In this document: positions 1 to 64,000 of the stretch, piece after piece
Layout of the letters: every line of letters begins with the position of its first letter
How positions within the stretch are numbered: position 1 is the stretch's first letter
Assembly (NCBI RefSeq): GCF_002213415.1
Contig: NZ_NJGU01000008.1
Coordinates: forward strand, 124,001 to 188,000
Length of the DNA stretch: 64,000 bases
Source of the DNA: Herbaspirillum robiniae
GTDB lineage: Bacteria > Pseudomonadota > Gammaproteobacteria > Burkholderiales > Burkholderiaceae_D
Reading direction: 5' to 3'
The notes under the pieces: model-generated
What the model was told of the DNA's origin: nothing
The model's input: only the letters and a program-made list of their open reading frames with translations
Databases searched by the model: none
Program-made: the position numbers and the translations under genes

Positions 1-738
1 CTGGCGGGCGGTCGGCTCGCCATTGGCGACATAGGCGGCGCGCAGGGTATCCAACGCCGCCAGGTCCTCTTCGGAGATTTGTTGCGCACGCGGCATCTCT
101 GCTGGCGGGCAATGCCAGACCTGCAGTTGCTGGTCCAGCGCCAGCACCACCGACGCCAGGCGCTCGCCCAGCATGGCCTTGGTCACCACCGGCTCGCCCA
201 CCGGCGCGCGGCGGTTGAGGCGCTCATGCAGGGCGCCGCCTTCGTCGTCGGCGGCCTGGAACAGGCGCTCGGCGAGGTCGAACCAGGTGCGCCAGAATAC
301 CGGCTTGGCCGCCACGAAACCATTGAAGACATTGTTCTGCCACGCCGGCACGAAATGATCCGGGTCCAGCGTCAGGCCAAGCGACTCCAGGTAGGCGCCG
401 GCCGCCTTGCACAAACCCGGCAGCAGGCGCTCGCCCTGCAGGAAGAGGTTCAGGTGGCCGGCAGCGTCCAGCGTACGCGGGAAGAAGGTCCAGGCGTCGG
501 CCTCCGGCTGCGCCTGGATCAGTTCGCGCACGCGCGCGGCATCGAGTCCGGTCTGGGCCGTGAAGTCGCGCGGGACGAAAGCGTAGCAATCCAGGTCGTC
601 GATCGCCTGATCCTGGAAGAAGCGGCGCAGCGCGGCGATGTCGCCCCAGGCGCCGGCATCGGGATTGGCCAGCGGCGTGAAGCCGGCGTCGCCGGCATCG
701 ATGGTGGCGGGAAGAATCTGGAACAGATGAATATTCAT
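1..738 (-). CDS. Hypothetical protein of polysaccharide locus (3' end beyond window)
   Basis: The reading frame starts at an ATG at 738-736, behind the purine-rich stretch GAGGAGGCG, and stays open to the left edge, so the C-terminus is missing. The visible 246 residues are soluble and acidic, begin MNIHLFQILPAT, and contain many aromatic residues but no motif I recognise. The gene starts 10 bp after the stop of the C-methyltransferase and lies last in a run of four minus-strand genes, so it is probably translated from the same transcript. The context suggests a role in making or transferring the modified sugar, but that is inference from position only. The opposite strand also has a long open frame here; it is rejected because the minus frame has the ribosome-binding site and operon spacing. 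Confidence 0.6.
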   Translation of the reverse strand, partial: MNIHLFQILPATIDAGDAGFTPLANPDAGAWGDIAALRRFFQDQAIDDLDCYAFVPRDFTAQTGLDAARVRELIQAQPEADAWTFFPRTLDAAGHLNLFLQGERLLPGLCKAAGAYLESLGLTLDPDHFVPAWQNNVFNGFVAAKPVFWRTWFDLAERLFQAADDEGGALHERLNRRAPVGEPVVTKAMLGERLASVVLALDQQLQVWHCPPAEMPRAQQISEEDLAALDTLRAAYVANGEPTARQ

Positions 739-748
739 GGTCGCCTCC

Positions 749-1972
749 TCACCAGACCTGCAGATGCGGCACCGCAATCGCAAAGCGGCCGCCCCAGTTG
801 CGGATCTCGGCCAGCTGTTGCGCCACCTCGTCCTTGATGTTCCAGGGCAGGATCAGCACCACGTCGGGCTTTTCGGCCAGCAGGCGCTGCGGCGAGACGA
901 TGGGGATGTGGCTGCCCGGCATGTATTTGTCCTGCTTGGAAGGCGCGGCATCGGCGACCAGGCCCAGCAGATCGGGATGCACACCCGAATAGTTCAGCAG
1001 CGTGTTGCCCTTGGCGGCGGCGCCGTAGGCCAGCACCTTCTTGCCCAGGCGCTTTTGCTCCAGCAGGAAGGCCAGCAGCTGCGCCTTGATCTCCTCGGCC
1101 TTGTGCTGGAAGCCGGCATAGGCGCCGATGTCTTCCAGGCCGAAGGCGCGCTCGCGCGCCAGCATCGCGGCCACCGCCGGTGTCGCCTCGATGGCCGCGC
1201 CGATGTGGCAGGCGTAGATGCGCAGGCTGCCGCCGTGGGTCGGCAGCTCCTCGACGTCAACCACCCGCAGGCCTTGCGAACGCATCACGCGCTCCACCGC
1301 CACCAGCGACAGGTAGGAGAAATGCTCGTGATAGATGGTGTCGAACTGCGACTGGGCGATCAGGTTCAGCAGGTGTGGACACTCCACCGTCACCATCCCC
1401 TGCGGCGCCAGCAAGGCGGACATGCCGCCGACGAAGTCGTTGATGTCGGGCACGTGCGCCAGCACGTTGTTGGCGGCGATCAGGTCGGCCGCGCCGTGGC
1501 TTTCGCGCAGGCGCTTGCCCAGCGCCACGCCGAAGAACTCCTCGACGATGGGAATCCCCTTGGCGCGGGCGGCGTCGGCGGTGCTCCTGGTCGGCTCAAC
1601 GCCCAGGCAGGGGATGTTCTTCTGCTTCACGTATTGCAGCAGGTAGCCGTCATTGGCGGCCAGCTCGACCACCAGCGACTGTTCTCCCAGCTGCAGGCGC
1701 GCGGCGACCATGTCGACGTAGCGCGACGCATGCTCCAGCCAGGTGGTGGAGGTCGACGAGAAGTAGGCGTACTCGGTGTCGAACAGCTGGTCGTAATGCG
1801 TGTAGTCCTCAGTCTGCACCAGCCAGCATTGGCGGCACACCATGACCTTGAGCGGATAGTAGGTCTCGGGGCGGCGCAGGTCTTCCGCCTTCAGATAGGC
1901 GTTGGACGGGGGCGAGAAACCGAGGTCGATGAAGGTGTCCTGCAGCTCGGTCTGGCAGTGGCGGCATTTCAT
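749..1972 (-). CDS. Sugar-nucleotide C-methyltransferase (class I SAM)
   Basis: This 407-residue protein matches the three-part layout of NDP-hexose C-methyltransferases such as TylC3 and NovU. An N-terminal zinc-binding module carries CRHC near residue 3 and CRQC near 51. A Rossmann SAM domain carries ELAANDGYLLQYV near 100-115. A C-terminal domain has the THGGSLRIYACH signature near 255. Family members add a methyl group from SAM to a carbon of a 4-keto-6-deoxy sugar, giving branched sugars. The start overlaps the stop of the epimerase gene by 4 bp (ATGA type), so translation is coupled. With RfbF and the epimerase it suggests a branched CDP-linked deoxy sugar. The exact sugar and methylated carbon cannot be read from sequence. 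Confidence 0.85.
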   Translation of the reverse strand: MKCRHCQTELQDTFIDLGFSPPSNAYLKAEDLRRPETYYPLKVMVCRQCWLVQTEDYTHYDQLFDTEYAYFSSTSTTWLEHASRYVDMVAARLQLGEQSLVVELAANDGYLLQYVKQKNIPCLGVEPTRSTADAARAKGIPIVEEFFGVALGKRLRESHGAADLIAANNVLAHVPDINDFVGGMSALLAPQGMVTVECPHLLNLIAQSQFDTIYHEHFSYLSLVAVERVMRSQGLRVVDVEELPTHGGSLRIYACHIGAAIEATPAVAAMLARERAFGLEDIGAYAGFQHKAEEIKAQLLAFLLEQKRLGKKVLAYGAAAKGNTLLNYSGVHPDLLGLVADAAPSKQDKYMPGSHIPIVSPQRLLAEKPDVVLILPWNIKDEVAQQLAEIRNWGGRFAIAVPHLQVW

Positions 1973-2526
1973 GGCGTGATTCCGTTGAAGTCGGCGCCCA
2001 GCAAGGGATGCTGGAGGTCGCGCGCCGACAGGTTGCGCGGCGGCAGCGGCCAGGCGATGGCCGCCCGCGGATCGTCATAGCGTACACCGCCTTCGGCATG
2101 CGGCGCATACGCGGCGGTGTGCAGGTAGAGCAGCGAGGCGCCGGCTTCCAGCACCTGGAAACCGTGAGCGCAGCCTTCCGGGATCAGGATGGCGCGGTCG
2201 TCGCCGGCGGCCAGCTCGACGGCGCGCCACTGCAGGAAGGTGGGAGAACCCGCGCGCAGATCCAGCACCACGTCGAACACGCGGCCGGCGATGCAGCGGA
2301 TGAGCTTCTTCTCGGCGTGCGGCACATGCTGGAAATGCATGCCGCGCAAGGTGCCGGGCTCGGGCGTGACGGAGTTGTTGGCCTGCACGATGCGGCTGCC
2401 GCCGAGCACGGCGGCCAGCTCATCCTCGCAGAACCAGCGCGCGAAGCTGCCGCGCTCGTCGCCGCGGCGCGTGCTGGACACCACGACGGCGCCGTCGATA
2501 CCGGTTTGCTCGATCTTCAGGTTCAT
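1969..2526 (-). CDS. NDP-4-keto-6-deoxyglucose 3,5-epimerase (RfbC/RmlC-like)
   Basis: This 185-residue cupin-fold protein resembles RmlC. Visible landmarks are RGSFARWFCEDEL near 25, the conserved LRGMHFQ at about 59-65 that carries the catalytic His region, KLIRCIAGRVFDVVLDLR near 74-91, and IPEGCAHGFQVL near 116-127. The family epimerises C3 and/or C5 of 4-keto-6-deoxyhexose nucleotides. The length is typical. It lies between the cytidylyltransferase and the C-methyltransferase and overlaps the latter, so it is part of one sugar operon. Since the partner is a cytidylyltransferase, a CDP-linked substrate is more likely than the dTDP-linked substrate of classical RmlC; that is inference. Confidence 0.85.
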   Translation of the reverse strand: MNLKIEQTGIDGAVVVSSTRRGDERGSFARWFCEDELAAVLGGSRIVQANNSVTPEPGTLRGMHFQHVPHAEKKLIRCIAGRVFDVVLDLRAGSPTFLQWRAVELAAGDDRAILIPEGCAHGFQVLEAGASLLYLHTAAYAPHAEGGVRYDDPRAAIAWPLPPRNLSARDLQHPLLGADFNGITP

Positions 2527-2548
2527 GCGGCGGCCATCGGCTGCGACA

Positions 2549-3325
2549 TCAGTTCCAGGTCTTCCATTGCGCCTGGCCCTGGTCCCACATCTGGTTGAGC
2601 TGGATCTTGTCGCGCAGCGTATCCATGCACTTCCAGAAACCGTGGTGCGGCCAGTTCAGCAGCTTGCCGTCGGCGGCGATCTGCTCCAGCGGCGCGCGTT
2701 CGAAGATGGTGCCTTCGCCGTCCTTCAGGTAATCGAACACGCCCTGGCGGCAGACCATGAAGCCGCCGTTGATCCAGCCCAGGTCGCCCGGCGGCTTCTC
2801 GCGGAAATCGCGGATCAGCCCGGCCTCGTCGGTCTGCACCATGCCGAAGCGCGCCTCCGGCTGCACCGTGGTCATGGTCACCGTCGCCTGGTGGCTGCGG
2901 TGGTGTTGCACCAGCGCGGTGACGTCGACATCGGAGACGCCGTCGCCGTAGGTGAGCATGAAGTCGTCGTCCTTGAGGTAGTCGCGCGCGGCCAGCAGGC
3001 GCCCGCCGGTCTGGGTATGCAGGCCGGTCTCGACCAGCGTGACCTTCCAGGGCTCGGACTTGTTGCGATGCACTTCGACCTTGTTGTCGGCCAGGTCGAT
3101 GGTGACGTCGCCCTGGTGCAGGAAATAGTTGGCGAAGAACTCCTTGATCAGATAGCCCTTGTAGCCGAGCAGGATCACGAATTCATTGAAGCCATGCTGC
3201 GAATAGCCCTTCATGATGTGCCACAGGATCGGCTTGCCGCCGATTTCGACCATGGGTTTCGGACGCACATCGGTTTCTTCCCCGAGCCGCGTGCCCAGGC
3301 CGCCAGCGAGAATGACGACTTTCAA
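2549..3325 (-). CDS. rfbF: Glucose-1-phosphate cytidylyltransferase
   Basis: The 258-residue protein begins MKVVILAGGLGTRL, the nucleotide-binding G-x-G-T-R loop of sugar-phosphate nucleotidyltransferases, followed by RPKPMVEIGGKPILWHIMK. The later segments LTYGDGVSDVD and FREKPPGDLGWINGGFMV match RfbF rather than RmlA. It makes CDP-glucose from CTP and glucose-1-phosphate in the cytoplasm, the entry step to CDP-3,6-dideoxy and branched sugars. It is the first gene of the minus-strand sugar operon. The usual next enzyme, CDP-glucose 4,6-dehydratase (RfbG), is not in this window and may lie beyond the left edge. Confidence 0.93.
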   Translation of the reverse strand: MKVVILAGGLGTRLGEETDVRPKPMVEIGGKPILWHIMKGYSQHGFNEFVILLGYKGYLIKEFFANYFLHQGDVTIDLADNKVEVHRNKSEPWKVTLVETGLHTQTGGRLLAARDYLKDDDFMLTYGDGVSDVDVTALVQHHRSHQATVTMTTVQPEARFGMVQTDEAGLIRDFREKPPGDLGWINGGFMVCRQGVFDYLKDGEGTIFERAPLEQIAADGKLLNWPHHGFWKCMDTLRDKIQLNQMWDQGQAQWKTWN

Positions 3326-3651
3326 TTTCTGCCCCTAAGCTGAATGTTTGTCCGGCGCCCGCGCGTGTTCGCCCGGCGCGCCGCACGGAAAGCGTTGCCT
3401 TGCTGCCAACGGATGCTTTCCGGCAAAGATGGATATGTTACCGGCTTTGCCATCGAAGTAACTGAGGGTCTGCGCGGTTTATCGGTTCCAATTTGGCTTT
3501 TTGCGGCCAGCGGCCGGCCCCGCTGATTCGAGGATTTGTCAGCCTCTTTGCCGCCATTTCGAGCAATCCGGCGAAATCCGCGCTGCTATACTTGCCCGCA
3601 ACCCGGGCCCGCGCCGTACGCGCCGCCTTCCCCACACCATTCGAGCAGCAC
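3326..3651. promoter_or_regulatory. Divergent intergenic region, rfbF / glycosyltransferase
   Basis: This 326-bp gap separates the minus-strand sugar operon from a plus-strand glycosyltransferase. An open frame continues upstream from the glycosyltransferase ATG at 3652, but the encoded residues look random and no conserved start is visible, so I treat it as non-coding. It must hold both divergent promoters. I could not assign convincing -35/-10 pairs by eye, and I see no operator or RNA element. Confidence 0.4.
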
Positions 3652-5442
3652 ATGAAACAACACCTGTTTGCCCGCCTCAATCTCCCGTATTACGTGCATG
3701 GTCCGGCCTACGCGGAAGGCTCGGACGAAGCGCGTGCGCTGCACCATCTGTGCCACGCGCTGAATCTGGCCGGGGAAGAAGCCTATGTGACGGAAGAAGG
3801 TGACGGCGCCCTGAACACGCCGCGCCTGACGCAGGAGCGCATCGAGGCGCATCTGCGGGCCGGACGCAAGCCTATCGTCATCTATCCTGGCAGCATCGGC
3901 GACAATCCTTTGGGCGCAGACCAGGTCGTGCGCTACCTGCTTGAACCCGCCGGCATGCAGACCGCACTCGGTACGGATGCCCGCGAGATGCTTCTGGCGC
4001 GCCACACCGGGCTGGCCGCGCACGATGCGCTCCTGCTGGCCGTGCCCCTGGCCGACGACGCGGCCTATGCCGCGAGCCGCAACGAATTTGCCCGGCAGTT
4101 GCGCTCGTTCATCGACATGAGCCAGCGCCGCTTCAGCCCGTCCTTTGCCCCCCTGAAATCGACAGCTCCGGACGCTCCGCCGGCGCCCCCTGCCGCAGCC
4201 AGGATTTTCCCCGGCCGCCTGGCACGCCCGCTCGGACAGACCGCCGCCGCCGCACCGACGGCGGCTCGTCCGCCGGCACCCGCTAAAAACCGGCCACCGG
4301 TCCCGCCGCCGGCGCCAATGGCGCCAGCGCCTGTCGCACCGGTGGCGCCTCCGCCGCCGCTGTTCGAAGGTCTCAAGGCCACACCGGCGGCCCCTGCTTC
4401 GCCCCAGGCCCCGATCAAGCGCAAGAAACGCATCGTGGTGTATTCGGTCGAGTCGACCTGGAGCCCCTGCCCGCAAATCCGCCTGATCCGCCCGTTCGCG
4501 CATTTGCAGGACGAATGGGAACTGATATGGGGAATCCGCGATGGGCAACTCCAGGGGGACTATCTGAACGACGCCGACCTGATCGTCCTGCATCGCTTCA
4601 CTCCTGGCCTGATGTCGATTCCAACATTGCAGACCATCTTCGCTTCGAAGGTGCCGATCATTTATGAGTCGGACGACCTGCTCAATGACATCCCGCATGA
4701 TCATCCGGAAGCCCAGCAGGGAGCGAGCTGGAAGGAAGGCATCGAATATGCCGTCAGGAATGCCCGGGCGGTCGTGGTGTCGACCGAGTTTCTGGCATCG
4801 AAGTACCGGGAGCTCAACCCGGCGGTCCATGTGCTTCCGAACTACATCGACTTCGACATGTTCTACCGCCCTGTTCCGCAAGCCGCCGCAGAGGACGGAA
4901 AAATCAGGATCGGCCTGCTGGGCTCATCGATCCAGCCGTCCAATTTCGCGCTGGTTGATGAAGCGCTGCGCTCGCTGGTCGAGCGCTACGGGCAACGCCT
5001 GCATATCGATTTCGTCGGCTGGGAATGCCCGAAAGGCTGGGAAAACCATCCGCTGACCAAATTCCACTCTTTCGTCCATCAGTATGTGGACTATGCAACC
5101 CAATTGCGCCAATGGAATTGGGACATCGCACTCATCCCGCTGGCCTCGGACGAATACAACCAATGCAAAAGCTATATCAAGTGGCTGGACTATTCGGCGG
5201 CCGGAATCGCCTGCATCTTCAGCGACGTATCCGTCTACAACGAAGTGGTGACGCATGACGATACCGGCCTGCTGATGCCGAACTCCAGCCAGGTCTGGCT
5301 GGAGGCGATCACCTTGTTGATCGAGTCGCCCGAGAAGCGCCATACGCTGGCGGCAGCCGGGCAACAGGCTGTACGCGCGGGATTCGACCTGAGCTCCAAA
5401 GCCGCGCTGTACAACACGACTTACGGCCAGCTGACGAATTGA
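3652..5442 (+). CDS. Glycosyltransferase with proline-rich linker
   Basis: The 596-residue protein (from the ATG at 3652) has three parts. An N-terminal globular domain of about 160 residues starts MKQHLFARLNLPYYVHGP. A proline/alanine-rich linker spans roughly residues 175-255. The C-terminal domain resembles GT4-type glycosyltransferases: VVVSTEFLASKYREL and VLPNYIDFDMF, then IGLLGSSIQPSNF, and a late SYIKWLDYSAAGIACIFSDVSVYNEVV in the position of the nucleotide-sugar E-x7-E region. It probably transfers a sugar to a glycan on the cytoplasmic side. No signal peptide or membrane helix is seen. The linker suggests two independently folding modules; the N-terminal function is unknown to me. 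Confidence 0.8.
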   Translation: MKQHLFARLNLPYYVHGPAYAEGSDEARALHHLCHALNLAGEEAYVTEEGDGALNTPRLTQERIEAHLRAGRKPIVIYPGSIGDNPLGADQVVRYLLEPAGMQTALGTDAREMLLARHTGLAAHDALLLAVPLADDAAYAASRNEFARQLRSFIDMSQRRFSPSFAPLKSTAPDAPPAPPAAARIFPGRLARPLGQTAAAAPTAARPPAPAKNRPPVPPPAPMAPAPVAPVAPPPPLFEGLKATPAAPASPQAPIKRKKRIVVYSVESTWSPCPQIRLIRPFAHLQDEWELIWGIRDGQLQGDYLNDADLIVLHRFTPGLMSIPTLQTIFASKVPIIYESDDLLNDIPHDHPEAQQGASWKEGIEYAVRNARAVVVSTEFLASKYRELNPAVHVLPNYIDFDMFYRPVPQAAAEDGKIRIGLLGSSIQPSNFALVDEALRSLVERYGQRLHIDFVGWECPKGWENHPLTKFHSFVHQYVDYATQLRQWNWDIALIPLASDEYNQCKSYIKWLDYSAAGIACIFSDVSVYNEVVTHDDTGLLMPNSSQVWLEAITLLIESPEKRHTLAAAGQQAVRAGFDLSSKAALYNTTYGQLTN

Positions 5443-5449
5443 TTCCGGG

Positions 5450-5475
5450 CCCGGCGCTTCCCACGAGGCGCCGGG
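5450..5475. terminator. GC-rich hairpin between convergent genes
   Basis: CCCGGCGC (5450-5457) pairs perfectly with GCGCCGGG (5468-5475) across a 10-nt loop. It lies between the glycosyltransferase stop and the stop of the oppositely oriented oxygenase gene, where a two-way terminator is expected. There is no clear T-run on either side, so termination strength is uncertain. Confidence 0.5.
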
Positions 5476-5484
5476 TCGGTTCGC

Positions 5485-6324
5485 TTATTGCCCCTGGAAG
5501 ACCTTGCGCACCTGCCCTTCTGCAGGGAAATTCTCGGTGATGAAACCGCGATGCAGCGACTTGAGCTGCGTGAAGGGGTATTCGCGCTCGACGAACGTCG
5601 GCTCGCTGGCATTCTCGTAGCGGCCGCTGACCGAAATGCGCATACGCTCGTCGCCGCGACGCGAGCTGCGGTGCACCGTGAAATTGGACATCAGGCATAC
5701 GCCCGACTTGCGCACCTGGACGGGCACGAATTGCTCTTCCGAATAATGCTTTTCATCGACACGGTAGATATTGGGCTCCTGCACGCCGCTCAACAATCCG
5801 TTGAGATGGCTGCCGGGCACCACTTCCATGGTGTACAGGTTGGCGTCGACATCCATGAAAGGAATCCAGGTCGTCACGGTATCCAGGCTGCCCTGCACCG
5901 AGGTCCAGTCTTGATGTACATCAAACCCCTGATAACCGCCGGGGATGACAAGGCGCCGTGCCATCAGGTGCAATACCGGCGTGGTCTGGAACAAGGGCGT
6001 ACTCACGCCGAGATCCTCCACTGCCCCGCGCAAGCGCGGCGCCGTCATCAGCTGATAGACGCCGTACAGCTTGGAACACATGCGCAGGGTCGCGAGATAC
6101 AGCTGAACGTCGGCCTGCAGCAGCCCGGCCATGTTGTCGTGCAGCGCGGCCAGGCGTTCGCCCGTCGCGACAGGCAGCTTGCGCCGCTCCAGCTGCTGAG
6201 CGAAGGACAGGTTGAACGCGTCCAGCGTTTCGTCCAGCCAGGCCGGATCGAAGATGTCCTCGGCGATGAGGTAGCCGTTTTCCTTGTAAAAACCGACCTG
6301 TTGACTGTTTAATACTTTTCCCAT
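5485..6324 (-). CDS. Phytanoyl-CoA dioxygenase (PhyH) family oxygenase
   Basis: This 279-residue protein looks like a non-haem Fe(II)/2-oxoglutarate oxygenase. The H-x-D iron motif is visible in FDVHQDW near residue 135. The distal iron His is likely in FTVHRSSRRGDERMRIS near 220-235, where the Arg would bind 2-oxoglutarate. MEVVPGSHLNG near 168 matches the family. PhyH-type enzymes hydroxylate or oxidise small molecules and sugars. Here it stands within a glycan locus, so a sugar or lipid head-group is a plausible substrate, by inference. A second PhyH-like gene lies at 8806-9585; the two differ in sequence and are probably not recent duplicates. Confidence 0.82.
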   Translation of the reverse strand: MGKVLNSQQVGFYKENGYLIAEDIFDPAWLDETLDAFNLSFAQQLERRKLPVATGERLAALHDNMAGLLQADVQLYLATLRMCSKLYGVYQLMTAPRLRGAVEDLGVSTPLFQTTPVLHLMARRLVIPGGYQGFDVHQDWTSVQGSLDTVTTWIPFMDVDANLYTMEVVPGSHLNGLLSGVQEPNIYRVDEKHYSEEQFVPVQVRKSGVCLMSNFTVHRSSRRGDERMRISVSGRYENASEPTFVEREYPFTQLKSLHRGFITENFPAEGQVRKVFQGQ

Positions 6325-6439
6325 AATTCACATTCCCTATGCCAATACAGGGAGGAAAGCCCGTTTTCCCCGCAATATGTCGCTTATAGATACAGTCTCA
6401 TTCTGCTTTAATCCAGAATAGGGACTTCAGGAGACTACG

Positions 6440-7096
6440 ATGCAAAAAGTTATCCTTTTCGGCATTTTGGACACTGCACAGCTGGCGCACTACTACTTGA
6501 AAAAAGATCCATCCGTGGAGGTGGTCGGCTTCACCGTGCATGAGCAATATATCCCCGAAAGCAAGACCTTCGAAGGCCTGCCCGTCGTACCCTTCGAATC
6601 GGTGACCGATTATTACCCGCCATCCGAATACAAGATGTTCGCGCCGATGACCGGCCGCAAGATGAACCGCCAGCGCGAATCGGTCTACCTGGAGGGCAAG
6701 GCGAAGGGCTATGACTTCATCTCCTACGTGAGCCCGAACGCCACCGTCAACGACAACCAGATCGGCGAGAACTGCTTCATCCTCGAAGACAACACGCTGC
6801 AGCCCTTCACCAAGATAGGCAACAACGTCGTCATGTGGAGCGGCAACCATATCGGGCACCATGGCGAAATCAAGGACCACGTGTTCTTCACCTCCCATGT
6901 GGTGCTGTCCGGCCATTGCGTGGTTCATCCGTATTCCTGGTTCGGCGTCAACGCCACCATCACCAACGATTGCACCATTGCGGAAGGAACCTGCGTTGCC
7001 ATGGGCGCCTTGATTTCCAAGGATACCCAGGCGTGGCAGCTCTACATCGGCTCCCCCGCCCGTGCAGCAAAAAGCAGCCAAGATCTGGATTTCTGA
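6440..7096 (+). CDS. NeuD/PglD-like sugar O/N-acyltransferase
   Basis: The 218-residue protein starts MQKVILFGILDTAQLAHYYL, the N-terminal Rossmann-like domain of the NeuD/PglD family, and continues into a left-handed beta-helix of hexapeptide repeats (GENCFILEDNTLQPFTKIGNNVVMW region, about 110-190). The family transfers acetyl (or other acyl) groups from acyl-CoA to sugars. The His near GNHIGHHGEIKDHVF is the likely catalytic base, as in hexapeptide acyltransferases. It is the first gene of a plus-strand run (6440-10313) with very short spacing. The ATG is preceded by CAGGAGACTACG, a good ribosome-binding site. The acceptor sugar is unknown. Confidence 0.82.
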   Translation: MQKVILFGILDTAQLAHYYLKKDPSVEVVGFTVHEQYIPESKTFEGLPVVPFESVTDYYPPSEYKMFAPMTGRKMNRQRESVYLEGKAKGYDFISYVSPNATVNDNQIGENCFILEDNTLQPFTKIGNNVVMWSGNHIGHHGEIKDHVFFTSHVVLSGHCVVHPYSWFGVNATITNDCTIAEGTCVAMGALISKDTQAWQLYIGSPARAAKSSQDLDF

Positions 7097-7098
7097 AC

Positions 7099-8022
7099 AT
7101 GCCATGGAACAAACTGGGGCGCGTCTTCGACCCCGACATCGACTGGCTGGGCTCGCACGCCCAGGTGCCGACCACCCTCGTACTGGATGAGGTCGTGCGC
7201 GTCTTCATCTCGACCCGCAACGCTTCCGGAAAAAGCCTGTGCTACGCCATTGACCTCGATCGCCAGGACCCGAGCCGCGTCGTGCAGCGCCACCGCGACC
7301 CCTGCCTGGGTTTCGGACGCCCCGGCACCTTCGACGACGATGGCGTCATGCCCAGCTACGCGCTGCAGCGCGACGGCAAGACCTATCTCTACTACAGCGG
7401 CTGGAACCAGCGCGTCACCGTGCCCTATCACAACTCCATGGGCATCGCCGTATCGACCGATGAGGGCCTGCATTTCGAAAAGCTCTACGAAGGCCCGATC
7501 ATGGACCGCACCGCCACCGAGCCCTATGTCGCGGTGACGCCGACGGTGCTGTTCGATGAGGGCCTGTGGAAGATGTGGTACGTCTCGGGCATCAGCTGGC
7601 TCAACGTTCAGGGCCATTACGAGCCGCTGTATGTGATCAAGTACGCGGACTCGAAGGACGGCGTGAACTTCACCCGCTATCCCGAACACTGCCTGGAATC
7701 GCGCTTTGCCACCGAGGCCTTCTCGCGGCCCAACGTCATCAAGGAAGACGGCCTCTACAAGATGTGGTTCTGCTCGCGCGCCTCCGAAGACTATCGCAAC
7801 GGCGCCGGATCCTATCGCATCCGCTACGCGGAATCGAAGGATGGGCGCAACTGGACACGCTTTGACGACGATGGAATCCCACCCTCGCAGGAGGGTTGGG
7901 ATTCGCTGATGACGTGCTACCCTTTCGTGTTCCAGGTGGACGGCAAAAAATACATGTTATACAACGGCAACCGATTCGGGACCACCGGATTTGGCCTGGC
8001 AATTTGGAGCGATGATGAGTAA
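7099..8022 (+). CDS. Beta-propeller glycosidase-like protein
   Basis: From the ATG at 7099, two bases after the preceding stop, the protein has 307 residues. It contains repeated blades with aromatic motifs: YLYYSGWN, KMWYVSG, KMWFCSRAS and KYMLYNGN, each followed by an IAVS/IRYAESKDG-like strand. This pattern is typical of five-bladed beta-propellers related to GH43/GH32/GH130 glycosidases and phosphorylases. No signal peptide is seen, so it may act in the cytoplasm. Whether it hydrolyses, transfers or only binds a sugar cannot be decided. It overlaps the next gene by a few bases, so it belongs to the same transcript. The frame upstream of 7099 is only a shadow of the acyltransferase gene. 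Confidence 0.75.
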   Translation: MPWNKLGRVFDPDIDWLGSHAQVPTTLVLDEVVRVFISTRNASGKSLCYAIDLDRQDPSRVVQRHRDPCLGFGRPGTFDDDGVMPSYALQRDGKTYLYYSGWNQRVTVPYHNSMGIAVSTDEGLHFEKLYEGPIMDRTATEPYVAVTPTVLFDEGLWKMWYVSGISWLNVQGHYEPLYVIKYADSKDGVNFTRYPEHCLESRFATEAFSRPNVIKEDGLYKMWFCSRASEDYRNGAGSYRIRYAESKDGRNWTRFDDDGIPPSQEGWDSLMTCYPFVFQVDGKKYMLYNGNRFGTTGFGLAIWSDDE

Positions 8023-8794
8023 CGACAAGATTCAAGACGATGTCTACAAACTGGAGTCCACGGCCTCGGATGCGCAGTTCGCCTTCCGCGAGCAATTGCT
8101 GGACATGTATCGCAAGAGCCCGCTGTCCCAGGAGGACCTGCTGTTCAACGTCGGCCTCTATACGCGCAGCTCGGTACTGGTGAAGTTCATCGTGCTCAAC
8201 GACCTGTACAAGCGCTTCAAGCACATCCCCGGCATGCTGGTCGAGTTCGGCACGTGGTACGGCCACAACCTGGTGCTGCTGGAGAACCTGCGCGCCATCT
8301 ATGAGCCTTTCAACAAGCAGCGCCAGATCGTCGGTTTCGACACATTCGAAGGCTACTCCAAGCCCAGCGACAAGGACCGCCAGGAAAGCGGCGTATGGGT
8401 CGAACACTCCTATTCCACGCAGTCCAGCTACAAGGAATACCTGGAAGAACTGCTGCAGGTTCACGAAGGCAACAACGTCATCGGCCACAAGCGCAAGATC
8501 CACTCGCTGGTGGCAGGCGACGTGACCAAGACCGCACCCGATTACTTCGAAAAGAACCAGGCCAGCATCGTCGCCTTCGCCTATTTCGACATGGGCCTGT
8601 ACGAGCCGACGCTGGCCGCGCTCAAGGCGGTCAAGCCGCATCTGGTGTCGGGCAGCATCCTGCTGATGGACGAGCTGACCTGGCCGGAATCCCCGGGCGA
8701 GGCGATTGCCTTCAAGGAAGTGTTCTCCAAGGACGAATACACGCTGGAGAAGTGCGAGCTCTATCCGTCCAAGTGCATCGTCACCATCAAGTGA
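8015..8794 (+). CDS. Class I SAM methyltransferase, TylF/CmcI-like
   Basis: The 259-residue protein contains GMLVEFGTWYGHNLVLLENL (SAM-binding strand and helix), then IVGFDTFEGYSKPS, FAYFDMGLYEPTLAAL and SILLMDELTWPESPGEAIAF. These match the TylF/macrocin O-methyltransferase type, in which acidic residues bind a metal and the substrate hydroxyl. Two adjacent ATGs exist (8012 and 8015); GGAG sits 5 bases before the second, which I use. The start overlaps the previous stop codon. It is probably a sugar O-methyltransferase for the polysaccharide; the acceptor is unknown. Confidence 0.8.
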   Translation: MSNDKIQDDVYKLESTASDAQFAFREQLLDMYRKSPLSQEDLLFNVGLYTRSSVLVKFIVLNDLYKRFKHIPGMLVEFGTWYGHNLVLLENLRAIYEPFNKQRQIVGFDTFEGYSKPSDKDRQESGVWVEHSYSTQSSYKEYLEELLQVHEGNNVIGHKRKIHSLVAGDVTKTAPDYFEKNQASIVAFAYFDMGLYEPTLAALKAVKPHLVSGSILLMDELTWPESPGEAIAFKEVFSKDEYTLEKCELYPSKCIVTIK

Positions 8795-8805
8795 CCGGAG
8801 CCGCC

Positions 8806-9585
8806 ATGATTTCACTCCAGGAATTCGACGCGGTAATGGATGAAAAAGGCTGGGTGGTGTTCGAAAACGCCATCCCGCAGGACATCGTGGCGCGCATGCG
8901 CGACGACATTCATCCGGCTTATGAAATCTGTCGTGATTACCAGATCAAGAACGGCATCGACCAGGACACCAGCTTCACCGTACACCACCTGATCGGCCAG
9001 TTCGACAGCTATCTGGATTGCCTCAAGGCGTACCCCATCTATGAGTACATAGAGCGCTACTTTGGCGGCAACTTCATCCTCAATTCCTTCGGCGGCGCGA
9101 TCAACACGCGCAACTCGACCTCATATGCCCAGCGCGTTCATCGCGACATCCGCTCGTATTCGGGAGAGCTGACGCTGCTGCTCAATACGCTCGTGATGCT
9201 GGACGATTTCACTCCGCACAACGGCTCGACCTGGATGCTCTCCGGTTCGCACAAGTATGCCGAAAAGCCCAGCGACGAGTACTTCAAGCAGCACGCCCAG
9301 CAGGCGCTGGGCCCGGCCGGCAGCATCCTGCTGTTCAACTCCAACGTCTGGCATGCCGGCGGCAACAACGAAACCGACCTGCCGCGGCGCTCGGTCACGC
9401 CGATGTTTTCCAAACCGTTCATGAAACAGCAGTTCGATTATCCGCGCGCGATGGGCTACGACCGCGGCGACAGCTTCGACGAGCGGATCCGTCAGGTGCT
9501 GGGCTACAACGCGCGCGTGCCGGCCACGCTGGATGAGTGGTACCAGCCTCCGGCCAAGCGCATGTACCGCCCCAATCAAGGATGA
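8806..9585 (+). CDS. Second PhyH-family Fe(II)/2-oxoglutarate oxygenase
   Basis: The start at 8806 follows CCGGAGCCGCC and gives 259 residues beginning MISLQEFDAVMDEKGWVVF, the usual N-terminus of PhyH proteins. The iron motif H-x-D is HRDIRSYSG near residue 108. A second His is in NVWHAGGNN near 183, followed by RRSVTPMFSKPF with the Arg expected to bind 2-oxoglutarate. The gene is 11 bp after the TylF-like gene. Together with the oxygenase at 5485-6324 it indicates oxidative tailoring of the glycan or its precursors, an inference from position. Confidence 0.82.
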   Translation: MISLQEFDAVMDEKGWVVFENAIPQDIVARMRDDIHPAYEICRDYQIKNGIDQDTSFTVHHLIGQFDSYLDCLKAYPIYEYIERYFGGNFILNSFGGAINTRNSTSYAQRVHRDIRSYSGELTLLLNTLVMLDDFTPHNGSTWMLSGSHKYAEKPSDEYFKQHAQQALGPAGSILLFNSNVWHAGGNNETDLPRRSVTPMFSKPFMKQQFDYPRAMGYDRGDSFDERIRQVLGYNARVPATLDEWYQPPAKRMYRPNQG

Positions 9586-9587
9586 CC

Positions 9588-10313
9588 ATGTCGCGCGACC
9601 TGAATACCGAATACCAGGATACGGAAAAGCGGCTGTACGCCTACGACTTCGACTACATCCATCGCGACTACATGCTCAAGGCGCTGGGCCCCTACCTGCG
9701 GCCCGGCAACGTGCTGGAGATGGGCTGCTATCACGGTGAATTCACCAAAAAGCTCCAGCCCTTCTTCGACGACATTACCGTCATCGAAGGCTCATCCGAC
9801 CTCATCGAGATCGCGCGCAAGAACGTCGGCGACGGTGTGCGCTTCATTCTCAGCTACTTCGAGGACGCCGATCCGGGCCGGCTTTTCGACAACATCTTCC
9901 TGGTGCATACGCTGGAGCACCTGAACGACCCGCAAACCGTTCTGAAGAAAATACGCCAATGGCTGGCGCCCGGCGGACGTCTCTTCATCATCGTCCCCAA
10001 CGCCAATGCGGCATCGCGCCAGATCGCCGTCGGCATGGGGCTGATCGATTACAACGCTGCCGTGACCGCCGGCGAGCACGCGCATGGCCACCGCGCCACC
10101 TACAGTCTCGATACCCTTGAGCATGAGGCCGTCCAGGCCGGCTTCCAGGTGGCGCATCGCGGCGGCATCCTGTTCAAGCCACTGGCCAATTTCCAGTTCG
10201 ACGCTGCAATGCGCGGCGGCATCATCGACCAGGCATTCTTCGACGGTTGCTACAAGCTGGGAATGAAATATCCGGACCTGACGGCCAGTGTTTTCGTGGT
10301 CTGCGAAACCTGA
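9588..10313 (+). CDS. Class I SAM-dependent methyltransferase
   Basis: The protein is 241 residues from the ATG at 9588, which AAGGA precedes at good distance; an in-frame ATG two codons earlier is possible. Motif I is VLEMGCYHGEF near 44-54 and motif II is VIEGSSDLIEIA. The post-motif region contains LVHTLEHLNDP and LAPGGRLFIIVPN, all typical of Methyltransf_11/23 enzymes. It is the last gene of the plus-strand run. It could methylate a sugar hydroxyl or a terminal residue. Its stop codon lies inside a hairpin shared with the convergent WbqC gene. Confidence 0.8.
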   Translation: MSRDLNTEYQDTEKRLYAYDFDYIHRDYMLKALGPYLRPGNVLEMGCYHGEFTKKLQPFFDDITVIEGSSDLIEIARKNVGDGVRFILSYFEDADPGRLFDNIFLVHTLEHLNDPQTVLKKIRQWLAPGGRLFIIVPNANAASRQIAVGMGLIDYNAAVTAGEHAHGHRATYSLDTLEHEAVQAGFQVAHRGGILFKPLANFQFDAAMRGGIIDQAFFDGCYKLGMKYPDLTASVFVVCET

Positions 10314-10328
10314 GGCGAGCCGCCTCAG
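10310..10328. terminator. Hairpin holding both convergent stop codons
   Basis: CTGAGGCG (10310-10317) pairs perfectly with CGCCTCAG (10321-10328) with a 3-nt loop. The TGA of the methyltransferase and the TGA of the minus-strand WbqC gene both lie in the stem. It is a likely two-way transcription stop, although no long T-run follows. Confidence 0.55.
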
Positions 10329-11026
10329 ACAAAGTCGTAGGCATCAAGATGGGGCCCCATGTTTGCGGGCCCCACTTCCATCAAGGCGTCGATGATGGAC
10401 AGATAGGGTGTGAACCCCGCGCTGCGCTGGACATACGCTTGCGGCCTCATGGCAATGAATCGCAAGTCGATACCCTCGCGGGCAAAGGACGCCGGCTCAT
10501 ACAGTTCCCTGCCGCCTTGCGCATTGATATAGACCTCGGCCTGTTCGCGGCGGCATATGTCGAGGATACGTTCCTGCGCCGCCAGGCCGTCGTTGCCGTA
10601 GCTGCGGCTGGTGAGCACAAATTGCGTGGACATGCCCATCAGGCGCGCCAGCAGCTCGAGCTGATGCGCCAGGAAGCGCGCGAGGTTGCGTTCATCCGAG
10701 GACAGGATGGTTTCCAGCACGGGAAACACCTCGGCGAAATACGGCGCCTTTTTGTAGGTCACCTCGATCATCCTCAGCATCTTCTTCTGCCATTGCGCGG
10801 CCGGGGCGATTTCGATGTCGCAGATCTTGCGGTTTTGCGACGCCTGCAGCAACGGCAAGGTGATGAAAGCCGGCTCGCCGTTGATCAACAGCCGGTTGCG
10901 ATTGATCCAGCCGCGATTGATGTAGTTCACGTCATCGTAGACGACGAAGCGGTCCGCCGCCCGCATCAGCTGCCAGTAGCCGATGTAGGGAAACAGGTAG
11001 GGCTGCATGATCGCCAACCGCGTCAT
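10325..11026 (-). CDS. WbqC family protein
   Basis: The 233-residue protein begins MTRLAIMQPYLFPYIGYWQL and continues with FVVYDDVNYINRGWINRNR, the signature of the WbqC family. The family is common in O-antigen and capsule loci, often beside DegT aminotransferases, where it is thought to act with amino-sugar formation; the biochemical role is not settled. It overlaps the end of the DegT gene by 4 bp, so the two are translationally coupled. No membrane segment is seen. The start is fixed by the MxxYL family pattern at the N-terminus. Confidence 0.85.
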   Translation of the reverse strand: MTRLAIMQPYLFPYIGYWQLMRAADRFVVYDDVNYINRGWINRNRLLINGEPAFITLPLLQASQNRKICDIEIAPAAQWQKKMLRMIEVTYKKAPYFAEVFPVLETILSSDERNLARFLAHQLELLARLMGMSTQFVLTSRSYGNDGLAAQERILDICRREQAEVYINAQGGRELYEPASFAREGIDLRFIAMRPQAYVQRSAGFTPYLSIIDALMEVGPANMGPHLDAYDFV

Positions 11027-12147
11027 GCAGCCGCCGATTCCTTGATGACGGACAGGATGCGGCCGACTTGCTCCTCATCCAGCTCTGGGTAGATGGGCAG
11101 ACATATGACCTCGCTTGCCACCCTCGTCGCCACCGGCAGGTTGGCCGGCTCCGCCGACGGCAAGGCACGGTACATCGGAAACTCCGTAATGAGCGGATGG
11201 AAGTAGCGGCGCGTGAAGATCCCGTGTTCCTGCAGTCGGCGGAACAATGCATCACGACTCAGCGGATATGTTGGACCGACCAGAATCGGGAAGTAGGCAT
11301 AATTGGCGACCAGCTCGTTCTTGCCTTCGACGCAGGAGATCCCCTGGACCGCCGCCAGCTCCTGTCGATAACGCAGGTCAACGGCCTGGCGACGCGCCAG
11401 CGACGCCTCAATCCCTTCGAGCTGCATGAGACCGAAGGCGGCGTGAATCTCGCTCAGTTTTCCGTTGGTGCCATGCAGGGTAACGGTGCTGCCGTCAGCT
11501 TCAAAACCAAAGTTCTTCAGCCGGTCGATCTTCTGTTTGGTTTCCTTGTCGCGGCAGATAATCGCCCCGCCCTCGAACGTGCTGAACACCTTGGTCGCAT
11601 GAAAGCTCAACACCGACATGTCGCCATGCCGCAGGACGCTGCCGCCGTCGTCCCGAACGCCGAACGCGTGGGCCGCATCGTAGATCACCTTGAGGCCATG
11701 CTTGTCGGCGATCGCGCGAATGGCTTGGACATCACATGGATGCCCGTAACAATGCACCGGCATGATGGCCGCCGTATCCGGCGTGATGGCCTCCTCGATG
11801 CGCGCAGGGTCGAGATTGAGGGTGACCGGGTCGATATCGACGAATACCGGCCGCAACGAATTCCACAGCAGAGAATGCGCCGTCGCCACGAAAGAGTACG
11901 GCGTGGTGATGACTTCACCATGAATGTCGGCTGCCTGCAGTGCAGTCACCAGCGCCTGAGTGCCGTTGTTGAACAGCGAGATGTGCGGCACGCCGAGGTG
12001 CTTGCACAACGCCGCTTCCAGCCGCTGATGCATCGGCCCGCCATTGGTCAGAATGCGCGCGTCCCATATCTCCTGCAGATACGGGACGAATTCCTCAAGC
12101 GGCGGCAATGCCGGCCGGGTCACGTAAATTGGTTCCCTGTCACTCAT
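11023..12147 (-). CDS. DegT/DnrJ/EryC1/StrS sugar aminotransferase
   Basis: This PLP enzyme of 374 residues (ATG at 12147; a start 6 codons upstream is possible) carries LTNGGPMHQRLEAAL, the cofactor-binding FNNGTQAL near 64-71, MPVHCYGHPCD, and VIYDAAHAFGV near 160-170 with the Asp that contacts the pyridine nitrogen. The active-site Lys is in SFHATKVFSTFEGG near 185-198. Such enzymes transfer an amino group, usually from glutamate, to a keto-sugar nucleotide. Coupling to WbqC and the neighbouring methyltransferase suggests an N-containing, possibly methylated or acylated, deoxy sugar. The regiochemistry (C3 or C4) cannot be assigned. Confidence 0.9.
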   Translation of the reverse strand: MSDREPIYVTRPALPPLEEFVPYLQEIWDARILTNGGPMHQRLEAALCKHLGVPHISLFNNGTQALVTALQAADIHGEVITTPYSFVATAHSLLWNSLRPVFVDIDPVTLNLDPARIEEAITPDTAAIMPVHCYGHPCDVQAIRAIADKHGLKVIYDAAHAFGVRDDGGSVLRHGDMSVLSFHATKVFSTFEGGAIICRDKETKQKIDRLKNFGFEADGSTVTLHGTNGKLSEIHAAFGLMQLEGIEASLARRQAVDLRYRQELAAVQGISCVEGKNELVANYAYFPILVGPTYPLSRDALFRRLQEHGIFTRRYFHPLITEFPMYRALPSAEPANLPVATRVASEVICLPIYPELDEEQVGRILSVIKESAAA

Positions 12148-12204
12148 ACGCTTCACCTGTTGCACGTCGAGATGCTGATGCCGGATACGACGCCTGCACG
12201 CGAC

Positions 12205-12906
12205 TTACTTTTTCTGACAAACGAAAAGGAAATACTCCAGCGGCAAGCCAAAGCAATCATCCGACAGCTTGGCCCAGGAGAAATTGGTGAAATGCGTCCC
12301 GAACACCTGCTCGATATGTTCGAATGAGTCGAAACGATACATCAACGTCCCCTTCAGCAACCCACCGCCCCATTTGTTTTCCGGAGGATTGATCTGAATG
12401 CGGTTCTCGCCCAAATCGTCGCAATTGAGCAGCGAATAGCAATTCCGGGTCGGTACCGAGCACACCATGTAGCCGCCCGACTTCAGGGTGCGGGCATATT
12501 CAGCGACATGTTCGCCGATATCGGACTGTTTGTTATCCAGGTAATAGATGGCGTTCCAGGACAACAGATAGTCGAAGAGGCCGTCTTCAAAGGGAATGTC
12601 GACATTGGTGCCGGCCTTGATCTGGCTCTCGATCTTGAAGGGATGATCCAGCAGCTTCTGCTGCGTGATCTGTGCTGTCTTTTCGGTCACTTCCGTACCG
12701 TACAACTCAAATCCCAGCTTGTGCAGCAACACCATGTTGCGGCCATCGCCGCAGGACACGTCGCAGATCTTCTTGCCGCGATAGTTCTTGTCGATCTTCA
12801 GTTTCGGATATCCGCCGACGAACGAGCGCAGCACATATTCGTTAGGAAAAAGCAGCGAGCTGAGTCCGCTGTAGTAGTTTTCCCAGGCATCATATTTTTC
12901 TTGCAT
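12205..12906 (-). CDS. SAM-dependent methyltransferase
   Basis: The ATG at 12906 follows GGAG at good spacing; a GTG four codons upstream is a poorer start. The 233-residue protein has KKICDVSCGDGRNMVLL (motif I) near 50-65, YGTEVTEKTAQIT, DIPFEDGLFDYLLSWNAIYYL and LKSGGYMVCSVPTRN. These are typical of small-molecule class I methyltransferases. It lies upstream of the DegT aminotransferase on the same strand with a 57-bp gap. N-methylation of the amino sugar made by that enzyme is a reasonable guess, but unproven. Confidence 0.78.
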   Translation of the reverse strand: MQEKYDAWENYYSGLSSLLFPNEYVLRSFVGGYPKLKIDKNYRGKKICDVSCGDGRNMVLLHKLGFELYGTEVTEKTAQITQQKLLDHPFKIESQIKAGTNVDIPFEDGLFDYLLSWNAIYYLDNKQSDIGEHVAEYARTLKSGGYMVCSVPTRNCYSLLNCDDLGENRIQINPPENKWGGGLLKGTLMYRFDSFEHIEQVFGTHFTNFSWAKLSDDCFGLPLEYFLFVCQKK

Positions 12907-12970
12907 TTCCGACTCCACTTTTCAATCCACCAGACCCAAGAGGTAATTCATTGCCCGACGCGTTCACGCG

Positions 12971-14308
12971 TCATATTGCACGGTTGAACTCGTTTCGCGT
13001 CCAGAAATCGCGCAGGATGTTCCAGCACCTGGTCGATTCCTCCTGCGCCGCAACGGCAGACACCACCTGGCCTTGCTGCTCGTGAATACGGAAGAAGCTA
13101 AGGGCCTCGGTAAGATAGACGGTGCTGCCCTTCAACGCGAGGTTGATATAAATGGCGACGTCGGATGCCCAGGATATCTCCTGGTTGTCGACCGACATGA
13201 AATCCGGCTTTATCTCAGCAAGCTCTGCCTTGCGGAACATCACCGTGCTCGGCTCCCCGACGAAATTGACCTGCGTCGACAGCAACGCCGTACCCAGCGA
13301 CAAGCCGTCGATGACGGAGTCGGCCTGAACCGGCAATTGAGTCGCGGTGATATCGGGCAGGAAATTGCCGTCGCGGTCGATGCGCTGGCGTTTGGACGTC
13401 GCCAGGGTGATGTCGGGGTTGCCGGCAAAGGCCGCGACCATTCGCTCGACGCAATTCGGCGCCAGCAGGTCGTCGTCGTTGAGGAACTTGATGAACTCGC
13501 CCCTGGCTTGCTCAAAGCAGAGGCAGTGATTGGAGCGCCCGATGTCGGTCCCGGCCTTGGGATTGCGCATGTAACGGATACGGTCATCGCTCTCCCTGTA
13601 TTCGCGCACGATGTTCTCGATGGCGTCGGTCGGACAATCATCCGTTATCAGGATCTCGATATTGCGATAGGTCTGGGCGATCGCGCTTTCCAGCGCCTGG
13701 CGGAAATAAGCGGCCTTGTACGAAGGCATGACGATACTGACCAGAGGGTCGGCGCCCGCCGGGATCTGCCGCTGCGGCTTGCGGAATTCGACGATCAGCT
13801 GAGAAGACTCGCGATATTCCCGATTGTTCATCATCGGATCGGAGCTGACGCCGTATTGGCAACGCCCGACCACTTCCAGGCCGACCAGTTTGCCGATGCG
13901 CACGAGCTCTTCCTCGTCGTAAATCCACTCATGGCCCCACCAGCGCATGGCGATGTTGAGCCGCTGGCATCGGCTCGACGTCCAGGGCATGCCGAAACGT
14001 GCCCAGTCGGGATGAATCTGATTGTTCACGTAGTCGCCGATCATGTACTCCAGATCAGGCATGGCGAAGCGGACGATGCCGCCCGGCTTGAGCACCCGAT
14101 GGCACTCATGCAGCAGGCGGATGCCCTGGTTGGCGCCGACGTGCTCGAAGAAATGCTCGCTGTAAATCCCTGTCACGGTCCCGCGCTCCCACGGAAGCTG
14201 CTTGGTCAGGTTCAGGTGCATGTCGGCGCCGGGCGCATCGAGATCGATGTTGACGAAACCCTCGAAACGTTTGCCGCCACAGCCAAGATGGAGGTAGATG
14301 GGATGCAT
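12971..14308 (-). CDS. Fused SAM methyltransferase - GT2 glycosyltransferase
   Basis: The 445-residue protein starts at the ATG at 14308 (an upstream in-frame ATG at 14368 is less likely because family similarity begins at MHPIYLHLGCGGK). Residues 1-200 form a methyltransferase-like domain: LHLGCGGKRFEGFVNID, HFFEHV and VLKPGGIVRFAMPDL. From about residue 208 a GT2 fold begins: PLVSIVMPSYKAAYFRQAL, then ILITDDCPTD and FIKFLNDDDLL with the D-x-D-type metal site near 310. One protein may therefore both methylate and transfer, for example to cap a chain. The fusion could also pair a dead methyltransferase with a GT. Confidence 0.82.
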   Translation of the reverse strand: MHPIYLHLGCGGKRFEGFVNIDLDAPGADMHLNLTKQLPWERGTVTGIYSEHFFEHVGANQGIRLLHECHRVLKPGGIVRFAMPDLEYMIGDYVNNQIHPDWARFGMPWTSSRCQRLNIAMRWWGHEWIYDEEELVRIGKLVGLEVVGRCQYGVSSDPMMNNREYRESSQLIVEFRKPQRQIPAGADPLVSIVMPSYKAAYFRQALESAIAQTYRNIEILITDDCPTDAIENIVREYRESDDRIRYMRNPKAGTDIGRSNHCLCFEQARGEFIKFLNDDDLLAPNCVERMVAAFAGNPDITLATSKRQRIDRDGNFLPDITATQLPVQADSVIDGLSLGTALLSTQVNFVGEPSTVMFRKAELAEIKPDFMSVDNQEISWASDVAIYINLALKGSTVYLTEALSFFRIHEQQGQVVSAVAAQEESTRCWNILRDFWTRNEFNRAI

Positions 14309-14364
14309 GCTCGTCACTTTTTGATGGTCATCACGTTGAATAAACTCTGTCGGATCCGGTCCGT

Positions 14365-15411
14365 TCAATAGCCCAGCTTCTTGATCTCCGCCTGCGCCTG
14401 CGCCCGATGAATGATGCGCTCGAATTCATCGGCCCAGTCGCTGGTCAGGTTCTTGAGCAGCAGGCTCTTTCCCCCGCGGGTGATGCTGCGGCGCACGTCG
14501 TCGCTGGTGAGCACCATGCGCAGGTTGGAGGACAGCATCTCGACATTGCCCACCGGGTGCATCATGGCGTTGTGCGCATGGCGCAGGCCGATGTGGCGGT
14601 AGGTCTCCAGGTCGGAAAGGCAGACCGGCACTTCCAGCTCGAAGGCTTCCCAGATGGTCAGCGGCTGCGATTCGCTGTAGCTGGCCAGCACGTAGGCGTC
14701 GGCCGACGCCAGGTAGCACAGCGTCTCCTCGTTGGGCAACTCACCCAGGAAACGATAGCGTTCCGGCATGGCATCGGCCAGCTTGCGGGCGCCGTCGGAG
14801 AGCTGCAGGAACTTGCCGATGAACACCACTTCGACCTGGTTGCGCAACTCGGCCGGCATGGCGTTGACGGCCATGATGGTGTCTTCCATGCGCTTGCGCG
14901 GCTCGATGGTGCCGATGCAGACGATGCGTTTCTTGTCCTTCGGCTTGGGCTGCAGGTCTTCCTGGCGGTAGATGGCGTCGTTCCAGAACGGCAGCACGTG
15001 CGCCATGGCGGGACTGTCGAACAGGAAACTGCCGTAGACGATGCGCTGGTACTCGGTCTGGAAAACGATATGGGACGCATGCCTGAAGCCCGGCGCCAGC
15101 TGCGGGAAACGCAGGATCATGTCGCGCCCGACCTCGGCCTCGTGGATCCACCACACCACCGGCACCTTGGGGCCGGCTTCGGCCACGTGGGCGCCTGCCA
15201 TCAGGGTATTGGCCACCACCAGGTCGGCGCTGTCGATGTTCTTGACGATGGGAATACCCAGCGCTTCGAACTTCTTCCTGATCTCGCCCTCGCCGTCGAT
15301 GCGCGGCATGACGTACACCTCGTGGTTTTTCACCAGCCGCTCCGCCAGGCGCAGCATCGCGGTGCTGGCGCCGGTGGTGTAAAACTCGTCGTTCAACAGA
15401 AGGATCTTCAT
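14365..15411 (-). CDS. GT4-family glycosyltransferase
   Basis: The 348-residue protein starts MKILLLNDEFYTTGASTAML, has the N-terminal Rossmann half with VVANTLMAGAHVAEAG and VWWIHEAEVGRDMIL, and the GT4 C-terminal half with RIVCIGTIEPRKRMEDTIMA near 160 and the E-x7-E-like ASYSESQPLTIWEAFELEVPV near 255-275. It probably adds a sugar from a nucleotide donor at the inner membrane face. It is the first gene of a minus-strand run that continues through the fused methyltransferase-GT and amino-sugar genes. Its upstream gap (15412-15685, 274 bp) is shared with glmU on the other strand and must hold both promoters. Confidence 0.88.
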   Translation of the reverse strand: MKILLLNDEFYTTGASTAMLRLAERLVKNHEVYVMPRIDGEGEIRKKFEALGIPIVKNIDSADLVVANTLMAGAHVAEAGPKVPVVWWIHEAEVGRDMILRFPQLAPGFRHASHIVFQTEYQRIVYGSFLFDSPAMAHVLPFWNDAIYRQEDLQPKPKDKKRIVCIGTIEPRKRMEDTIMAVNAMPAELRNQVEVVFIGKFLQLSDGARKLADAMPERYRFLGELPNEETLCYLASADAYVLASYSESQPLTIWEAFELEVPVCLSDLETYRHIGLRHAHNAMMHPVGNVEMLSSNLRMVLTSDDVRRSITRGGKSLLLKNLTSDWADEFERIIHRAQAQAEIKKLGY

Positions 15412-15685
15412 GCACTTTCCAGGAATGCGCGGGCCGTTGGCGAGGCCGGTTGTATTTGTCTGATGCCTTCGCCGCTTGTCTCCATGGCAATTTTCCTGTG
15501 TGCAACTCGCGGCAACGGGCGTGGCCCGGGCAGATTGCCATCATAATTGCCGCACGGCCACGCAAAGGGCCGAGCACAAGCGCAAATGCCCTTCAGCTTT
15601 ACATTTGAGCAATCCCTCCTCTGCCGGGGCGCAGGCTGCATGCTAGACTTTGCGCTCCTTTCTACCGCCTGACACGACGCCTCAC

Positions 15686-17044
15686 ATGAACATCGTCATC
15701 CTCGCCGCCGGCATGGGCAAACGCATGCAATCCGCCCTCCCCAAGGTCCTGCATCCGCTGGCCGGCAAATCGCTGCTGGGCCACGTGGTCGACACCGCCC
15801 GCTCGCTGTCGCCGGCCAAGCTGTGCGTGATCTACGGCCACGGCGGGGACGCGGTGCCCACCGCCTTCGCCGATCAGGGCCTGGCCTTTGCCAAGCAGGA
15901 ACCGCAACTGGGCACCGGCCACGCCGTGATGCAGGCGCTGCCGCACATCGACGACGGCGCTTCCACGCTGGTGCTCTACGGCGACGTCCCGCTGACCACC
16001 GCCGCTTCGCTGCAACGCCTGCTGGACGCGGCCGGCAGCGACAAGCTGGCGGTCCTGACCGTGACCCTGGACGACCCGACCGGCTATGGCCGCATCGTGC
16101 GCGAGAACGGCAAGATCGTCGCCATCGTCGAGCAAAAGGACGCCAGCGAGGCGCAGCGCGCCATCCGTGAGGTCAACACCGGCATCATCGCCGCGCCCAC
16201 CGCGCAACTGCGCAAATGGCTGGCCAACCTCTCCAACAACAATGCCCAGGGCGAGTACTACCTGACGGATGTGATCGCCGCCGCCGTGGCCGACGGCGTC
16301 GAGGTGGTCTCGGCGCAGCCGGACGACGTGGCCGAAACGCTGGGCGTCAACAGCAAGGTACAACTGGCCGAGCTGGAGCGCGTGCACCAGCTGAACATTG
16401 CCCGCAAGCTGCTGGAAGCCGGCGTGGGCCTGGCCGACCCGGCCCGCATCGACGTACGCGGCACGCTCGAGTGCGGACGCGACGTCGCCATCGACGTCAA
16501 CTGCGTGTTCGAAGGCCGCGTCACCATCGCCGAAGGCGCCGTCATCGGCCCCAACTGCGTGATCCGCAACGCCAGCATCGGCGCCGGCGCCAGCATCAAG
16601 GCCTTCACCCATATCGAAGACGCCGTGGTCGGCGCCGGCGCCCAGGTCGGCCCCTATGCGCGCCTGCGCCCGGGCACCGAGCTGGCGCGGGACGTCCATG
16701 TCGGCAACTTCGTCGAGGTCAAGAACAGCATCATCGGCGTGGGCAGCAAGGCCAACCACCTGGCCTACGTGGGCGACGCGGATGTGGGCAGCGGCGTGAA
16801 CATCGGCGCCGGCGTGATCACCTGCAACTACGACGGCGCCAACAAATTCCGCACCGTGATCGAAGACGACGCCTTCATCGGCAGCGACAGCCAGCTGGTC
16901 GCGCCGGTGCGCGTGGGCCGTGGCGCCACGCTGGGCGCCGGCACCACGCTGACCAAGGACGCCCCGGCCGGCCAGCTCACGCTCTCGCGCGCCAAGCAGC
17001 TCTCGCTGGCGGGATGGCAGCGCCCGGTCAAGATCAAGAAGTAA
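15686..17044 (+). CDS. glmU: Bifunctional GlcN-1-P acetyltransferase / GlcNAc-1-P uridylyltransferase
   Basis: The 452-residue protein starts at ATG 15686 with [16 protein letters not shown], the pyrophosphorylase G-x-G-x-R-M loop, followed by [10 protein letters not shown] and LYGDVPL. From about residue 250 to the C-terminus it forms a left-handed beta-helix acetyltransferase: [20 protein letters not shown] and [14 protein letters not shown], which carries the catalytic His. It makes UDP-GlcNAc for peptidoglycan and surface glycans. Length is normal. It is followed by a strong terminator and lies upstream of lrp and glmS, an arrangement seen in related betaproteobacteria. Confidence 0.97.
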
Positions 17045-17062
17045 TCGTCGGCAATCCAAAGA

Positions 17063-17102
17063 AAACGGCCGGTCCCGCGCATCGCGGGCCGGCCGTTTTT
17101 TT
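17063..17102. terminator. Rho-independent terminator after glmU
   Basis: A long GC-rich stem (left arm 17063-17079, right arm 17082-17097) with one mismatch and a very short loop is followed by a run of seven T on the plus strand. On the other strand it starts with A-rich sequence and ends in T residues just past the lrp stop, so it may work for both convergent genes. Confidence 0.9.
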
Positions 17103-17113
17103 ATCGGGCAGGC

Positions 17114-17593
17114 TCAGGCGCGCGGAGCGTCGATCGGCACCGCCGTCTCGAACTTGCTGCGCAGGATGGAGAAATAGCTGCGCACGTTGCGCACATTCCT
17201 TTGCGAGGCGAACAGCCGGTGCGCCAGCGCGTGATAGGCCGGCATGTCCGCCACCAGCACCACCAGCACGAAATCCGGCCCGGGCGACACCCGATAGCAT
17301 TGCTGCACCGCCGGCTCATCCTTCACCGACGCCTCGAAGGCCTGCTGCTCCTCCTCGCCCTGGCGGTCGAGCGTGATCTCGACGATGGCCGTCAGCGCCG
17401 AGGCCAGCTTTTCCGGATCCAGCAACGCCACCTGGCGCGCGATCACCCCCGCCTCGGTCAGGCGCTTGACGCGGCGCAGACAGGTCGGCGGCGACGCATG
17501 CACCGCTTCGGCCAGCTGATGATTGGTCTGGCTGGCATCGCCCTGCAGGGCCTTGAGGATGCGGCGGTCGAGGTCGTCCAATTCCAGCTTCAT
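17114..17593 (-). CDS. Lrp/AsnC family transcriptional regulator
   Basis: The 159-residue protein (ATG 17593) starts MKLELDDLDRRILKAL, the Lrp N-terminal helix-turn-helix, with NHQLAEAVHASPPTCLRRVKRL near 25-46 as recognition region. The C-terminal half (YRVSPGPDFVLVVLVADM) is the RAM ligand-binding domain. Family members sense amino acids and control their metabolism. It faces away from glmS across an AT-rich 190-bp region, so it could regulate itself and glmS, but no operator is assigned. It converges with glmU on a shared terminator. Confidence 0.9.
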   Translation of the reverse strand: MKLELDDLDRRILKALQGDASQTNHQLAEAVHASPPTCLRRVKRLTEAGVIARQVALLDPEKLASALTAIVEITLDRQGEEEQQAFEASVKDEPAVQQCYRVSPGPDFVLVVLVADMPAYHALAHRLFASQRNVRNVRSYFSILRSKFETAVPIDAPRA

Positions 17594-17784
17594 GAGACTC
17601 AACGAGGATTTATGAGATTTAAAGAGGTTTAATTGAAATTAAATTTCACCAAAACAAAATTTATTTATAATTATTTCAACATGGATTTATCAAGCAATAA
17701 TAGTTCATATCAAGCCAATTTTAGAAATCTTATTTCACATCCGCTCGCCTAATATGACCTCACATTTTTTCAACGAGGTGTCCC
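17594..17784. promoter_or_regulatory. AT-rich divergent lrp / glmS promoter region
   Basis: The 191-bp gap is strikingly AT-rich compared with the flanking genes and contains several AAATT/AATTT tracts (about 17625-17690), which would give curved DNA suited to Lrp-type or H-NS-like proteins. TAATAT at 17750-17755 could be the glmS -10 element, though no convincing -35 was found. The glmS ribosome-binding site is a weak GAGGTG just before the ATG at 17785. No riboswitch-like fold was recognised. Confidence 0.5.
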
Positions 17785-19602
<1,818 letters not shown>

Positions 19603-19622
19603 GAATGGTGGTGAGGCGCATT

Positions 19623-19722
19623 TGTGTTGTAATTGAACAATAAAGTTCGTAATGAAACAATAAAGTTCGTAAGGACGAGAGCCCGTGCGGGGCTCTCTGT
19701 TTTGAAACAATAAAGTTCGTAA
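19623..19722 (+). repeat. Transposon left end with three TnsB-like boxes
   Basis: After TGTGTTGTAAT, three nearly identical 19-20-bp boxes occur: 19634-19652, 19653-19672 and 19703-19722. All end in ACAATAAAGTTCGTAA and run in the same direction. The first two are head to tail and the third is 50 bp further on. Tn7-family ends are built from such repeated TnsB-binding sites behind a terminal TGT. No inverted copy was found by eye elsewhere in the window. They are very unlikely to be chromosomal: they start 31 bp after the glmS stop and their base composition is unlike glmS. Confidence 0.65.
19677..19704 (+). terminator. Terminator inside transposon end
   Basis: GAGAGCCC (19677-19684) pairs perfectly with GGGCTCTC (19690-19697) across a 5-nt loop and is followed by TGTTTT. 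It lies between boxes 2 and 3. It would stop glmS transcription entering the element, taking the place of the native glmS terminator that the insertion pushed away. Confidence 0.7.
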
Positions 19723-19822
19723 AAATCGTCTGCAGACATTCCAAAACTAAATAGTACGGTGCCATCTCCCGTAGAGAAAATTAAAAGAAAATACGGCTTC
19801 CGATTTCTAGCTCGTGGCCGAA

Positions 19823-20248
19823 ATGTCCTTTTCCCTTAACAAAATCTCCTCAGTTGAGTTCCTCGAACAAATTCGTAACGTACTCCAAGATGCCTTGATT
19901 GCCGGTGAATGGCCAGGCTACACATCCATCCGTGAAGAAGTTCGCGTTCGCTGCGGCAGAAAGCCCCCCCATGAACTTACTCGCCAAGAGATAGGAGCTT
20001 TCTGGAGCGAGTTGCTAGAACAAAAAAAAACGGCGAAGAAAGGCGGAAGAAGTTCAGAGATGCTGATCACTGCCATGTGGGAAATAGCTCTCCAGGAAGC
20101 GACGAAGGAAATAAACCGTATCGAAGCTGAAAAGCCAACGGAATCTGCATTGATCAAGCGGAACCAGAATCTTCAAGAAGCACTCACCCGAACGCTTCAA
20201 AGGTGTGCTGCGCAAGAGGCGACAATCCTCCGTCTCCAAACTTCTTAA
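19823..20248 (+). CDS. Small DNA-binding-like protein, KfrA_N-type (copy 1)
   Basis: The 141-residue protein begins MSFSLNKISSVEFLEQIRN; a GTG three codons upstream is an alternative start. The N-terminal half has the look of a KfrA-type winged helix (AGEWPGYTSIREEVRVRCG, then LTRQEIGAFWSELLEQKK), followed by a short charged helical tail with heptad-like leucines (about 95-140). KfrA-type proteins bind DNA and polymerise through coiled coils. The next gene has a similar N-terminal pattern (W-P-x-Y...R-x-R-x-G-x-x-P), so the two look like paralogues. Position at the glmS-proximal end suggests an accessory or cargo role; function unknown. Confidence 0.6.
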   Translation: MSFSLNKISSVEFLEQIRNVLQDALIAGEWPGYTSIREEVRVRCGRKPPHELTRQEIGAFWSELLEQKKTAKKGGRSSEMLITAMWEIALQEATKEINRIEAEKPTESALIKRNQNLQEALTRTLQRCAAQEATILRLQTS

Positions 20249-20312
20249 TTGGCCAGTCGGCATTGGCAACAGGCTAGAGCTTGCCTGACTAGAAGCCTAT
20301 CAAATTAGAGTA

Positions 20313-21101
20313 ATGAAAAACAAAGATCTTGGCGACAAGCCGACCGAGTTGATGACGGCCGTCCTCGAAAACGACTTTCTCAAAAACAAGGTGTGGCCAA
20401 CTTATGTGCAGTTCCTGGACGCAATACGAGCAAGGTATGGCTACAGCCCCAGTGCAACAACCGTCGAAATTTTCTTTCAGAGAGTTTGGCGAGATCTATC
20501 TCCCAAAGCTGGAGCAAAGCCATCACCTCCTCTTTCATTTGCACGGTTCGCTCGAGAACTACTCAGCACAAAAGCAGAGAACTCTCCTGCTGAACAAAAT
20601 TCCGGCACAGAATATTTTCAGCCCCAGCCGATCCAGAGGCACTTCAGTGCATTGCAGAATGAAGTAACCGAATCTGCCAAGCTGTTGCGCACTCGAGAAT
20701 TACTGGTGCTAGCTCGTGATCGATGGCGACAGTCCTTGCAAATACACAAAGCAAAAATCCAGTCTTTGGAGGTCAAGCATGCGATACAACTTCGTGTCGG
20801 AGATGAACTTCGTCAGAAAAACCTTCGCGACTTTAATGATGCCCTTGTCGCATTTTCTGAAAACAAGCTGCTTTTGGTACAAAGTTATCAGGAAGATTTC
20901 GAGACGCTAAGAATCGCCCTAGTCGAAAGTGAACGACATAGAAAGCAATGCGCGGAAGAAGCTGAAGAATGGAAAGAGAAGTACACCCTCAAAGCGAGAC
21001 AATGGGCGCACTTAAAGGTACAGAAGGAGTCGCTTGCGTTCAGACTTCGTGCGTATGAACCAATGCTAGTGCCAGACAAATTTAAGAAAAAAGAGACTTA
21101 A
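20313..21101 (+). CDS. Coiled-coil protein with KfrA_N-like N-terminus (copy 2)
   Basis: This 262-residue protein starts at ATG 20313 after TTAGAGTA. Residues 20-60 (NKVWPTYVQFLDAIRARYG...TTVEIFFQRVWRDL) echo the first gene's N-terminal domain. Residues about 110-235 are rich in E, K, R, Q and L with heptad spacing, predicting a long coiled coil. No catalytic motif is visible. It might be a DNA-binding filament-forming protein like KfrA, or an accessory protein of transposition. Codon use is AT-leaning, as in the rest of the element. Its 3' end overlaps, on the other strand, a small gene at 21082-21213. Confidence 0.65.
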   Translation: MKNKDLGDKPTELMTAVLENDFLKNKVWPTYVQFLDAIRARYGYSPSATTVEIFFQRVWRDLSPKAGAKPSPPLSFARFARELLSTKAENSPAEQNSGTEYFQPQPIQRHFSALQNEVTESAKLLRTRELLVLARDRWRQSLQIHKAKIQSLEVKHAIQLRVGDELRQKNLRDFNDALVAFSENKLLLVQSYQEDFETLRIALVESERHRKQCAEEAEEWKEKYTLKARQWAHLKVQKESLAFRLRAYEPMLVPDKFKKKET

Positions 21102-21213
21102 AAATCCCTCGCAAGAATCTTCGTATGAGATTTTGTGTCACGATCAGAGGATAAAAATAGAGCGCGGGTGCTGCTCGTGCTGCGCTCAAAAACTCTTTCG
21201 CAAACTGACTCAT
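21082..21213 (-). CDS. Small hydrophobic/basic protein (43 aa)
   Basis: A minus-strand ORF of 43 codons starts at ATG 21213 behind an excellent ribosome-binding site (AGGAGACACC directly upstream). The peptide starts MSQFAKEFLSAARAAPALY, continues through the hydrophobic FYPLIVTQNLI and ends in basic RRFLRGIFKSLFS. It could form an amphipathic or single membrane helix. It lies 31 bp downstream of the second TniQ gene, same strand, so it could be the last gene of the xre-tnsD-tniQ transcript. It overlaps the 3' end of the convergent coiled-coil gene by 20 bp. No family is recognised. Confidence 0.5.
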   Translation of the reverse strand: MSQFAKEFLSAARAAPALYFYPLIVTQNLIRRFLRGIFKSLFS

Positions 21214-21244
21214 GGTGTCTCCTAAAAGATTGATGCGGATTGCA

Positions 21245-22171
21245 CTAAGGATGCGAAGACCTCAGCAAACGCCTGAGTTGAATCTCACCGTCCATTATGC
21301 GCCAAAGCTCTGAGTACTTTTCGTCAGAAGAAATGGCAACTAATAGCGCGAGTAAAGGCCCTTGAACAATTTCTAGCCCTTTTCTTTGGGACAGTGCCTT
21401 TCGACTAGTACGTCGAAATAAAACGGGAAACTTAGAATATAGCCAACCCCTTGGGTAACTTTGCATAAGTCCTTCAGGCAATGCCTCGCTACTTTCATTG
21501 AACTGGGGCGCTAGCAAGCTCCCCACATAGCCACTGAATCTCGAATACGCAATTTCCCCAACTCCATACCTCGTTATGGAGACCGCGGTGCTGGCAAACC
21601 TTGTGATAGCCGGATATCTTTCATCCCAATTATCATCCTCATCAATCCCTGGCATGACAGGCCATCGGCTCAGAAAATCTGAAGGAGCCACATCAAATGG
21701 CCGCTTTTCGGCGACAGTTACTAAGGTCGTGGAATGTATCGGGCACTTTACATATACATTGAGTTGTAGGTCTCTCGACCAATACGAAAATCCCAGTTCG
21801 GCCATCTGAGTTTCAGCACATTCGCGACAGAATATCGCGGACTTCTTCTCATCACTCAAACGAAGAACGAACTTCTCTGCTCGTAGCTCCCTCATCAAGT
21901 CTGCTGTCTCGCTATGGTCGAAGAGATTGAAGTAATGGGCGGCATAGTGCTCCGCGACAAGCGCGTCGATATCCATGCCCAGTTGATCTGCTATATAGCT
22001 ATGAACTGACACATCTGTCAGTGAATGAACATCAAAAAGATGGCGTAAAAATAAATACGTCGCACCGAACTCGGACAGCAACGCCATTCGGCCAAGATAG
22101 CCATTGATAAGCTCTCCAGGGGCAATCTGGAAGAAATTTACGCTATAGAGATCCGTCTTCGGAGTACTAAT
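21245..22171 (-). CDS. TniQ-domain target-selection protein (second, short)
   Basis: The frame is open from an ATT at 22171 to a stop at 21245 (308 residues). The first ATG is only at 22087. The 28 residues upstream of it include FFQIAPGELINGYLGR, a typical TniQ N-terminus (P-x-E-x-L...Y-L-x-R), so the true start is very probably upstream. The only candidate is ATT, which overlaps the tnsD stop (ATTAG) and is preceded by GGAG. The zinc motif is complete: Cys115/Cys118 and Cys143/His146 in extended numbering (CREC, CPIH). TniQ/TnsD proteins pick the target and recruit TnsC. A short TniQ beside a full TnsD suggests a second target pathway; I see no Cascade or Cas12k partner. Confidence 0.75.
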   Translation of the reverse strand: MSTPKTDLYSVNFFQIAPGELINGYLGRMALLSEFGATYLFLRHLFDVHSLTDVSVHSYIADQLGMDIDALVAEHYAAHYFNLFDHSETADLMRELRAEKFVLRLSDEKKSAIFCRECAETQMAELGFSYWSRDLQLNVYVKCPIHSTTLVTVAEKRPFDVAPSDFLSRWPVMPGIDEDDNWDERYPAITRFASTAVSITRYGVGEIAYSRFSGYVGSLLAPQFNESSEALPEGLMQSYPRGWLYSKFPVLFRRTSRKALSQRKGLEIVQGPLLALLVAISSDEKYSELWRIMDGEIQLRRLLRSSHP

Positions 22172-23948
22172 TCACTTCTCCACTAAAAAGGTCAGGTAGA
22201 TTTATCCCAATCGCTCGTTGCGAAAGCTGCTTTAGTGCTCGCCGCGTAAGCGGCAATCTCTCTAGTTGAGCCAGCATGGGCCTAATGGATGGTTGGCGTC
22301 GGCAGATATCGCCGATCGACACGAATTTTCTACTGCGGTCCTCTTCGTACAGCACAAGAATCGTATGGAGGATAGTGCTAGCAAGCTCTGCATCACGGCG
22401 GTGCCATTCGACTCCCGCGTTTGGAGCCCTGCCCTGCTTCGGTAGATTTCGACATTGATCCGACAACCACTCTGGATCATTTCGATATAGCCACGCGTAA
22501 ACTGAAGGCTGAATAGCCCTCAGCTCAGAGGTAGATAAGCCTGGACTTTCCAAACTTAGCCGGCACCATTGCTCTTTATTCTTTTCCTCAATACGGCGGT
22601 ATTTCTCTGCCATCCACTGACTATGGAGATGCGGAGAAGTACGAAGAGTGCGCGTAACGACTTGGATGCTGACCCCGCAGTCTGCCGCAACCAGAGCCTT
22701 ATCCAAACCTTGCCTCAATCCAGCAACTATCTTCTCCCTAACCTCCGGGAACACAGTCTTAGGGCGCCGACCAACTTCAATCCCGATCTGGGCCGCCCAC
22801 GCTTGAATTGTGCCTACATCAACCCCTAATCTGGCGGCAGCAGCTCTGCATGAAAGCTTGTCATCGAGCAGAAGCTTTCCGATCTCCTCGCGCCTCTCCG
22901 GCCTTGAATGCTCGAAATCCAGCTGGAGCGTATCCGCGTTCACACAGAACTGGCCATCACAGAACGCGGGAGGTAGATCGCTAGCTAGCGCCAATCGCTC
23001 AAACTCCTCCCAGCTTCCATACAAGAACGATATGAACAGCGCATGATTCAGAGGATGAATGTGCCCACGACCACCAAACACACGGCCGAAGATCGAAGCC
23101 GCTGCCTTCTCATGATCTACGTAGAGGAAAGTCTCCAGTTTGGAGAGAGGTTGCAGATACTCCCGAAATTCCGCCACACAATTCAACCTGGAGACCTTCT
23201 CATTCTCGCCAAATTTCTCTTTGATGCGATTGCGATAGAGGGCCGCTATGTTTTCTGGCACGAGGCCGCCATCAAACTTCGATATACCTAAATTTATCTG
23301 AGCAATCCGTTGCAAAAGCAGATGTAGATGCCCATCAGGGTAGGCCAACAACGGGAGGCAATAGCTGGGGATTTGGTCTGGCAGATACCAAAGAAAACGC
23401 CCAACACCATTAGCTTTGATGTCGGCATCGGCCAGCACATTACCGTGATAGGGGCAGCACAGTGTCCCTGGCAGCTGGTGGCAAACATGCCAGTATGCAA
23501 CGAAGAAGCTCTCGCGATCAGCTGCGGCACAAACGGGACATATCCGCAATGGATGATGTGCCCGAAACCGCCCACTAATTAGACCCAGACGGTATTTCAG
23601 CCCACCGATGCCACCTGAAGACAGCCCCCGAAGAACAGAGTCTTGTTCCGCCTCACTCCGAAGAAAAAGAAAATAGGGAGCGATGCTGTGATGGCGCAAG
23701 ATTTCATTGCTGTCGCCGAACATGCCAAAGGTCGAAGAGACAAAATGATCCACCCAGGAAGGTAGATCGTGCTGCGAACCTTGAGTGTGATGACCGAAAA
23801 GTCGCCTACACGTAGTAGTCGCATTCTCCCCGGAGAGCACATGAATTCGGCTGACCAAACTATATACTGTCTCGTCCGGGAACCACGTTCGGACACCAAA
23901 CTCGTCCGTGAATGGAAGTGGGTACTGAATATGACCAGACACCTCCAT
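22167..23948 (-). CDS. tnsD: TnsD-like (TniQ) target-site DNA-binding protein
   Basis: I start at ATG 23948, preceded by GAGGAG at 6-nt spacing, rather than the upstream GTG, giving 593 residues. The TniQ domain contains FPDETVYSLVSRIHVLSG near 22-39, then the zinc site with Cys137/Cys140 (CPVC), AYWHVCHQLPG and Cys165/His168 (CPYH). The C-terminal half has several helix-turn-helix-like segments (SCRAAAARLGVDVGTIQAWA and LVAADCGVSIQVVTRTL). This matches TnsD, which binds the glmS end and recruits TnsC. It sits 19 bp after xre and overlaps the second tniQ. That it recognises glmS is inferred from the insertion site. Confidence 0.9.
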   Translation of the reverse strand: MEVSGHIQYPLPFTDEFGVRTWFPDETVYSLVSRIHVLSGENATTTCRRLFGHHTQGSQHDLPSWVDHFVSSTFGMFGDSNEILRHHSIAPYFLFLRSEAEQDSVLRGLSSGGIGGLKYRLGLISGRFRAHHPLRICPVCAAADRESFFVAYWHVCHQLPGTLCCPYHGNVLADADIKANGVGRFLWYLPDQIPSYCLPLLAYPDGHLHLLLQRIAQINLGISKFDGGLVPENIAALYRNRIKEKFGENEKVSRLNCVAEFREYLQPLSKLETFLYVDHEKAAASIFGRVFGGRGHIHPLNHALFISFLYGSWEEFERLALASDLPPAFCDGQFCVNADTLQLDFEHSRPERREEIGKLLLDDKLSCRAAAARLGVDVGTIQAWAAQIGIEVGRRPKTVFPEVREKIVAGLRQGLDKALVAADCGVSIQVVTRTLRTSPHLHSQWMAEKYRRIEEKNKEQWCRLSLESPGLSTSELRAIQPSVYAWLYRNDPEWLSDQCRNLPKQGRAPNAGVEWHRRDAELASTILHTILVLYEEDRSRKFVSIGDICRRQPSIRPMLAQLERLPLTRRALKQLSQRAIGINLPDLFSGEVN

Positions 23949-23967
23949 CAAGGACTCCTCAGACACT

Positions 23968-24396
23968 CTATTCAGGTGCTGTTATGGGCGCCTCTACTCT
24001 CTCATCGATCACGGCCATTGTCGCTGCGAGTAGCCCTTCATCGACTTGCCCCGCTATAGCGAATTGCACATAAAGGAGCCGACACAACTCCATACGTCTT
24101 TTACGGGAGAGTGAGGTGTGCAGCCCCTCCCACACTGAAATCCTATTCTGGATTTCATCAAGCAATTCCCAGTTAAATTTCGTTGCTACCTTGAATTGCT
24201 CTCGCTGCCCACTAATGACGTAGTCAATATCTACGCCTTCGGCTTGAACGCGCACCAGATATTCAACGTTGGGCACTCGCAGCCCACTTTCGTAGTTCAC
24301 TTGAGTTTGCTTAGCAACCTCGCCAATCCTGGCAAGTTCGCCCTGGGCCAAATTCAGCCTCAGGCGCTCACTCCTCAGTCGTTCGTGTATAGCCAT
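23968..24396 (-). CDS. XRE/CI-like helix-turn-helix repressor
   Basis: The ATG at 24396 gives 142 residues starting MAIHERLRSERLRLNLAQGEL; an upstream in-frame start adds 37 residues that look like translated promoter. The HTH (about 5-60) includes IGEVAKQTQVNYESGLRVPNVEYL and VDIDYVISGQRE, the pattern common in phage and mobile-element repressors. The C-terminal half is helical. It reads away from a Ner-like gene, with promoter and palindromic signals between them. It likely represses its own promoter and perhaps the transposase promoter. XRE-type regulators are known in some CRISPR-associated Tn7-like elements, but here no CRISPR is present. Confidence 0.85.
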   Translation of the reverse strand: MAIHERLRSERLRLNLAQGELARIGEVAKQTQVNYESGLRVPNVEYLVRVQAEGVDIDYVISGQREQFKVATKFNWELLDEIQNRISVWEGLHTSLSRKRRMELCRLLYVQFAIAGQVDEGLLAATMAVIDERVEAPITAPE

Positions 24397-24425
24397 TGGT
24401 ATTCCCGCCCCATCAACATGGGTCA

Positions 24426-24472
24426 ATAATACCAACGAACGTAATTCAATACAAAATGTATTAAAACGAACG
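24426..24472 (-). promoter_or_regulatory. Promoter and operator of the xre repressor
   Basis: On the minus strand TTGTAT (24454-24449) and TATTAT (24431-24426) are 17 bp apart, a fair sigma-70 promoter about 30 bp before the xre ATG. The -35 lies inside a 6-bp-arm palindrome, AATACA-AAA-TGTATT (24448-24462). Two direct AACGAACG repeats (24434-24441 and 24465-24472) flank it at a 31-bp step, about three helical turns. This is a good candidate autorepression operator. Confidence 0.6.
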
Positions 24473-24538
24473 AATACCGCACCCATCACAAATATGAAAG
24501 GTGCCAAAAGAAATCGATAATTTTAAATTTAAATATTT

Positions 24539-24567
24539 TTGCAACCACAAATATAAATCACTATACT
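24539..24567 (+). promoter_or_regulatory. Sigma-70-type promoter toward ner-like gene and tnsABC
   Basis: TTGCAA (24539-24544) and TATACT (24562-24567) are separated by exactly 17 bp in an AT-rich region, close to the sigma-70 consensus. It reads toward the Ner-like gene at 24662 and could also feed tnsABC if the terminator at 24957 is read through. It lies about 70 bp from the candidate xre operator. Confidence 0.65.
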
Positions 24568-24661
24568 CAATTATGTAAACAAAATAGTAATTAGTAAATA
24601 TTAGTGGTTGACTTATGGCTACGATCATTTAACAATACCGCCGCCCTTGCCCACCATAAAA

Positions 24662-24949
24662 ATGCCAAGAAACAACCTTTCCCCCGATGAGATCAAGGCT
24701 CTATTTCGGCGCCATGGAGAAACTTTGGGCAATTGGGCGGACGCGCACGGATTCAAGCGACAAGACGTCTATTCCGTATTAAACGGAAAGACGCGCGGTT
24801 ATCGGGGCGAGGCCCATCGAATTTTCGTTGCTCTTGGAATGAAGGCGCGAGACGAAGTGGTCGGTCTTTATCCGGACGAGGACAAAATCACAGCAATCGA
24901 CAACTACCTAAAGGGAGAAAACGCGCAAGGAAGGGAAATAGAAGCCTGA
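24662..24949 (+). CDS. Ner-like small DNA-binding regulator
   Basis: From the ATG at 24662 the protein has 95 residues: MPRNNLSPDEIKALFRRHG, then NWADAHGFKRQDVYSVLNG and a conserved RGYRGEAHRIFVALGMK. This pattern matches small Mu-Ner-like/phage DNA-binding proteins in which a helix-turn-helix precedes an R-G-x-x-H-x-I-x-x-A-L-G segment. In Mu, Ner turns down the early promoter and opposes the repressor. Here it faces the XRE gene and precedes tnsABC, so it may act as the counter-regulator of the transposase. An upstream in-frame start (24608) is less likely. The gene is followed by a strong hairpin terminator. Confidence 0.75.
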   Translation: MPRNNLSPDEIKALFRRHGETLGNWADAHGFKRQDVYSVLNGKTRGYRGEAHRIFVALGMKARDEVVGLYPDEDKITAIDNYLKGENAQGREIEA

Positions 24950-24956
24950 ATAGCAC

Positions 24957-24997
24957 AAAGCCAATCAAGCTCTTGCAGGAGCATAGATTGGCTTTTT
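24957..24997 (+). terminator. Terminator between ner-like gene and tnsA
   Basis: AAAGCCAATC (24957-24966) pairs perfectly with GATTGGCTTT (24986-24995), followed by T residues to 24997. It would separate the Ner-like gene from tnsABC, or act as an attenuator limiting transposase expression. Confidence 0.8.
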
Positions 24998-25012
24998 GAG
25001 AGTGCTGTCTGA

Positions 25013-25079
25013 GAGACACACTCATGTTGTCACGACGGTAGCCGGCCTGTCAAGCAGACCGGCTCCAGTTGTGCGTCTC
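25013..25079 (+). other. Two-tier hairpin in tnsA leader
   Basis: Just after the terminator, an outer stem GAGACACAC / GTGCGTCTC (25013-25021 with 25071-25079, one mismatch) encloses an inner stem AGCCGGCCTG / CAGACCGGCT (25040-25049 with 25055-25064, one mismatch, 5-nt loop). The likely tnsA start (25134) is 55 bp further. It may be a structured 5' leader or a small RNA. No known riboswitch or guide RNA family is recognised, and repeats typical of CRISPR are absent. Confidence 0.45.
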
Positions 25080-25133
25080 GCTATTCATCCCCCGAATTTT
25101 CCTCCGATGCCCAGGGGCGTCGGGAGTCCTATC

Positions 25134-26123
25134 GTGTCCAAAGCGATGAAAAAGTCAGTTCGCATGACGGGTGACCGCACTAAGCTCATTTATAGCCGGC
25201 AACCACTCGGCCTCTGGCAGGATAGCTACGTCCCAAGCATTCTGGCCACAAAAGGGGAAGCGCCAAATATAAGCGGCGCTCGCCGAATTTTCTCCCTCAA
25301 GCTTGGACGCACACTTCACTGCCTGTCTCCAGCCGAAGCTTCTTTGGCTCGGTTGGCGGACTACCATCCGGCCGTTTTCGAAGTGCATGAACAAAAAATG
25401 TTGAGCCCTTTTCCGGCGCCTCATCCCTTGGATGGACACCCACGAAGCAAGGGACTGTTCCTCCCTCCAATAAAAGGAACTCTTGATGTCTTAGAGCGTG
25501 AAGGCATCGCGCAAAAGCAGGGGCGAATACAGATCCGCCAGACTAAAGATGCAGACCAATACACGGACGTTGCCATTCCCTATATAGGGGATCTGCTATT
25601 GTTTTTAGAGGATCAGGAAGGTCCGTATTGCCTCAACTGGAACATCAAAAGCACGGCAGAAGGCTTCGAGGTGGCGCCGAGAGACTCGCTGAGAAAAACT
25701 CGCGGACTGACGCCGTCTGAGCGCGCCCAGCTGGAGCGTCAGTATTACCTCGACGCTGGCATCAGAACTCTCGACCTCACGCCAGACAAGTTCTCCAGCC
25801 AATTTTTAGACAACCTGACATGGATCTTTAGCCAGCTTGAATCGCTGGAAGAAAACCCTGCACCGTTTAATCATACGCTGTTCAAATTCTTTCAGTCAGC
25901 ATTTGCCACAAAGCCTAGCTCATCACCAAATGAATTGATAGCGCTGGCCGCGTCCCAACACTCGTATCCTGAGCCATACATAAAGAGACAGTTTTGGGGA
26001 TGCATCTGGACCCGCCAATTGAGCGTCGAACTCTTTGAACCAATCTTCAACGACGCGCCTCTGCAGCCGCAAGCCAAAGACCCGCTGGCTTTCTACGATT
26101 TCTATTTCCGGCGCCAATCATGA
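25134..26123 (+). CDS. tnsA: TnsA transposase endonuclease subunit
   Basis: I choose the GTG at 25134, which GGGAG precedes at 7 nt; ATG 25107 and TTG 24996 are possible but lack a ribosome-binding site. The 329-residue protein has the restriction-endonuclease-like active site: Glu68 in LSPAEASLARL, Asp145 in QYTDVAIPY and Lys172 in NWNIKST, matching the Glu-Asp-Lys set of Tn7 TnsA (E63, D114, K132). TnsA cuts the 5' strands at the transposon ends together with TnsB, giving cut-and-paste transposition. The C-terminal region (about 210-329) is the TnsC-contacting part by analogy. Its stop overlaps the tnsB start by 4 bp. Confidence 0.92.
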   Translation: MSKAMKKSVRMTGDRTKLIYSRQPLGLWQDSYVPSILATKGEAPNISGARRIFSLKLGRTLHCLSPAEASLARLADYHPAVFEVHEQKMLSPFPAPHPLDGHPRSKGLFLPPIKGTLDVLEREGIAQKQGRIQIRQTKDADQYTDVAIPYIGDLLLFLEDQEGPYCLNWNIKSTAEGFEVAPRDSLRKTRGLTPSERAQLERQYYLDAGIRTLDLTPDKFSSQFLDNLTWIFSQLESLEENPAPFNHTLFKFFQSAFATKPSSSPNELIALAASQHSYPEPYIKRQFWGCIWTRQLSVELFEPIFNDAPLQPQAKDPLAFYDFYFRRQS

Positions 26124-28156
26124 AAAAGGGCGAAAAACTCCACTGTCCAGAGGGCTTCCAACAGTTGTCGCCCCATGAACACGTCTACTTTCTCCATCGC
26201 GATGATCAAAGAGTACTCCTAGTACGCTTTCGGAAATCGGCAAATGAGAACCGGGCCGATGTCCTACGAATCGAAAATGATGACTTCGATCTAGGCATAC
26301 GCACCAGCAAAATCATCTCCGTCGATAAGCAACTCTTCGTACCACCGTGGATGGAGACACTAGCTGAATCTGGGATTGACCTAAGCAATATTGATTCACA
26401 ACGCCCTAACGCCAAACGAACTCACCGAGACAGGGTCAATAAAACACTATCCGTGATTCAGCCGATCATTAAAGAGAAAGATAGCCTTTATGCAACGCAG
26501 AATTTCACAAAGGCCCTGAGCGCGCTCTCAAAGACGGCCGCAAGCACCGCAAACAGCGTCCGTGTCCGACTATGGTTCTTGTGCTTCGAGCTCTTTGGAG
26601 ATATCAACTTCGCCCTTTTTCCAGCTTTTCAAAATTGTGGGAAAACGACCCAATCAGAGATCGAAAAAAAACGTCAAGTTGAAGGCAGTCCGCTCAATAA
26701 GTTAGGGGCTCCGTCGAAACTCAAAGGAAAGTCACATGGTTTCCCGATGACAGACGACCTAAGGGAGAAATGCCTGCAGGCGTTCCGAGCGCACAACCAA
26801 GTTGGAAGAAGCATGTCCGAATGCTACCGTGTGAGCCTGACCGCGGCATTCAATGTAAAGATCGTCAAAAATGAAAATGGGCTCTACGATTTTGTGCCAG
26901 AAAGTTCAGATCCGTATCCGTCCTTACGTCAGTACAAATACGCTATCTATAAGGCCTTACCTCGCAAGCGTGTTGAACAGAGCATTTACGGATCAAAGGA
27001 AATTCGTCTTAGCAGACGCTCTTCGCTAGGCCGATCGTACGGAAATCTTCGTAACATATATGAGCGTGTCGAGGCCGACGGCGTGTATACCAAAACGCGC
27101 CCCCGTGGCGTGCTAGGTGACTACGCCATGCCGCATATTTGCAAGATCGCCGGCGTAGACGGACTAAGCGGTGCAACTATCGGGATAGGTTTCTCCTTTG
27201 AAAAAGAAAAGGGCTTTGCCTACAGCTCGATGCTCTTCTGTGCTGCAATCGACAAGGTTCGATTTTGCGAACTTTTCGGACTAGAAATCTCCCCCGAAGA
27301 GTGGCCATGTATAGGCATACCGAGATTCATGCTCGTTGACCGAGGGCCTGGTAGCGGTAAAGAATTCCAGCAAATAGCAGAGGAGATATTTTCCAGTTCT
27401 GGAATTACTCCAGCTGGAGAACCCAGGAGCAAGCCTAACGTCGAGGGCTCCCACCCCCGCCATCGAAAGTACAATCAGTCGCCTGGATATGAAGTCAGTG
27501 ACATGAATGTCATCCAGATGATCAGAAGTCTAATTCTTGAAACAATCCGCGATAACGATACATCGTCGGCAGAGCTACGCCTTACACCTAAAGAGACGAT
27601 GGCCGGTGTGAAACCGACACCACTAGGTATATGGCAACATTACGATGCAATAGGAAGATCAGACGCAGTTCAGATGCCCTTTGAGACTGCGGTTAGAAGA
27701 TTCCTGCAGCCGCTGGAGGCTGTCATAGGAATCGATGGAATTTACTGGAACGACTATCGTTTCTACTCGAGTGCTCTCTTGGATTGCCCCACCTACGAAC
27801 GGCATGCAACAGCGAGAACACGGGCCAAGATCGAAGGCTATTACCTTTCCACATGTGTCCGATATATTTGGATCGAAATTGACAACCGACTTCTCCAGCT
27901 TGCCGCCATGCTTCCGCACTTGGATGATCAGGAGCAACGCTACGTCTCAGCGGAGGAAGCGAACCACTATCATCTTCAGCGGATGCATCAAGCTCTTGCC
28001 CTACGCCACCATCAAGCGGCAGCAAGGACATACTATGACCAGAAAGCAAAGCAACAAATCGGCAAGTCGTACTTACGATCACAGCGAAGATCTGGCCGGC
28101 CGAAGCTCACCAGAGACGCAATACGTGAGATTCGCGTTCTGAGAAAAATCCTCTAA
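26120..28156 (+). CDS. tnsB: TnsB DDE transposase
   Basis: This 678-residue protein has an RNase-H-like catalytic core with Asp320 (VEADGVYTK), Asp407 (FMLVDRGPG) and Glu442 (KPNVEGSHPRHR), the last two exactly 35 residues apart as in D,D(35)E transposases. N-terminal HTH-like regions (about 200-300) would bind the end boxes. The C-terminal tail is basic (KSYLRSQRRSGRPKL). It recognises the ends, cuts the 3' strands and joins them to target DNA. It is coupled to tnsA through an ATGA overlap. No residue of the triad is missing, so the enzyme appears active. Confidence 0.95.
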   Translation: MKKGEKLHCPEGFQQLSPHEHVYFLHRDDQRVLLVRFRKSANENRADVLRIENDDFDLGIRTSKIISVDKQLFVPPWMETLAESGIDLSNIDSQRPNAKRTHRDRVNKTLSVIQPIIKEKDSLYATQNFTKALSALSKTAASTANSVRVRLWFLCFELFGDINFALFPAFQNCGKTTQSEIEKKRQVEGSPLNKLGAPSKLKGKSHGFPMTDDLREKCLQAFRAHNQVGRSMSECYRVSLTAAFNVKIVKNENGLYDFVPESSDPYPSLRQYKYAIYKALPRKRVEQSIYGSKEIRLSRRSSLGRSYGNLRNIYERVEADGVYTKTRPRGVLGDYAMPHICKIAGVDGLSGATIGIGFSFEKEKGFAYSSMLFCAAIDKVRFCELFGLEISPEEWPCIGIPRFMLVDRGPGSGKEFQQIAEEIFSSSGITPAGEPRSKPNVEGSHPRHRKYNQSPGYEVSDMNVIQMIRSLILETIRDNDTSSAELRLTPKETMAGVKPTPLGIWQHYDAIGRSDAVQMPFETAVRRFLQPLEAVIGIDGIYWNDYRFYSSALLDCPTYERHATARTRAKIEGYYLSTCVRYIWIEIDNRLLQLAAMLPHLDDQEQRYVSAEEANHYHLQRMHQALALRHHQAAARTYYDQKAKQQIGKSYLRSQRRSGRPKLTRDAIREIRVLRKIL

Positions 28157-28160
28157 ACCC

Positions 28161-29498
28161 ATGGACCTTCAATCTGAAATGGAGTCGAACCCATGGCTCC
28201 ATCCGTATATTCCGCTCTTGGACGATGCAGAGATTGTGCGCCGCGCTCAGCGCGAACCTGCCCCGTTCAATGGCCCGCTCTCCTTGGGAATTGGCCCCAC
28301 TCTTCTTCGCAACAAATTGGAAGAGATTTTCGTCTGCACTCCGTCAGCGACGAAGATCCTGAGGCACTTGCTAGGCATCAGTATGGGCCACCTCCTAGAG
28401 AGCTACCCATCTCCTCAGGAATTTGTTCAGAGACTCTACAAAAAGGAGCATGGGTTCAAAGCGCTCCCAAATGGACAGAGAAAGATGACTCTTATAACGG
28501 GCTTGAGCGGGACTGGAAAAAGCCAGGTGATGCAAGCGCTATCACGTATCACTCCATCTTCTTGCACCATCAGCGGCATTCCTTATCACGCCGATGTTGA
28601 AAATGAACCTCTGTGGATGAGGGAAGTTTCCGCACACGAATCACTTAAATCGCTACTTACTTCATTTGTTCGAGTAAATGCTCCGAAAGCGTACGAACAG
28701 TCAGCCTCTGTTATCGCATACAAGAAAGGTGTCGGCCGCATTGCCGTCGATGAAGTCCAGTTTCAAACAATGTCGGCATCAGCCATTACGACAACCACGA
28801 ATACACTAAAAAAACTGTCTGACATCGGCCCGCCTCTAGTCGCATGCTGCAACTACAGCCTCGTCCACAAAATTCGCAATAGAGCACCACATGAGGTACG
28901 AAATAGAGTTCTAGCCGACGCGCACGTGCTTCTCCCTGATACTCCGGACAGCAGCGAATGGAGAATCTTTATTGAAACCATCGTACGTGTCGCCGGATCT
29001 TGGCTGGATATTTCTCTAGAAAAGGATCTGGACAGCCTCTACGCATACTCGCACGGAATAAAGAAGAACGTTGTTGACCTCGTGTGCTATGCCTTTCAAC
29101 AGATGCTGGAGGACGGTAAGGAATCAATCCAAATCGAAGGAATTCGGCGAGCCTACATATCAGTCCGTTATGAAGCCCAACGATCAGATATCAACGCACT
29201 ATCCAAGATCGCATCTGGAGTAAAGCAAACGCGACCAGACACCTCACTGGTCTGTCCGTTTGAGCTTAGTGAAAACTACACATCCAGTGTCAAGAATTTC
29301 TGGGAGGGCTTATATAAGGGCCAAGCCATGGCAGCGGTGCACAAGTCAGCTGCACCAATACAACCGCCTCCGCAGATGCCTACCTCAACTCAGAAACCTG
29401 TAGCTCAGCCGAAGGTTCGGAAAAAGCGTAGTAACGCGAAAGAATTAATGGAGAGTTCTATGCGCTTCGCAGCCAACCTGGCACAACCAAGCCGATAG
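28161..29498 (+). CDS. tnsC: TnsC AAA+ ATPase, transposition regulator
   Basis: The 445-residue protein has a Walker A motif GLSGTGKS at 114-121 and a Walker B motif IAVDE at 194-198, then a sensor-like region (VACCNYSLVHKIRNR) near 228-242. It starts 4 bp after the tnsB stop. TnsC links target-bound TniQ/TnsD to the TnsAB transposase and gives target immunity. The C-terminal part after about 390 is proline-rich then basic. A short open frame shifted by one base continues past its stop (to 29689), so a lost C-terminal extension is possible. Confidence 0.93.
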   Translation: MDLQSEMESNPWLHPYIPLLDDAEIVRRAQREPAPFNGPLSLGIGPTLLRNKLEEIFVCTPSATKILRHLLGISMGHLLESYPSPQEFVQRLYKKEHGFKALPNGQRKMTLITGLSGTGKSQVMQALSRITPSSCTISGIPYHADVENEPLWMREVSAHESLKSLLTSFVRVNAPKAYEQSASVIAYKKGVGRIAVDEVQFQTMSASAITTTTNTLKKLSDIGPPLVACCNYSLVHKIRNRAPHEVRNRVLADAHVLLPDTPDSSEWRIFIETIVRVAGSWLDISLEKDLDSLYAYSHGIKKNVVDLVCYAFQQMLEDGKESIQIEGIRRAYISVRYEAQRSDINALSKIASGVKQTRPDTSLVCPFELSENYTSSVKNFWEGLYKGQAMAAVHKSAAPIQPPPQMPTSTQKPVAQPKVRKKRSNAKELMESSMRFAANLAQPSR

Positions 29499-29518
29499 AT
29501 GACAAACCGTTCGTTCAA

Positions 29519-29689
29519 ATGCGGAATTTCATTTCCGCAATCGATCAACAGCAACTTGTCATTCGCCGTCTTGCCAGATCGTTGGCACAAACGAAGAAAA
29601 ACAATCGAGCAGTCGTGATACCTTTATTTCATCTACGAAGAGATGAAATCCGTCGCAGATGGGAGCCGCATGGACTTATGGCGCCTTAA
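29519..29689 (+). CDS. Doubtful small ORF after tnsC (56 aa)
   Basis: An ATG at 29519 opens 56 codons (MRNFISAIDQQQLVIRRLAR..., ending RRRWEPHGLMAP). The peptide is basic and coding-like, and the frame is already open within the end of tnsC, so it could be a frameshifted tnsC tail. Against it, there is no ribosome-binding site, and the DNA holds two perfect hairpins: TGCGGAA/TTCCGCA (29520-29539) and ATTTCATCT/AGATGAAAT (29626-29649). The hairpins may instead be tnsABC terminators. No family recognised. Confidence 0.3.
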   Translation: MRNFISAIDQQQLVIRRLARSLAQTKKNNRAVVIPLFHLRRDEIRRRWEPHGLMAP

Positions 29690-29765
29690 GCGAAACCCTG
29701 TACTAATCCCAGCACGTAGGCATCTAACTTGACCTAAATTGGAGTGCCCATGTTTAAAACACGGA

Positions 29766-30056
29766 ATGCGCACTATCCATCCTGGCGAGGTCTTGGTTGA
29801 AGACTATATTGAACCTGCGGGAATGAGCATACGTTCCGTGGCGATGGCGCTGTCTATACCGTATGCACGATTGAATGCCATTGCCAAAGGAAAACGGCCA
29901 ATGGATGCAGACCTGGCGTTGCGCCTGGAACGATACTTCGGAAGCGAGGCACTTGGCTGGCTGAATCTTCAGACTGCCTACGACCTTCGGATTGCTGGGG
30001 ATTCGGCTGGCAATGCCATTGCTAAGGCAATTACACCGTTGAGATTGCCAACTTAG
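29766..30056 (+). CDS. HigA-family antitoxin-like protein, no toxin partner
   Basis: The 96-residue frame begins MRTIHPGEVLVEDYIEPAG, the H-P-G-E signature of HigA-type XRE antitoxins, followed by SIRSVAMALSIPYARLNAIAKGKRPMDADLALRLERYFG and LNLQTAYDL. No HigB-type toxin lies on either side. The best ribosome-binding site (GGAG near 29743) fits an ATG at 29751 that is in another frame and ends after 16 codons. So either the real start is a leader, or a one-base change has separated the start from the gene. It may be a relic, or an antitoxin acting elsewhere (for example against addictive plasmids). Border between element and chromosome is near here. Confidence 0.7.
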   Translation: MRTIHPGEVLVEDYIEPAGMSIRSVAMALSIPYARLNAIAKGKRPMDADLALRLERYFGSEALGWLNLQTAYDLRIAGDSAGNAIAKAITPLRLPT

Positions 30057-30150
30057 AACGCAATATGCCGTTCTCTGCTGTCGCATTGAGATCCGACCTA
30101 CGTGCCTTATCGCTTCTGACTGTTTTTAACGAAAGCAGGAAGTCCGCACT

Positions 30151-30168
30151 CGGCCAGAAGCCGACATT
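30151..30168 (+). repeat. Dispersed CGGCCAGAAG repeat, copy 1
   Basis: CGGCCAGAAGCCGACATT lies in the 136-bp gap between the HigA-like gene and the minus-strand hypothetical gene. Three similar copies are in this window at 34473, 54640 and 61616, all on the plus strand. Function is unknown; it may be a remnant of an old mobile repeat. Confidence 0.5.
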
Positions 30169-30192
30169 GCATTCCCTGATTTGCGCTTGCGT

Positions 30193-30429
30193 CTAACTAG
30201 GGAGATTTTCAGTATTGAGCTGTGCAACCAGCGCTTCACAGTGTTCGATTCCCTGCGCGAGAGCTCGGGAATCTGAAGCATAAAAGCCTCGTACTGGCAT
30301 CCAATTACTCATTGGGTGACTGCCCATCAAGATTTGTACCGCATCTACACTCCAACCTTCTTCATGCTCGCTGTATTTGAGGCGATAGAGGTATAGACCG
30401 GCATGTGCCTTGTATTCGTAGATAGACAT
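30193..30429 (-). CDS. Hypothetical small protein (78 aa)
   Basis: The ATG at 30429 follows GGAGGTCGG, a very strong ribosome-binding site, which favours it over an in-frame start 20 codons upstream. The product MSIYEYKAHAGLYLYRLKY...LNTENLPS is acidic and soluble with no signal peptide. No domain is recognised. It lies 56 bp downstream of ligD on the same strand, so it could be the third gene of the ku-ligD transcript; a role in DNA repair is not shown. GC content is intermediate. Confidence 0.6.
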   Translation of the reverse strand: MSIYEYKAHAGLYLYRLKYSEHEEGWSVDAVQILMGSHPMSNWMPVRGFYASDSRALAQGIEHCEALVAQLNTENLPS

Positions 30430-30485
30430 CCGACCTCCTAATGTTGAGAATAACACGAAGAGCCAAGTAGAGTTTTCTCCCTGCT

Positions 30486-33107
30486 TCATCGCAGATGGCC
30501 TGGGTCGCCTATCGCATCCAGCATCGCTTTAGTCAACCGCTGGCGCGGCGTTGCAATGTCTTTCCATGGATCGATTTGCGGCAGCTTCTGCACGCGGTCG
30601 GCCATATTGGCGACACGGAAACTGTCAGGCTTGACGCCGCCTTCCAGCTCTTCCCAGGTGATGGGCACCGATACCGGCGCGCCATCGCGCGAGCGCACCG
30701 AATAAGCGACCACCGTAGTCGAGCCAGGCGCATTGCGCAGGTAATCGACGAAGATCTTGCCGCTGCGCGCAGCCTTGCTCATGCGCGCGATGAATCGATC
30801 CGGGATATGCCGCGCCAGATGCGCAGCCACGCGATGCGCCCAATCCTTGACGATCTCCCAGTCGTGCTCGGGCCGGATCGGCACCAGCAGATGTAAACCC
30901 TTGCCGCCAGAAGTTTTGAGGAAGCATTCCAACCCTATCTCCTGCAACAGTCCACGCAGCAGTTGGGCTCCCTCCATCACCGTCGGCCACGGCACATCCG
31001 GTGCCGGGTCGAGATCGAACACGATGCGGTCTGGCTGCATCAGTGCGCGAGCACTTGAGCCCCATGCGTGCAGCTCCAGCACGCCCATCTGCGCCGTCGC
31101 CACCAGCCCCGCCACATCGTTGACCATCATGTACTGTGCCGTGCCATCGCCTTCTGGCACCTCGATCGGCTCGATGGCGTCCGGCATGCCCTGGCCGGCA
31201 TGTTTCTGGAAGAAGCACTTGCCGGCGTGGCCGGCCGGGCAGCGCACCAGCGACAGCGGACGTTGCTTCAGTTCCGGCAAGATCCACTGGGCCACGCTCT
31301 GGTAGTAACGCACCAGCTCCAGCTTGGTCAGGCCGGTGTCGGGAAACAGGATCTTGCCTGGATGCGTGAGCCTGACGCCTTCCACTGTCACCGGCGATGA
31401 TTGATCGACGTTGTTGCGGCGGCCGGCTTGCCTGCGGGGCGACGGCATTTGCTCGGCTGAGTCTTCTTCTTTCACAGGCGGGGCACCGCGCTGCTCCGCC
31501 TCCCGCACGATGTCGCGCGGTTTCTTGTCCTCGCGCAACGCCACAAACGCACCATGACGAACGATCCCTGCCTTGGTCCACTGCGCGAACTTGACTTCAG
31601 CCACTAGCCTGGGCGCGATCCAATGCACACCGCGGCGCTGCTGGCCAGTGGGTGGATTGACAAAGGCTGGCTCGTCTTGCTCCAGCGCCCGGAATGTCTT
31701 CAACAGCGAGCCCAGCAGACGCTCGTCGAATCCGGTGCCGACGCGTCCCGCATACTGCAACCCACCCTGCGCGTCATACACGCCGACCAGAATCGCGCCA
31801 AAGCCGCTGCGCTGCCCAGCCGGATCGGTATAACCGCAAATCACAAACTCCTGGCGCCGTTCGCACTTGATCTTGAGCCAGTTACGGTCGCGCCGCCCGC
31901 TATAGGGGGCATCGACGCGCTTGGCAATAATACCTTCCATGCCGTGTTGACAAGCGTGACTGAATACGTCGCGGGCATAACCGACAATGTGCTCGCTGTA
32001 CAGCAGCAAACCGTCTTCATCGGCGCCGGGGATCAGCTCACGCAGCAGCTGCTTGCGATGGATCAGCGGGAGCTCACGCAAGTCGTGGCCGTTCAGATAC
32101 AGCAGGTCAAAGGCATATAACGCCAGACGCACACCACCGGCCTGCTGCCGTTCACCGTTGGTGTAGTTCTGCAACGCCTCGAAGCTGATGCCGCCTTGCT
32201 CTTCCAGCGCCACCACCTCGCCGTCTATCCAGGCGTCGTCTACCGGCAGTTTTTCCAGCGCACGCACCAACACCGGCCAGCGTGCGCTCCAGTCCAGACC
32301 TTCACGGGTATGGATCTTCGCCTTTCCCTGCCTGATGCGGCACAGGCCACGGTAGCCGTCGAACTTCATTTCCGAGAGCCACTCGTCACCGTCCGGCGCC
32401 TGCTCCACCAGCGTGGCCAACTCAGCATCGATACGGGCTGGCATGCGTGAAGGCTTTAGTTCGGCCACCTGAATGTTCCCGGTCTTGGCCTTGGCGGGCT
32501 TGCGTACTGCCTTTTTCGGTGGCTTATCACGCTGGTCGGCCACGCTTTCCGGCCTTAGCTCGGTGACGACAGCATCCTTGCCATGTGCGGCCGCCTCGTC
32601 CTCTTCCTTGATCAATAGCCAGTTTTCCTTACCATGCTCGTCCGCCTTGCCCATGCGCACCAAGGCCCAGCGCCCCTCCAGCTTCTCGCCACGCAACTCG
32701 AAGGACAGATGTCCTTTTTTCAGGCCGGATTGAGGGTCGCCATGCGGCTCCCACTCCCCGCGATCCCACAGCACCACGTGACCTGCGCCGTATTGATGTT
32801 CGGGAATATCGCCCTCGAAGGTGCCGTAATCCAGCGGATGGTCTTCCACCCGCACGGCAAGGCGTTTGTCATGCGGATCCAGACTCGGCCCCTTGGGAAC
32901 CGCCCAGCTTTTAAGCACGCCGTCCAGCTCCAGACGGAAGTCGTAATGCAGGCGGCGCGCATGATGGCGCTGAATGAAGAATTGCAGCGTCTCCGACTGC
33001 ACATGCTTGCCGGCCTTGCCCTGCTTGCGCTTGGGAGCACCGGAAGGCTCAGGCGTGACACTGAAATTCCGCTTGGCGCGGTAACGGTCAAGGTGTCCGG
33101 CGCTCAT
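30486..33107 (-). CDS. ligD: ATP-dependent DNA ligase D (NHEJ)
   Basis: The 873-residue protein has three modules in the Pseudomonas-type order. The 3'-phosphoesterase is at about 35-190 (QRHHARRLHYDFRLELDG and EGDIPEHQYGAGH). The ligase is at about 215-535, with the adenylated Lys248 in EMKFDGYRGL and GEVVAL at 297. The primase-polymerase is at about 575-873, with Asp698 and Asp700 in VFDLDPAPD. It processes and joins double-strand break ends with Ku. Start overlaps the ku stop by 4 bp, so the pair is coupled. Its GC content is higher than the transposon's, which suggests it belongs to the chromosome and not to the cargo. Confidence 0.96.
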   Translation of the reverse strand: MSAGHLDRYRAKRNFSVTPEPSGAPKRKQGKAGKHVQSETLQFFIQRHHARRLHYDFRLELDGVLKSWAVPKGPSLDPHDKRLAVRVEDHPLDYGTFEGDIPEHQYGAGHVVLWDRGEWEPHGDPQSGLKKGHLSFELRGEKLEGRWALVRMGKADEHGKENWLLIKEEDEAAAHGKDAVVTELRPESVADQRDKPPKKAVRKPAKAKTGNIQVAELKPSRMPARIDAELATLVEQAPDGDEWLSEMKFDGYRGLCRIRQGKAKIHTREGLDWSARWPVLVRALEKLPVDDAWIDGEVVALEEQGGISFEALQNYTNGERQQAGGVRLALYAFDLLYLNGHDLRELPLIHRKQLLRELIPGADEDGLLLYSEHIVGYARDVFSHACQHGMEGIIAKRVDAPYSGRRDRNWLKIKCERRQEFVICGYTDPAGQRSGFGAILVGVYDAQGGLQYAGRVGTGFDERLLGSLLKTFRALEQDEPAFVNPPTGQQRRGVHWIAPRLVAEVKFAQWTKAGIVRHGAFVALREDKKPRDIVREAEQRGAPPVKEEDSAEQMPSPRRQAGRRNNVDQSSPVTVEGVRLTHPGKILFPDTGLTKLELVRYYQSVAQWILPELKQRPLSLVRCPAGHAGKCFFQKHAGQGMPDAIEPIEVPEGDGTAQYMMVNDVAGLVATAQMGVLELHAWGSSARALMQPDRIVFDLDPAPDVPWPTVMEGAQLLRGLLQEIGLECFLKTSGGKGLHLLVPIRPEHDWEIVKDWAHRVAAHLARHIPDRFIARMSKAARSGKIFVDYLRNAPGSTTVVAYSVRSRDGAPVSVPITWEELEGGVKPDSFRVANMADRVQKLPQIDPWKDIATPRQRLTKAMLDAIGDPGHLR

Positions 33108-34120
33108 GCCTGGGCTCTCTTCGCATTGCTGCGACCAGCCCCAGCGCGTGCTGCGATGGCTGATTTCCCGGCCTTCGGCTTGGCCTTGACTGCGGCAGCC
33201 TTCTTCGTCGTCGGTTTGCGCGCTGGTAGCTTGTGAACGCTCGCGCCTTTTGCCGCACGGGGCTTGGCTGCTTCCTCTATTTGTCCGGTGTCGGTCTTAT
33301 GCGATGATTTTGCCGCCTTACCGCGTCCTTCCAGGCTGCTCTTCAACAAGGCCATCAGATCCACTACCTTGCCGCTGCCGACGGGCGCTGCCTGACGATC
33401 GTCAGGTTCTGCCACCTCATGCGTCTGGCGACTTTTTATCTTCTTGTTGATCAGCGCAAGCACGTCGTCGCGGTAAGTGTCGCGAAATTGCTCGGGCGCC
33501 CAGTCGGCCGACATGTGTTCGACCAGCGCGCGTGCCATTTCCACCTCCTGTTTGGAGACACCGGATTTCTTCGCCGTGCGCGACGGCACCGCGATGTCAC
33601 CCGGCGCGCGCAGTTCGGTCGGGTAGCGCAAGGTGATCAGGTTCAGCATCTCGCCCTGCGGGAGCAACGCCGCCAGATGCTGGCGGGTGCGAATCACGAT
33701 CTGGGCAATGGCCATCTTGCCGCTGGACAGCAAGGTTTCGCGCAGCAAAGCGTAAGCCTTGTCGCCGCCCTTGGACGGCGCCAAGTAGTAGGGCTGCTCG
33801 TAGTACAGGATCGGCACCTGCTTTACCTCGACGAAGCTCTGGATATCGATGCTTTGGGTGGCCTCGACGTTGGCGCGGCGCAAGTCCTCGTCGGACATCA
33901 GCACGTACTTTCCCTCTTCGTACTCATAGCCCTTGATGATGTTTTCCCACGGCACCTCACGCCCGGATTTCTTGTTCACGCGCTTGTAGCCGACCGGCGC
34001 CAAGTCGCCCCTGTCGAGCAGATGAAAGTCCAACTCATCATTCTTTTCGGCGGTGAAGAGTTCGACGGGAATATTAATCAGGCCGAAGCTGATTGCTCCC
34101 TTCCACAGTGCGCGGCGCAT
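33104..34120 (-). CDS. ku: Ku DNA end-binding protein
   Basis: From the ATG at 34120 (MRRALWKGAISFGLINIPVEL, the standard Ku N-terminus) the protein has 338 residues. It contains NKKSGREVPWENIIKGYEYEEGKYVLMSDEDL near 50-82 and a central ring region to about 260. The C-terminal tail, about 80 residues, is very rich in Lys and Ala and probably binds DNA non-specifically. Ku rings thread onto broken DNA ends and recruit LigD. It is the first gene of the ku-ligD pair. A start 6 codons upstream (34138) is less likely. Confidence 0.95.
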   Translation of the reverse strand: MRRALWKGAISFGLINIPVELFTAEKNDELDFHLLDRGDLAPVGYKRVNKKSGREVPWENIIKGYEYEEGKYVLMSDEDLRRANVEATQSIDIQSFVEVKQVPILYYEQPYYLAPSKGGDKAYALLRETLLSSGKMAIAQIVIRTRQHLAALLPQGEMLNLITLRYPTELRAPGDIAVPSRTAKKSGVSKQEVEMARALVEHMSADWAPEQFRDTYRDDVLALINKKIKSRQTHEVAEPDDRQAAPVGSGKVVDLMALLKSSLEGRGKAAKSSHKTDTGQIEEAAKPRAAKGASVHKLPARKPTTKKAAAVKAKPKAGKSAIAARAGAGRSNAKRAQA

Positions 34121-34379
34121 TATGGCCTCCGTTGGCAAGTTGGCCCATTGACTTGATTTTTGATTATCGAAGCGGAGCCGGGATCGCGCAGTCGGCCTTT
34201 GGATGAAGGCGATGTAGGAATGTGGCTTTCATACGGCTCGCTCAAAATACTGGCCTCAATGCGCCGAAAGCTCGTCTTGAGACTAGGGCCCTTCTTCGAT
34301 TTTTTTAGGGCATCAGGGGCGGCACTCCTTTCCGTGCCATTGCCAGAACTTTGCATCTCTCTAGCGACGGAGAAATTTG

Positions 34380-34562
34380 ATGTGGCGCTTACAAAAGGAT
34401 GGGAGCTACGTGGGATACGTAGCTATTGAAGAACTTCCGAGCGAATTAGCAATGATCGTTAATGGCGGCTATCGGCCAGAAGTGGACTTCATGGCTACGA
34501 TAAGTTTGCTTATTTCAGCGAAAGAGCCTCTACATGGCAGGACCATCTTTTCGTCCCGGTGA
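34380..34562 (+). CDS. Doubtful small ORF (60 aa)
   Basis: An ATG at 34380 follows GGAG at 7 nt and opens 60 codons (MWRLQKDGSYVGYVAIEELP...). It lies in the gap between ku and the chemoreceptor. Codon 32 onward runs through a copy of the dispersed CGGCCAGAAG repeat (34473-34490), so at least the C-terminal half could be repeat sequence and not a real protein. No family recognised. The rest of the 34121-34379 gap shows nothing clear. Confidence 0.3.
   Translation: MWRLQKDGSYVGYVAIEELPSELAMIVNGGYRPEVDFMATISLLISAKEPLHGRTIFSSR
34473..34490 (+). repeat. Dispersed CGGCCAGAAG repeat, copy 2
   Basis: CGGCCAGAAGTGGACTTC matches the repeat at 30151, 54640 and 61616 in its first ten bases and in the GAC three bases later. 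Same strand as the other copies. Confidence 0.45.
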
Positions 34563-34668
34563 GTATCAGAAATTATCCAAGAAGCAAAAATCCATCTACT
34601 GGATAGCGATTACTTGTGTATTTTCTTTTGTTTTATCTGTCTGGTTCATGGGGCCATGGTGGCGTTAG
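34534..34668 (+). CDS. Possible small single-pass membrane protein (44 aa)
   Basis: An ATG at 34534 opens 44 codons: a basic N-terminus (GEYQKLSKKQKS), then the hydrophobic segment IYWIAITCVFSFVLSVWFMG, ending PWWR. The layout (positive inside, one helix) is that of a small membrane protein. The ribosome-binding site is weak (AAGAG), and it overlaps the preceding doubtful ORF by 29 bp in another frame. No family recognised. Confidence 0.4.
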   Translation: MAGPSFRPGEYQKLSKKQKSIYWIAITCVFSFVLSVWFMGPWWR

Positions 34669-34716
34669 CTACTGGGTATCCGCAATCGGCTAAGAACAGA
34701 CGTTGCAAATATCCCT

Positions 34717-36330
34717 TTAACGAATAACAAGCAGAGTCCGCGCTTCTGGCTGTAATTCAATATTCTCCCCAACTAGCGGCGTGAGCGGCTTGTCGATGTG
34801 GAACACGCCAACCAAGTGCTGCAGGGCCTGGGATTGCTCCCTTAGCGCTTGCGCGGCTGCGGCGGCCTGCTCTACCAGTGCTGCATTCTGCTGGGTAGCT
34901 TCATCCATGTGCGTGATCGCCTGATTGACCTGCTCGATGCCAGCACGCTGCTCCTGCGTGGCCGTGCTAATTTCACTGACGATATCGGAGACGCGCTTGA
35001 CGCTGGCCACCACCGCCTCCATCGTGGCGCCAGCCTGCAACACCAGACGCCCGCCGGCGTCGACCTTGGCCGCTGAGTCATCTATCAGGACCTTGATCTC
35101 CTTGGCGGCGGTGGCCGAACGCTGCGCCAACGAGCGCACTTCCGACGCTACCACGGCGAAGCCCCTGCCTTGCTCGCCGGCGCGCGCCGCTTCCACGGCG
35201 GCATTGAGCGCGAGGATGTTGGTCTGGAAAGCGATGCCGTCAATGACGCCGATGATGTCGACGATGCGACTGGATGCGTCACTGATGCCGTTCATCGTGC
35301 TCACCACCTGCTGTACCACCTCGCCGCTGTGTAACGCGACCTCCGAGGCGCTGGCCGCCAACTGGTTGGCCTGCTGAGCGTTATCGGCGTTCTGGCGTAC
35401 TGTGGAGGTAAGCTCCTCTATCGCTGCAGCGGTTTCCTCCAGCGAGCCGGCCTGCTGCTCGGTGCGCGAAGATAGGTCGAGGTTACCGCCGGCGATCTCG
35501 GCCGAGGCGGTGGCGATGGTCTCGGCGCCGCCGCGCACTTCGGCGACGATGCGCGTGAGGCTGCCGTTCATCTGGCGCAGCGCCTCCAATAGCTGGCCGA
35601 TCTCGTCGCGCGCCCCGGCTTCGATGCGGCTGCACAGGTTGCCATCGGCCACCTGCTGCGCCACCTCCACCGCATGACGCACCGGGCGCGTGATGGAGCG
35701 CGTGGTCCAGATCGCGAAGGCGCCGCCGAGCAGCACCGCCAGCGCCGCGATGGAGAGCATGATGATGGTCTTGCTGCGGTACTGGTCGGCAGCCTCCTCG
35801 CTGCTGCGGTCCATCATCATGGAACCGACCGCGATGTAGCCCTTGACCCGGCCGATGTATTTTTCCTGGTCCTCGCGCAGCGTGGTCAGCAGCAGTTGCG
35901 AAGCGTCCATGGTGGCGCCGGTGGAGGCCAGCTTCAGGTATTGCTGCTGCCCTTGCTGGTACTTGGCGCGCAACGCGGTGATCTCGGCGAAGGACTTGCG
36001 GCCCTGGTCGCTGGAGAGCCGTTCCTGCAACTTGCCGAGGTCGTCGCTGATGACTTTCTCGCCCTCGCCGATCAGGCGGATCTCATCGAGCAGCTTGGCG
36101 TGGTCGTCGATGAGCAGCAGGTTGCGCATCGAGCTGGCGTTCTCGCTGATCTTGAGCAGCACGTCGTTGGCCAGCAGCACCTGCGGATAGCGGTCCTTGA
36201 CGATGCGTTGGGTTCCCTGGTGCAGGGTGTTGAGGCTTTCGATGCCCAGCGCGGTGATGCCGGCCAGCAGCGCCAGCACCAGGCCGAAGCCCAGTCCCAG
36301 CCGGGCGCCTAGTTTGAGGTTTGCGATCAT
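34717..36330 (-). CDS. Methyl-accepting chemotaxis protein
   Basis: The ATG at 36330 follows GGAGGACCCC and gives 537 residues. A membrane helix is at about 10-30 ([20 protein letters not shown]), then a periplasmic four-helix-type sensor (about 35-185) with the [10 protein letters not shown] region typical of Tar-like 4HB domains. A second membrane helix ([20 protein letters not shown]) and a HAMP domain follow, then the signalling domain. The hairpin tip is [37 protein letters not shown] and methylation-type helices carry [17 protein letters not shown]. It senses an unknown ligand and signals through CheA/CheW. It follows the porin gene but is separated from it by a terminator. Confidence 0.95.
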
Positions 36331-36402
36331 GGGGTCCTCCGCATGCGGAACGCGGCCCGCACGTGCGCCGGCCGCAAGAAAATTCTGGAAGAAAGGCGCA
36401 GT

Positions 36403-36438
36403 AAAAAAACGGCGGAGAAAGAGCTCTCTTCCTCCGCC
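36403..36438 (-). terminator. Rho-independent terminator after porin gene
   Basis: A 13-bp stem with one mismatch (36411-36423 with 36426-36438) is followed, on the minus strand, by seven T residues (36409-36403). It lies 80 bp downstream of the porin stop and upstream of the chemoreceptor start, so it separates their transcripts. Confidence 0.88.
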
Positions 36439-36517
36439 CAAGGCACTACGCAGCGCCGCCCCGCTCCAGGGACGACGAAGGCAAAACAAGACTATTCACA
36501 GAAGATGTTGCAAGCCA

Positions 36518-37603
36518 TCAGAACGAGTGGTGCATGCCAATGGTAGTGACCAGCTGGCCCTGGCCGCCGGACACGCCGGTGGAACCGGAGGCGCCGGTGC
36601 CGTTCATGACCGCGAAGCGCGCGTCGCCGCCGGCGCGCTGGTAGGCGGCCTGCACGTACCACTGGGTGCGCTTGGAGAACTCATGCACGTGCGACAGGCT
36701 GAAGGTGTTCCAGCGCGCGCCTTCCAGCTTGGAGAGACCGTAGCCGAAGTTGATCGTGTCCAGCGTGGCGTAGCGCCATGCCGCGCCCAGATCCAGGTTC
36801 TTCTGCTTGGGGGTCAGGCCGGTGGGCATGTCCAGCTTGACCTGGGTGTAGGCCGCGTTCAGGCGCACGCTGCCGAGGGTGTAACCTATGCCGCCGGCGT
36901 AGGTGGTCAGGCTCTTGAACACGGTGGTCGCGTTGCCCAGGCCGACGCTGGTCAGGAAGGTGCCGGCATAGCCTGCAGCTCGGTTGTTGAGCTTGGAATA
37001 GGCCACCGCCGCGCGCAGCGGGCCGTTGCCGTAGGTGGCGCCGGCGCTGACGTTGCGGCCGTTGCTGTTGTCGCCGGCCACTTCACCGAAGCCGTACATC
37101 AGGCTGCCCTGGAAGCCGCCGACGGTAGGCGAGGTATAGCGCACCGCGTTGTCGAACTGGTAGGTGTTGGCCAGGCTGTCCAGGTTACCAGGGTGGAACA
37201 GGTACCAGTTGGTCAGCTGGAAACCGTTGGACAGCTTGCCGACATAGTCGAACACCACATCGGGCATGTGGCCCAGGGTCACCGCGCCGAAGTCGCCCGA
37301 CAGGCCGACGGTGCTGTAGCGGTTGAACAGCTTGGTCGAATTGGGAACGCCGCCGGAGTCGGTATAGAAGCCGCCTTCCAGCTGGAAGTTGGCCTTCAGG
37401 TTGCCACCCAGGTCCTCGGTGCCGCGAAAGCCGATGCGGTCCGGTTGCATGGTGCCCTGGTCCAGGCGCGACACCGAACCGCCGCCGAGGTTGTTGATGT
37501 AGGCTACGCCGGCGTCGAGGCTGCCGTAGATGGTGACGCTGCTCTGCGCAAAGGCGCCTGCCGAGAGACAGGATGCCGCTGCGGCAATCATTAACTTCTT
37601 CAT
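36518..37603 (-). CDS. Outer-membrane general porin
   Basis: The ATG at 37603 follows GGGGAG and gives 361 residues. The signal peptide MKKLMIAAAASCLSAGAFA precedes QSSVTIYGSLDAGVAYINN, the hallmark start of Burkholderiales trimeric porins (OmpC/Omp32 type). Alternating strands and the C-terminal Phe (TTIGMHHSF) fit a 16-strand beta-barrel that inserts through the BAM machinery. It follows the catabolic operon on the same strand but after a terminator, so it probably has its own promoter in 37604-37812. It may admit the pathway's substrate, by inference from position. Confidence 0.95.
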   Translation of the reverse strand: MKKLMIAAAASCLSAGAFAQSSVTIYGSLDAGVAYINNLGGGSVSRLDQGTMQPDRIGFRGTEDLGGNLKANFQLEGGFYTDSGGVPNSTKLFNRYSTVGLSGDFGAVTLGHMPDVVFDYVGKLSNGFQLTNWYLFHPGNLDSLANTYQFDNAVRYTSPTVGGFQGSLMYGFGEVAGDNSNGRNVSAGATYGNGPLRAAVAYSKLNNRAAGYAGTFLTSVGLGNATTVFKSLTTYAGGIGYTLGSVRLNAAYTQVKLDMPTGLTPKQKNLDLGAAWRYATLDTINFGYGLSKLEGARWNTFSLSHVHEFSKRTQWYVQAAYQRAGGDARFAVMNGTGASGSTGVSGGQGQLVTTIGMHHSF

Positions 37604-37812
37604 TAAACTCCCCTTCAACGAATAAGTACCAACATCGCGGCCGTACGCCGCATCTTTACTCACTGCTCCCTGCCACCCCTTGTGGAAGGAAGGTGATGGT
37701 TCCGGGCGCCCTGCCGCCGCATGGTCGGCTGGCGAAGGCTGGCCGGGTGGCCCGTGATCGGGCGGTATTTGTTCCACCTATGGATCAACGTTCCACAAAA
37801 TTCATCGGGCTC

Positions 37813-37843
37813 AAAAAAATGCCCGGTGCATCGGCACGGGCAT
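37813..37843 (-). terminator. Terminator of the catabolic operon
   Basis: On the minus strand the stem ATGCCCGTGC / GCACCGGGCAT (one bulged base; 37843-37819) is followed by seven T residues (37819-37813). It lies 20 bp after the ferredoxin-reductase stop and marks the end of the 18-gene run. Confidence 0.88.
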
Positions 37844-37862
37844 CGGAGTCGAGCGCGCCGGG

Positions 37863-38810
37863 TCAGATATCCAGCACCAGGCGTTGGCCCTTGCAGCCGG
37901 ACACGCACACCATCATCGACTTGCCGGCGGCGCGCTCGGACTTGCTGAGCACGCCGTCGCGATGGTCCAGCTCGCCCTCGAGCACCCGGGTCTCGCAGGC
38001 GCCGCACACCCCTTCGCGGCAGCTGTGGTCGACGTTGACGCCGGCGTCCAGCAGCGCATCCAGCAGCGACTTGCCGGCCGGGACCGTGACGCTGGTCTTG
38101 CTGCGCGCCAGCTCGGCGACGTAGCTGCCGCTCTGCACCGGCGCCACCTTCTCGGCGGCGAAGCGCTCGATGTGCACGTTGGGCAGGCCCAGTTCTTCGC
38201 AGATCGATTCGAAGGCGTTCAGCATCGGGGTCGGGCCGCAGCAATAGAAGTGCGCGTCCTTGGGCCGCGACGCCAGGAAACCGCGCAGGTCGGGCGGCGC
38301 GCCGGCCTCGTCGTCGAAGTGGCTGGACACCCCGGGCTGGCCCAGCAGCTCGGCGGTGAAAGCGGCTTCCTTGCGCGAACGCGCGCAGTAGAACAGCTCC
38401 ACCGATTTGCCCTGGCGGCCGAGACGGCCGTACATGCAGGAAATCGGCGTGATGCCGATGCCGCCGGCGATCAGCACCGAGTGCGCGGCCGACTCGTCGA
38501 GCGGGAAGTTGTTGCGCGGCGCCGAGATGGCGATGGTGGCGCCCACGCGCAGTTGCTCGTGCACGTAGCGCGAGCCGCCGCGGCTGTTGCGGTCGTTGAG
38601 CACGCCGACCACGTAGCGGTGGCGTTCGGTGGGCGGATTCGACAGCGAGTAGCTGCGCACGATGCCGTTGGGCAGGTGCAGGTCGACGTGGGCGCCGGCC
38701 TCGAAAGGCGGCAGCTCGCCGCCTTCGGGGGCGCGCAACTCGACGCTGACCACGCCTTGCGCCTCGAAGCGCATGGCCTGGATCCGGACAGAAATAGTAG
38801 GACTGCTCAT
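37863..38810 (-). CDS. Phthalate dioxygenase reductase-like (VanB-type) oxidoreductase
   Basis: The 315-residue protein has the FMN/NAD/2Fe-2S order of class IA reductases. The flavin domain carries RSYSLSNPPTERHRYVVGV near 50-70. The NAD domain carries HSVLIAGGIGITPISCMYGRL near 108-128 and FYCCGPTPMLNAFE. The plant-type 2Fe-2S domain carries CREGVCGACETRVLEGE with a late CVSGC (four cluster Cys). It passes electrons from NADH to the Rieske oxygenase encoded at 39273-40322. It is the last gene of the catabolic operon. A GTG three codons upstream is an alternative start. Confidence 0.92.
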   Translation of the reverse strand: MSSPTISVRIQAMRFEAQGVVSVELRAPEGGELPPFEAGAHVDLHLPNGIVRSYSLSNPPTERHRYVVGVLNDRNSRGGSRYVHEQLRVGATIAISAPRNNFPLDESAAHSVLIAGGIGITPISCMYGRLGRQGKSVELFYCARSRKEAAFTAELLGQPGVSSHFDDEAGAPPDLRGFLASRPKDAHFYCCGPTPMLNAFESICEELGLPNVHIERFAAEKVAPVQSGSYVAELARSKTSVTVPAGKSLLDALLDAGVNVDHSCREGVCGACETRVLEGELDHRDGVLSKSERAAGKSMMVCVSGCKGQRLVLDI

Positions 38811-38835
38811 GAATGCCACTTCCAGATAAAGAACT

Positions 38836-39276
38836 TCAGGAAACCACTTCTTGCACCGCTTGCCGCAGGTCCACGCCCAGCCGCGCGAAGGCGTCGGCCT
38901 CGACCGTCAGCTCGGGGAACACCAGGCCGCTGACCTCGACCAGCGTCGAGCACGGATACGGCGCCTCGAAGAAGTCGCGGCGCGCGCGCCCGACCTCATC
39001 CTTGTCGCCGATGTCCTTCACGTAGATCACCAGCTTGTAGATGCAGCCGATGTTGCCGCCGGCCGCCTCCACCAGGTCGCGCACCTTGCCCAGCACCACC
39101 AGCGTCTGCTCGTAGGTGCCGAGCTTGCGGTCACGCGAGGCCGGGTGCGCGGTCATGCCGGACATCGCGATCTCGTCGCCGATCACCAGGCAGTTGGACC
39201 AGGTCGCCGTCGCCAGCTCGGCCACCTTCGCGGTCTTCACGTGGCGCACTGCCGACTTGCCGGATGCCTCGCTCAT
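38836..39276 (-). CDS. RidA/YjgF family protein, possible 2-aminomuconate deaminase-like
   Basis: The 146-residue protein has the RidA fold signature: IAMSGMTAH near 36-45, the long helix TLVVLGKVRDLVEAAGGN, and VIYVKDI. The C-terminal motif reads YPCSTLVEVSGLVFPELTVEADAFA. In archetypal RidA the residue before S/T here is an Arg that holds the imine substrate; this protein has Cys-Ser instead, so it belongs to a divergent Rid group. 2-Aminomuconate deaminases (AmnD/NbaF) are in this superfamily, and the neighbouring extradiol dioxygenase and aldehyde dehydrogenase would fit such a pathway. The start overlaps the stop of the Rieske gene (ATGA). Confidence 0.85.
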   Translation of the reverse strand: MSEASGKSAVRHVKTAKVAELATATWSNCLVIGDEIAMSGMTAHPASRDRKLGTYEQTLVVLGKVRDLVEAAGGNIGCIYKLVIYVKDIGDKDEVGRARRDFFEAPYPCSTLVEVSGLVFPELTVEADAFARLGVDLRQAVQEVVS

Positions 39277-40322
39277 GCCGCTTTCACCGGCGCCTTGGCC
39301 GCCGCCAGTTCCTCTTCACGGGCGATCTGGTCCTTGGCCAGGCCGCGCAGGTGGCGGCGCAGGCGCACGATGCCCATGTCGTGCTGGTACAGCATCTCGC
39401 GCTGGTTGGCGTCGGGCTCCATCAGCTCCAGCACCACGCGGTCCTGCTCCAGCACGTTCCAATGGCGCGCCTCCAGGCGGTTGCGGTAGAGGAAGCGCCA
39501 GGTATCCTTCTGCCAACCGGTCAGCTTGCGGCAGCGCCAGTGGAACACCGCGGCGATGTTGTCCACGATCGGGGTATAGCTGCCGATGATCACGAAGCTG
39601 CCGCCGGGACCGCCGGTCTTGGGATAGGGGATCGCCAGGCGCATCCAGTGCAGGTCGGTGTCGCCCCACTCGGTCCAGTCGAAGTTGACGTCGCGCTGGC
39701 CTTCCTTCTCGAACACGAAGCCGATGTCGGTCTCGCGGATGCCGAAGCTGGCCTTGTTGTCGCCCTCGGCCATCGAGTGCGACTGCTTGTGCAGGAAGGT
39801 GCCGTGCATCGGATCCATCACGTTGTCCAGCACGTAGCGGTAGTCGCCCTTCCATTCGGTGTAGCACAGGAAGTTGGAATACTCGGGGCTGGTCAGCTCT
39901 TCCGGCAGGCGCAGCGGCGGCGGCATGTCGACGTCTTCCAGGCTGTTGTAGAGGAAGATGGCGCCGGCCGCCTCGGTGACGTGGAAGCGGCGCGTGGCCT
40001 TGGCGCCTTCCAGCTTGCAGCCGGGGCTGCCGGGCACGCTGGTGACCACGCCGTCGAAGCGCACCTGCACGCCGTGGTAGCCGCAGGCGATGCGGTCGCC
40101 CATGGGGATGCCCATGGACAGCGGCGCGCCGCGATGCGGACAGTGGTCTTCCAGCGCGTGCAGCGTGCCGGACGGTTCGCGCCACAGCACGAACTTCTTG
40201 CCCAGGCGGCGCAGCGAGACGGGCTTCTCGGCCACGAACTCCGACGGGCAGATGGGGTACCACAAGTCTTTCAGGCCGACGGCGAGCACGGCGTCGACGG
40301 GATCATTGGCTGTCGTTCTCAT
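39273..40322 (-). CDS. Rieske non-haem iron oxygenase, alpha subunit
   Basis: The 349-residue protein contains the Rieske 2Fe-2S motif CPHRGAPL...CGYHGVQV (about residues 61-66 and 80-86) in the N-terminal domain. The catalytic iron site is in NVMDPMHGTFLHKQSHSM near 170-185 with two His, and a later Asp completes the 2-His-1-carboxylate triad. The layout (about 350 residues, no beta subunit nearby) is that of VanA- or phthalate-oxygenase-type homo-oligomers. It would hydroxylate or demethylate an aromatic substrate using the VanB-type reductase in the same operon. Confidence 0.92.
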   Translation of the reverse strand: MRTTANDPVDAVLAVGLKDLWYPICPSEFVAEKPVSLRRLGKKFVLWREPSGTLHALEDHCPHRGAPLSMGIPMGDRIACGYHGVQVRFDGVVTSVPGSPGCKLEGAKATRRFHVTEAAGAIFLYNSLEDVDMPPPLRLPEELTSPEYSNFLCYTEWKGDYRYVLDNVMDPMHGTFLHKQSHSMAEGDNKASFGIRETDIGFVFEKEGQRDVNFDWTEWGDTDLHWMRLAIPYPKTGGPGGSFVIIGSYTPIVDNIAAVFHWRCRKLTGWQKDTWRFLYRNRLEARHWNVLEQDRVVLELMEPDANQREMLYQHDMGIVRLRRHLRGLAKDQIAREEELAAAKAPVKAA

Positions 40323-40362
40323 TTCTGGTCTCTCCTGTTGGCTGGCGCTGGTCGCGGATGGC

Positions 40363-40596
40363 TCACGCGGCCAGGCGGGCGATTTCTTCCTGGTAGTTCT
40401 GTTCGGTCCACACGCCGCCGTTGTAGGGGCAGCTCGGGCCGGTGCGGTTCAGGTGCGCCACCAGGGCGTCCAGTTCATGCACGCCGGCGGCGTAGGCGCG
40501 CTCGATGGAGTCGCCCAGCAGGTCTTCATACTGGGTCGGCGGGCGGCGGCGCGCCTGGTGCGGATTGAGATAAACGTCTGTGACTGTTGCAACCAT
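40363..40596 (-). CDS. Small protein in Rieske operon (77 aa)
   Basis: Two ATGs (40599, 40596) follow GGAGG; I use the second for better spacing. The protein (MVATVTDVYLNPHQARRRPP...IARLAA) is soluble, with the helical stretch YEDLLGDSIERAYAAGVHELDALVAHLNRTG near 23-53 and a C-terminal GVWTEQNYQEEIARL. Its start overlaps the stop of the 110-residue gene, so they are coupled, and it ends 41 bp before the Rieske start. I do not recognise the family; a role in oxygenase assembly or regulation is a guess. Confidence 0.7.
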   Translation of the reverse strand: MVATVTDVYLNPHQARRRPPTQYEDLLGDSIERAYAAGVHELDALVAHLNRTGPSCPYNGGVWTEQNYQEEIARLAA

Positions 40597-40928
40597 CATT
40601 GGCCTCCATTTCTGACGCGCTCGCGGATACGCTCACGCACGGGAACAAAATCGTAGCTGGGGTAGCATTCGGTGCGGAACACGCCCCATGCCGAGCGTTC
40701 GAGCTCGACGTTGACCAGCGGCAGCAGCGCCGGCGGCAGTTCCAGCGTGACGATCTGGCCCAGGCCCATGGCCACGGTCCACGACACCACGCGGGTGCCT
40801 TCGACGGGAAAGCGCTCCCACCAGTCCATCTTCTTCATGTGCGACTGGATGTCTTCCAGGTTCTTGGACTGGTCATGCTTCAACACGATGGTCAGCAGCA
40901 TGGTGTCCGGCTGTTTCTCTTGGCTCAT
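40596..40928 (-). CDS. Small alpha/beta-barrel-like protein (110 aa)
   Basis: This protein starts MSQEKQPDTMLLTIVLKHDQ and has a ferredoxin-like strand/helix pattern: MLLTIVLKHDQS, a helix NLEDIQSHMKKMDWWERF, then RVVSWTVAMGLGQIVTLELP and WGVFRTECYPSYDF. It resembles dimeric alpha/beta-barrel proteins (muconolactone-isomerase or ABM-like), but no catalytic residue can be named. The ATG follows GAGATGAGCC at the end of a tight spacing after the monooxygenase gene. Function unknown. Confidence 0.7.
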   Translation of the reverse strand: MSQEKQPDTMLLTIVLKHDQSKNLEDIQSHMKKMDWWERFPVEGTRVVSWTVAMGLGQIVTLELPPALLPLVNVELERSAWGVFRTECYPSYDFVPVRERIRERVRNGGQ

Positions 40929-40942
40929 CTCGACTCCGGGCG

Positions 40943-42097
40943 TCAGGCGGTCGCGACTTCGGGTTCCGGCTGCAGCGGCACCTTCCAGGCGTCGTAGCCG
41001 TACACCCAGTCGGCGTTGCCGCCTTCGCGCAGCCAGTTGTTGCCGCGCGAACCGATCTGTATCTTCGAGGCGCGCGCCATGCGCAGCTGCTCATAGACAT
41101 GCAAGGACCTTGCCACCTCGTCCAGCGTCGAGACGGTGACCAGGCAGCGCGCAAGCACCACCGCGTCTTCGATGGCCATGCCGGCGCCCTGCGCCATGAA
41201 AGGCATCATCGGGTGGCAGGCATCGCCCAGCAGCGCCATGTTGCCCTTGGCCCAGGCCGGCAGCGGATCGCGTTCGTACAGCGCGGTCTTGAGCACTTCG
41301 TCGCAGGCGTCCAGCAGCGCCGTGGCGTCGGGGTGGAAGCCGGCGTAGCTGTCGCGCAGTTCCTGCACGCTGCCCGGGGTGGTCCAGGACTCCAGGTGCC
41401 AGGTCTCCTGCGCGGTGGTGGCGAAGATGAAGATGTCCTCGCCGCGATTGAGCGGGAAGGTGACGATCTGGCTTTCCGGGTTGGGGCCCCACCACTTGGT
41501 GAAGGCCTGCAGGTTGGGCACGCCGGCCACCTTGTGCGCCGGCACCACCGCGCGGAACGCCACCACGCCGGTGAAGCGCGGCTTCTCGGCGCCGAACATC
41601 GCGGTGCGCACGGCCGAGTGGATGCCGTCGCCGCCGATCAGCACGTCGACGCGGTCATGGCTGCCGTCGGCGAATGCCAGTTCGATGCCGGCGGCAGTCT
41701 GCTCCACCTTCTCGGCGCGCTTGGCGAAGCGCACCTGCTCCAGCGGGAACACCTCGGCAAGCGCGGCCAGCAGGTCGGCGCGATGGATGGTCAGCTGCGG
41801 CGCGCCGTATTTCTGTTCGGCGGTGTCGCCCATGGCCAGGCGCGAGGTTTCCTCGCCGGTGTTCCAGGTGCGGCTGATGCGGTGGGTCGGGCGCGCGGCG
41901 GTCTTGCGCACGGCTTCGCCGATGCCAAGGCCGTCCAGCGCGCGCACCGCGTTGGGCGTCAGGTTGATGTCGGCGCCCACGCGCAGGAACTGCTTGGACT
42001 GCTCGTACACCACCACCTCGTGGCCGGCGCGCTGCAGGGCGATGGCGGCGGTCAGGCCGCCGATGCCGGCGCCCAGGATTCCGATCTTGAAGGACAT
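40943..42097 (-). CDS. FAD-dependent aromatic monooxygenase (salicylate/6-hydroxynicotinate type)
   Basis: The start at 42097 follows AGAGGAAAGCAC and gives 384 residues. GILGAGIGGLTAAIALQRAGHEVVVYEQ is the N-terminal FAD dinucleotide fold (residues 5-32), DVLIGGDGIHSAVR is the DG motif near 150-163, and LLGDACHPMMPFMAQGAGMAIEDAVVL near 280-306 is the second FAD motif. These place it in group A flavin hydroxylases (salicylate 1-hydroxylase, NicC). It uses NAD(P)H and oxygen to hydroxylate or decarboxylatively hydroxylate a ring. It is flanked by the ring-cleavage dioxygenase. The ring substrate is unknown. Confidence 0.92.
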   Translation of the reverse strand: MSFKIGILGAGIGGLTAAIALQRAGHEVVVYEQSKQFLRVGADINLTPNAVRALDGLGIGEAVRKTAARPTHRISRTWNTGEETSRLAMGDTAEQKYGAPQLTIHRADLLAALAEVFPLEQVRFAKRAEKVEQTAAGIELAFADGSHDRVDVLIGGDGIHSAVRTAMFGAEKPRFTGVVAFRAVVPAHKVAGVPNLQAFTKWWGPNPESQIVTFPLNRGEDIFIFATTAQETWHLESWTTPGSVQELRDSYAGFHPDATALLDACDEVLKTALYERDPLPAWAKGNMALLGDACHPMMPFMAQGAGMAIEDAVVLARCLVTVSTLDEVARSLHVYEQLRMARASKIQIGSRGNNWLREGGNADWVYGYDAWKVPLQPEPEVATA

Positions 42098-42120
42098 GTG
42101 CTTTCCTCTTTGCTGTGAGC

Positions 42121-43092
42121 TTATTTGCCGGCCGGCGCGCGATCGGTCAAGAACTTGCCGCTGGGGCCTTGCGCATTCTTCTGGCGGCGCGTGTTGCCGT
42201 CGATGCCGCCGTCGATGGCCCATTCGGCGAACACCGTCGGGCCCGGCTCGAAGTCGCGCGGCTCCCAGTGCTCGTCCAGCTGGTCTTCGTCGGCGTAGTA
42301 CTCGATCAGGCCGCCGGCCGGGTTCTTGAAGTACCAGAAGTAGGCCGAGGAAATCGGATGGCGGCCGGGGCCGAGCTGGGTGTCCCAGCCGCTGCGCGAC
42401 ATGTGCATGCCGCCGCCGAACACCTCATGGATGTCGCGCACGGTGAAGGCCACGTGGTTCAGGCCCGAGCGCGCCTCCGGCGGTTGCAGCAGGAAGATGT
42501 CGTGGTGGCCGCCGACGTCGGCGCAACGCAGGAAGGCGCCACGCTCCGGATAGCGGTCGGACGGCACGAAGCCGAAGTTCTCGCAGTAGAACTTCTCGCA
42601 AGCCTTCACGTCCTTGACGAAGAACACCACGTGGCCGACCTCGATCGGCGCGGCGCGCTCGTAGACCGGGCTGCGTTCGTTGATGCGGTTCTTCTCGTTC
42701 CAGGTATTCATGCGTGCGCACTGCACCTGCACGTCGCGCTTGACCGAGACCTGGAAGCGCACCGCCAGGCCGTTGGGATCGGTGCAGCCGACGCGCTTGC
42801 CGTCGTTGATGTAACCCTGCAGTTGCTTGATGCGGCCGGCGAACTTGTCCAGCACCGCGTCCGACGACACGCCCCACACCACTTCACGCAGGGTCGGGCC
42901 GGCTTCGATGGCCGGCGGCAGGCTGGGATCGCCGCTGTCGCGCACGATCACGCGGCAGCCGTTCTGCGATTCGAACACCAGCTCGGCGGCGCTCTGCTGC
43001 GCCAGCACCATGCCCCAGTCGAGGAAGAACTGGCGGCACTTGGGCAGGTCGTCCGCGCCGTAGATGATTTCGTCGATACCTAATACGTCCAT
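42121..43092 (-). CDS. Extradiol ring-cleavage dioxygenase (VOC superfamily)
   Basis: From the ATG at 43092 (behind AGGAGAAGCAC) the protein has 323 residues and two VOC modules. The C-terminal module carries the Fe(II) ligands expected of type I extradiol enzymes: His in EVGHVVFFVKD, His in LNHVAFTV and Glu in GLIEYYADE. The N-terminal module (VLGIDEIIYGADDLPKCRQFF) lacks them, as in the family. It would open a catechol or aminophenol ring next to the hydroxyl group and make a muconate semialdehyde. The aldehyde dehydrogenase is 20 bp upstream. Confidence 0.9.
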   Translation of the reverse strand: MDVLGIDEIIYGADDLPKCRQFFLDWGMVLAQQSAAELVFESQNGCRVIVRDSGDPSLPPAIEAGPTLREVVWGVSSDAVLDKFAGRIKQLQGYINDGKRVGCTDPNGLAVRFQVSVKRDVQVQCARMNTWNEKNRINERSPVYERAAPIEVGHVVFFVKDVKACEKFYCENFGFVPSDRYPERGAFLRCADVGGHHDIFLLQPPEARSGLNHVAFTVRDIHEVFGGGMHMSRSGWDTQLGPGRHPISSAYFWYFKNPAGGLIEYYADEDQLDEHWEPRDFEPGPTVFAEWAIDGGIDGNTRRQKNAQGPSGKFLTDRAPAGK

Positions 43093-43112
43093 GTGCTTCT
43101 CCTGATTCCTGT

Positions 43113-44606
43113 TCATTGCGAGGCCGGCAGGCCGGCCCACGGCAGCGGCTGTTCGTTCATGCCCCAGTACATGGCCTTCTGCTCCATGTATTGCAGGATG
43201 CCCAGCCGGCCCTTCTCGCGGCCCAGGCCGCTGTCGCGCCAGCCGCCGAACGGCGTCGAGATCGAAAACTGCTTGTAGGTGTTGATCCAGACATTGCCGG
43301 CCTGGACCGCGCGGCCGATGCGCCACGCCTTCTTGTAGTCGCGCGTCCAGATGCCGGCGGCCAGCGCGTAGACGCTGTCGTTGGCCTGTTCGATCAACGC
43401 TTCTTCGTCGTCGAAGGGCATGGCCACCAGCACCGGGCCGAAGATCTCTTCCTGGCAGATGCGCTGGTCGTTGGTCACGCCTTCGATGATGGTCGGGGTG
43501 TAGTAGTAGCCGCGCTCGAAGGCCGCGCCCTGCGGACGCGTGCCGCCGGTGCGGATGCGGCCGCCGTCGGTGATGCCGATGTCGACGTAGCGCTCGATGC
43601 CCTCGCGGTGGCGCGCGGTGATCAGCGGCCCCATCTGGGTGCGCTCGTCGGCCGGGTCGCCCACGCGCAGTGCGGCCGCGCCGGCGGCCAGGCGTTCCAT
43701 GAAGCTGTCGTACACGCCGCGCGCCACGAACAGGCGCGAACCGGCGATGCAGGACTCGCCCGAGCTGCTGAAGATGCCGTACAGCACACCGGCCACCGCG
43801 TGGTCGAGGTCGGCGTCGTCGAACACCATCGTGGGCGACTTACCGCCCAGCTCCAGCGAGACCGGCATCATTTTGTCGGCGGCGATGTGGGCGATGTGCT
43901 TGCCGGTAGTGGTGCCGCCGGTGAAGGACACGCGCTTGACCAGCGGATGCAGGGTGATGGCGTCGCCGATCACCGAGCCTTTGCCCGGCAGCACGCTGAT
44001 CAGGCCCGCCGGCACGCCGGCTTCGATGCAGATCTTCGCCAGTTCCAGCGCGGCCAGCGGCGTGACCTCGGCCGGCTTGACCACCACCGCGTTGCCGGCG
44101 GCCAGGGCCGGCGCCATCTTCTGCGCTTCGCTGGCGATCGGTGAATTCCACGGCGTGATCGCGGCCACCACGCCCATCGGTTCGTAGACGCTCATGGTGA
44201 GGTTGTCGCCGCGCATGGGGGTGATCGTCTCCTCCAGCGTTTCGCAGGCGGCGGCGAAGAACTGGAAGGTGCCGGCGGCGCTGGCCACCAGGTTGCGCGT
44301 CTCGGTAATCGGCTTGCCGTTGTCCAGGCGCTGCAGTTGGGCCAGCTCCTCGCCGCGTTCGCGGATCAGCTGGGCCACGCGGTACAGCACGGCGGCGCGC
44401 TCATGCGGTTTCTTCTGCGCCCAGCCGCTGGTGCGGAAGGCCAGGTCGGCGCCGGCGATGGCTTCCTCGACGTCGGCCACGCTGGCCGCGTTCAGGTGCG
44501 CCACCGCTTCGCCGGTAGCCGGGTACAGCGTGGCGTAGCGGTCGCCGCCGCCTAGGCGCCATTGGCCGGCTACGCAGATGGGCAGGGTCTCGTTCAGGTT
44601 CATCAT
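43113..44606 (-). CDS. Aldehyde dehydrogenase, semialdehyde type
   Basis: The 497-residue NAD(P)-dependent enzyme carries ITPWNSPI near 155, GKSPTMVFDDADLDHAV with the general base Glu in VSLELGGKSP near 255, the catalytic Cys in SSSGESCIAGSRL near 290, and EEIFGPVLVAMPFDDEEAL near 388-406. Two ATGs (44606/44603) are possible. Close position to the extradiol dioxygenase and RidA suggests oxidation of a 2-amino- or 2-hydroxymuconate semialdehyde. The sequence alone does not separate these from succinate- or betaine-aldehyde types. Confidence 0.9.
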   Translation of the reverse strand: MMNLNETLPICVAGQWRLGGGDRYATLYPATGEAVAHLNAASVADVEEAIAGADLAFRTSGWAQKKPHERAAVLYRVAQLIRERGEELAQLQRLDNGKPITETRNLVASAAGTFQFFAAACETLEETITPMRGDNLTMSVYEPMGVVAAITPWNSPIASEAQKMAPALAAGNAVVVKPAEVTPLAALELAKICIEAGVPAGLISVLPGKGSVIGDAITLHPLVKRVSFTGGTTTGKHIAHIAADKMMPVSLELGGKSPTMVFDDADLDHAVAGVLYGIFSSSGESCIAGSRLFVARGVYDSFMERLAAGAAALRVGDPADERTQMGPLITARHREGIERYVDIGITDGGRIRTGGTRPQGAAFERGYYYTPTIIEGVTNDQRICQEEIFGPVLVAMPFDDEEALIEQANDSVYALAAGIWTRDYKKAWRIGRAVQAGNVWINTYKQFSISTPFGGWRDSGLGREKGRLGILQYMEQKAMYWGMNEQPLPWAGLPASQ

Positions 44607-44622
44607 GTCCGGTTCAACTCGA

Positions 44623-45423
44623 TCAGATCGACAGCGCGTGGGCACGGTTGCCCAGCGCGCGCACCACGCTGTACACGGTCAGCGCGGATGTCTTGGGATT
44701 GGCCGCCAGCGGCTTGCCGCGCATGGTCAGCTCGAAGCCGCCGAAGGCGCCTTTGGCTTCCACGTGGTGCACGTTCTCGGTGACGCCGGGGTCGGCGTAC
44801 AGGCGCACCCGGGTCTGATCCAGCCCCAGGCCGGCCAGCGACAGCGTGGCGGCGACGTTGGCGTTCTTGGGATACAGGCGCGCGGCTTCGCGGGCGCTGC
44901 CTTCGAAGATCACCGTGGCTTCCTTCAGGCCGACCAGGTCGAAGGGGCCGTCGGCCGGCGTGTCCTTCCAGGCCTGCGGCGGCTTGCGGCCGGTGTAGAC
45001 CACCGACTCCAGCCCGCCCACCTTGGCCGCGGACAGCGCGTCGATGGCGCCGATCGCGCCCGACAGCAGCTGGACCTGGGTCTTGCCGGCGCGGGCAGCG
45101 GCCTCCAGCTTTTCCACCAGGCCCGGTTCGGACAACGCGCCGATCGACACCACCATGCAGGGGATGCCGCGTTCCAGCGCGGGGATGATGTGCTCGCCGA
45201 TGGCCTGGTGGCCGGCGCACTCGATCAGCAAGTCGGGCCGCTCGTCGCCCAGGCGCGTGACCACCTTGGCCGCCGGCGCCAGCGAGGACACCACGCCGCG
45301 CGCGCTGTCCATGTGCGCCTCGGGCACCACCACCATGTCGAAGGCGACCTCGGGATCGCACTTCAGGATCTCCATCACGCCGGCGCCGATGGCGCCGCAA
45401 CCGATCATCGAAACGTGCAGCAT
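44623..45423 (-). CDS. L-aspartate dehydrogenase-like protein
   Basis: The 266-residue protein starts MLHVSMIGCGAIGAGVMEIL (NAD-binding Rossmann fold), followed by ECAGHQAIGEHIIPALERGI and LSGAIGAIDALSAAKVGGL near 135-155, then YTGRKPPQAWKDTPA and a C-terminal NVAATLSLAGLGLDQT with VTENVHHVEAKGAFG, which match the aspartate dehydrogenase family (NadX type). The family oxidises or makes L-aspartate with NAD(P)H and ammonia, or acts on related imino acids. Inside a catabolic operon it might handle the amino group released from the ring. Tight spacing (16 bp from ALDH) supports co-expression. Confidence 0.88.
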   Translation of the reverse strand: MLHVSMIGCGAIGAGVMEILKCDPEVAFDMVVVPEAHMDSARGVVSSLAPAAKVVTRLGDERPDLLIECAGHQAIGEHIIPALERGIPCMVVSIGALSEPGLVEKLEAAARAGKTQVQLLSGAIGAIDALSAAKVGGLESVVYTGRKPPQAWKDTPADGPFDLVGLKEATVIFEGSAREAARLYPKNANVAATLSLAGLGLDQTRVRLYADPGVTENVHHVEAKGAFGGFELTMRGKPLAANPKTSALTVYSVVRALGNRAHALSI

Positions 45424-45433
45424 GACCGGCTCC

Positions 45434-47158
45434 TTATGCCGCCGTGGCGGCGTTGGTGGCGGCTTCGACCACGGCGGCGGCGGCAGCGGCGGCCTTTTCC
45501 TTCTCGTTGACCGGCGGGCCGGCGAAGGCGGTCTTGAAGCTGCCGATGGAGAGCATGTCGATCTCCAGCAGGAACGGGCCCTTCTGCGACAGCGCCTCGT
45601 CCAGGCCGGCGGCGACGTCGGCGAGATTGCTGATGCGCTTGTGACGCAGCTTCAGCGCGGCCGACAGCTGTTCGTAGTCCGGCGTGTGCAGGTCGACGTA
45701 ATGACGGCGGCCGCCGTATTGCACGTCCTGGATGTTCTTGATGACGCCGTAGCCCTTGTCGTTCATCAGCACGATGACCATGTCGGCCTGCTCTTGGACC
45801 GCGGTGGCGAGTTCGCCCAGGTTCAGGATGAAGCCGCCGTCGCCGGCCAGGGTGAAGGTCTTCTTGCCCGACTGCGTGACGGCCGCGCCGATGGCCGCGC
45901 CGATGCCCATCGCCAGGCCCTGGCCGATGCCGCCGCCCAGCGCATGCACGCCGGCGCGCGGATCGAAGATGCGCAGGTAACGGTTGCCCCAGGTGCTGTT
46001 GGAGACGGTGACGTCGCGCACCCAGTTGAATTCGCGGCCGGCCGCCTTCTGCAGTTGCTCGACCAGCGCGCTGTAGGGGCCGAGACCATCGACCAGGCCG
46101 CCCACGGCGGTGTCGCGCGCCTTTTTCAGGTCGCCCATGAAGGCCGGGTCGACCTTGAGTGCGGCCAGGCGATCGGCCAGGCCTTGCAGCACCAGCGCGG
46201 AGTCGCCGCAGACGAAGTAGTCGCTGGTGTAGCAGCGGCCTTCGGCGGCCGGGTCGGCGTCCACGCGGTACAGCGGGCGCGGCAGCTTCAGTTCGTACTT
46301 CAGGGTCTCGTTGCCGCGCAGGCGCGAGCCGATCACCAGCATGGCGTCGCAGCTCTGGTAGAAATTCTCGACCGGCTTGTGCAGGTTGAAGGCGCCCAGC
46401 GAACGCGGATCGTCTTCGGCCACGATGCCGCGGCCCTGGGTGCTGGTGACCACGCCGAAGCCGAGTTGCAGCAGGCGCTCCACCTGTGCGCCGGCATGGC
46501 GCGCGCCGCCTCCCAGCCACAGCAGCGGACGCTTGGCCTTTAGCAGGCGCTCGGCCAGTTCGTCGAGGGCGCGCTCGGAGGGCACGTTCTGCGGGATTGC
46601 CAGCGGCTGCAGGTCGGACGGCATGGGGATCAGCGCGGCCTGGATGTCGATGGGGATTTCCACCGACACCGGCCCCATCGGCGGCGTCAGTGCGGTCTGC
46701 ACGGCCAGCTTGATGGTGCTTACCGCGGTCTCCACGCTGCGGATGCGGAAGGCGGCCTTGGAGATCGCCTTCAACATGGTCAGCTGGTCCGGCGCCTCGT
46801 GGATATAGGCCAGGCTCTGGTCGAGGTAAGGCGTTTCGATCTGGCCGGTCAGGTGCAGCAGCGGGGTGCCGGCGGTCAATGCTTCGACCATGGCGCCCGC
46901 GGCGTTGCCGGCGGCAGTGCCGGTCGAGGTCAGGCATACGCCCAGGCCACCGGTGGTGCGGGCGCAGGCGTCGGCCATGTTGGCGCCGCCGGCTTCGCCG
47001 CGCGCCGGGATGAAGCGGATCTTGCCGCGCTCGCCGAAGGCGTCGAGGATCGGCATGTTGTGGATCGAGATCACGCCGAACGCCGCCTTGACGCCGACTT
47101 GCTCGAGGAAGGCGGCGATGGCGCAGCCCACGGTTACTTGGTTGGTGGTATTAGGCAT
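45434..47158 (-). CDS. Thiamine diphosphate-dependent enzyme (decarboxylase/lyase type)
   Basis: The start at 47158 overlaps the upstream SDR stop; the 574-residue protein has the three domains of acetolactate synthase/benzoylformate decarboxylase-type enzymes. Residues about 10-170 (FGVISIHNMPILDAFGE, the catalytic Glu region ARGEAGGANMADACAR near 48-63, and CLTSTGTAAGNAAGAM) form the Pyr domain. FTLAGDGGFILNLGELATAVQ near 425-445 is the ThDP/Mg2+ motif (GDG...N-like). The C-terminus is alanine-rich. It could decarboxylate a 2-oxo acid late in the pathway or ligate two; the reaction is not predictable here. Confidence 0.85.
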   Translation of the reverse strand: MPNTTNQVTVGCAIAAFLEQVGVKAAFGVISIHNMPILDAFGERGKIRFIPARGEAGGANMADACARTTGGLGVCLTSTGTAAGNAAGAMVEALTAGTPLLHLTGQIETPYLDQSLAYIHEAPDQLTMLKAISKAAFRIRSVETAVSTIKLAVQTALTPPMGPVSVEIPIDIQAALIPMPSDLQPLAIPQNVPSERALDELAERLLKAKRPLLWLGGGARHAGAQVERLLQLGFGVVTSTQGRGIVAEDDPRSLGAFNLHKPVENFYQSCDAMLVIGSRLRGNETLKYELKLPRPLYRVDADPAAEGRCYTSDYFVCGDSALVLQGLADRLAALKVDPAFMGDLKKARDTAVGGLVDGLGPYSALVEQLQKAAGREFNWVRDVTVSNSTWGNRYLRIFDPRAGVHALGGGIGQGLAMGIGAAIGAAVTQSGKKTFTLAGDGGFILNLGELATAVQEQADMVIVLMNDKGYGVIKNIQDVQYGGRRHYVDLHTPDYEQLSAALKLRHKRISNLADVAAGLDEALSQKGPFLLEIDMLSIGSFKTAFAGPPVNEKEKAAAAAAAVVEAATNAATAA

Positions 47159-47975
47159 GGCGGGAAAGTCCTCCTGAAACATCGATATGGCTGCCTGTTG
47201 TGTACGAGGAAAGCGGCGAAGCGAGAAACAGAATCGCGCGCGCGGCTTCCTGGGGAAGGCCGAGACGGCCGAGTTGGATATTCTTTTTCTGCGCCAGCGC
47301 AGCGGCCCATTGCTGCCAGCTCTGGTCTTGCTGTTCGGGAGGACGCGCCTGGTAGCGGCGGCGCCACTGGCCGGATTCGACCAGCCCGATCAGGATGCCG
47401 TTGACGCGCACCCGGGGCGCGTCGCCATTGGCGAATTCGGTGGCCAGCGAACGCACCAGGTTGTGCACGCCGGCGCGGGCGGCGGAAGTGGCCACCATGT
47501 GCGGCTCGGGCTGGGTCGCCAGCAGCGAATTGACGCAGACGATGGCGGCGTCGCCGTGCGCCGCGCTGCTCTTCTGCAACTGCGGCAGGAAGGCGCGGGT
47601 CGGGTAGATCACCGAGAAGAACTTCAGCCGCAGCTCTTCGCTCCAGGCCTCGTCGGCGGTGTCGGCGAAGGTCGAGACGCGACCCTGGCCGGCGTTGTTG
47701 ACCAGCATGGCGACCGGGCCGAGCTCGCGCTCGACGGCGGCGGCGAAGGCCTGCACCTGTTCCTGCGACAGCACGTCGCAGGTCGCGGTGTACAACCGGG
47801 CCTGCGGGAAGCGCTCGCGCAGCGCGGCCTCGGCCTGTTGCAGGCGGTCGGCGTCTCGGCCGCAGAAGGCGACGGCGGCGCCGGCCTCCAGCAGCTGCTC
47901 GACGGTGGCCAGGCCGATGCCCGACGAACCGCCGGTGACTACCGCCACCTTGCCTTGAAGGGAAGTCATGGCCAT
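47151..47975 (-). CDS. SDR-family protein lacking canonical YxxxK
   Basis: The 274-residue protein has the Rossmann T-G-G-S-S-G-I-G motif near residue 15 and NNAG near 95. The catalytic Ser is present (VCVNSLLATQPEP), but the positions 13 and 17 residues on, where Tyr and Lys are expected, are Thr and Arg (ATSAARAG). It may therefore have altered or no dehydrogenase activity. It lies between IclR and the ThDP gene, with an 8-bp overlap with the latter. A role in the operon is likely but undefined. Confidence 0.85.
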   Translation of the reverse strand: MAMTSLQGKVAVVTGGSSGIGLATVEQLLEAGAAVAFCGRDADRLQQAEAALRERFPQARLYTATCDVLSQEQVQAFAAAVERELGPVAMLVNNAGQGRVSTFADTADEAWSEELRLKFFSVIYPTRAFLPQLQKSSAAHGDAAIVCVNSLLATQPEPHMVATSAARAGVHNLVRSLATEFANGDAPRVRVNGILIGLVESGQWRRRYQARPPEQQDQSWQQWAAALAQKKNIQLGRLGLPQEAARAILFLASPLSSYTTGSHIDVSGGLSRHA

Positions 47976-47976
47976 C

Positions 47977-48813
47977 TCAGCTCCGCCATATGTTGACGAC
48001 CTTGCCGTCCGACTTCTCGGGCGAATGGTCGAGCAGGCGCGACAGTTCGCCGGCGGTGTCGCGCACGCGGGCGACGATGCCGTCCAGCTGGCTGGCCTCG
48101 ATGTGCGGCGACGGAATGGTGGCGCCCATGGCCGCCACCACCAGGCCGGAGTGGTCGCGCACCGGCGCGGCCACGGTGGAGATGCTGGTCTCGAAGAAAC
48201 CTTCCTGCAGCACGAAGCCGCGCTCCTTGTCGGCCTGGACCATGTCGAACAGCTCGACCACGGTCTTGGGCGTGTTGCTGGAGAAGACCTCCAGGTGCTC
48301 TTCCGGATACAGCTCGCGCAGTTGCGGCAGGGTCAGGTCTTCCAGCAGCACGCGGCCCAGCACGGTGGCATGCGCCGGCAGGCGGGTGCCGACATTGACG
48401 TGGCTGGTGAAGGCGGTCTGGGTGACCGCCTTGGCGACGTAGACGATGGAGCGGCCGTCGCGCACCACCAGGTTGCAGGAGTAGCCGATCTCGTTGCGCA
48501 GGCGGTCCAGCAGCGGGCGGCCGATCTCGGTCAGTTCCAGCGAGGCCAGGTATTCGAAGCCCAGGCGCAGCACCGACATGCCCAGGCGGTATTCGCGGCC
48601 GCCGTCGGTGCGCTCGACAAAGCCCATGCGCTCCAGCGTGGCCAGCAGGCGAAACACGGTCGAACGCGGCACGTCCAGGCGGCGCGCCAGCTCGGGCGCG
48701 CCCAGGGTCTTGTCCTGGCGGCTGAATTCGCACAGCAGGCGCAGGCCGCGTTCCAAGCCGGGCACGGAATACTTGTCTTGCGATTCTTCTTCTGGCAGCA
48801 CTGGTTTGTTCAT
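47977..48813 (-). CDS. IclR-family transcriptional regulator
   Basis: The 278-residue protein has an N-terminal winged HTH (PGLERGLRLLCEFSRQDKTLGAPELARRLDVPRSTVFRLLATLERMGFV, about 18-66) and a C-terminal effector domain (IVYVAKAVTQTAF and VAAMGATIPS). IclR proteins often control aromatic catabolism as repressors or activators. Its gene is embedded in the operon between the alpha/beta hydrolase and the SDR, with tight spacing. Its likely target is the promoter region at about 53,860-53,980, where repeats with the GTTCCATATATAAAC core occur; that link is inference. Confidence 0.92.
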   Translation of the reverse strand: MNKPVLPEEESQDKYSVPGLERGLRLLCEFSRQDKTLGAPELARRLDVPRSTVFRLLATLERMGFVERTDGGREYRLGMSVLRLGFEYLASLELTEIGRPLLDRLRNEIGYSCNLVVRDGRSIVYVAKAVTQTAFTSHVNVGTRLPAHATVLGRVLLEDLTLPQLRELYPEEHLEVFSSNTPKTVVELFDMVQADKERGFVLQEGFFETSISTVAAPVRDHSGLVVAAMGATIPSPHIEASQLDGIVARVRDTAGELSRLLDHSPEKSDGKVVNIWRS

Positions 48814-48834
48814 GATTGTTTGTTCTTGGTTGGG

Positions 48835-49695
48835 TTATTCGGATTGTTCGCGGATCAGCGCCGCGAAGGCCGCCGGCTGTTCGATGTAGCAGGCGTGGCC
48901 GGCGGCATCCACCAGCCTGAAGGGCAGCGCGTGGCGTTGCGCCAGCTGCTCGCTGGCCTGCGGCGTGGTTACCACGTCCAGCGCGCCGCAAGCCACCGAC
49001 AGGCCCTGCCGCGGCGCCACGCTCAGGTAGCCGTCGATATCGTCGCCGCACAGCAGGTGCACGGCCTGGGTGTAGCCGGCCGGATCCAGCCATTGCATGT
49101 TCCAGCACACCCAGGCGTGATGGACTTCGGCGGCGTGCTCCGACAACAGGCGCGAGCGCTTGGCGGCCATACCTTCGATGCCCAACGCGGCCAGCGCGCC
49201 CAGGCGCTCCTGTTCCACTTCGCGCGCACGTTCGCGCTTGCCCGGCGCGCCGTAGCCCTGCGCCGGATCGGCCAGCAACACGCGCCGCGCACGGCGGTCG
49301 CCGCCGGCAAGATAGGCTGCGGCCATCAGCGCCCCCAGCGAGTGGCCGACCAGCACGCAGTCGGTGATCTCCAGCGCGCGCAGCATCTGCTGCAGCCGCG
49401 CGGCGTAGTCGGACGCCTTCGGACGCGCCATCGGCAACGGCGTCGAGCGGCCGTAGCCGGGCGCGTTCCAGGCGATCACGCGGGCGCCCGCCTCCAGCCT
49501 GAGCGCGCACTGCAACCAGGATGCGGCCCCCGAGCTGATCCCGTGCAGCAGCACCACCGCCGGTCCCGTGCCGCAGCTGCGGTAGGAGGCCACGCCGCCG
49601 TCGACGGCGACGGTGCGTTCGGCGAAACGGCCTTCCAGCAGCGCGAGCTGGTCCTTCAGCTCTTCGGCGCAGGTGACGGTGGCGGATGCGTTCAT
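48835..49695 (-). CDS. Alpha/beta hydrolase
   Basis: The 286-residue protein has GPAVVLLHGISSGAASW near 44-60 (oxyanion-hole HG), CVLVGHSLGALMAAAYLAGG near 114-133 (nucleophile Ser in G-H-S-L-G), a late Asp, and the catalytic His in DAAGHACYIEQP near 263-274. It could hydrolyse a C-C or ester bond, for example a ring-cleavage product or an ester of the substrate, as in MhpC-like enzymes. It is placed between the cupin and IclR genes in the operon. No signal peptide is seen, so it is cytoplasmic. Confidence 0.88.
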   Translation of the reverse strand: MNASATVTCAEELKDQLALLEGRFAERTVAVDGGVASYRSCGTGPAVVLLHGISSGAASWLQCALRLEAGARVIAWNAPGYGRSTPLPMARPKASDYAARLQQMLRALEITDCVLVGHSLGALMAAAYLAGGDRRARRVLLADPAQGYGAPGKRERAREVEQERLGALAALGIEGMAAKRSRLLSEHAAEVHHAWVCWNMQWLDPAGYTQAVHLLCGDDIDGYLSVAPRQGLSVACGALDVVTTPQASEQLAQRHALPFRLVDAAGHACYIEQPAAFAALIREQSE

Positions 49696-49714
49696 GGCGT
49701 GGAGGTCGGTGCGA

Positions 49715-50251
49715 TCAGCGCTTGATCGAGGCCAGCGGATGTTCCGGTGGATAGGTCGGGGTGATGGGCTTCTTGGCGCCCAGCATCACGCACATCAGCG
49801 CGTCTTCGTCGCCGATGTTGATCTCTTCGCGGTACACGCCCGGCGGCACCGACACCACGTCGCGGTCAGTCAGGATGGTTTCGAAGCGCTCGCCGTCCTT
49901 TTCCAGCACCAGCTTCAACTTGCCGCGCAGGACGAAGAACACTTCCTCGACGTCGATGTGCAGGTGCGGCGGGCCTTCGTGGCCGGCCGGGATGATCATG
50001 GTCGAGAAGGTGAAGTGCTCGGACGGGATGACGTTGGTGTCGTGCGACACGCCGGTGCCGCCGGTGCCGATGTAGCGCATCTGCGCGCGGCGGAACTTGG
50101 GGTCGTAGTCGGCCTGGAACTTCAGCGCGTTCCAGTCGTACTTGCGCGTGGACAGGCGCGCCACGCGCGACTCCATCCAGTCGGCGAAGCTGGCGCCTTC
50201 GGGGCGATCCCAGCTCCGGGCGATGTTTTCTTGTTCGGACATGTCGGTCAT
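49715..50251 (-). CDS. Cupin-domain protein
   Basis: From the ATG at 50251 (behind AAGGAGAACAGC) the protein has 178 residues. The cupin core includes MIIPAGHEGPPHLHIDVEEVFFVLRGKL near 88-115 (metal-binding His pair and Glu) and the second motif VPPGVYREEINIGDED near 137-152, which has no His in the usual place. It could be a metal-dependent oxygenase or isomerase. The aromatic-type N-terminus (SWDRPEGASFADWMESR) is shared by some gentisate-type proteins, but I cannot name the substrate. The frame upstream of this start is shadow. Confidence 0.85.
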   Translation of the reverse strand: MTDMSEQENIARSWDRPEGASFADWMESRVARLSTRKYDWNALKFQADYDPKFRRAQMRYIGTGGTGVSHDTNVIPSEHFTFSTMIIPAGHEGPPHLHIDVEEVFFVLRGKLKLVLEKDGERFETILTDRDVVSVPPGVYREEINIGDEDALMCVMLGAKKPITPTYPPEHPLASIKR

Positions 50252-50283
50252 GCTGTTCTCCTTGCAATAAATGATGGAAAGCC

Positions 50284-51054
50284 TTAGTTGAGGACAAAAC
50301 CGCCGTTGACCGCCATCACCTGTCCGGTGAAGAAGCGCGACATGTCCGACAAGGCGAACACGACGGCGCCGCACACGTCCTCCGGCAACTGGTCGCGCTG
50401 GATGGCGCGGCGGTCGAAATAGGTCTGGTGGCGCGCCTGCGGCACGTACTCGGTGGCCTCCACCAGGGTCAGGCCGGGTGCCACCGCGTTGACGGTGATG
50501 TTGTCGCCGCCCAGCTCGCGCGCCAGCGAACGGGTCATGCCGATCACCGCGCTCTTGCTGGCGACATAGGCCAGCAGATTGGGCGCGCCCCACAGCGGTG
50601 TGTCCGACGACAGGTTGACGATGGCGCCGCGGCCCGAGGCGCGCAGCGCCGGCAGGCAGGCGTTGGTCATCAGCCAGGTGCCGCGCACGTTAACATCCAT
50701 GACGCGGTCCCACATCTCCACTTCCAGCTGTTCGCTGCTCTTGCCGCCGGAATTGGTGATGGCGGCGTTGTTGACCAGGCCATCCAGGCCGCCCAGCCAG
50801 CCGGTGGCGGCGGCGACGCAGGCCTTGATCGATGCCGGATCGGCCAGGTCGACGGCGAAGCCTTCGACCTTCAGGCCGCGCTCTTTCAGCGCGGCCACCG
50901 ACTTGCCCAGCTGTTCCTGCAGAATGTCAGCCATGGCCACGGCGGCGCCCGCTTCGGCGATGGCGGCGACGAACGCCAGGCCGAGGCCGCGCGCTGCGCC
51001 AGTGACCAGAATGCGCCGTCCCGCCAAAAGGGTTGCCGTGCTTGCTACGGACAT
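50284..51054 (-). CDS. Short-chain dehydrogenase/reductase
   Basis: The 256-residue protein has the cofactor loop GAARGLG near 19-25, NNAAITNSGGKS near 91, the catalytic Ser in VNLSSDTPLW and the Tyr/Lys pair in YVASKSAV near 157-164, all intact, unlike the SDR at 47151. The C-terminus (TGQVMAVNGGFVLN) is typical of the classical SDRs. It probably oxidises or reduces a ring-diol or side-chain hydroxyl. It lies between the cupin and the ABC permease. Confidence 0.9.
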   Translation of the reverse strand: MSVASTATLLAGRRILVTGAARGLGLAFVAAIAEAGAAVAMADILQEQLGKSVAALKERGLKVEGFAVDLADPASIKACVAAATGWLGGLDGLVNNAAITNSGGKSSEQLEVEMWDRVMDVNVRGTWLMTNACLPALRASGRGAIVNLSSDTPLWGAPNLLAYVASKSAVIGMTRSLARELGGDNITVNAVAPGLTLVEATEYVPQARHQTYFDRRAIQRDQLPEDVCGAVVFALSDMSRFFTGQVMAVNGGFVLN

Positions 51055-51078
51055 GAATTCGCTCCTGTTGTGGTTGGA

Positions 51079-51927
51079 TCAGACGGTGCTGGTATTGGCT
51101 TTGGGCAGGTAATGCAGGACACGGCGTTCGGCCCATACCACCACGCCATAGGTAACCACGCCGATCAGGGTCAGCGCCACGATGGAGACGAACACGGCGG
51201 CAGTGTTGCCCTGCCCTTCGCCGTCCACCAGCAGGTAACCCAGGCCCTGGTTGCCGCCCACCAGTTCGCCCACGGTCACGCCGATCACCGACAGCGTGGA
51301 GGCGATGCGCAAGCCGGAGAACAGCGCCGGCAAAGCGGAGCGGAACTCGACCAGCTGGAAGATCTGCCAGCGGCCGGCGTTGAGCGTGCGCACCAGGTTG
51401 ACCATGTCGGGGTCGACGGTGCGGATCGCGGAGAGCACGTTGATCATGATCGGGAAGAACACGATCAGTACCGCGACGATGATCTTGGGATAGATGGTGT
51501 AGCCCAGCCACATCACGAACAGCGGCGCGAAGGCCACCTTGGGCGCGATCTGCAGCGCCAAGATGTAAGGCGAGAGCATGGCCTCGGCGCGCGGCGACAG
51601 GCCCAGGGCCACACCCACGGCCAGGCCCAGCAGAGCGCCGAAGAAAAAGCCCAGCACTACTTCCATGGCGGTGATACCGAAGTGCTGCAGCAATTGGGCG
51701 TTGTTCCACATCACCACCGATTCGCGCACCACCTGCATGAAGTTGGGCAGGATGTATTCGGGCATGCCCAGCAAACCCGGACCCCATTGCCAAGCGGCGA
51801 TGAACAACACCAGCAGGGCCAGGCTGCCGCACACGGTGCGGGCTTTTTCGGTGATCGCCGGACGGCGCGCTGGTACGGCGGGCTCGGGGGTGGGCATGGT
51901 CAGGTCTTTCGCTGTCGTGGTATTCAT
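51079..51927 (-). CDS. ABC transporter permease (NitT/TauT type)
   Basis: The 282-residue membrane protein has an N-terminal helix (TVCGSLALLVLFIAAWQWG) and about six transmembrane segments. The permease signature loop is near 165-200 (LSAIRTVDPDMVNLVRTLNAGRWQIF), where EAA-like contact with the ATPase lies. It belongs to the taurine/nitrate/sulfonate family. It is the partner of the binding protein (51930) and ATPase (52976), and its gene starts two bases after the binding-protein stop. Confidence 0.92.
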   Translation of the reverse strand: MNTTTAKDLTMPTPEPAVPARRPAITEKARTVCGSLALLVLFIAAWQWGPGLLGMPEYILPNFMQVVRESVVMWNNAQLLQHFGITAMEVVLGFFFGALLGLAVGVALGLSPRAEAMLSPYILALQIAPKVAFAPLFVMWLGYTIYPKIIVAVLIVFFPIMINVLSAIRTVDPDMVNLVRTLNAGRWQIFQLVEFRSALPALFSGLRIASTLSVIGVTVGELVGGNQGLGYLLVDGEGQGNTAAVFVSIVALTLIGVVTYGVVVWAERRVLHYLPKANTSTV

Positions 51928-51929
51928 GA

Positions 51930-52925
51930 TTACTTCGCCACTCCGACGAACTGATTGGTAAACAGGTCGTTGACCGGCGTGGCCTTGGTGACGATGCCTT
52001 CGCTCACGTAAAACTTCTGCACCGCGTCCATGCGGCCAGAGTCGATCTGGCCCAGGGTCTTCTGGTTGGCGTAGACGTACTTGTTGTACATCTCGAAGGT
52101 GGACTGAATGCTGGCTTCCTTGCCCTTGTAAGTGGGCAGTGCGGCGACGTAGTCGTCGGCGGCGGCCTTGGGGTCCTTCATGATGTCCTGCATGCCGCGC
52201 AGGGTGGCGCGCACCAGCTTCTTCAAAAGCTCGGGGTTCTTCTTGATGGTGTCGTCGGAAGCCAGGATGGCCTGGGCCATGCTCTTGAAGCCGCCGTTGT
52301 CGAGCAGCTCGACCTTGGCGCCGGCGTCAGTGGAGTTGACCACCCAGTCAGGCACACCGGCGAAGGCCGACGATTTGCCTGAGGTGAACAGCTGCCACAC
52401 GCCTGCCGGTCCGGCGGCCTGGATCTGCACGTCGGTCTTGGTCAGGCCGGCGGTCTTCAGGCTACCGAGGAAGGCGTAATAGGTGGTGTCGGTATAGGAC
52501 ATGACGGTGACGGTCTTGCCCTTCAGGTCCTTCAGGCCCTTGATGCCGTCAGCCGGGTTGGCCGCGACCATGGTCACGGAGCCGGCGCCCAGCACAGCGA
52601 TGGCCTTCACGGGAATGCCGTTGGCGCGTACCACGATCGGGGTGTCGCCGATGGCGCCGCCGATGACGGCGTTGCCGGCGCCGATCTGCTTGGCGACGTC
52701 GACGCCGCCCTTGGCCACGATGAAACTGACCTTCAGGTTTTCGTCGGCGTAGTAGCCCTTGTGCTGGGCCAGCACCCAGGGCGCGAAGGCCGGCGAGTTC
52801 GGCGGGGCAGGCAACAGGTAAGTAACTTCTTCCGGTGCGGCGTGGGCAACGGCAGGCACGACGGCGGCGCCGATGGCGGCGGTCAGGGCCAGCGCGCTAC
52901 AGGCGGATGCGAACAATTTTTTCAT
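51930..52925 (-). CDS. ABC transporter substrate-binding protein (SsuA/NMT1-like)
   Basis: The 331-residue protein has a signal peptide (MKKLFASACSALALTAAIGA..., cleaved near AVAHA) and the mature start APEEVTYLLPAPPNSPAFAPW. GYYADENLKVSFIVAKGGVDVAKQIGAGNAVIGG is typical of NMT1/SsuA-like receptors for sulfonates, pyrimidines or aromatic acids. It captures substrate in the periplasm. The family spectrum is wide, so the ligand is unknown, but its place as the second gene of the catabolic operon suggests it binds the pathway substrate. Confidence 0.92.
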   Translation of the reverse strand: MKKLFASACSALALTAAIGAAVVPAVAHAAPEEVTYLLPAPPNSPAFAPWVLAQHKGYYADENLKVSFIVAKGGVDVAKQIGAGNAVIGGAIGDTPIVVRANGIPVKAIAVLGAGSVTMVAANPADGIKGLKDLKGKTVTVMSYTDTTYYAFLGSLKTAGLTKTDVQIQAAGPAGVWQLFTSGKSSAFAGVPDWVVNSTDAGAKVELLDNGGFKSMAQAILASDDTIKKNPELLKKLVRATLRGMQDIMKDPKAAADDYVAALPTYKGKEASIQSTFEMYNKYVYANQKTLGQIDSGRMDAVQKFYVSEGIVTKATPVNDLFTNQFVGVAK

Positions 52926-52975
52926 GTTTCCAGCTCTCCCTTTGGGGTCTTCGTTGACGTAGGTTGCGGCTTGAA

Positions 52976-53761
52976 TCAGTGCAGCTCGGCGGTTTCCTTG
53001 CCCACTTTGAGCAGTTCCATCAGGCGCCCTTGCAGTGGTCCGATTTCGGGCAGCTTGCGACGCTCCAGCGGGTTGTCGCGGAACGGCAGGTCGACTGTGA
53101 TTTCCTCGACGATGGTGCCGGGACGCTCGCTCATGACCAGCAGGCGATCCGACAGGGCGATGGCTTCCACCAGGTCGTGGGTAATGAAGAGCGCGGTCTT
53201 CTTTTTCTCGTAGAGCATCTTGGCCAGGTCTTGCTGCAGCACCATCTTGGTCTGCGCATCCAGCGCCGAGAACGGCTCGTCCAGCAGCAGCACCTGGGGA
53301 TCAACGGCCAGCGTGCGAGCTAGTGCGGCGCGCTGGCGCATGCCGCCGGAGAGTTGGTACGGATAGTGCTCCTCGAAGCCCTTGAGATGGCACTTGGCCA
53401 GCAGCTCGTCGGCGATGCGGCGGCGCTCGGCCTGGGCCATGCCATCGATCTCCAAGCCGAGGGTGACGTTGGCGCGGATATTGCGCCATGGCATGAGCAG
53501 ATCCTTTTGCAGCATGAAGGCGACCTTGCGCACCGGCTTGGTCACCTTCTCGCCGCCGACGAAGACTTCGCCTTCGGTAGGCAGGTACAGGCCGGCGCCC
53601 ATGTTGAGCAGAGTGCTCTTGCCGCAGCCGGAGGGGCCGATGATGGAGACCACCTCGCCACTCTTGATGGACAGGTTAACGTTGGTGACGGCAGCGCGGG
53701 GTTGCGCCGTCTGGCGGTCGACGAAGCTCTTGCCGACCTTGCGGAATTCGATTTCGATCAT
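52976..53761 (-). CDS. ABC transporter ATP-binding protein (NitT/TauT type)
   Basis: The 261-residue protein (ATG at 53761 behind AGAGGCAAC) has Walker A GPSGCGKST near 44-52, the Q-loop MLQKDLLMPW near 83-92, the signature LSGGMRQRAALART near 139-152 and Walker B VLLLDEPFSALDAQT. It energises the importer. It is the first gene of the operon. An upstream in-frame stretch extends 141 codons but overlaps the promoter palindromes and is non-coding. Confidence 0.94.
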   Translation of the reverse strand: MIEIEFRKVGKSFVDRQTAQPRAAVTNVNLSIKSGEVVSIIGPSGCGKSTLLNMGAGLYLPTEGEVFVGGEKVTKPVRKVAFMLQKDLLMPWRNIRANVTLGLEIDGMAQAERRRIADELLAKCHLKGFEEHYPYQLSGGMRQRAALARTLAVDPQVLLLDEPFSALDAQTKMVLQQDLAKMLYEKKKTALFITHDLVEAIALSDRLLVMSERPGTIVEEITVDLPFRDNPLERRKLPEIGPLQGRLMELLKVGKETAELH

Positions 53762-53863
53762 GTTGCCTCTGCTGATTGGCCTGGCGCCTTGTGGCGCCCC
53801 AGCTATTCTTCCCGGCTTGCCGCTTCTATCGAGCGGGTGTCTCCAGCCGGGCACCGAAACGTT

Positions 53864-53973
53864 CCATATATAAAACAACAATTTATATATGGGAGATATG
53901 TGCATTGAATATAGCAGATATTCCCGAACAAAATGATCTATTTTGTTCCATATATAAACTGATGATTTATATA
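53864..53973 (-). promoter_or_regulatory. Paired inverted repeats upstream of catabolic operon
   Basis: CCATATATAAA (53864-53874), a 7-bp spacer and TTTATATATGG (53882-53892) form a perfect inverted repeat. A second one, CCATATATAAA (53948-53958) with 7-bp spacer and TTTATATA (53966-53973), follows 84 bp further, eight helical turns. Both arms sit in the sequence GTTCCATATATAAA, which resembles IclR-type half-sites. They lie 100-210 bp before the first gene of the operon. These are probably regulator sites, with DNA looping possible. Confidence 0.65.
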
Positions 53974-54704
53974 AAAACCGTTTTCCCTTTTCAAAGCAAT
54001 GTATGTGCCAGGCTGAAAGCGCCGTTTCAGCGTGGATTTCCCCAGCGCCGCGCACCAAACGGGTTCGCAGAAAGCCGCGCAGGTGCAAAAAGCGCCCAAC
54101 TTTAAACTTGTCGCGTAAAGGAAACGAACGGGCGGAGCCGCACGCCCTCGGAGTCTCGTTATTGAGTTGAGTGCAGATTTGCACCCGCTATTTCCCCAAC
54201 CTGCCATTGCTACCAAAGGTGTCATGTGGATCGTGCGATCCTAATACCCCACCTCTTTCAAGTCCGGGATAGCTACTTTGGGGTCTTCTTTGCTGGCAGG
54301 GCTGGAGGCTGCCGAATGCACTGCTCCGAGCGATGGAACGCCTTGCGATATGTGAGGGGCGGCTCACTTGGGTGCGAATACAGCGAGGGACTATGTTGCG
54401 TCGGGCGCCAAGCCTAGGGCGGGCGCCCTTTTTGATCAAAATGCGCTCTTTGATATACAAGCGCCGAACAATTCCTAGTAAGCGCGCATTACTATCTGCG
54501 GCCCTCTCCCTCCCAGCTCTGTGGGAGCTCATGGCCTGAACATGAAATAACTATGGAGCAGCTTCCGGCAAAGCTAGGAAGTTTTCAGCCGGCACAACAG
54601 CTGCGACAGGGAAGTCTCCGATATATGAAGTCAGCTTTCGGCCAGAAGCAGACGTTCCCTACTAGGAGGAAGATGGAGGCATCAGCTCCACACAGAGCTA
54701 GCCG
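53974..54704. other. Gene-free gap between operon promoter and cytochrome c gene
   Basis: This 731-bp stretch shows no convincing gene on either strand; short open frames lack ribosome-binding sites and similarity. It holds the hairpin AGCTC-TGTGG-GAGCT near 54518-54532 and the third CGGCCAGAAG repeat copy at 54640. Its sequence looks like decayed DNA. Confidence 0.5.
54640..54657 (+). repeat. Dispersed CGGCCAGAAG repeat, copy 3
   Basis: CGGCCAGAAGCAGACGTT matches copies at 30151, 34473 and 61616. It lies in the gap upstream of a minus-strand cytochrome c gene end. Translated on the plus strand the repeat reads GQKQTF-like, a pattern common in dubious ORFs of proteobacterial genomes. Confidence 0.45.
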
Positions 54705-56165
54705 CTAATTCTTCCTGGCTTCGACAGGCCTGACATCCTTTCTGATCTTCGCCACGTCCGCCGCGCTGACCTTGCCGCCGCGGTTGCCCCATGCTGTCTG
54801 GACATAGGAAGCGACGTCAGCGACCTGCTGGTCGTCGAGGATGTTCGCATACGGCGCCATCGTCAGGCCGGCGGTGGCGGCGTGCGTGGATGGCTGCACC
54901 CCGCCCGACAGGATGATGTGGATGGCGGATGTGCCGTCCTGGCCCTGCAGCACCGGATTGCCGGCCAGGGGCGGGAAGGCCTTGCCGTAGCCGGTGCCGT
55001 TGGCGCGGTGGCAGGCCGCACAACGGTCGAGATAGAGCGTCGCGCCGGCTCCCTGCGGACGGCCCTCATACGCGGCGACCGCGCTGGCGTCCTCGTACTT
55101 GTAAGCCGCGGCGCCGTTCCCGCCCGGTAGCCCCAGCAGATACTTCGCCATCGCGTTCAGGTCGGCCTCGCTCATGTATTGCATCGAATGCTCGATCACG
55201 TCATTCATGGCGCCGAACGAGGCCGCATGGCGATTGCGGCCGGTGCGCAGGAATTCCACCAGCTCGGCCTGGCTCCAGCCGGCCAGGCCGCCGCCGTGCT
55301 CATTGCGCAGCGAGGGCACGGCCCAGCCGTCGATGACCTGCCCGCCGGAGAGGAACAATTTGCCATCGTCGTCGGACAGCGCCTTCTCCTGCATCGTGAC
55401 CGAGCGCGGCGTGTGGCAGCTGCCGCAGTGTCCCAGCCCCTCGACCAGGTAAGCGCCGCGCGCCAGCTGCTGGTCGGTGCCAGCCGGCGGCGTGTAAGGC
55501 GCGGCGGTCGGCGCAAACACCTTGCGCCAGATGCCCAACGGCCAGCGCATCGACAGCGGCCAGGGAATGCCATTGTCGCGATTGGCCTGCGGCACGGGCG
55601 GTACCGCCTGTGAGAAATACGCGTACAGCGCATGCACGTCTTCGTCGCTCAGGCGCGAATACGAGGGGTACGGCATGGCCGGATAGGTGGTGTAGCCGGC
55701 CTTGGTGACGCCGGTGCGCATCAGGCGGGCGAAGTCTTCGTAGCTCCAGTCGCCGATGCCATGGATCTTGTCGGACGTGATGTTGGTTGAGTAGATGGTG
55801 CCGATCGGCGAATTGATCGGCAGGCCGCCGGCGAATGGCGCCCCACCCTTGGCCGTGTGGCAGGCAATGCAGTCGCCGGCGCGCGCCAAGTAGGCGCCAC
55901 GTTGCAGCTCACGGTCGGCGTCGGTCAGCGGCTGGCCGGCGGCGGCCTTCTTATCTAGGCGCTCACTCAACGCCGCATCGGCAGGCTGCAGCGCCAGCGG
56001 CTGGTGGCGCGTCACTTCTATTGTCTCCAGCCGTTGGGAAGGTGCCGGGGCGGGCGGCGCGGCCACCGTCAGCGAACCGTCGGCCAGGGCCAGCCCGCAG
56101 GCGGCGCCTGCCAAAACGAGGACGACGCCGAAGGCGGCGGACAATCTCAGGGTGCGTTTGCTCAT
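54705..56165 (-). CDS. Triheme cytochrome c subunit of a membrane-bound dehydrogenase
   Basis: The 486-residue protein has a signal-anchor-like N-terminus (AAFGVVLVLAGAACGLALA) and three haem sites of C-x-x-C-H type: GDCIACHTAKGG near 99-103, LGHCGSCHTPRS near 247 and DRCAACHRANG near 385. This is the pattern of the cytochrome subunit of gluconate, sorbitol and FAD-glucose dehydrogenases. It passes electrons from the flavoprotein in the periplasm to ubiquinone or a terminal oxidase. It is the third gene of a gamma-flavoprotein-cytochrome operon. Length and haem number fit the family. Confidence 0.92.
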   Translation of the reverse strand: MSKRTLRLSAAFGVVLVLAGAACGLALADGSLTVAAPPAPAPSQRLETIEVTRHQPLALQPADAALSERLDKKAAAGQPLTDADRELQRGAYLARAGDCIACHTAKGGAPFAGGLPINSPIGTIYSTNITSDKIHGIGDWSYEDFARLMRTGVTKAGYTTYPAMPYPSYSRLSDEDVHALYAYFSQAVPPVPQANRDNGIPWPLSMRWPLGIWRKVFAPTAAPYTPPAGTDQQLARGAYLVEGLGHCGSCHTPRSVTMQEKALSDDDGKLFLSGGQVIDGWAVPSLRNEHGGGLAGWSQAELVEFLRTGRNRHAASFGAMNDVIEHSMQYMSEADLNAMAKYLLGLPGGNGAAAYKYEDASAVAAYEGRPQGAGATLYLDRCAACHRANGTGYGKAFPPLAGNPVLQGQDGTSAIHIILSGGVQPSTHAATAGLTMAPYANILDDQQVADVASYVQTAWGNRGGKVSAADVAKIRKDVRPVEARKN

Positions 56166-56178
56166 GGCAGCCTCGTCC

Positions 56179-57960
56179 TCAGGCGTTGACTAGCGGACGC
56201 GGGTCTTTCAGGTAGTCCTCGCGGATCGCCCTGGCCGACCAGTACGCCAGCGCCACGGCCGCCCCGGTCGGGTTGTAGCCGATACCCTGGGCGAACACGC
56301 CGGAGCCGACAGCGAACACGTTGTGCACGTCCCAGCTCTGTAGGTAGCGGTTCAGCACGCTGGTGCCCGGGTCCATCCCCATGGCCACGCCACCAGCCCA
56401 GTGCGTGGTCTGGTAGGAGCGCAAGTCGGGCGCGTCGCCGACCTGCTTGACGGTGACGTTAATGGCCTTGGGATTCAGGTTGTGGGCAATCTTCACCGCT
56501 TGGTCGGTGACGTAGCGGCTCATGCGGATGTCGTTGTCCTTCCAGTCGAAGGTGAAGCGCAGCAAAGGCTGGCCGAAGGCATCCTTGTAGGTGGGATCGA
56601 GATCGACATAGACATCGCGGTACACCATGTTGGCGCCGTGGGCGTCGAAGGACATGGTGTTGAGGTAGCTGTCCTTGACCGCCGTCTTCCATTGCCGGCC
56701 CCACTTTGGGGTGCCAGGCGGCACCGGGATGCCGGAGATCGGCTTGGAACCGGCTGGGTTGGACCAGATCGGCGAGCCGCCGACGAAGCCCAGCGGGCCG
56801 TGGTCGAAGTGGTCGCCGTTGAAATCGTCGATGGCCACTCCGTTGCCACCGGCACCGATGAAGCCGTTGATATTCTTGCCCGGCTCGAAGAAAGCGTTCA
56901 CGGTGGCCATCATCTGGAAAGCGACGTTGCGACCTACAACCCCGCTGCCCGACACCGGGTCGTAGGGCTTGCCAATGCCGGACAGCAAAAACAGGCGCGC
57001 GTTATTGTAGGCAAAGGTACTGGCAATGACGATGGTGGCCGGCTGGAACACGGTATCGCCGCGACCGTCGACGTAGGTGACGCCGGTGGCTTTCTTCTTG
57101 CTGTCGTCCAGCTCGATGCGCAGCACGTTGCATTCGGTGCGCAACTCGAACAGTGGCGTCTGGCGCAGTGCCGGCAGGATGTTGACGTTGGGCGAGGCCT
57201 TCGAATAGTTGTAGCAGGCGTAGCCGGAGCAAAAGCCGCAGAAGGTGCAAGGCCCCATCTGGCAGCCATATTGGTTGACGTAGGGCGCCGAAGCGTTGGC
57301 CGAAGGCAGCGTGAACGGATGGAAACCGGCCTCCTCGGCCGCCTTGCGGAACAGCGCCGACTGGTACTGCTCCTTTTGTGCCGGCAGCGGGAAGGCATCG
57401 GAACGGTTGGCCTCGAACGGGTTGCCCTTGGCATCCACCACCTTGCCGCCGACGCGGTAGGCGGTGCCGGAGGTGCCCATCATCTTCTCGCCGAAATCGA
57501 AGTACGGTTCCAGTTCTTCGTAGCTCACGCCCCAGTCCTGCAGGGTCATGTCGGCCGGGATGAATTTCTTGCCGTAGCGCTCCTCGTAATGGCTGCGCAT
57601 GCGCAGCTCCTCGGGCAGGATACGCCAGTGGCAACCGGACCAGTGCAGCCCGGCGCCACCCACGCCCTCGCCCGGCTTGAACATGGCGATCTGGCGGTAG
57701 GGAATGGCGGTGTCGGCCATCTTGCGGCGGAAGGTGAAGGACGATTTTGCGATGTTCTGGAACAGCTTGAAACGCTGCTGGTATTCAAGCTCATCGATGG
57801 TCTTGGGATAGGCACCGTCGGGATAGGTGTCGCGATAGACGCCGCGTTCCAGCGCCACCACGCTCAGTCCGGTCTCGGTCATTTCCTTGGCCATGATGGC
57901 ACCGGTCCATCCGAAACCAACGATGGCGACGTCCACTGGCTTCATGTTCTTATGTGCCAC
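56179..57960 (-). CDS. GMC-family flavoprotein dehydrogenase subunit
   Basis: I use the GTG at 57960 (AAGGA upstream), giving 593 residues; ATG 57945 is an alternative. The start VDVAIVGFGWTGAIMAKEM is the FAD dinucleotide fold. A Cys cluster C-x4-C-x2-C-x2-C-x4-C (about residues 233-249) matches the 3Fe-4S type region of bacterial FAD-glucose dehydrogenase alpha subunits. The C-terminal THWAGGVAMGMDP near 544 and NVFAVGSGVF complete the GMC pattern. It oxidises a sugar, sugar acid or alcohol. The operon partners are a Tat gamma subunit and a triheme cytochrome, so the complex faces the periplasm. Exact substrate unknown (gluconate, glucose, sorbitol are family options). Confidence 0.9.
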   Translation of the reverse strand: MAHKNMKPVDVAIVGFGWTGAIMAKEMTETGLSVVALERGVYRDTYPDGAYPKTIDELEYQQRFKLFQNIAKSSFTFRRKMADTAIPYRQIAMFKPGEGVGGAGLHWSGCHWRILPEELRMRSHYEERYGKKFIPADMTLQDWGVSYEELEPYFDFGEKMMGTSGTAYRVGGKVVDAKGNPFEANRSDAFPLPAQKEQYQSALFRKAAEEAGFHPFTLPSANASAPYVNQYGCQMGPCTFCGFCSGYACYNYSKASPNVNILPALRQTPLFELRTECNVLRIELDDSKKKATGVTYVDGRGDTVFQPATIVIASTFAYNNARLFLLSGIGKPYDPVSGSGVVGRNVAFQMMATVNAFFEPGKNINGFIGAGGNGVAIDDFNGDHFDHGPLGFVGGSPIWSNPAGSKPISGIPVPPGTPKWGRQWKTAVKDSYLNTMSFDAHGANMVYRDVYVDLDPTYKDAFGQPLLRFTFDWKDNDIRMSRYVTDQAVKIAHNLNPKAINVTVKQVGDAPDLRSYQTTHWAGGVAMGMDPGTSVLNRYLQSWDVHNVFAVGSGVFAQGIGYNPTGAAVALAYWSARAIREDYLKDPRPLVNA

Positions 57961-58007
57961 GTTCTTGTCCTTGTTCTGGTCGATCGGGGATGCAGCGCAC
58001 GCGCCGC

Positions 58008-58700
58008 TCAGCCGCGTGATACCGGCGGCAGCGGGTATTTCTTGCCGTACTGTTCGACCCAGTCGAAGTAATCGGCGCGCGCGCCCGGGAAGCCGATCAT
58101 CTTCCACGACAGCATGCCCTTGTTGCCTCCGTCGGCCGGGTCGCAGAAATAGCCTTCGCGCACGTTTTGCAGCAGCTGCGTGAAGAACGCGCCGGCGGGG
58201 ATCTCCCCCATCTGCAGCGAACCCTTCTCAAGATTGCCGATTGCTTCGATGCGCTGCGCCTCCGCCAGCGCGGCAAAATCCTTGCCGTATTGCTGGCGGA
58301 TCGCGGCCGCGAAACCGGCCAGCGCCTTCCTGTAGAGCTCGGTCGGCGGAAACGGCAACTGGTAGCCGAACGCCGCCGGCGCGCCGGGGTCGAATGGGCC
58401 TTGCATATACCAGAGCTGGCCTTTTCCGTAGGGGGTATTCATCTGCGCATCGATGAACTCAGGGACGCCTGCTTGGATCGCGCCCGGACCGGTCTCATCG
58501 GCCGGAATCATGGTGTCGGCCATGGCGCCGAGCAGCGTGAATTCTTCCAGGCTGAAGAAAGTGGGCGTGTAGGGCGCTGTACCTTGCGCTTGCCCGCGTA
58601 GCGCCGGAGCTGCCACCAAGGCTACTGCCGCAGCCGGAGCGGCCGCAAGGGCACCGCGCAGAAAGCCGCGGCGGTTGGCCGAAATGCCGATTTTTTTCAT
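58008..58700 (-). CDS. Gluconate 2-dehydrogenase-type gamma subunit (Tat exported)
   Basis: The ATG at 58700 gives 230 residues. The N-terminus (ANRRGFLRGALAAAPAAAVALVAAPA) is a twin-arginine signal peptide with the R-R-G-F-L motif, and TFFSLEEFTLLGAMADTMIPADETGPGAIQAG matches the gluconate 2-dehydrogenase subunit 3 family. It escorts the flavoprotein, which has no signal of its own, through the Tat system as a piggyback pair. It is the first gene of the operon. The frame upstream of this ATG is not coding. Confidence 0.9.
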   Translation of the reverse strand: MKKIGISANRRGFLRGALAAAPAAAVALVAAPALRGQAQGTAPYTPTFFSLEEFTLLGAMADTMIPADETGPGAIQAGVPEFIDAQMNTPYGKGQLWYMQGPFDPGAPAAFGYQLPFPPTELYRKALAGFAAAIRQQYGKDFAALAEAQRIEAIGNLEKGSLQMGEIPAGAFFTQLLQNVREGYFCDPADGGNKGMLSWKMIGFPGARADYFDWVEQYGKKYPLPPVSRG

Positions 58701-59173
58701 GGGTAATTCCCGCTCGAAAAGAAGTCTTATTGCATTCTTTATTTCATCGCCGCCTTGTTTGGCGAGAAGGGGCGCGCGTTCATTCGCCTGACTAGGATAG
58801 GAGATGCTCTCTTGTCCGCTTGAATTGAGGCTTTCTTTGGCCAGATAGTTCCGATAAATCAGTTCACCGAGAAGCAACTCTTAATTGGGAGGAAATGCGC
58901 GCCGAACTGATCGACCAGGGAGACCCCTAAACCGCCTTGCGTAAGAAGGGGGGATGTGCCGTTGCGAGAGGTGAAAAGGCAATCCTGGAGCGTAACGACG
59001 AATAAACGTTCAGGGAAGGGAGTACGGGATGAGGTTGCCACTACGTACGCTTGATGCCGACCAGATGTTGGAGCAGCGCGGCCAAACAAAAACGGTTAGC
59101 GCAAGATCTTGGCCATGCGAACTATTCGGCCGTGTCCGTAACCAACGGCTATTCACTTTTCTACGAGGCCGCC
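58701..59173. other. Gap between gamma subunit and aldo/keto reductase genes
   Basis: This 473-bp divergent region should hold the promoters of both genes. It also has an 11-codon ORF at 58894-58929 (MRAELIDQGDP) with a near-perfect ribosome-binding site (GGGAGGAA), which could be a leader peptide or the start of a lost gene. No terminator, operator or repeat was clear. Confidence 0.4.
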
Positions 59174-60187
59174 ATGTCTGAACGCGCAAAACAGCTGTTC
59201 CGCCCCGAATTTCGCTTTGGTCTTGGCGGCGTCCCGCTCGGGAATGAATTTAACAAGCATACCGACAAGGAAGCGGAAGCGACACTGGAGACGGCGTGGG
59301 ATTTGGGAATCCGCTACTTTGATGTCGCTCCCTGGTATGGATTTGGCTTGGCGGAACGCCGCTTTGGACACTTTTTGCACAATAAAAAACGCGACGAATT
59401 CCTCCTTTCGTCCAAGGTGGGCAAGCTCTTCAAGGCCTCACGTCATAACCGCCACACCGAAATCTACCCGCTCTCCGACTCTCCCAATGATGTGGTGTTC
59501 GACTATTCTGCCGCGGGCGTACGCAGATCTATCGAAGACAGCCTTCAGCGCCTCGGTGTATCGCATCTCGATATCGCCTTCGTCCACGATATCTCCTCTG
59601 ACTTCGCTTACTTCCCCAATGGGTGGGAAGAACAATATGAAATTGCCCGCAAAGGTGCATTCCCGGAGCTGTCGAAAATGCGCGATGAAGGTATTATCGG
59701 CGCGTGGGGAATAGGCGTGAATACGCCTGAACCTATTCTGAAGGTCATCCAAGACGCTGATCCGGACGTATGCCTCTGTGCACGCCAGTACTCCCTGATC
59801 GATCACGAACGCGCTGTGAATGAGCTATTTCCGGCAGTGCATGAAAAAGGAGTGGCGCTAGTCATGGGCTCCTCGCTCAACGCTGGCTATATCTCAGGCA
59901 GCCAACGCTTCAACTACGGTCCAGAAAACTTTAAGGTGCCTCCGGAAGTGATCGAGAAGCGTGAGCGACTCCGTGCTGTAGCTGCCCGCCATGCGGTTGA
60001 TCTGCGCACCGCGGCATTGCAATTCTCACTCGCCGCCGCGGAAGCGGTTGCTCTGGTAGTTGGAGCCCGTAGCCCCCTGCAAGTCTCCGAGAACTTCAAT
60101 TCGCTGCAGTTGAAGATTCCTGAGCAATTCTGGGTCGAGCTGCGTCACGAGGGGCTGATTGCGGAGAACGCTGCACTTCCCAAGTAA
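59174..60187 (+). CDS. Aldo/keto reductase (aldose 1-dehydrogenase-like)
   Basis: From the ATG at 59174 the protein has 337 residues and a TIM-barrel AKR pattern: FGLGGVPLGN near 14, WDLGIRYFDVAPWYGFGLAERRFG near 41-65 with the catalytic Asp and Tyr, LLSSKVGKL near 77-86 with the catalytic Lys, and LDIAFVHD near 131-138 with the His. It resembles bacterial L-fucose / D-threo-aldose 1-dehydrogenases. It would oxidise a sugar to a lactone with NAD(P). It is followed 134 bp on by an alcohol dehydrogenase in the same direction. Base composition is slightly lower than in the flanking genes. Confidence 0.88.
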   Translation: MSERAKQLFRPEFRFGLGGVPLGNEFNKHTDKEAEATLETAWDLGIRYFDVAPWYGFGLAERRFGHFLHNKKRDEFLLSSKVGKLFKASRHNRHTEIYPLSDSPNDVVFDYSAAGVRRSIEDSLQRLGVSHLDIAFVHDISSDFAYFPNGWEEQYEIARKGAFPELSKMRDEGIIGAWGIGVNTPEPILKVIQDADPDVCLCARQYSLIDHERAVNELFPAVHEKGVALVMGSSLNAGYISGSQRFNYGPENFKVPPEVIEKRERLRAVAARHAVDLRTAALQFSLAAAEAVALVVGARSPLQVSENFNSLQLKIPEQFWVELRHEGLIAENAALPK

Positions 60188-60321
60188 GCCACCGAGGCCA
60201 GGATCAATTGACGACGGGCCTGATTTCGGTAAGAACAGATACAGCATCTTCAGCCCCTGTCTGACAAGACTCTTGGCAAGTCCGGTGATACCGTCGAGCC
60301 ATTCCAGTCTAAAGGCTACCC

Positions 60322-61491
60322 ATGCGGGCTATCGTCTTCAATTCCGGCTACGATGTGCGAGTCGAGCATGTACCGCCTCCCTCTCTCGACTTACCTGACG
60401 ATATCATTGTTCGCGTCACAGCCGCTGCCATAGGCGGAGCTGACCTGCACATCTATCGTGGCCAGATCGCCGGCATGCGTGAACGCGACATACTTGGCCG
60501 AGAATTTATTGGGATCGTCGAACAAGCGGGTCCCGAAGTGACAGCGCTGAAGGTTGGAGATCGCGTAGTCGTTCCTTCTGTCGTTGCCTGTGGAAAATGT
60601 TTCTTCTGCAAGCGCAGGCTCTACTCGGCCTGCGAAATCAGCAACTTCGATCGCAGTACGGTAATGAATGAGAAAGCGATCCGATCAGGGGCCGCGTTCT
60701 TCGGCTACGGACATTTTCACGGTGGTTTACCCGGCGGGCATGCTGAACTAGTTCGGGTACCATATGCCAATACCGGGCCAATGGTATTGCCCCCTGAAAT
60801 TGATGATGATCGCGCGGTCTTCCTTTGTGATGCACTTCCCACCGCATATCAGTCGGTACTTAATGCCGGCATCGAGGAAGGCGATACCCTGACCATTTTC
60901 GGCGCTGGCCCTGTGGGTCAACTGGCTGCCGCCTGCGCCCGCGTGATGGGAGTGGGCCGCATCTACATGGTAGATCGCCACGACTACCTTCTCAGATTCG
61001 CCGCCGACCATTACGGCGCCATCCCCATCAATTTCTGCTCAACTCAGACCGAGCAATTCATCATTCAACATACCGGCTATCGAGGAGCCGATTGTGTGAT
61101 CGACGCGGTAGGCTTTGAAGCCAAAGGAAGTCCCATAGAAACGGCCCTATCGGCGGCGAAATTGGAAGGTGGGAGCGGCAAGGTGCTACGCCGTGCGATA
61201 GCGACGGTGCGCCGAGGCGGGCGCATCAGCGTGGCGGGTACCTATCATGGCGTCACTCACGGTTTCCCCTTTGGCGAGATATTCGAGAAGAATGTGAGTT
61301 TGCGCGCTGGCAGAACGAATATTCATGAACATCTCGGTGATTTGTTGCGCTGGCTGCGTGAGAAGAAGATCGACCCGACACCGATCATTTCTCATCATTT
61401 ACCATTGGAAGAAGGCCCCCGTGCTTACAAAATGGCGCATGGCCACCTTGAAGAACGTCGCAAGATATTGCTCGTTCCCAGCTTAATGTAG
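60322..61491 (+). CDS. Medium-chain (zinc-type) alcohol dehydrogenase, altered catalytic site
   Basis: The 389-residue protein is an MDR-type dehydrogenase with the structural zinc lobe complete (CGKCFFCKRRLYSAC) and the cofactor fold (IFGAGPVGQLAAACARVMG). But the catalytic zinc ligands differ: the usual Cys in A-I-C-G-x-D-L-H is Gly (AIGGADLHIYRG), and the usual His in G-H-E-F is Arg (LGREFIGIVEQ). It is closest in layout to formaldehyde/threonine-type dehydrogenases. It may be catalytically changed or a scaffold. It follows the aldo/keto reductase and could share its transcript. Confidence 0.85.
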   Translation: MRAIVFNSGYDVRVEHVPPPSLDLPDDIIVRVTAAAIGGADLHIYRGQIAGMRERDILGREFIGIVEQAGPEVTALKVGDRVVVPSVVACGKCFFCKRRLYSACEISNFDRSTVMNEKAIRSGAAFFGYGHFHGGLPGGHAELVRVPYANTGPMVLPPEIDDDRAVFLCDALPTAYQSVLNAGIEEGDTLTIFGAGPVGQLAAACARVMGVGRIYMVDRHDYLLRFAADHYGAIPINFCSTQTEQFIIQHTGYRGADCVIDAVGFEAKGSPIETALSAAKLEGGSGKVLRRAIATVRRGGRISVAGTYHGVTHGFPFGEIFEKNVSLRAGRTNIHEHLGDLLRWLREKKIDPTPIISHHLPLEEGPRAYKMAHGHLEERRKILLVPSLM

Positions 61492-61801
61492 CGTTAAGTT
61501 TCTATTCGTTGGACCGGACGGTGCTTGCAAGGGCCTTTTTCAGGCCCAACCGCAGATGCTTCCTTAGTCCTATCTTTTCGCAGACTTCTTACGCCGTATC
61601 CAGAATGTTCGCAAACGGCCAGAAGTAGACATCCTGAAAGAATAGTATTAATTGACGATAGCCATAAACGACGCCGACCCAGGTTCGAAAACGTAGATCA
61701 GCGGCAGAAGTGGCTTTTTGCCGTGGAGTATGCGCCGCCCCGATGTGCGGATTTGCACCGGAGCCGTTAGACCTCGCAACTGGGATAGGCAATTCTGCGA
61801 G
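61492..61801. terminator. Intergenic gap with hairpin and repeat copy
   Basis: GGGCCT (61531-61536) pairs with AGGCCC (61542-61547) across TTTTC, a short hairpin after the alcohol dehydrogenase that may end transcription, though T residues lie in the loop and not behind it. The rest of the 310-bp gap holds the fourth CGGCCAGAAG repeat (61616-61633) and nothing else that I recognise. Confidence 0.4.
61616..61633 (+). repeat. Dispersed CGGCCAGAAG repeat, copy 4
   Basis: CGGCCAGAAGTAGACATC matches the copies at 30151, 34473 and 54640 at the core and in GAC. All four are on the plus strand, three of them outside any called gene and one inside a doubtful ORF. Confidence 0.45.
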
Positions 61802-62185
61802 TCAGCACTGTCTCAATAGTGTCTTTTCGACAGCGGAGATCAATAAATTGACGTCACATGGTTTGAAGAGGACTTCTACGAAAAATCCCAACATGAATTC
61901 CAAATCAGCCAATGGTGTCGCCGTCACTCCAATGATGGGTAAATCTCGAAATCTCGGCGAGTTTTTGAGGGTTGAGGCGAGCTGAATGCCGCTCAAACGC
62001 GGCATCCTGAGATCTGTAACGATAACGTCAATCCGATCGTTCTCTATCGTTACAAGAGCTTCGAAACCATCGCCGGCCTGCAAGACCTTGTAGCCGTTGT
62101 TCTCCAAAGCGGATGAAAAGATCTCCCGCACCTCGATGTTATCTTCAACAATCAGGATTGTTGCCGAATCTAGCTTGAGTCTCAT
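61802..62185 (-). CDS. Stand-alone response regulator receiver protein
   Basis: The 127-residue protein is a single CheY-like domain: ILIVEDNIEVREIF near 10-23 (acidic pair), the phospho-acceptor Asp in DVIVTDLRMP near 53-62, Thr in VTATPL near 87-92 and Lys in LFKPCD near 106-111. There is no output domain. It would act by binding a partner, as Spo0F- or CheY-type proteins do. No kinase is next to it. It is flanked by non-coding gaps of about 300 bp on each side, so it is probably a single-gene transcript. Confidence 0.9.
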   Translation of the reverse strand: MRLKLDSATILIVEDNIEVREIFSSALENNGYKVLQAGDGFEALVTIENDRIDVIVTDLRMPRLSGIQLASTLKNSPRFRDLPIIGVTATPLADLEFMLGFFVEVLFKPCDVNLLISAVEKTLLRQC

Positions 62186-62466
62186 GTCTCGATATCTATT
62201 TGATTTATGCGTGTCTCAGTCGATTGGATAGATCCTAAACTAAAAGATTCACTATTATGTCGCCGCATGGCGACATAGCCTAGGTTATTGGCCAGGAGCA
62301 GAAAATAGGCCCGATAGGACGCTCCAGAATTTCTGGCCTTGCCGGAGATGGCCCTTCCAATCGAGCGTCTGCAATAGGATAGCTATCGCCCCCGATACGG
62401 ATGAAATCTCGTCGGGCCCCACCGGAGCCCACCTGTCGACTCCAGTGCGGCTGGCCGCCATCCTTA

Positions 62467-64000
62467 TCAGGCCAACGCTTCGCGTCCAAGCTCGCGTTGC
62501 CCGGCAAGCGCTTCGGCGAATTGCTGCAGCAACTCGGGTAATTGACCGGCCTCGCCTACCGCTAGCGAAAAATCTTCGTCGCCATTAGGCAGCACGTCGG
62601 GCAGTTCAGCCTTGTCGATCACCTCGGTCGCGCTGCCCGCCGCGAGCAAGGGCTTGCAATGGCGATACTGATCACGCACAAACTCGGCCACTAGCGGATC
62701 GGCCGCCAGCAGCGTCGTGGCCTGTTCTCCGTCGGGGATGACCACCGCGTCATACAGCGCAGAAGGGGTGGCCGACAGCGTGATCTCCACCTGAAAGGGC
62801 TTCCCGGCCGAGCAGGTGATCGCCCCCAGCTTCTGGCCCACCAGCCGCGGCACCGCTCCTTGCTGCAGCAGATGCTCGTAGACCTGGGTGACCATGGCAC
62901 CATCGACACCATCGGCCACCAGCAGCGCTACGCGACGGGTGGCGATGCCGGTCTCGCCCGGACAGGCCGTCAACGACAGTGCCGGCGAGGCCGAGTACTC
63001 CGGCTGGACGTCTACCAATACTGGCGCCGCCTCCGGCACGTCGAAGCCAAGCCCATCGGCAACCTGTTGTGCCAACATGGGGTCGACATTGACCAGCAGC
63101 GACACCACGCGCTGGCGCACAGACGGCGTCTGCACGCGGGTCAGCTCAAAGCGGAAGGCATTGACGATATGCAACTGCTCAGCCAAGGTCTGGCTTTGCC
63201 AAAACAGGCGAGCTTGCGAATAGTGATCTGCGAACTTCTCGGGCTTGGCGCGGATCTTGTCACCGTCGACCGGCTGCGGGAAACTTTTGAAGCCCGCTGC
63301 TCCGGCCTGGAACGGACAGCCGCCCCCCAGCGAATTGGGCTCGTAGGCTACGCGACCGCGATTGAGGGTCTGCCGATGCATGCCGTCGCGCTGGTTGTTG
63401 TGCACGGCGCGCAGCGGCGAATTGATCGGCAGCTCGTGGAAGTTGGCCCCTCCGAGCCGGCTGATCTGAGTATCCAGATAGGAGTGAATGCGTCCTTGCA
63501 GCAGCGGGTCATTGGTGAAGTCGATCCCCGGCACGATATGCGCCGTGCAGAATGCCACCTGCTCGGTCTCAGCGAAGAAGTTGTCGGGGTTGCGGTTGAG
63601 CACCATGCGACCCACCGGTATCAGAGGCACCAGCTCCTCGGGCACGATCTTGGTCGGATCCAGAATGTCAAAGGGCATGCCGTCTGCCTCATCTTCCGAA
63701 AAGACTTGCAGGCTCAACTCCCACTCGGGCGCGGCGCCGGCCTCGATGGCTTCCCACAAATCGCGCCGATGGTAGTCGGGATCGGCGCCGCCGATCTTGA
63801 CCGCCTCGTCCCAGATCAGCGAATGCGTGCCGGCCTTGGGCGTCCAGTGGAACTTGCAGAACACCGACGCGCCGTCGGCATTGACCAGCCGGAAGGTGTG
63901 CACGCCGAAGCCCTGCATCATGCGATAGCTGCGCGGAATGGCACGGTCTGACATCTGCCACAGCAGCATGTGGGTGGATTCGGGCATCAGGGAGACGAAG
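62467..64000 (-). CDS. katE: Large-subunit catalase (HPII type), 5' part beyond window
   Basis: The frame runs from the right edge to a stop at 62467. The visible 511 residues lack the N-terminus. They include [46 protein letters not shown] and [16 protein letters not shown], all typical of clade 2 catalases. From about 320 residues in, a DJ-1/PfpI-like flavodoxin-fold domain ([17 protein letters not shown] and [11 protein letters not shown]) marks the large-subunit type. It breaks down hydrogen peroxide in the cytoplasm. The first in-frame ATG in the window (63987) is internal to the gene, not its start. Confidence 0.95.

Follow-up and report, generated by a model that had tools for sequence, protein, structure and literature searches.

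Gene content of the locus

The window, by which we mean the whole 64,000-nucleotide stretch of Herbaspirillum robiniae DNA that was analysed, carries on its minus strand a catabolic operon of roughly 16 kb. An ABC transporter ATPase is encoded by its first gene, and an iclR-type regulatory gene lies inside it:

52976-53761, minus strand: ABC transporter ATPase, first gene
51079-52925, minus strand: ABC substrate-binding protein (51930-52925) and permease (51079-51927)
48835-51054, minus strand: SDR (50284-51054), cupin-like protein and alpha/beta hydrolase (48835-49695)
47977-48813, minus strand: IclR-family regulator, the candidate binder of the repeats described below
43113-47975, minus strand: SDR, thiamine-diphosphate enzyme, aspartate-dehydrogenase-like protein and aldehyde dehydrogenase
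37863-43326, minus strand: glyoxalase/dioxygenase-superfamily protein, FAD monooxygenase, Rieske oxygenase and ferredoxin-type reductase
36518-37777, minus strand: open reading frame of the porin gene, likely true start at ~37603

The cupin-like protein was named by eye and is without an NCBIfam match. Relatives of the operon occur in Herbaspirillum, Massilia, Pseudoduganella, Collimonas, Cupriavidus, Ralstonia, Variovorax and some Pseudomonas, and no paper on this enzyme set was found in the open-licence literature.

Pfam analysis of the regulator revealed the domains HTH_IclR (58.8 bits) and IclR_C (108.1 bits), both above the cut-offs. Its best NCBIfam match is TIGR02431 (PcaR/PcaU/PobR), with a score of 170.3 bits that lies below the cut-off of 284.75 bits and hence does not place the protein in that subfamily. 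The protein has relatives of solved structure, and orthologs that are 48-93% identical show strong conservation of its DNA-binding part.

Elsewhere in the window, a TnsD/TniQ protein is encoded at 22167-23966, and the neighbouring open reading frames at 24996-29498 resemble TnsA, TnsB and TnsC by position, without a Pfam match. All of these lie downstream of a glmS-like gene (17785-19602), and we take the segment 17785-29498 for a probable Tn7-like element, close to the site at which such elements usually insert. LigD (30486-33107) adjoins Ku (33104-34138), forming a bacterial end-joining repair pair (30486-34138).

Two repeats lie upstream of the first gene

Two inverted repeats are found at 53864-53973, roughly 100-220 bp before the start of the ABC ATPase gene (53761):

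Copy 1: left arm 53864-53874 CCATATATAAA, right arm 53882-53892 TTTATATATGG, 7-bp spacer, complementarity exact over 11 bp
Copy 2: left arm 53948-53958, the same as the left arm of copy 1, right arm TTTATATAAAA pairing at 8/11, 7-bp spacer

Copy 2 starts exactly 84 bp from the start of copy 1, and compared as a direct repeat the copies are identical at 24 of 29 bases (83%). The original prediction had given both repeats the same arm, a 7-bp spacer and a near-palindromic core. The spacer is indeed 7 bp in both copies and the core GTTCCATATATAAAAC pairs at 6 of 8 positions; the arms are as predicted in copy 1 and in the left half of copy 2, but not in the imperfect right arm of copy 2. Three further features had gone unmentioned: a 23-bp dyad (53926-53948), an extended -10 situated between the two copies and, upstream of them, a -24/-12 element.

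We simulated 3000 sequences of 140 bp having the first-order composition of the same 140-bp region. Arms of at least 11 bp arose in 15 of the 3000, while neither a 24/29 direct repeat nor its combination with such arms arose at all (0/3000 each). Since the 11-bp arms and the 84-bp repeat never arose together, we consider the repeats to be real. Perfect arms of at least 11 bp with a spacer of at most 20 bp occupy two places in the window, copy 1 and 17062, and the paired pattern has a single occurrence in the 5.5-Mb genome, at this locus.

The conserved unit is a tandem of 16-bp palindromes

Twenty-three stretches were fetched around iclR orthologs (L028-L050). We aligned the upstream regions of the 19 that have the ABC ATPase head and a syntenic operon (L028-L046) with that of the window, and found a common block of ~150 bp between divergent flanks. 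Each repeat consists of two 16-bp palindromes (GTTYCATATATGRAAC) whose centres are 19 bp apart, giving two modules, R1 and R2, whose positions relative to the candidate promoters described below are as follows:

53861-53895, minus strand: module R1, candidate tandem operator made up of site D (53861-53876) and site C (53880-53895), running from ~+7 to +41 relative to the extended -10 promoter
53945-53979, minus strand: module R2, candidate tandem operator made up of site B (53945-53960) and site A (53964-53979), running from ~+6 to +40 relative to the -24/-12 promoter and from -78 to -44 relative to the extended -10 promoter

The 40 proximal sites (B and D) of 20 sequences gave the symmetrised consensus GTTTCATATATGAAAC; the distal sites A and C are weaker. 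Absence of the repeats before orthologous operons had been named beforehand as evidence against the original prediction. Both modules are recognisable in 20/20 aligned upstream regions.

The distance between the modules is 84 bp in 17, 83 in 4, 82 in 5 and 81 in 1 of 27 sequences, with a value for L046 of 80 or 81 depending on the anchor used. The predicted 84 bp is thus exact in the window but varies among its relatives, and a strict eight-turn phasing is not maintained. In eight relatives (L038-L045), the arm-to-arm complementarity of copy 1 falls to 5-7/11 and site C, placed like all sites by best score inside set ranges around the -10, scores from -2.6 to 8.1, whereas in every one of the 27 sequences site D still pairs at 5-7 of its 8 positions. 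Because the arm pairing of copy 1 is lost in these eight relatives while site D stays, what is conserved is not the proposed inverted repeat and its 7-bp spacer. The same decay weighs against a role of the inverted repeats as hairpins in the leader RNA. An 11-bp stem is possible in copy 1, and a match to the Rfam family rliA overlaps this copy (25.3 bits, E = 0.0098), yet that match is far under the gathering score of 50 and no other Rfam match passes; with arm pairing not conserved, we rejected the hairpin reading as very improbable.

The four stretches without the ATPase head (L047-L050) stood outside the alignment. L047, whose IclR is 54% identical, also has a 19-bp pair, L048 has a pair just below threshold, and no qualifying 19-bp pair was found in the short contigs L049 and L050.

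The tandem pair accompanies iclR

We ran the site matrix on 63 further named loci (L063-L127 minus L064 and L066, which belong to the matrix's own genus). L072 is the same genome as L046, leaving 62 loci independent of the matrix; the Herbaspirillum loci L051-L062 were left out of the count, being apparently the same genomes as part of L028-L045. With the reservation that the 63 loci were drawn from few genera and are counted as non-independent events, the best pair of positive-scoring sites within a spacing range of 12-60 bp was spaced 19 bp in 53/63, and a qualifying pair was absent in 10/63. Shuffled controls gave any pair in 7/315 and a spacing of 19 in 0/315. Pairs above 10 bits were found in 51/63 loci compared to 2/315 shuffled sequences. 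In Massilia, Pseudoduganella and two Pseudomonas the pair lies before the ABC ATPase; in Collimonas it lies before an SDR gene and at a second place 1.6-1.9 kb upstream; in Cupriavidus and Ralstonia pairs lie in regions before hydrolase, Rieske or porin genes. Since the pairs stand at such varied operon heads, the motif goes with the iclR gene. On four Cupriavidus contigs, two related iclR genes each were observed (L082/L096, L083/L111, L086/L104 and L100/L116): paralogous copies of this system exist.

Orthologs of iclR (E up to 1e-40) were found in 24 of 149 genomes and the strict operator pattern in 12 of 149, both counts including the window's own genome. All 12 belong to the window's genus and are among the 24 carriers, and the pattern is absent from the 125 genomes without an ortholog (0/125). 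The 12 carriers that lack it comprise nine with diverged modules (L038-L046) and three with another operon head. In G028, the strict-pattern match is on a different contig from the iclR match.

Single sites are another matter. The genome has 15 within 3 mismatches against 11 in a reversed control, hardly above background, and among the 10 of these 15 that were located, the 8 beyond the two studied here all lack a partner at 19 bp. Specificity resides in the tandem pair, and single sites alone mean little. A weak operator-like site upstream of the porin gene (37771-37786, minus strand, GATCCATAGGTGGAAC) is without a partner at 19 bp, and the best other site in the genome, on contig C27, sits inside a 272-aa open reading frame and was dismissed as a further operator.

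The sites are AT-rich and their cores differ between genera, as might be expected if another regulator, or simply AT-rich promoter DNA, stood behind the repeats. Against this, the outer letters GTTYC/GRAAC and the 19-bp spacing persist across the genera that share iclR, and the strict pattern is confined to genomes with an ortholog; we therefore regard such an origin as quite improbable. R1 and R2 are most likely conserved docking sites for the operon's own IclR-family protein, the binder named in the original prediction and one to which the half-sites, the 19-bp tandem spacing, the operon heads and the co-occurrence all point.

Two candidate promoters flank module R2

Two putative promoter elements and a dyad were located near the modules:

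53908-53916, minus strand: extended -10 TGCTATATT without a recognisable -35, predicted start ~53901
53996-54010, minus strand: sigma-54-type -24/-12 element TGGCACATACATTGC, predicted start ~53984
53926-53948, no strand assigned: dyad GAACAAAAT-gatct-ATTTTGTTC, 23 bp, between R2 and the -10

Start positions were assigned by the usual rules and standard geometry. Sigma-54 promoters follow the consensus YTGGCACG-N4-TTGCW with GG-N10-GC, and transcription starts 12 nt past the GC. A GG-N10-GC of this pattern occurs at one aligned place before R2 in 20/20 regions (CTGGCACATACATTGCT in the window); chance would yield ~0.013 matches to the relaxed pattern in 45 bp of a single strand, and in L038-L044 this pattern recurs 600 bp farther upstream. 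The -24/-12 element is absent from the Collimonas, Pseudoduganella and Massilia regions (0/7). The extended -10 between the modules reads TG[CT]TATATT in 19/20 aligned regions and in all 7 of the Collimonas, Pseudoduganella and Massilia regions. A search of 53700-54700 for a -35/-10 consensus pair gave none. The predicted promoters are 83 bp apart, R2 beginning at +6 of the sigma-54-type promoter and R1 at +7 of the extended -10 promoter.

The genome has one rpoN match (224.2 bits) and eight strong matches to enhancer-binding activators. A dedicated neighbouring activator was considered and set aside: none of the eight is on the window's contig, and among 100 relative loci only L107 has one. 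By eye, conserved sequences GGTGCA...GCACCGG and TTTGGTGA were seen upstream of the -24/-12 element, for example in L030 and L038, and could be sigma-54 activator sites. In L038, L040, L042, L043 and L044, an extra IclR-like palindrome (GTCTGAAATATGAGAC or similar) lies upstream of the -24/-12 element; it was not seen in the window, again by eye. The middle dyad takes a CAAAAA...TTTTTG-like form with a shifted centre in L038-L044 and the form CAAAAATC...GATTTTTG with wider spacing in L046, also judged by eye. As a group 2 IclR motif the dyad was rejected, its boxes being too far apart.

For other genera, promoter types were assigned visually in 28 stretches picked by hand. A TATA-like -10 precedes the pair in the Ralstonia, Variovorax and Pigmentiphaga stretches inspected and at one Cupriavidus head (L081b). 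The pair stands directly after a -24/-12 element in two Pseudomonas and one Aquincola, the only 3 of the 28 stretches with that element. The order is reversed, with the pair ahead of the -10, in L115 and in four Cupriavidus stretches whose -10s are TGCTAGTGT-like (L097, L102, L103 and L113). In Variovorax and Cupriavidus/Ralstonia stretches (L117, L121, L127, L103 and L115), an GGGTTTTCCCT-like element was seen by eye ~40-50 bp upstream of the tandem operator and is perhaps the site of another regulator.

Proposed regulation of the operon

Sites, spacing, conservation and co-occurrence with iclR can be read directly from the sequences; from these we infer binding by this IclR, repression, activity of either promoter and the existence of an inducer. 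The reading that we prefer, at slightly better than even chances, is one tandem IclR repressor operator per promoter, with two stacked promoters both repressed. The two 16-bp palindromes of each module, with centres 19 bp apart, would accommodate a pair of adjacent dimers or a single tetramer. R1 would serve the extended -10, -35-less sigma-70 promoter and R2 the sigma-54-type promoter 83 bp upstream. Without inducer, IclR would occupy both modules and block both promoters, and a pathway substrate or intermediate would release it; R2 may additionally act on the sigma-70 promoter from upstream.

The phasing of the repeats had originally been taken to suggest two dimers or a tetramer on one DNA face, perhaps with looping. 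In a repression loop, protein bound at R1 would meet protein bound at R2 across the promoter and the eight-turn phasing would be functional, which agrees with a spacing held to 81-84 bp in 27 sequences and with the -10 lying between the modules. However, spacings of 82 and 81 bp are 2-3 bp out of phase, just 49 bp lie between the modules, the two pairs found in Cupriavidus are roughly 150-380 bp apart (by subtraction), and IclR looping was not found in the open-licence literature. Fixed module-to-promoter distances explain the spacing equally well. Because such a spacing also results if each of two promoters, 83 bp from one another, has an operator, looping is not needed, and we think it improbable.

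A stronger rival is a dual regulator of the PcaU/PobR type, which at R2 (-78 to -44) would activate the -35-less extended -10 promoter in the presence of inducer and at R1 would repress it or act as a brake, the -24/-12 element being secondary or unused. The lack of a -35/-10 consensus pair in the region fits such activation, as does the distance from the -10 to site B, which is nearly fixed (47 in 22, 46 in 1 and 45 in 4 of 27 sequences) even where the -24/-12 element is missing. The five Cupriavidus or Ralstonia stretches with the pair upstream of an extended -10-like sequence (L097, L102, L103, L113 and L115) fit it too, and the PcaR/PcaU/PobR subfamily is the top NCBIfam match, though below cut-off. 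But published members of this family act both ways, so subfamily is not decisive, and in Ralstonia, Variovorax and Pigmentiphaga the stretches show only a pair downstream of the -10, which suits repression. We hold a dual regulator to be possible though doubtful. Because R2 is kept in Collimonas and Pseudoduganella/Massilia regions that lack a -24/-12 element, it cannot serve a sigma-54 promoter only; this retention, together with the five stretches just named, favours an added or alternative upstream role for R2, perhaps activation.

Within the preferred arrangement of one repressor operator per promoter, a more specific form is that a single IclR shuts two holoenzymes, sigma-54 and -35-less sigma-70, through duplicate tandem operators at +6/+7, the 81-84 bp being the length of a promoter-operator repeat and not of a loop. 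We advance this form tentatively, as a minority expectation. If it is true, two-holoenzyme repression would join a specific substrate signal with the global sigma-54 signal. A putative regulator, its operator and two candidate promoters are now assigned to the catabolic operon, and the operator offers a handle for finding the inducer and hence the pathway. Should the sigma-54 half hold, the locus would be a clean system in which to study how an IclR protein, bound immediately downstream of a sigma-54 promoter, represses it directly. No case of IclR at sigma-54 promoters, or of direct repression just downstream of one, was found in the titles and abstracts of the open-licence literature, nor was a description of a doubled operator on stacked sigma-54/extended -10 promoters found in open-licence papers.

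Comparison with known systems

The glnAp1/glnAp2 promoters resemble the arrangement proposed here in that one operon has a sigma-70 and a sigma-54 promoter close together; to our knowledge, they have no IclR-type operator at each promoter. PcaU, PobR and PcaR, the closest NCBIfam match of the protein studied here, regulate the use of protocatechuate and 4-hydroxybenzoate. As described in the relevant passages of Suvorova and Gelfand (2021, PMC8222616), their operators have the form GTTCGAT..ATCGMAC, and those of PcaU and PobR include an additional external half-site.

The passages of the same study that deal with group 1 of the IclR family give the motif GKTYCRYW3-4RYGRAMC, with half-sites GKTYCRY/RYGRAMC and a length of 17-18 bp, and report tandem palindromes, centred 18-22 nt from each other, for 94 orthologous groups but not for all; control of aromatic catabolism and transport is frequent in this group (PMC8222616). 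The sites described here share with group 1 operators the GTTYC/GRAAC half-sites, the AT-rich core and the tandem spacing: the consensus agrees with GKTYCRY/RYGRAMC, the 19 bp of both modules falls within 18-22 nt, and the strict pattern co-occurs with its regulator (12/24 carriers, 0/125 others). They differ in their 2-bp core, shorter than W3-4, which makes them 16-bp sites (GTT-10-AAC), one base below the shortest form in those published passages, and in the presence of two tandem pairs 81-84 bp apart with a -24/-12 element beside one of them (PMC8222616). The main-text passages of that study, whose groups are listed in its supplements, name neither Herbaspirillum, Cupriavidus, Ralstonia or Variovorax nor sigma or RpoN.

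PheR, which acts on phenanthrene catabolism in Sphingobium, is likewise an IclR repressor of an aromatic operon, and its footprint at the start site, 44 bp long and reaching from -21 to +23, is similar in size to R1 and near it in place (passages of PMC13273656). Unlike the arrangement here, PheR has the core GCAACG and a single protected region, and sigma-54 is absent from those passages (PMC13273656). Judged by their sequence, the sites are of a known kind with a shorter core, and the stacked sigma-54 and extended -10 arrangement is plausibly a less usual variant of it.
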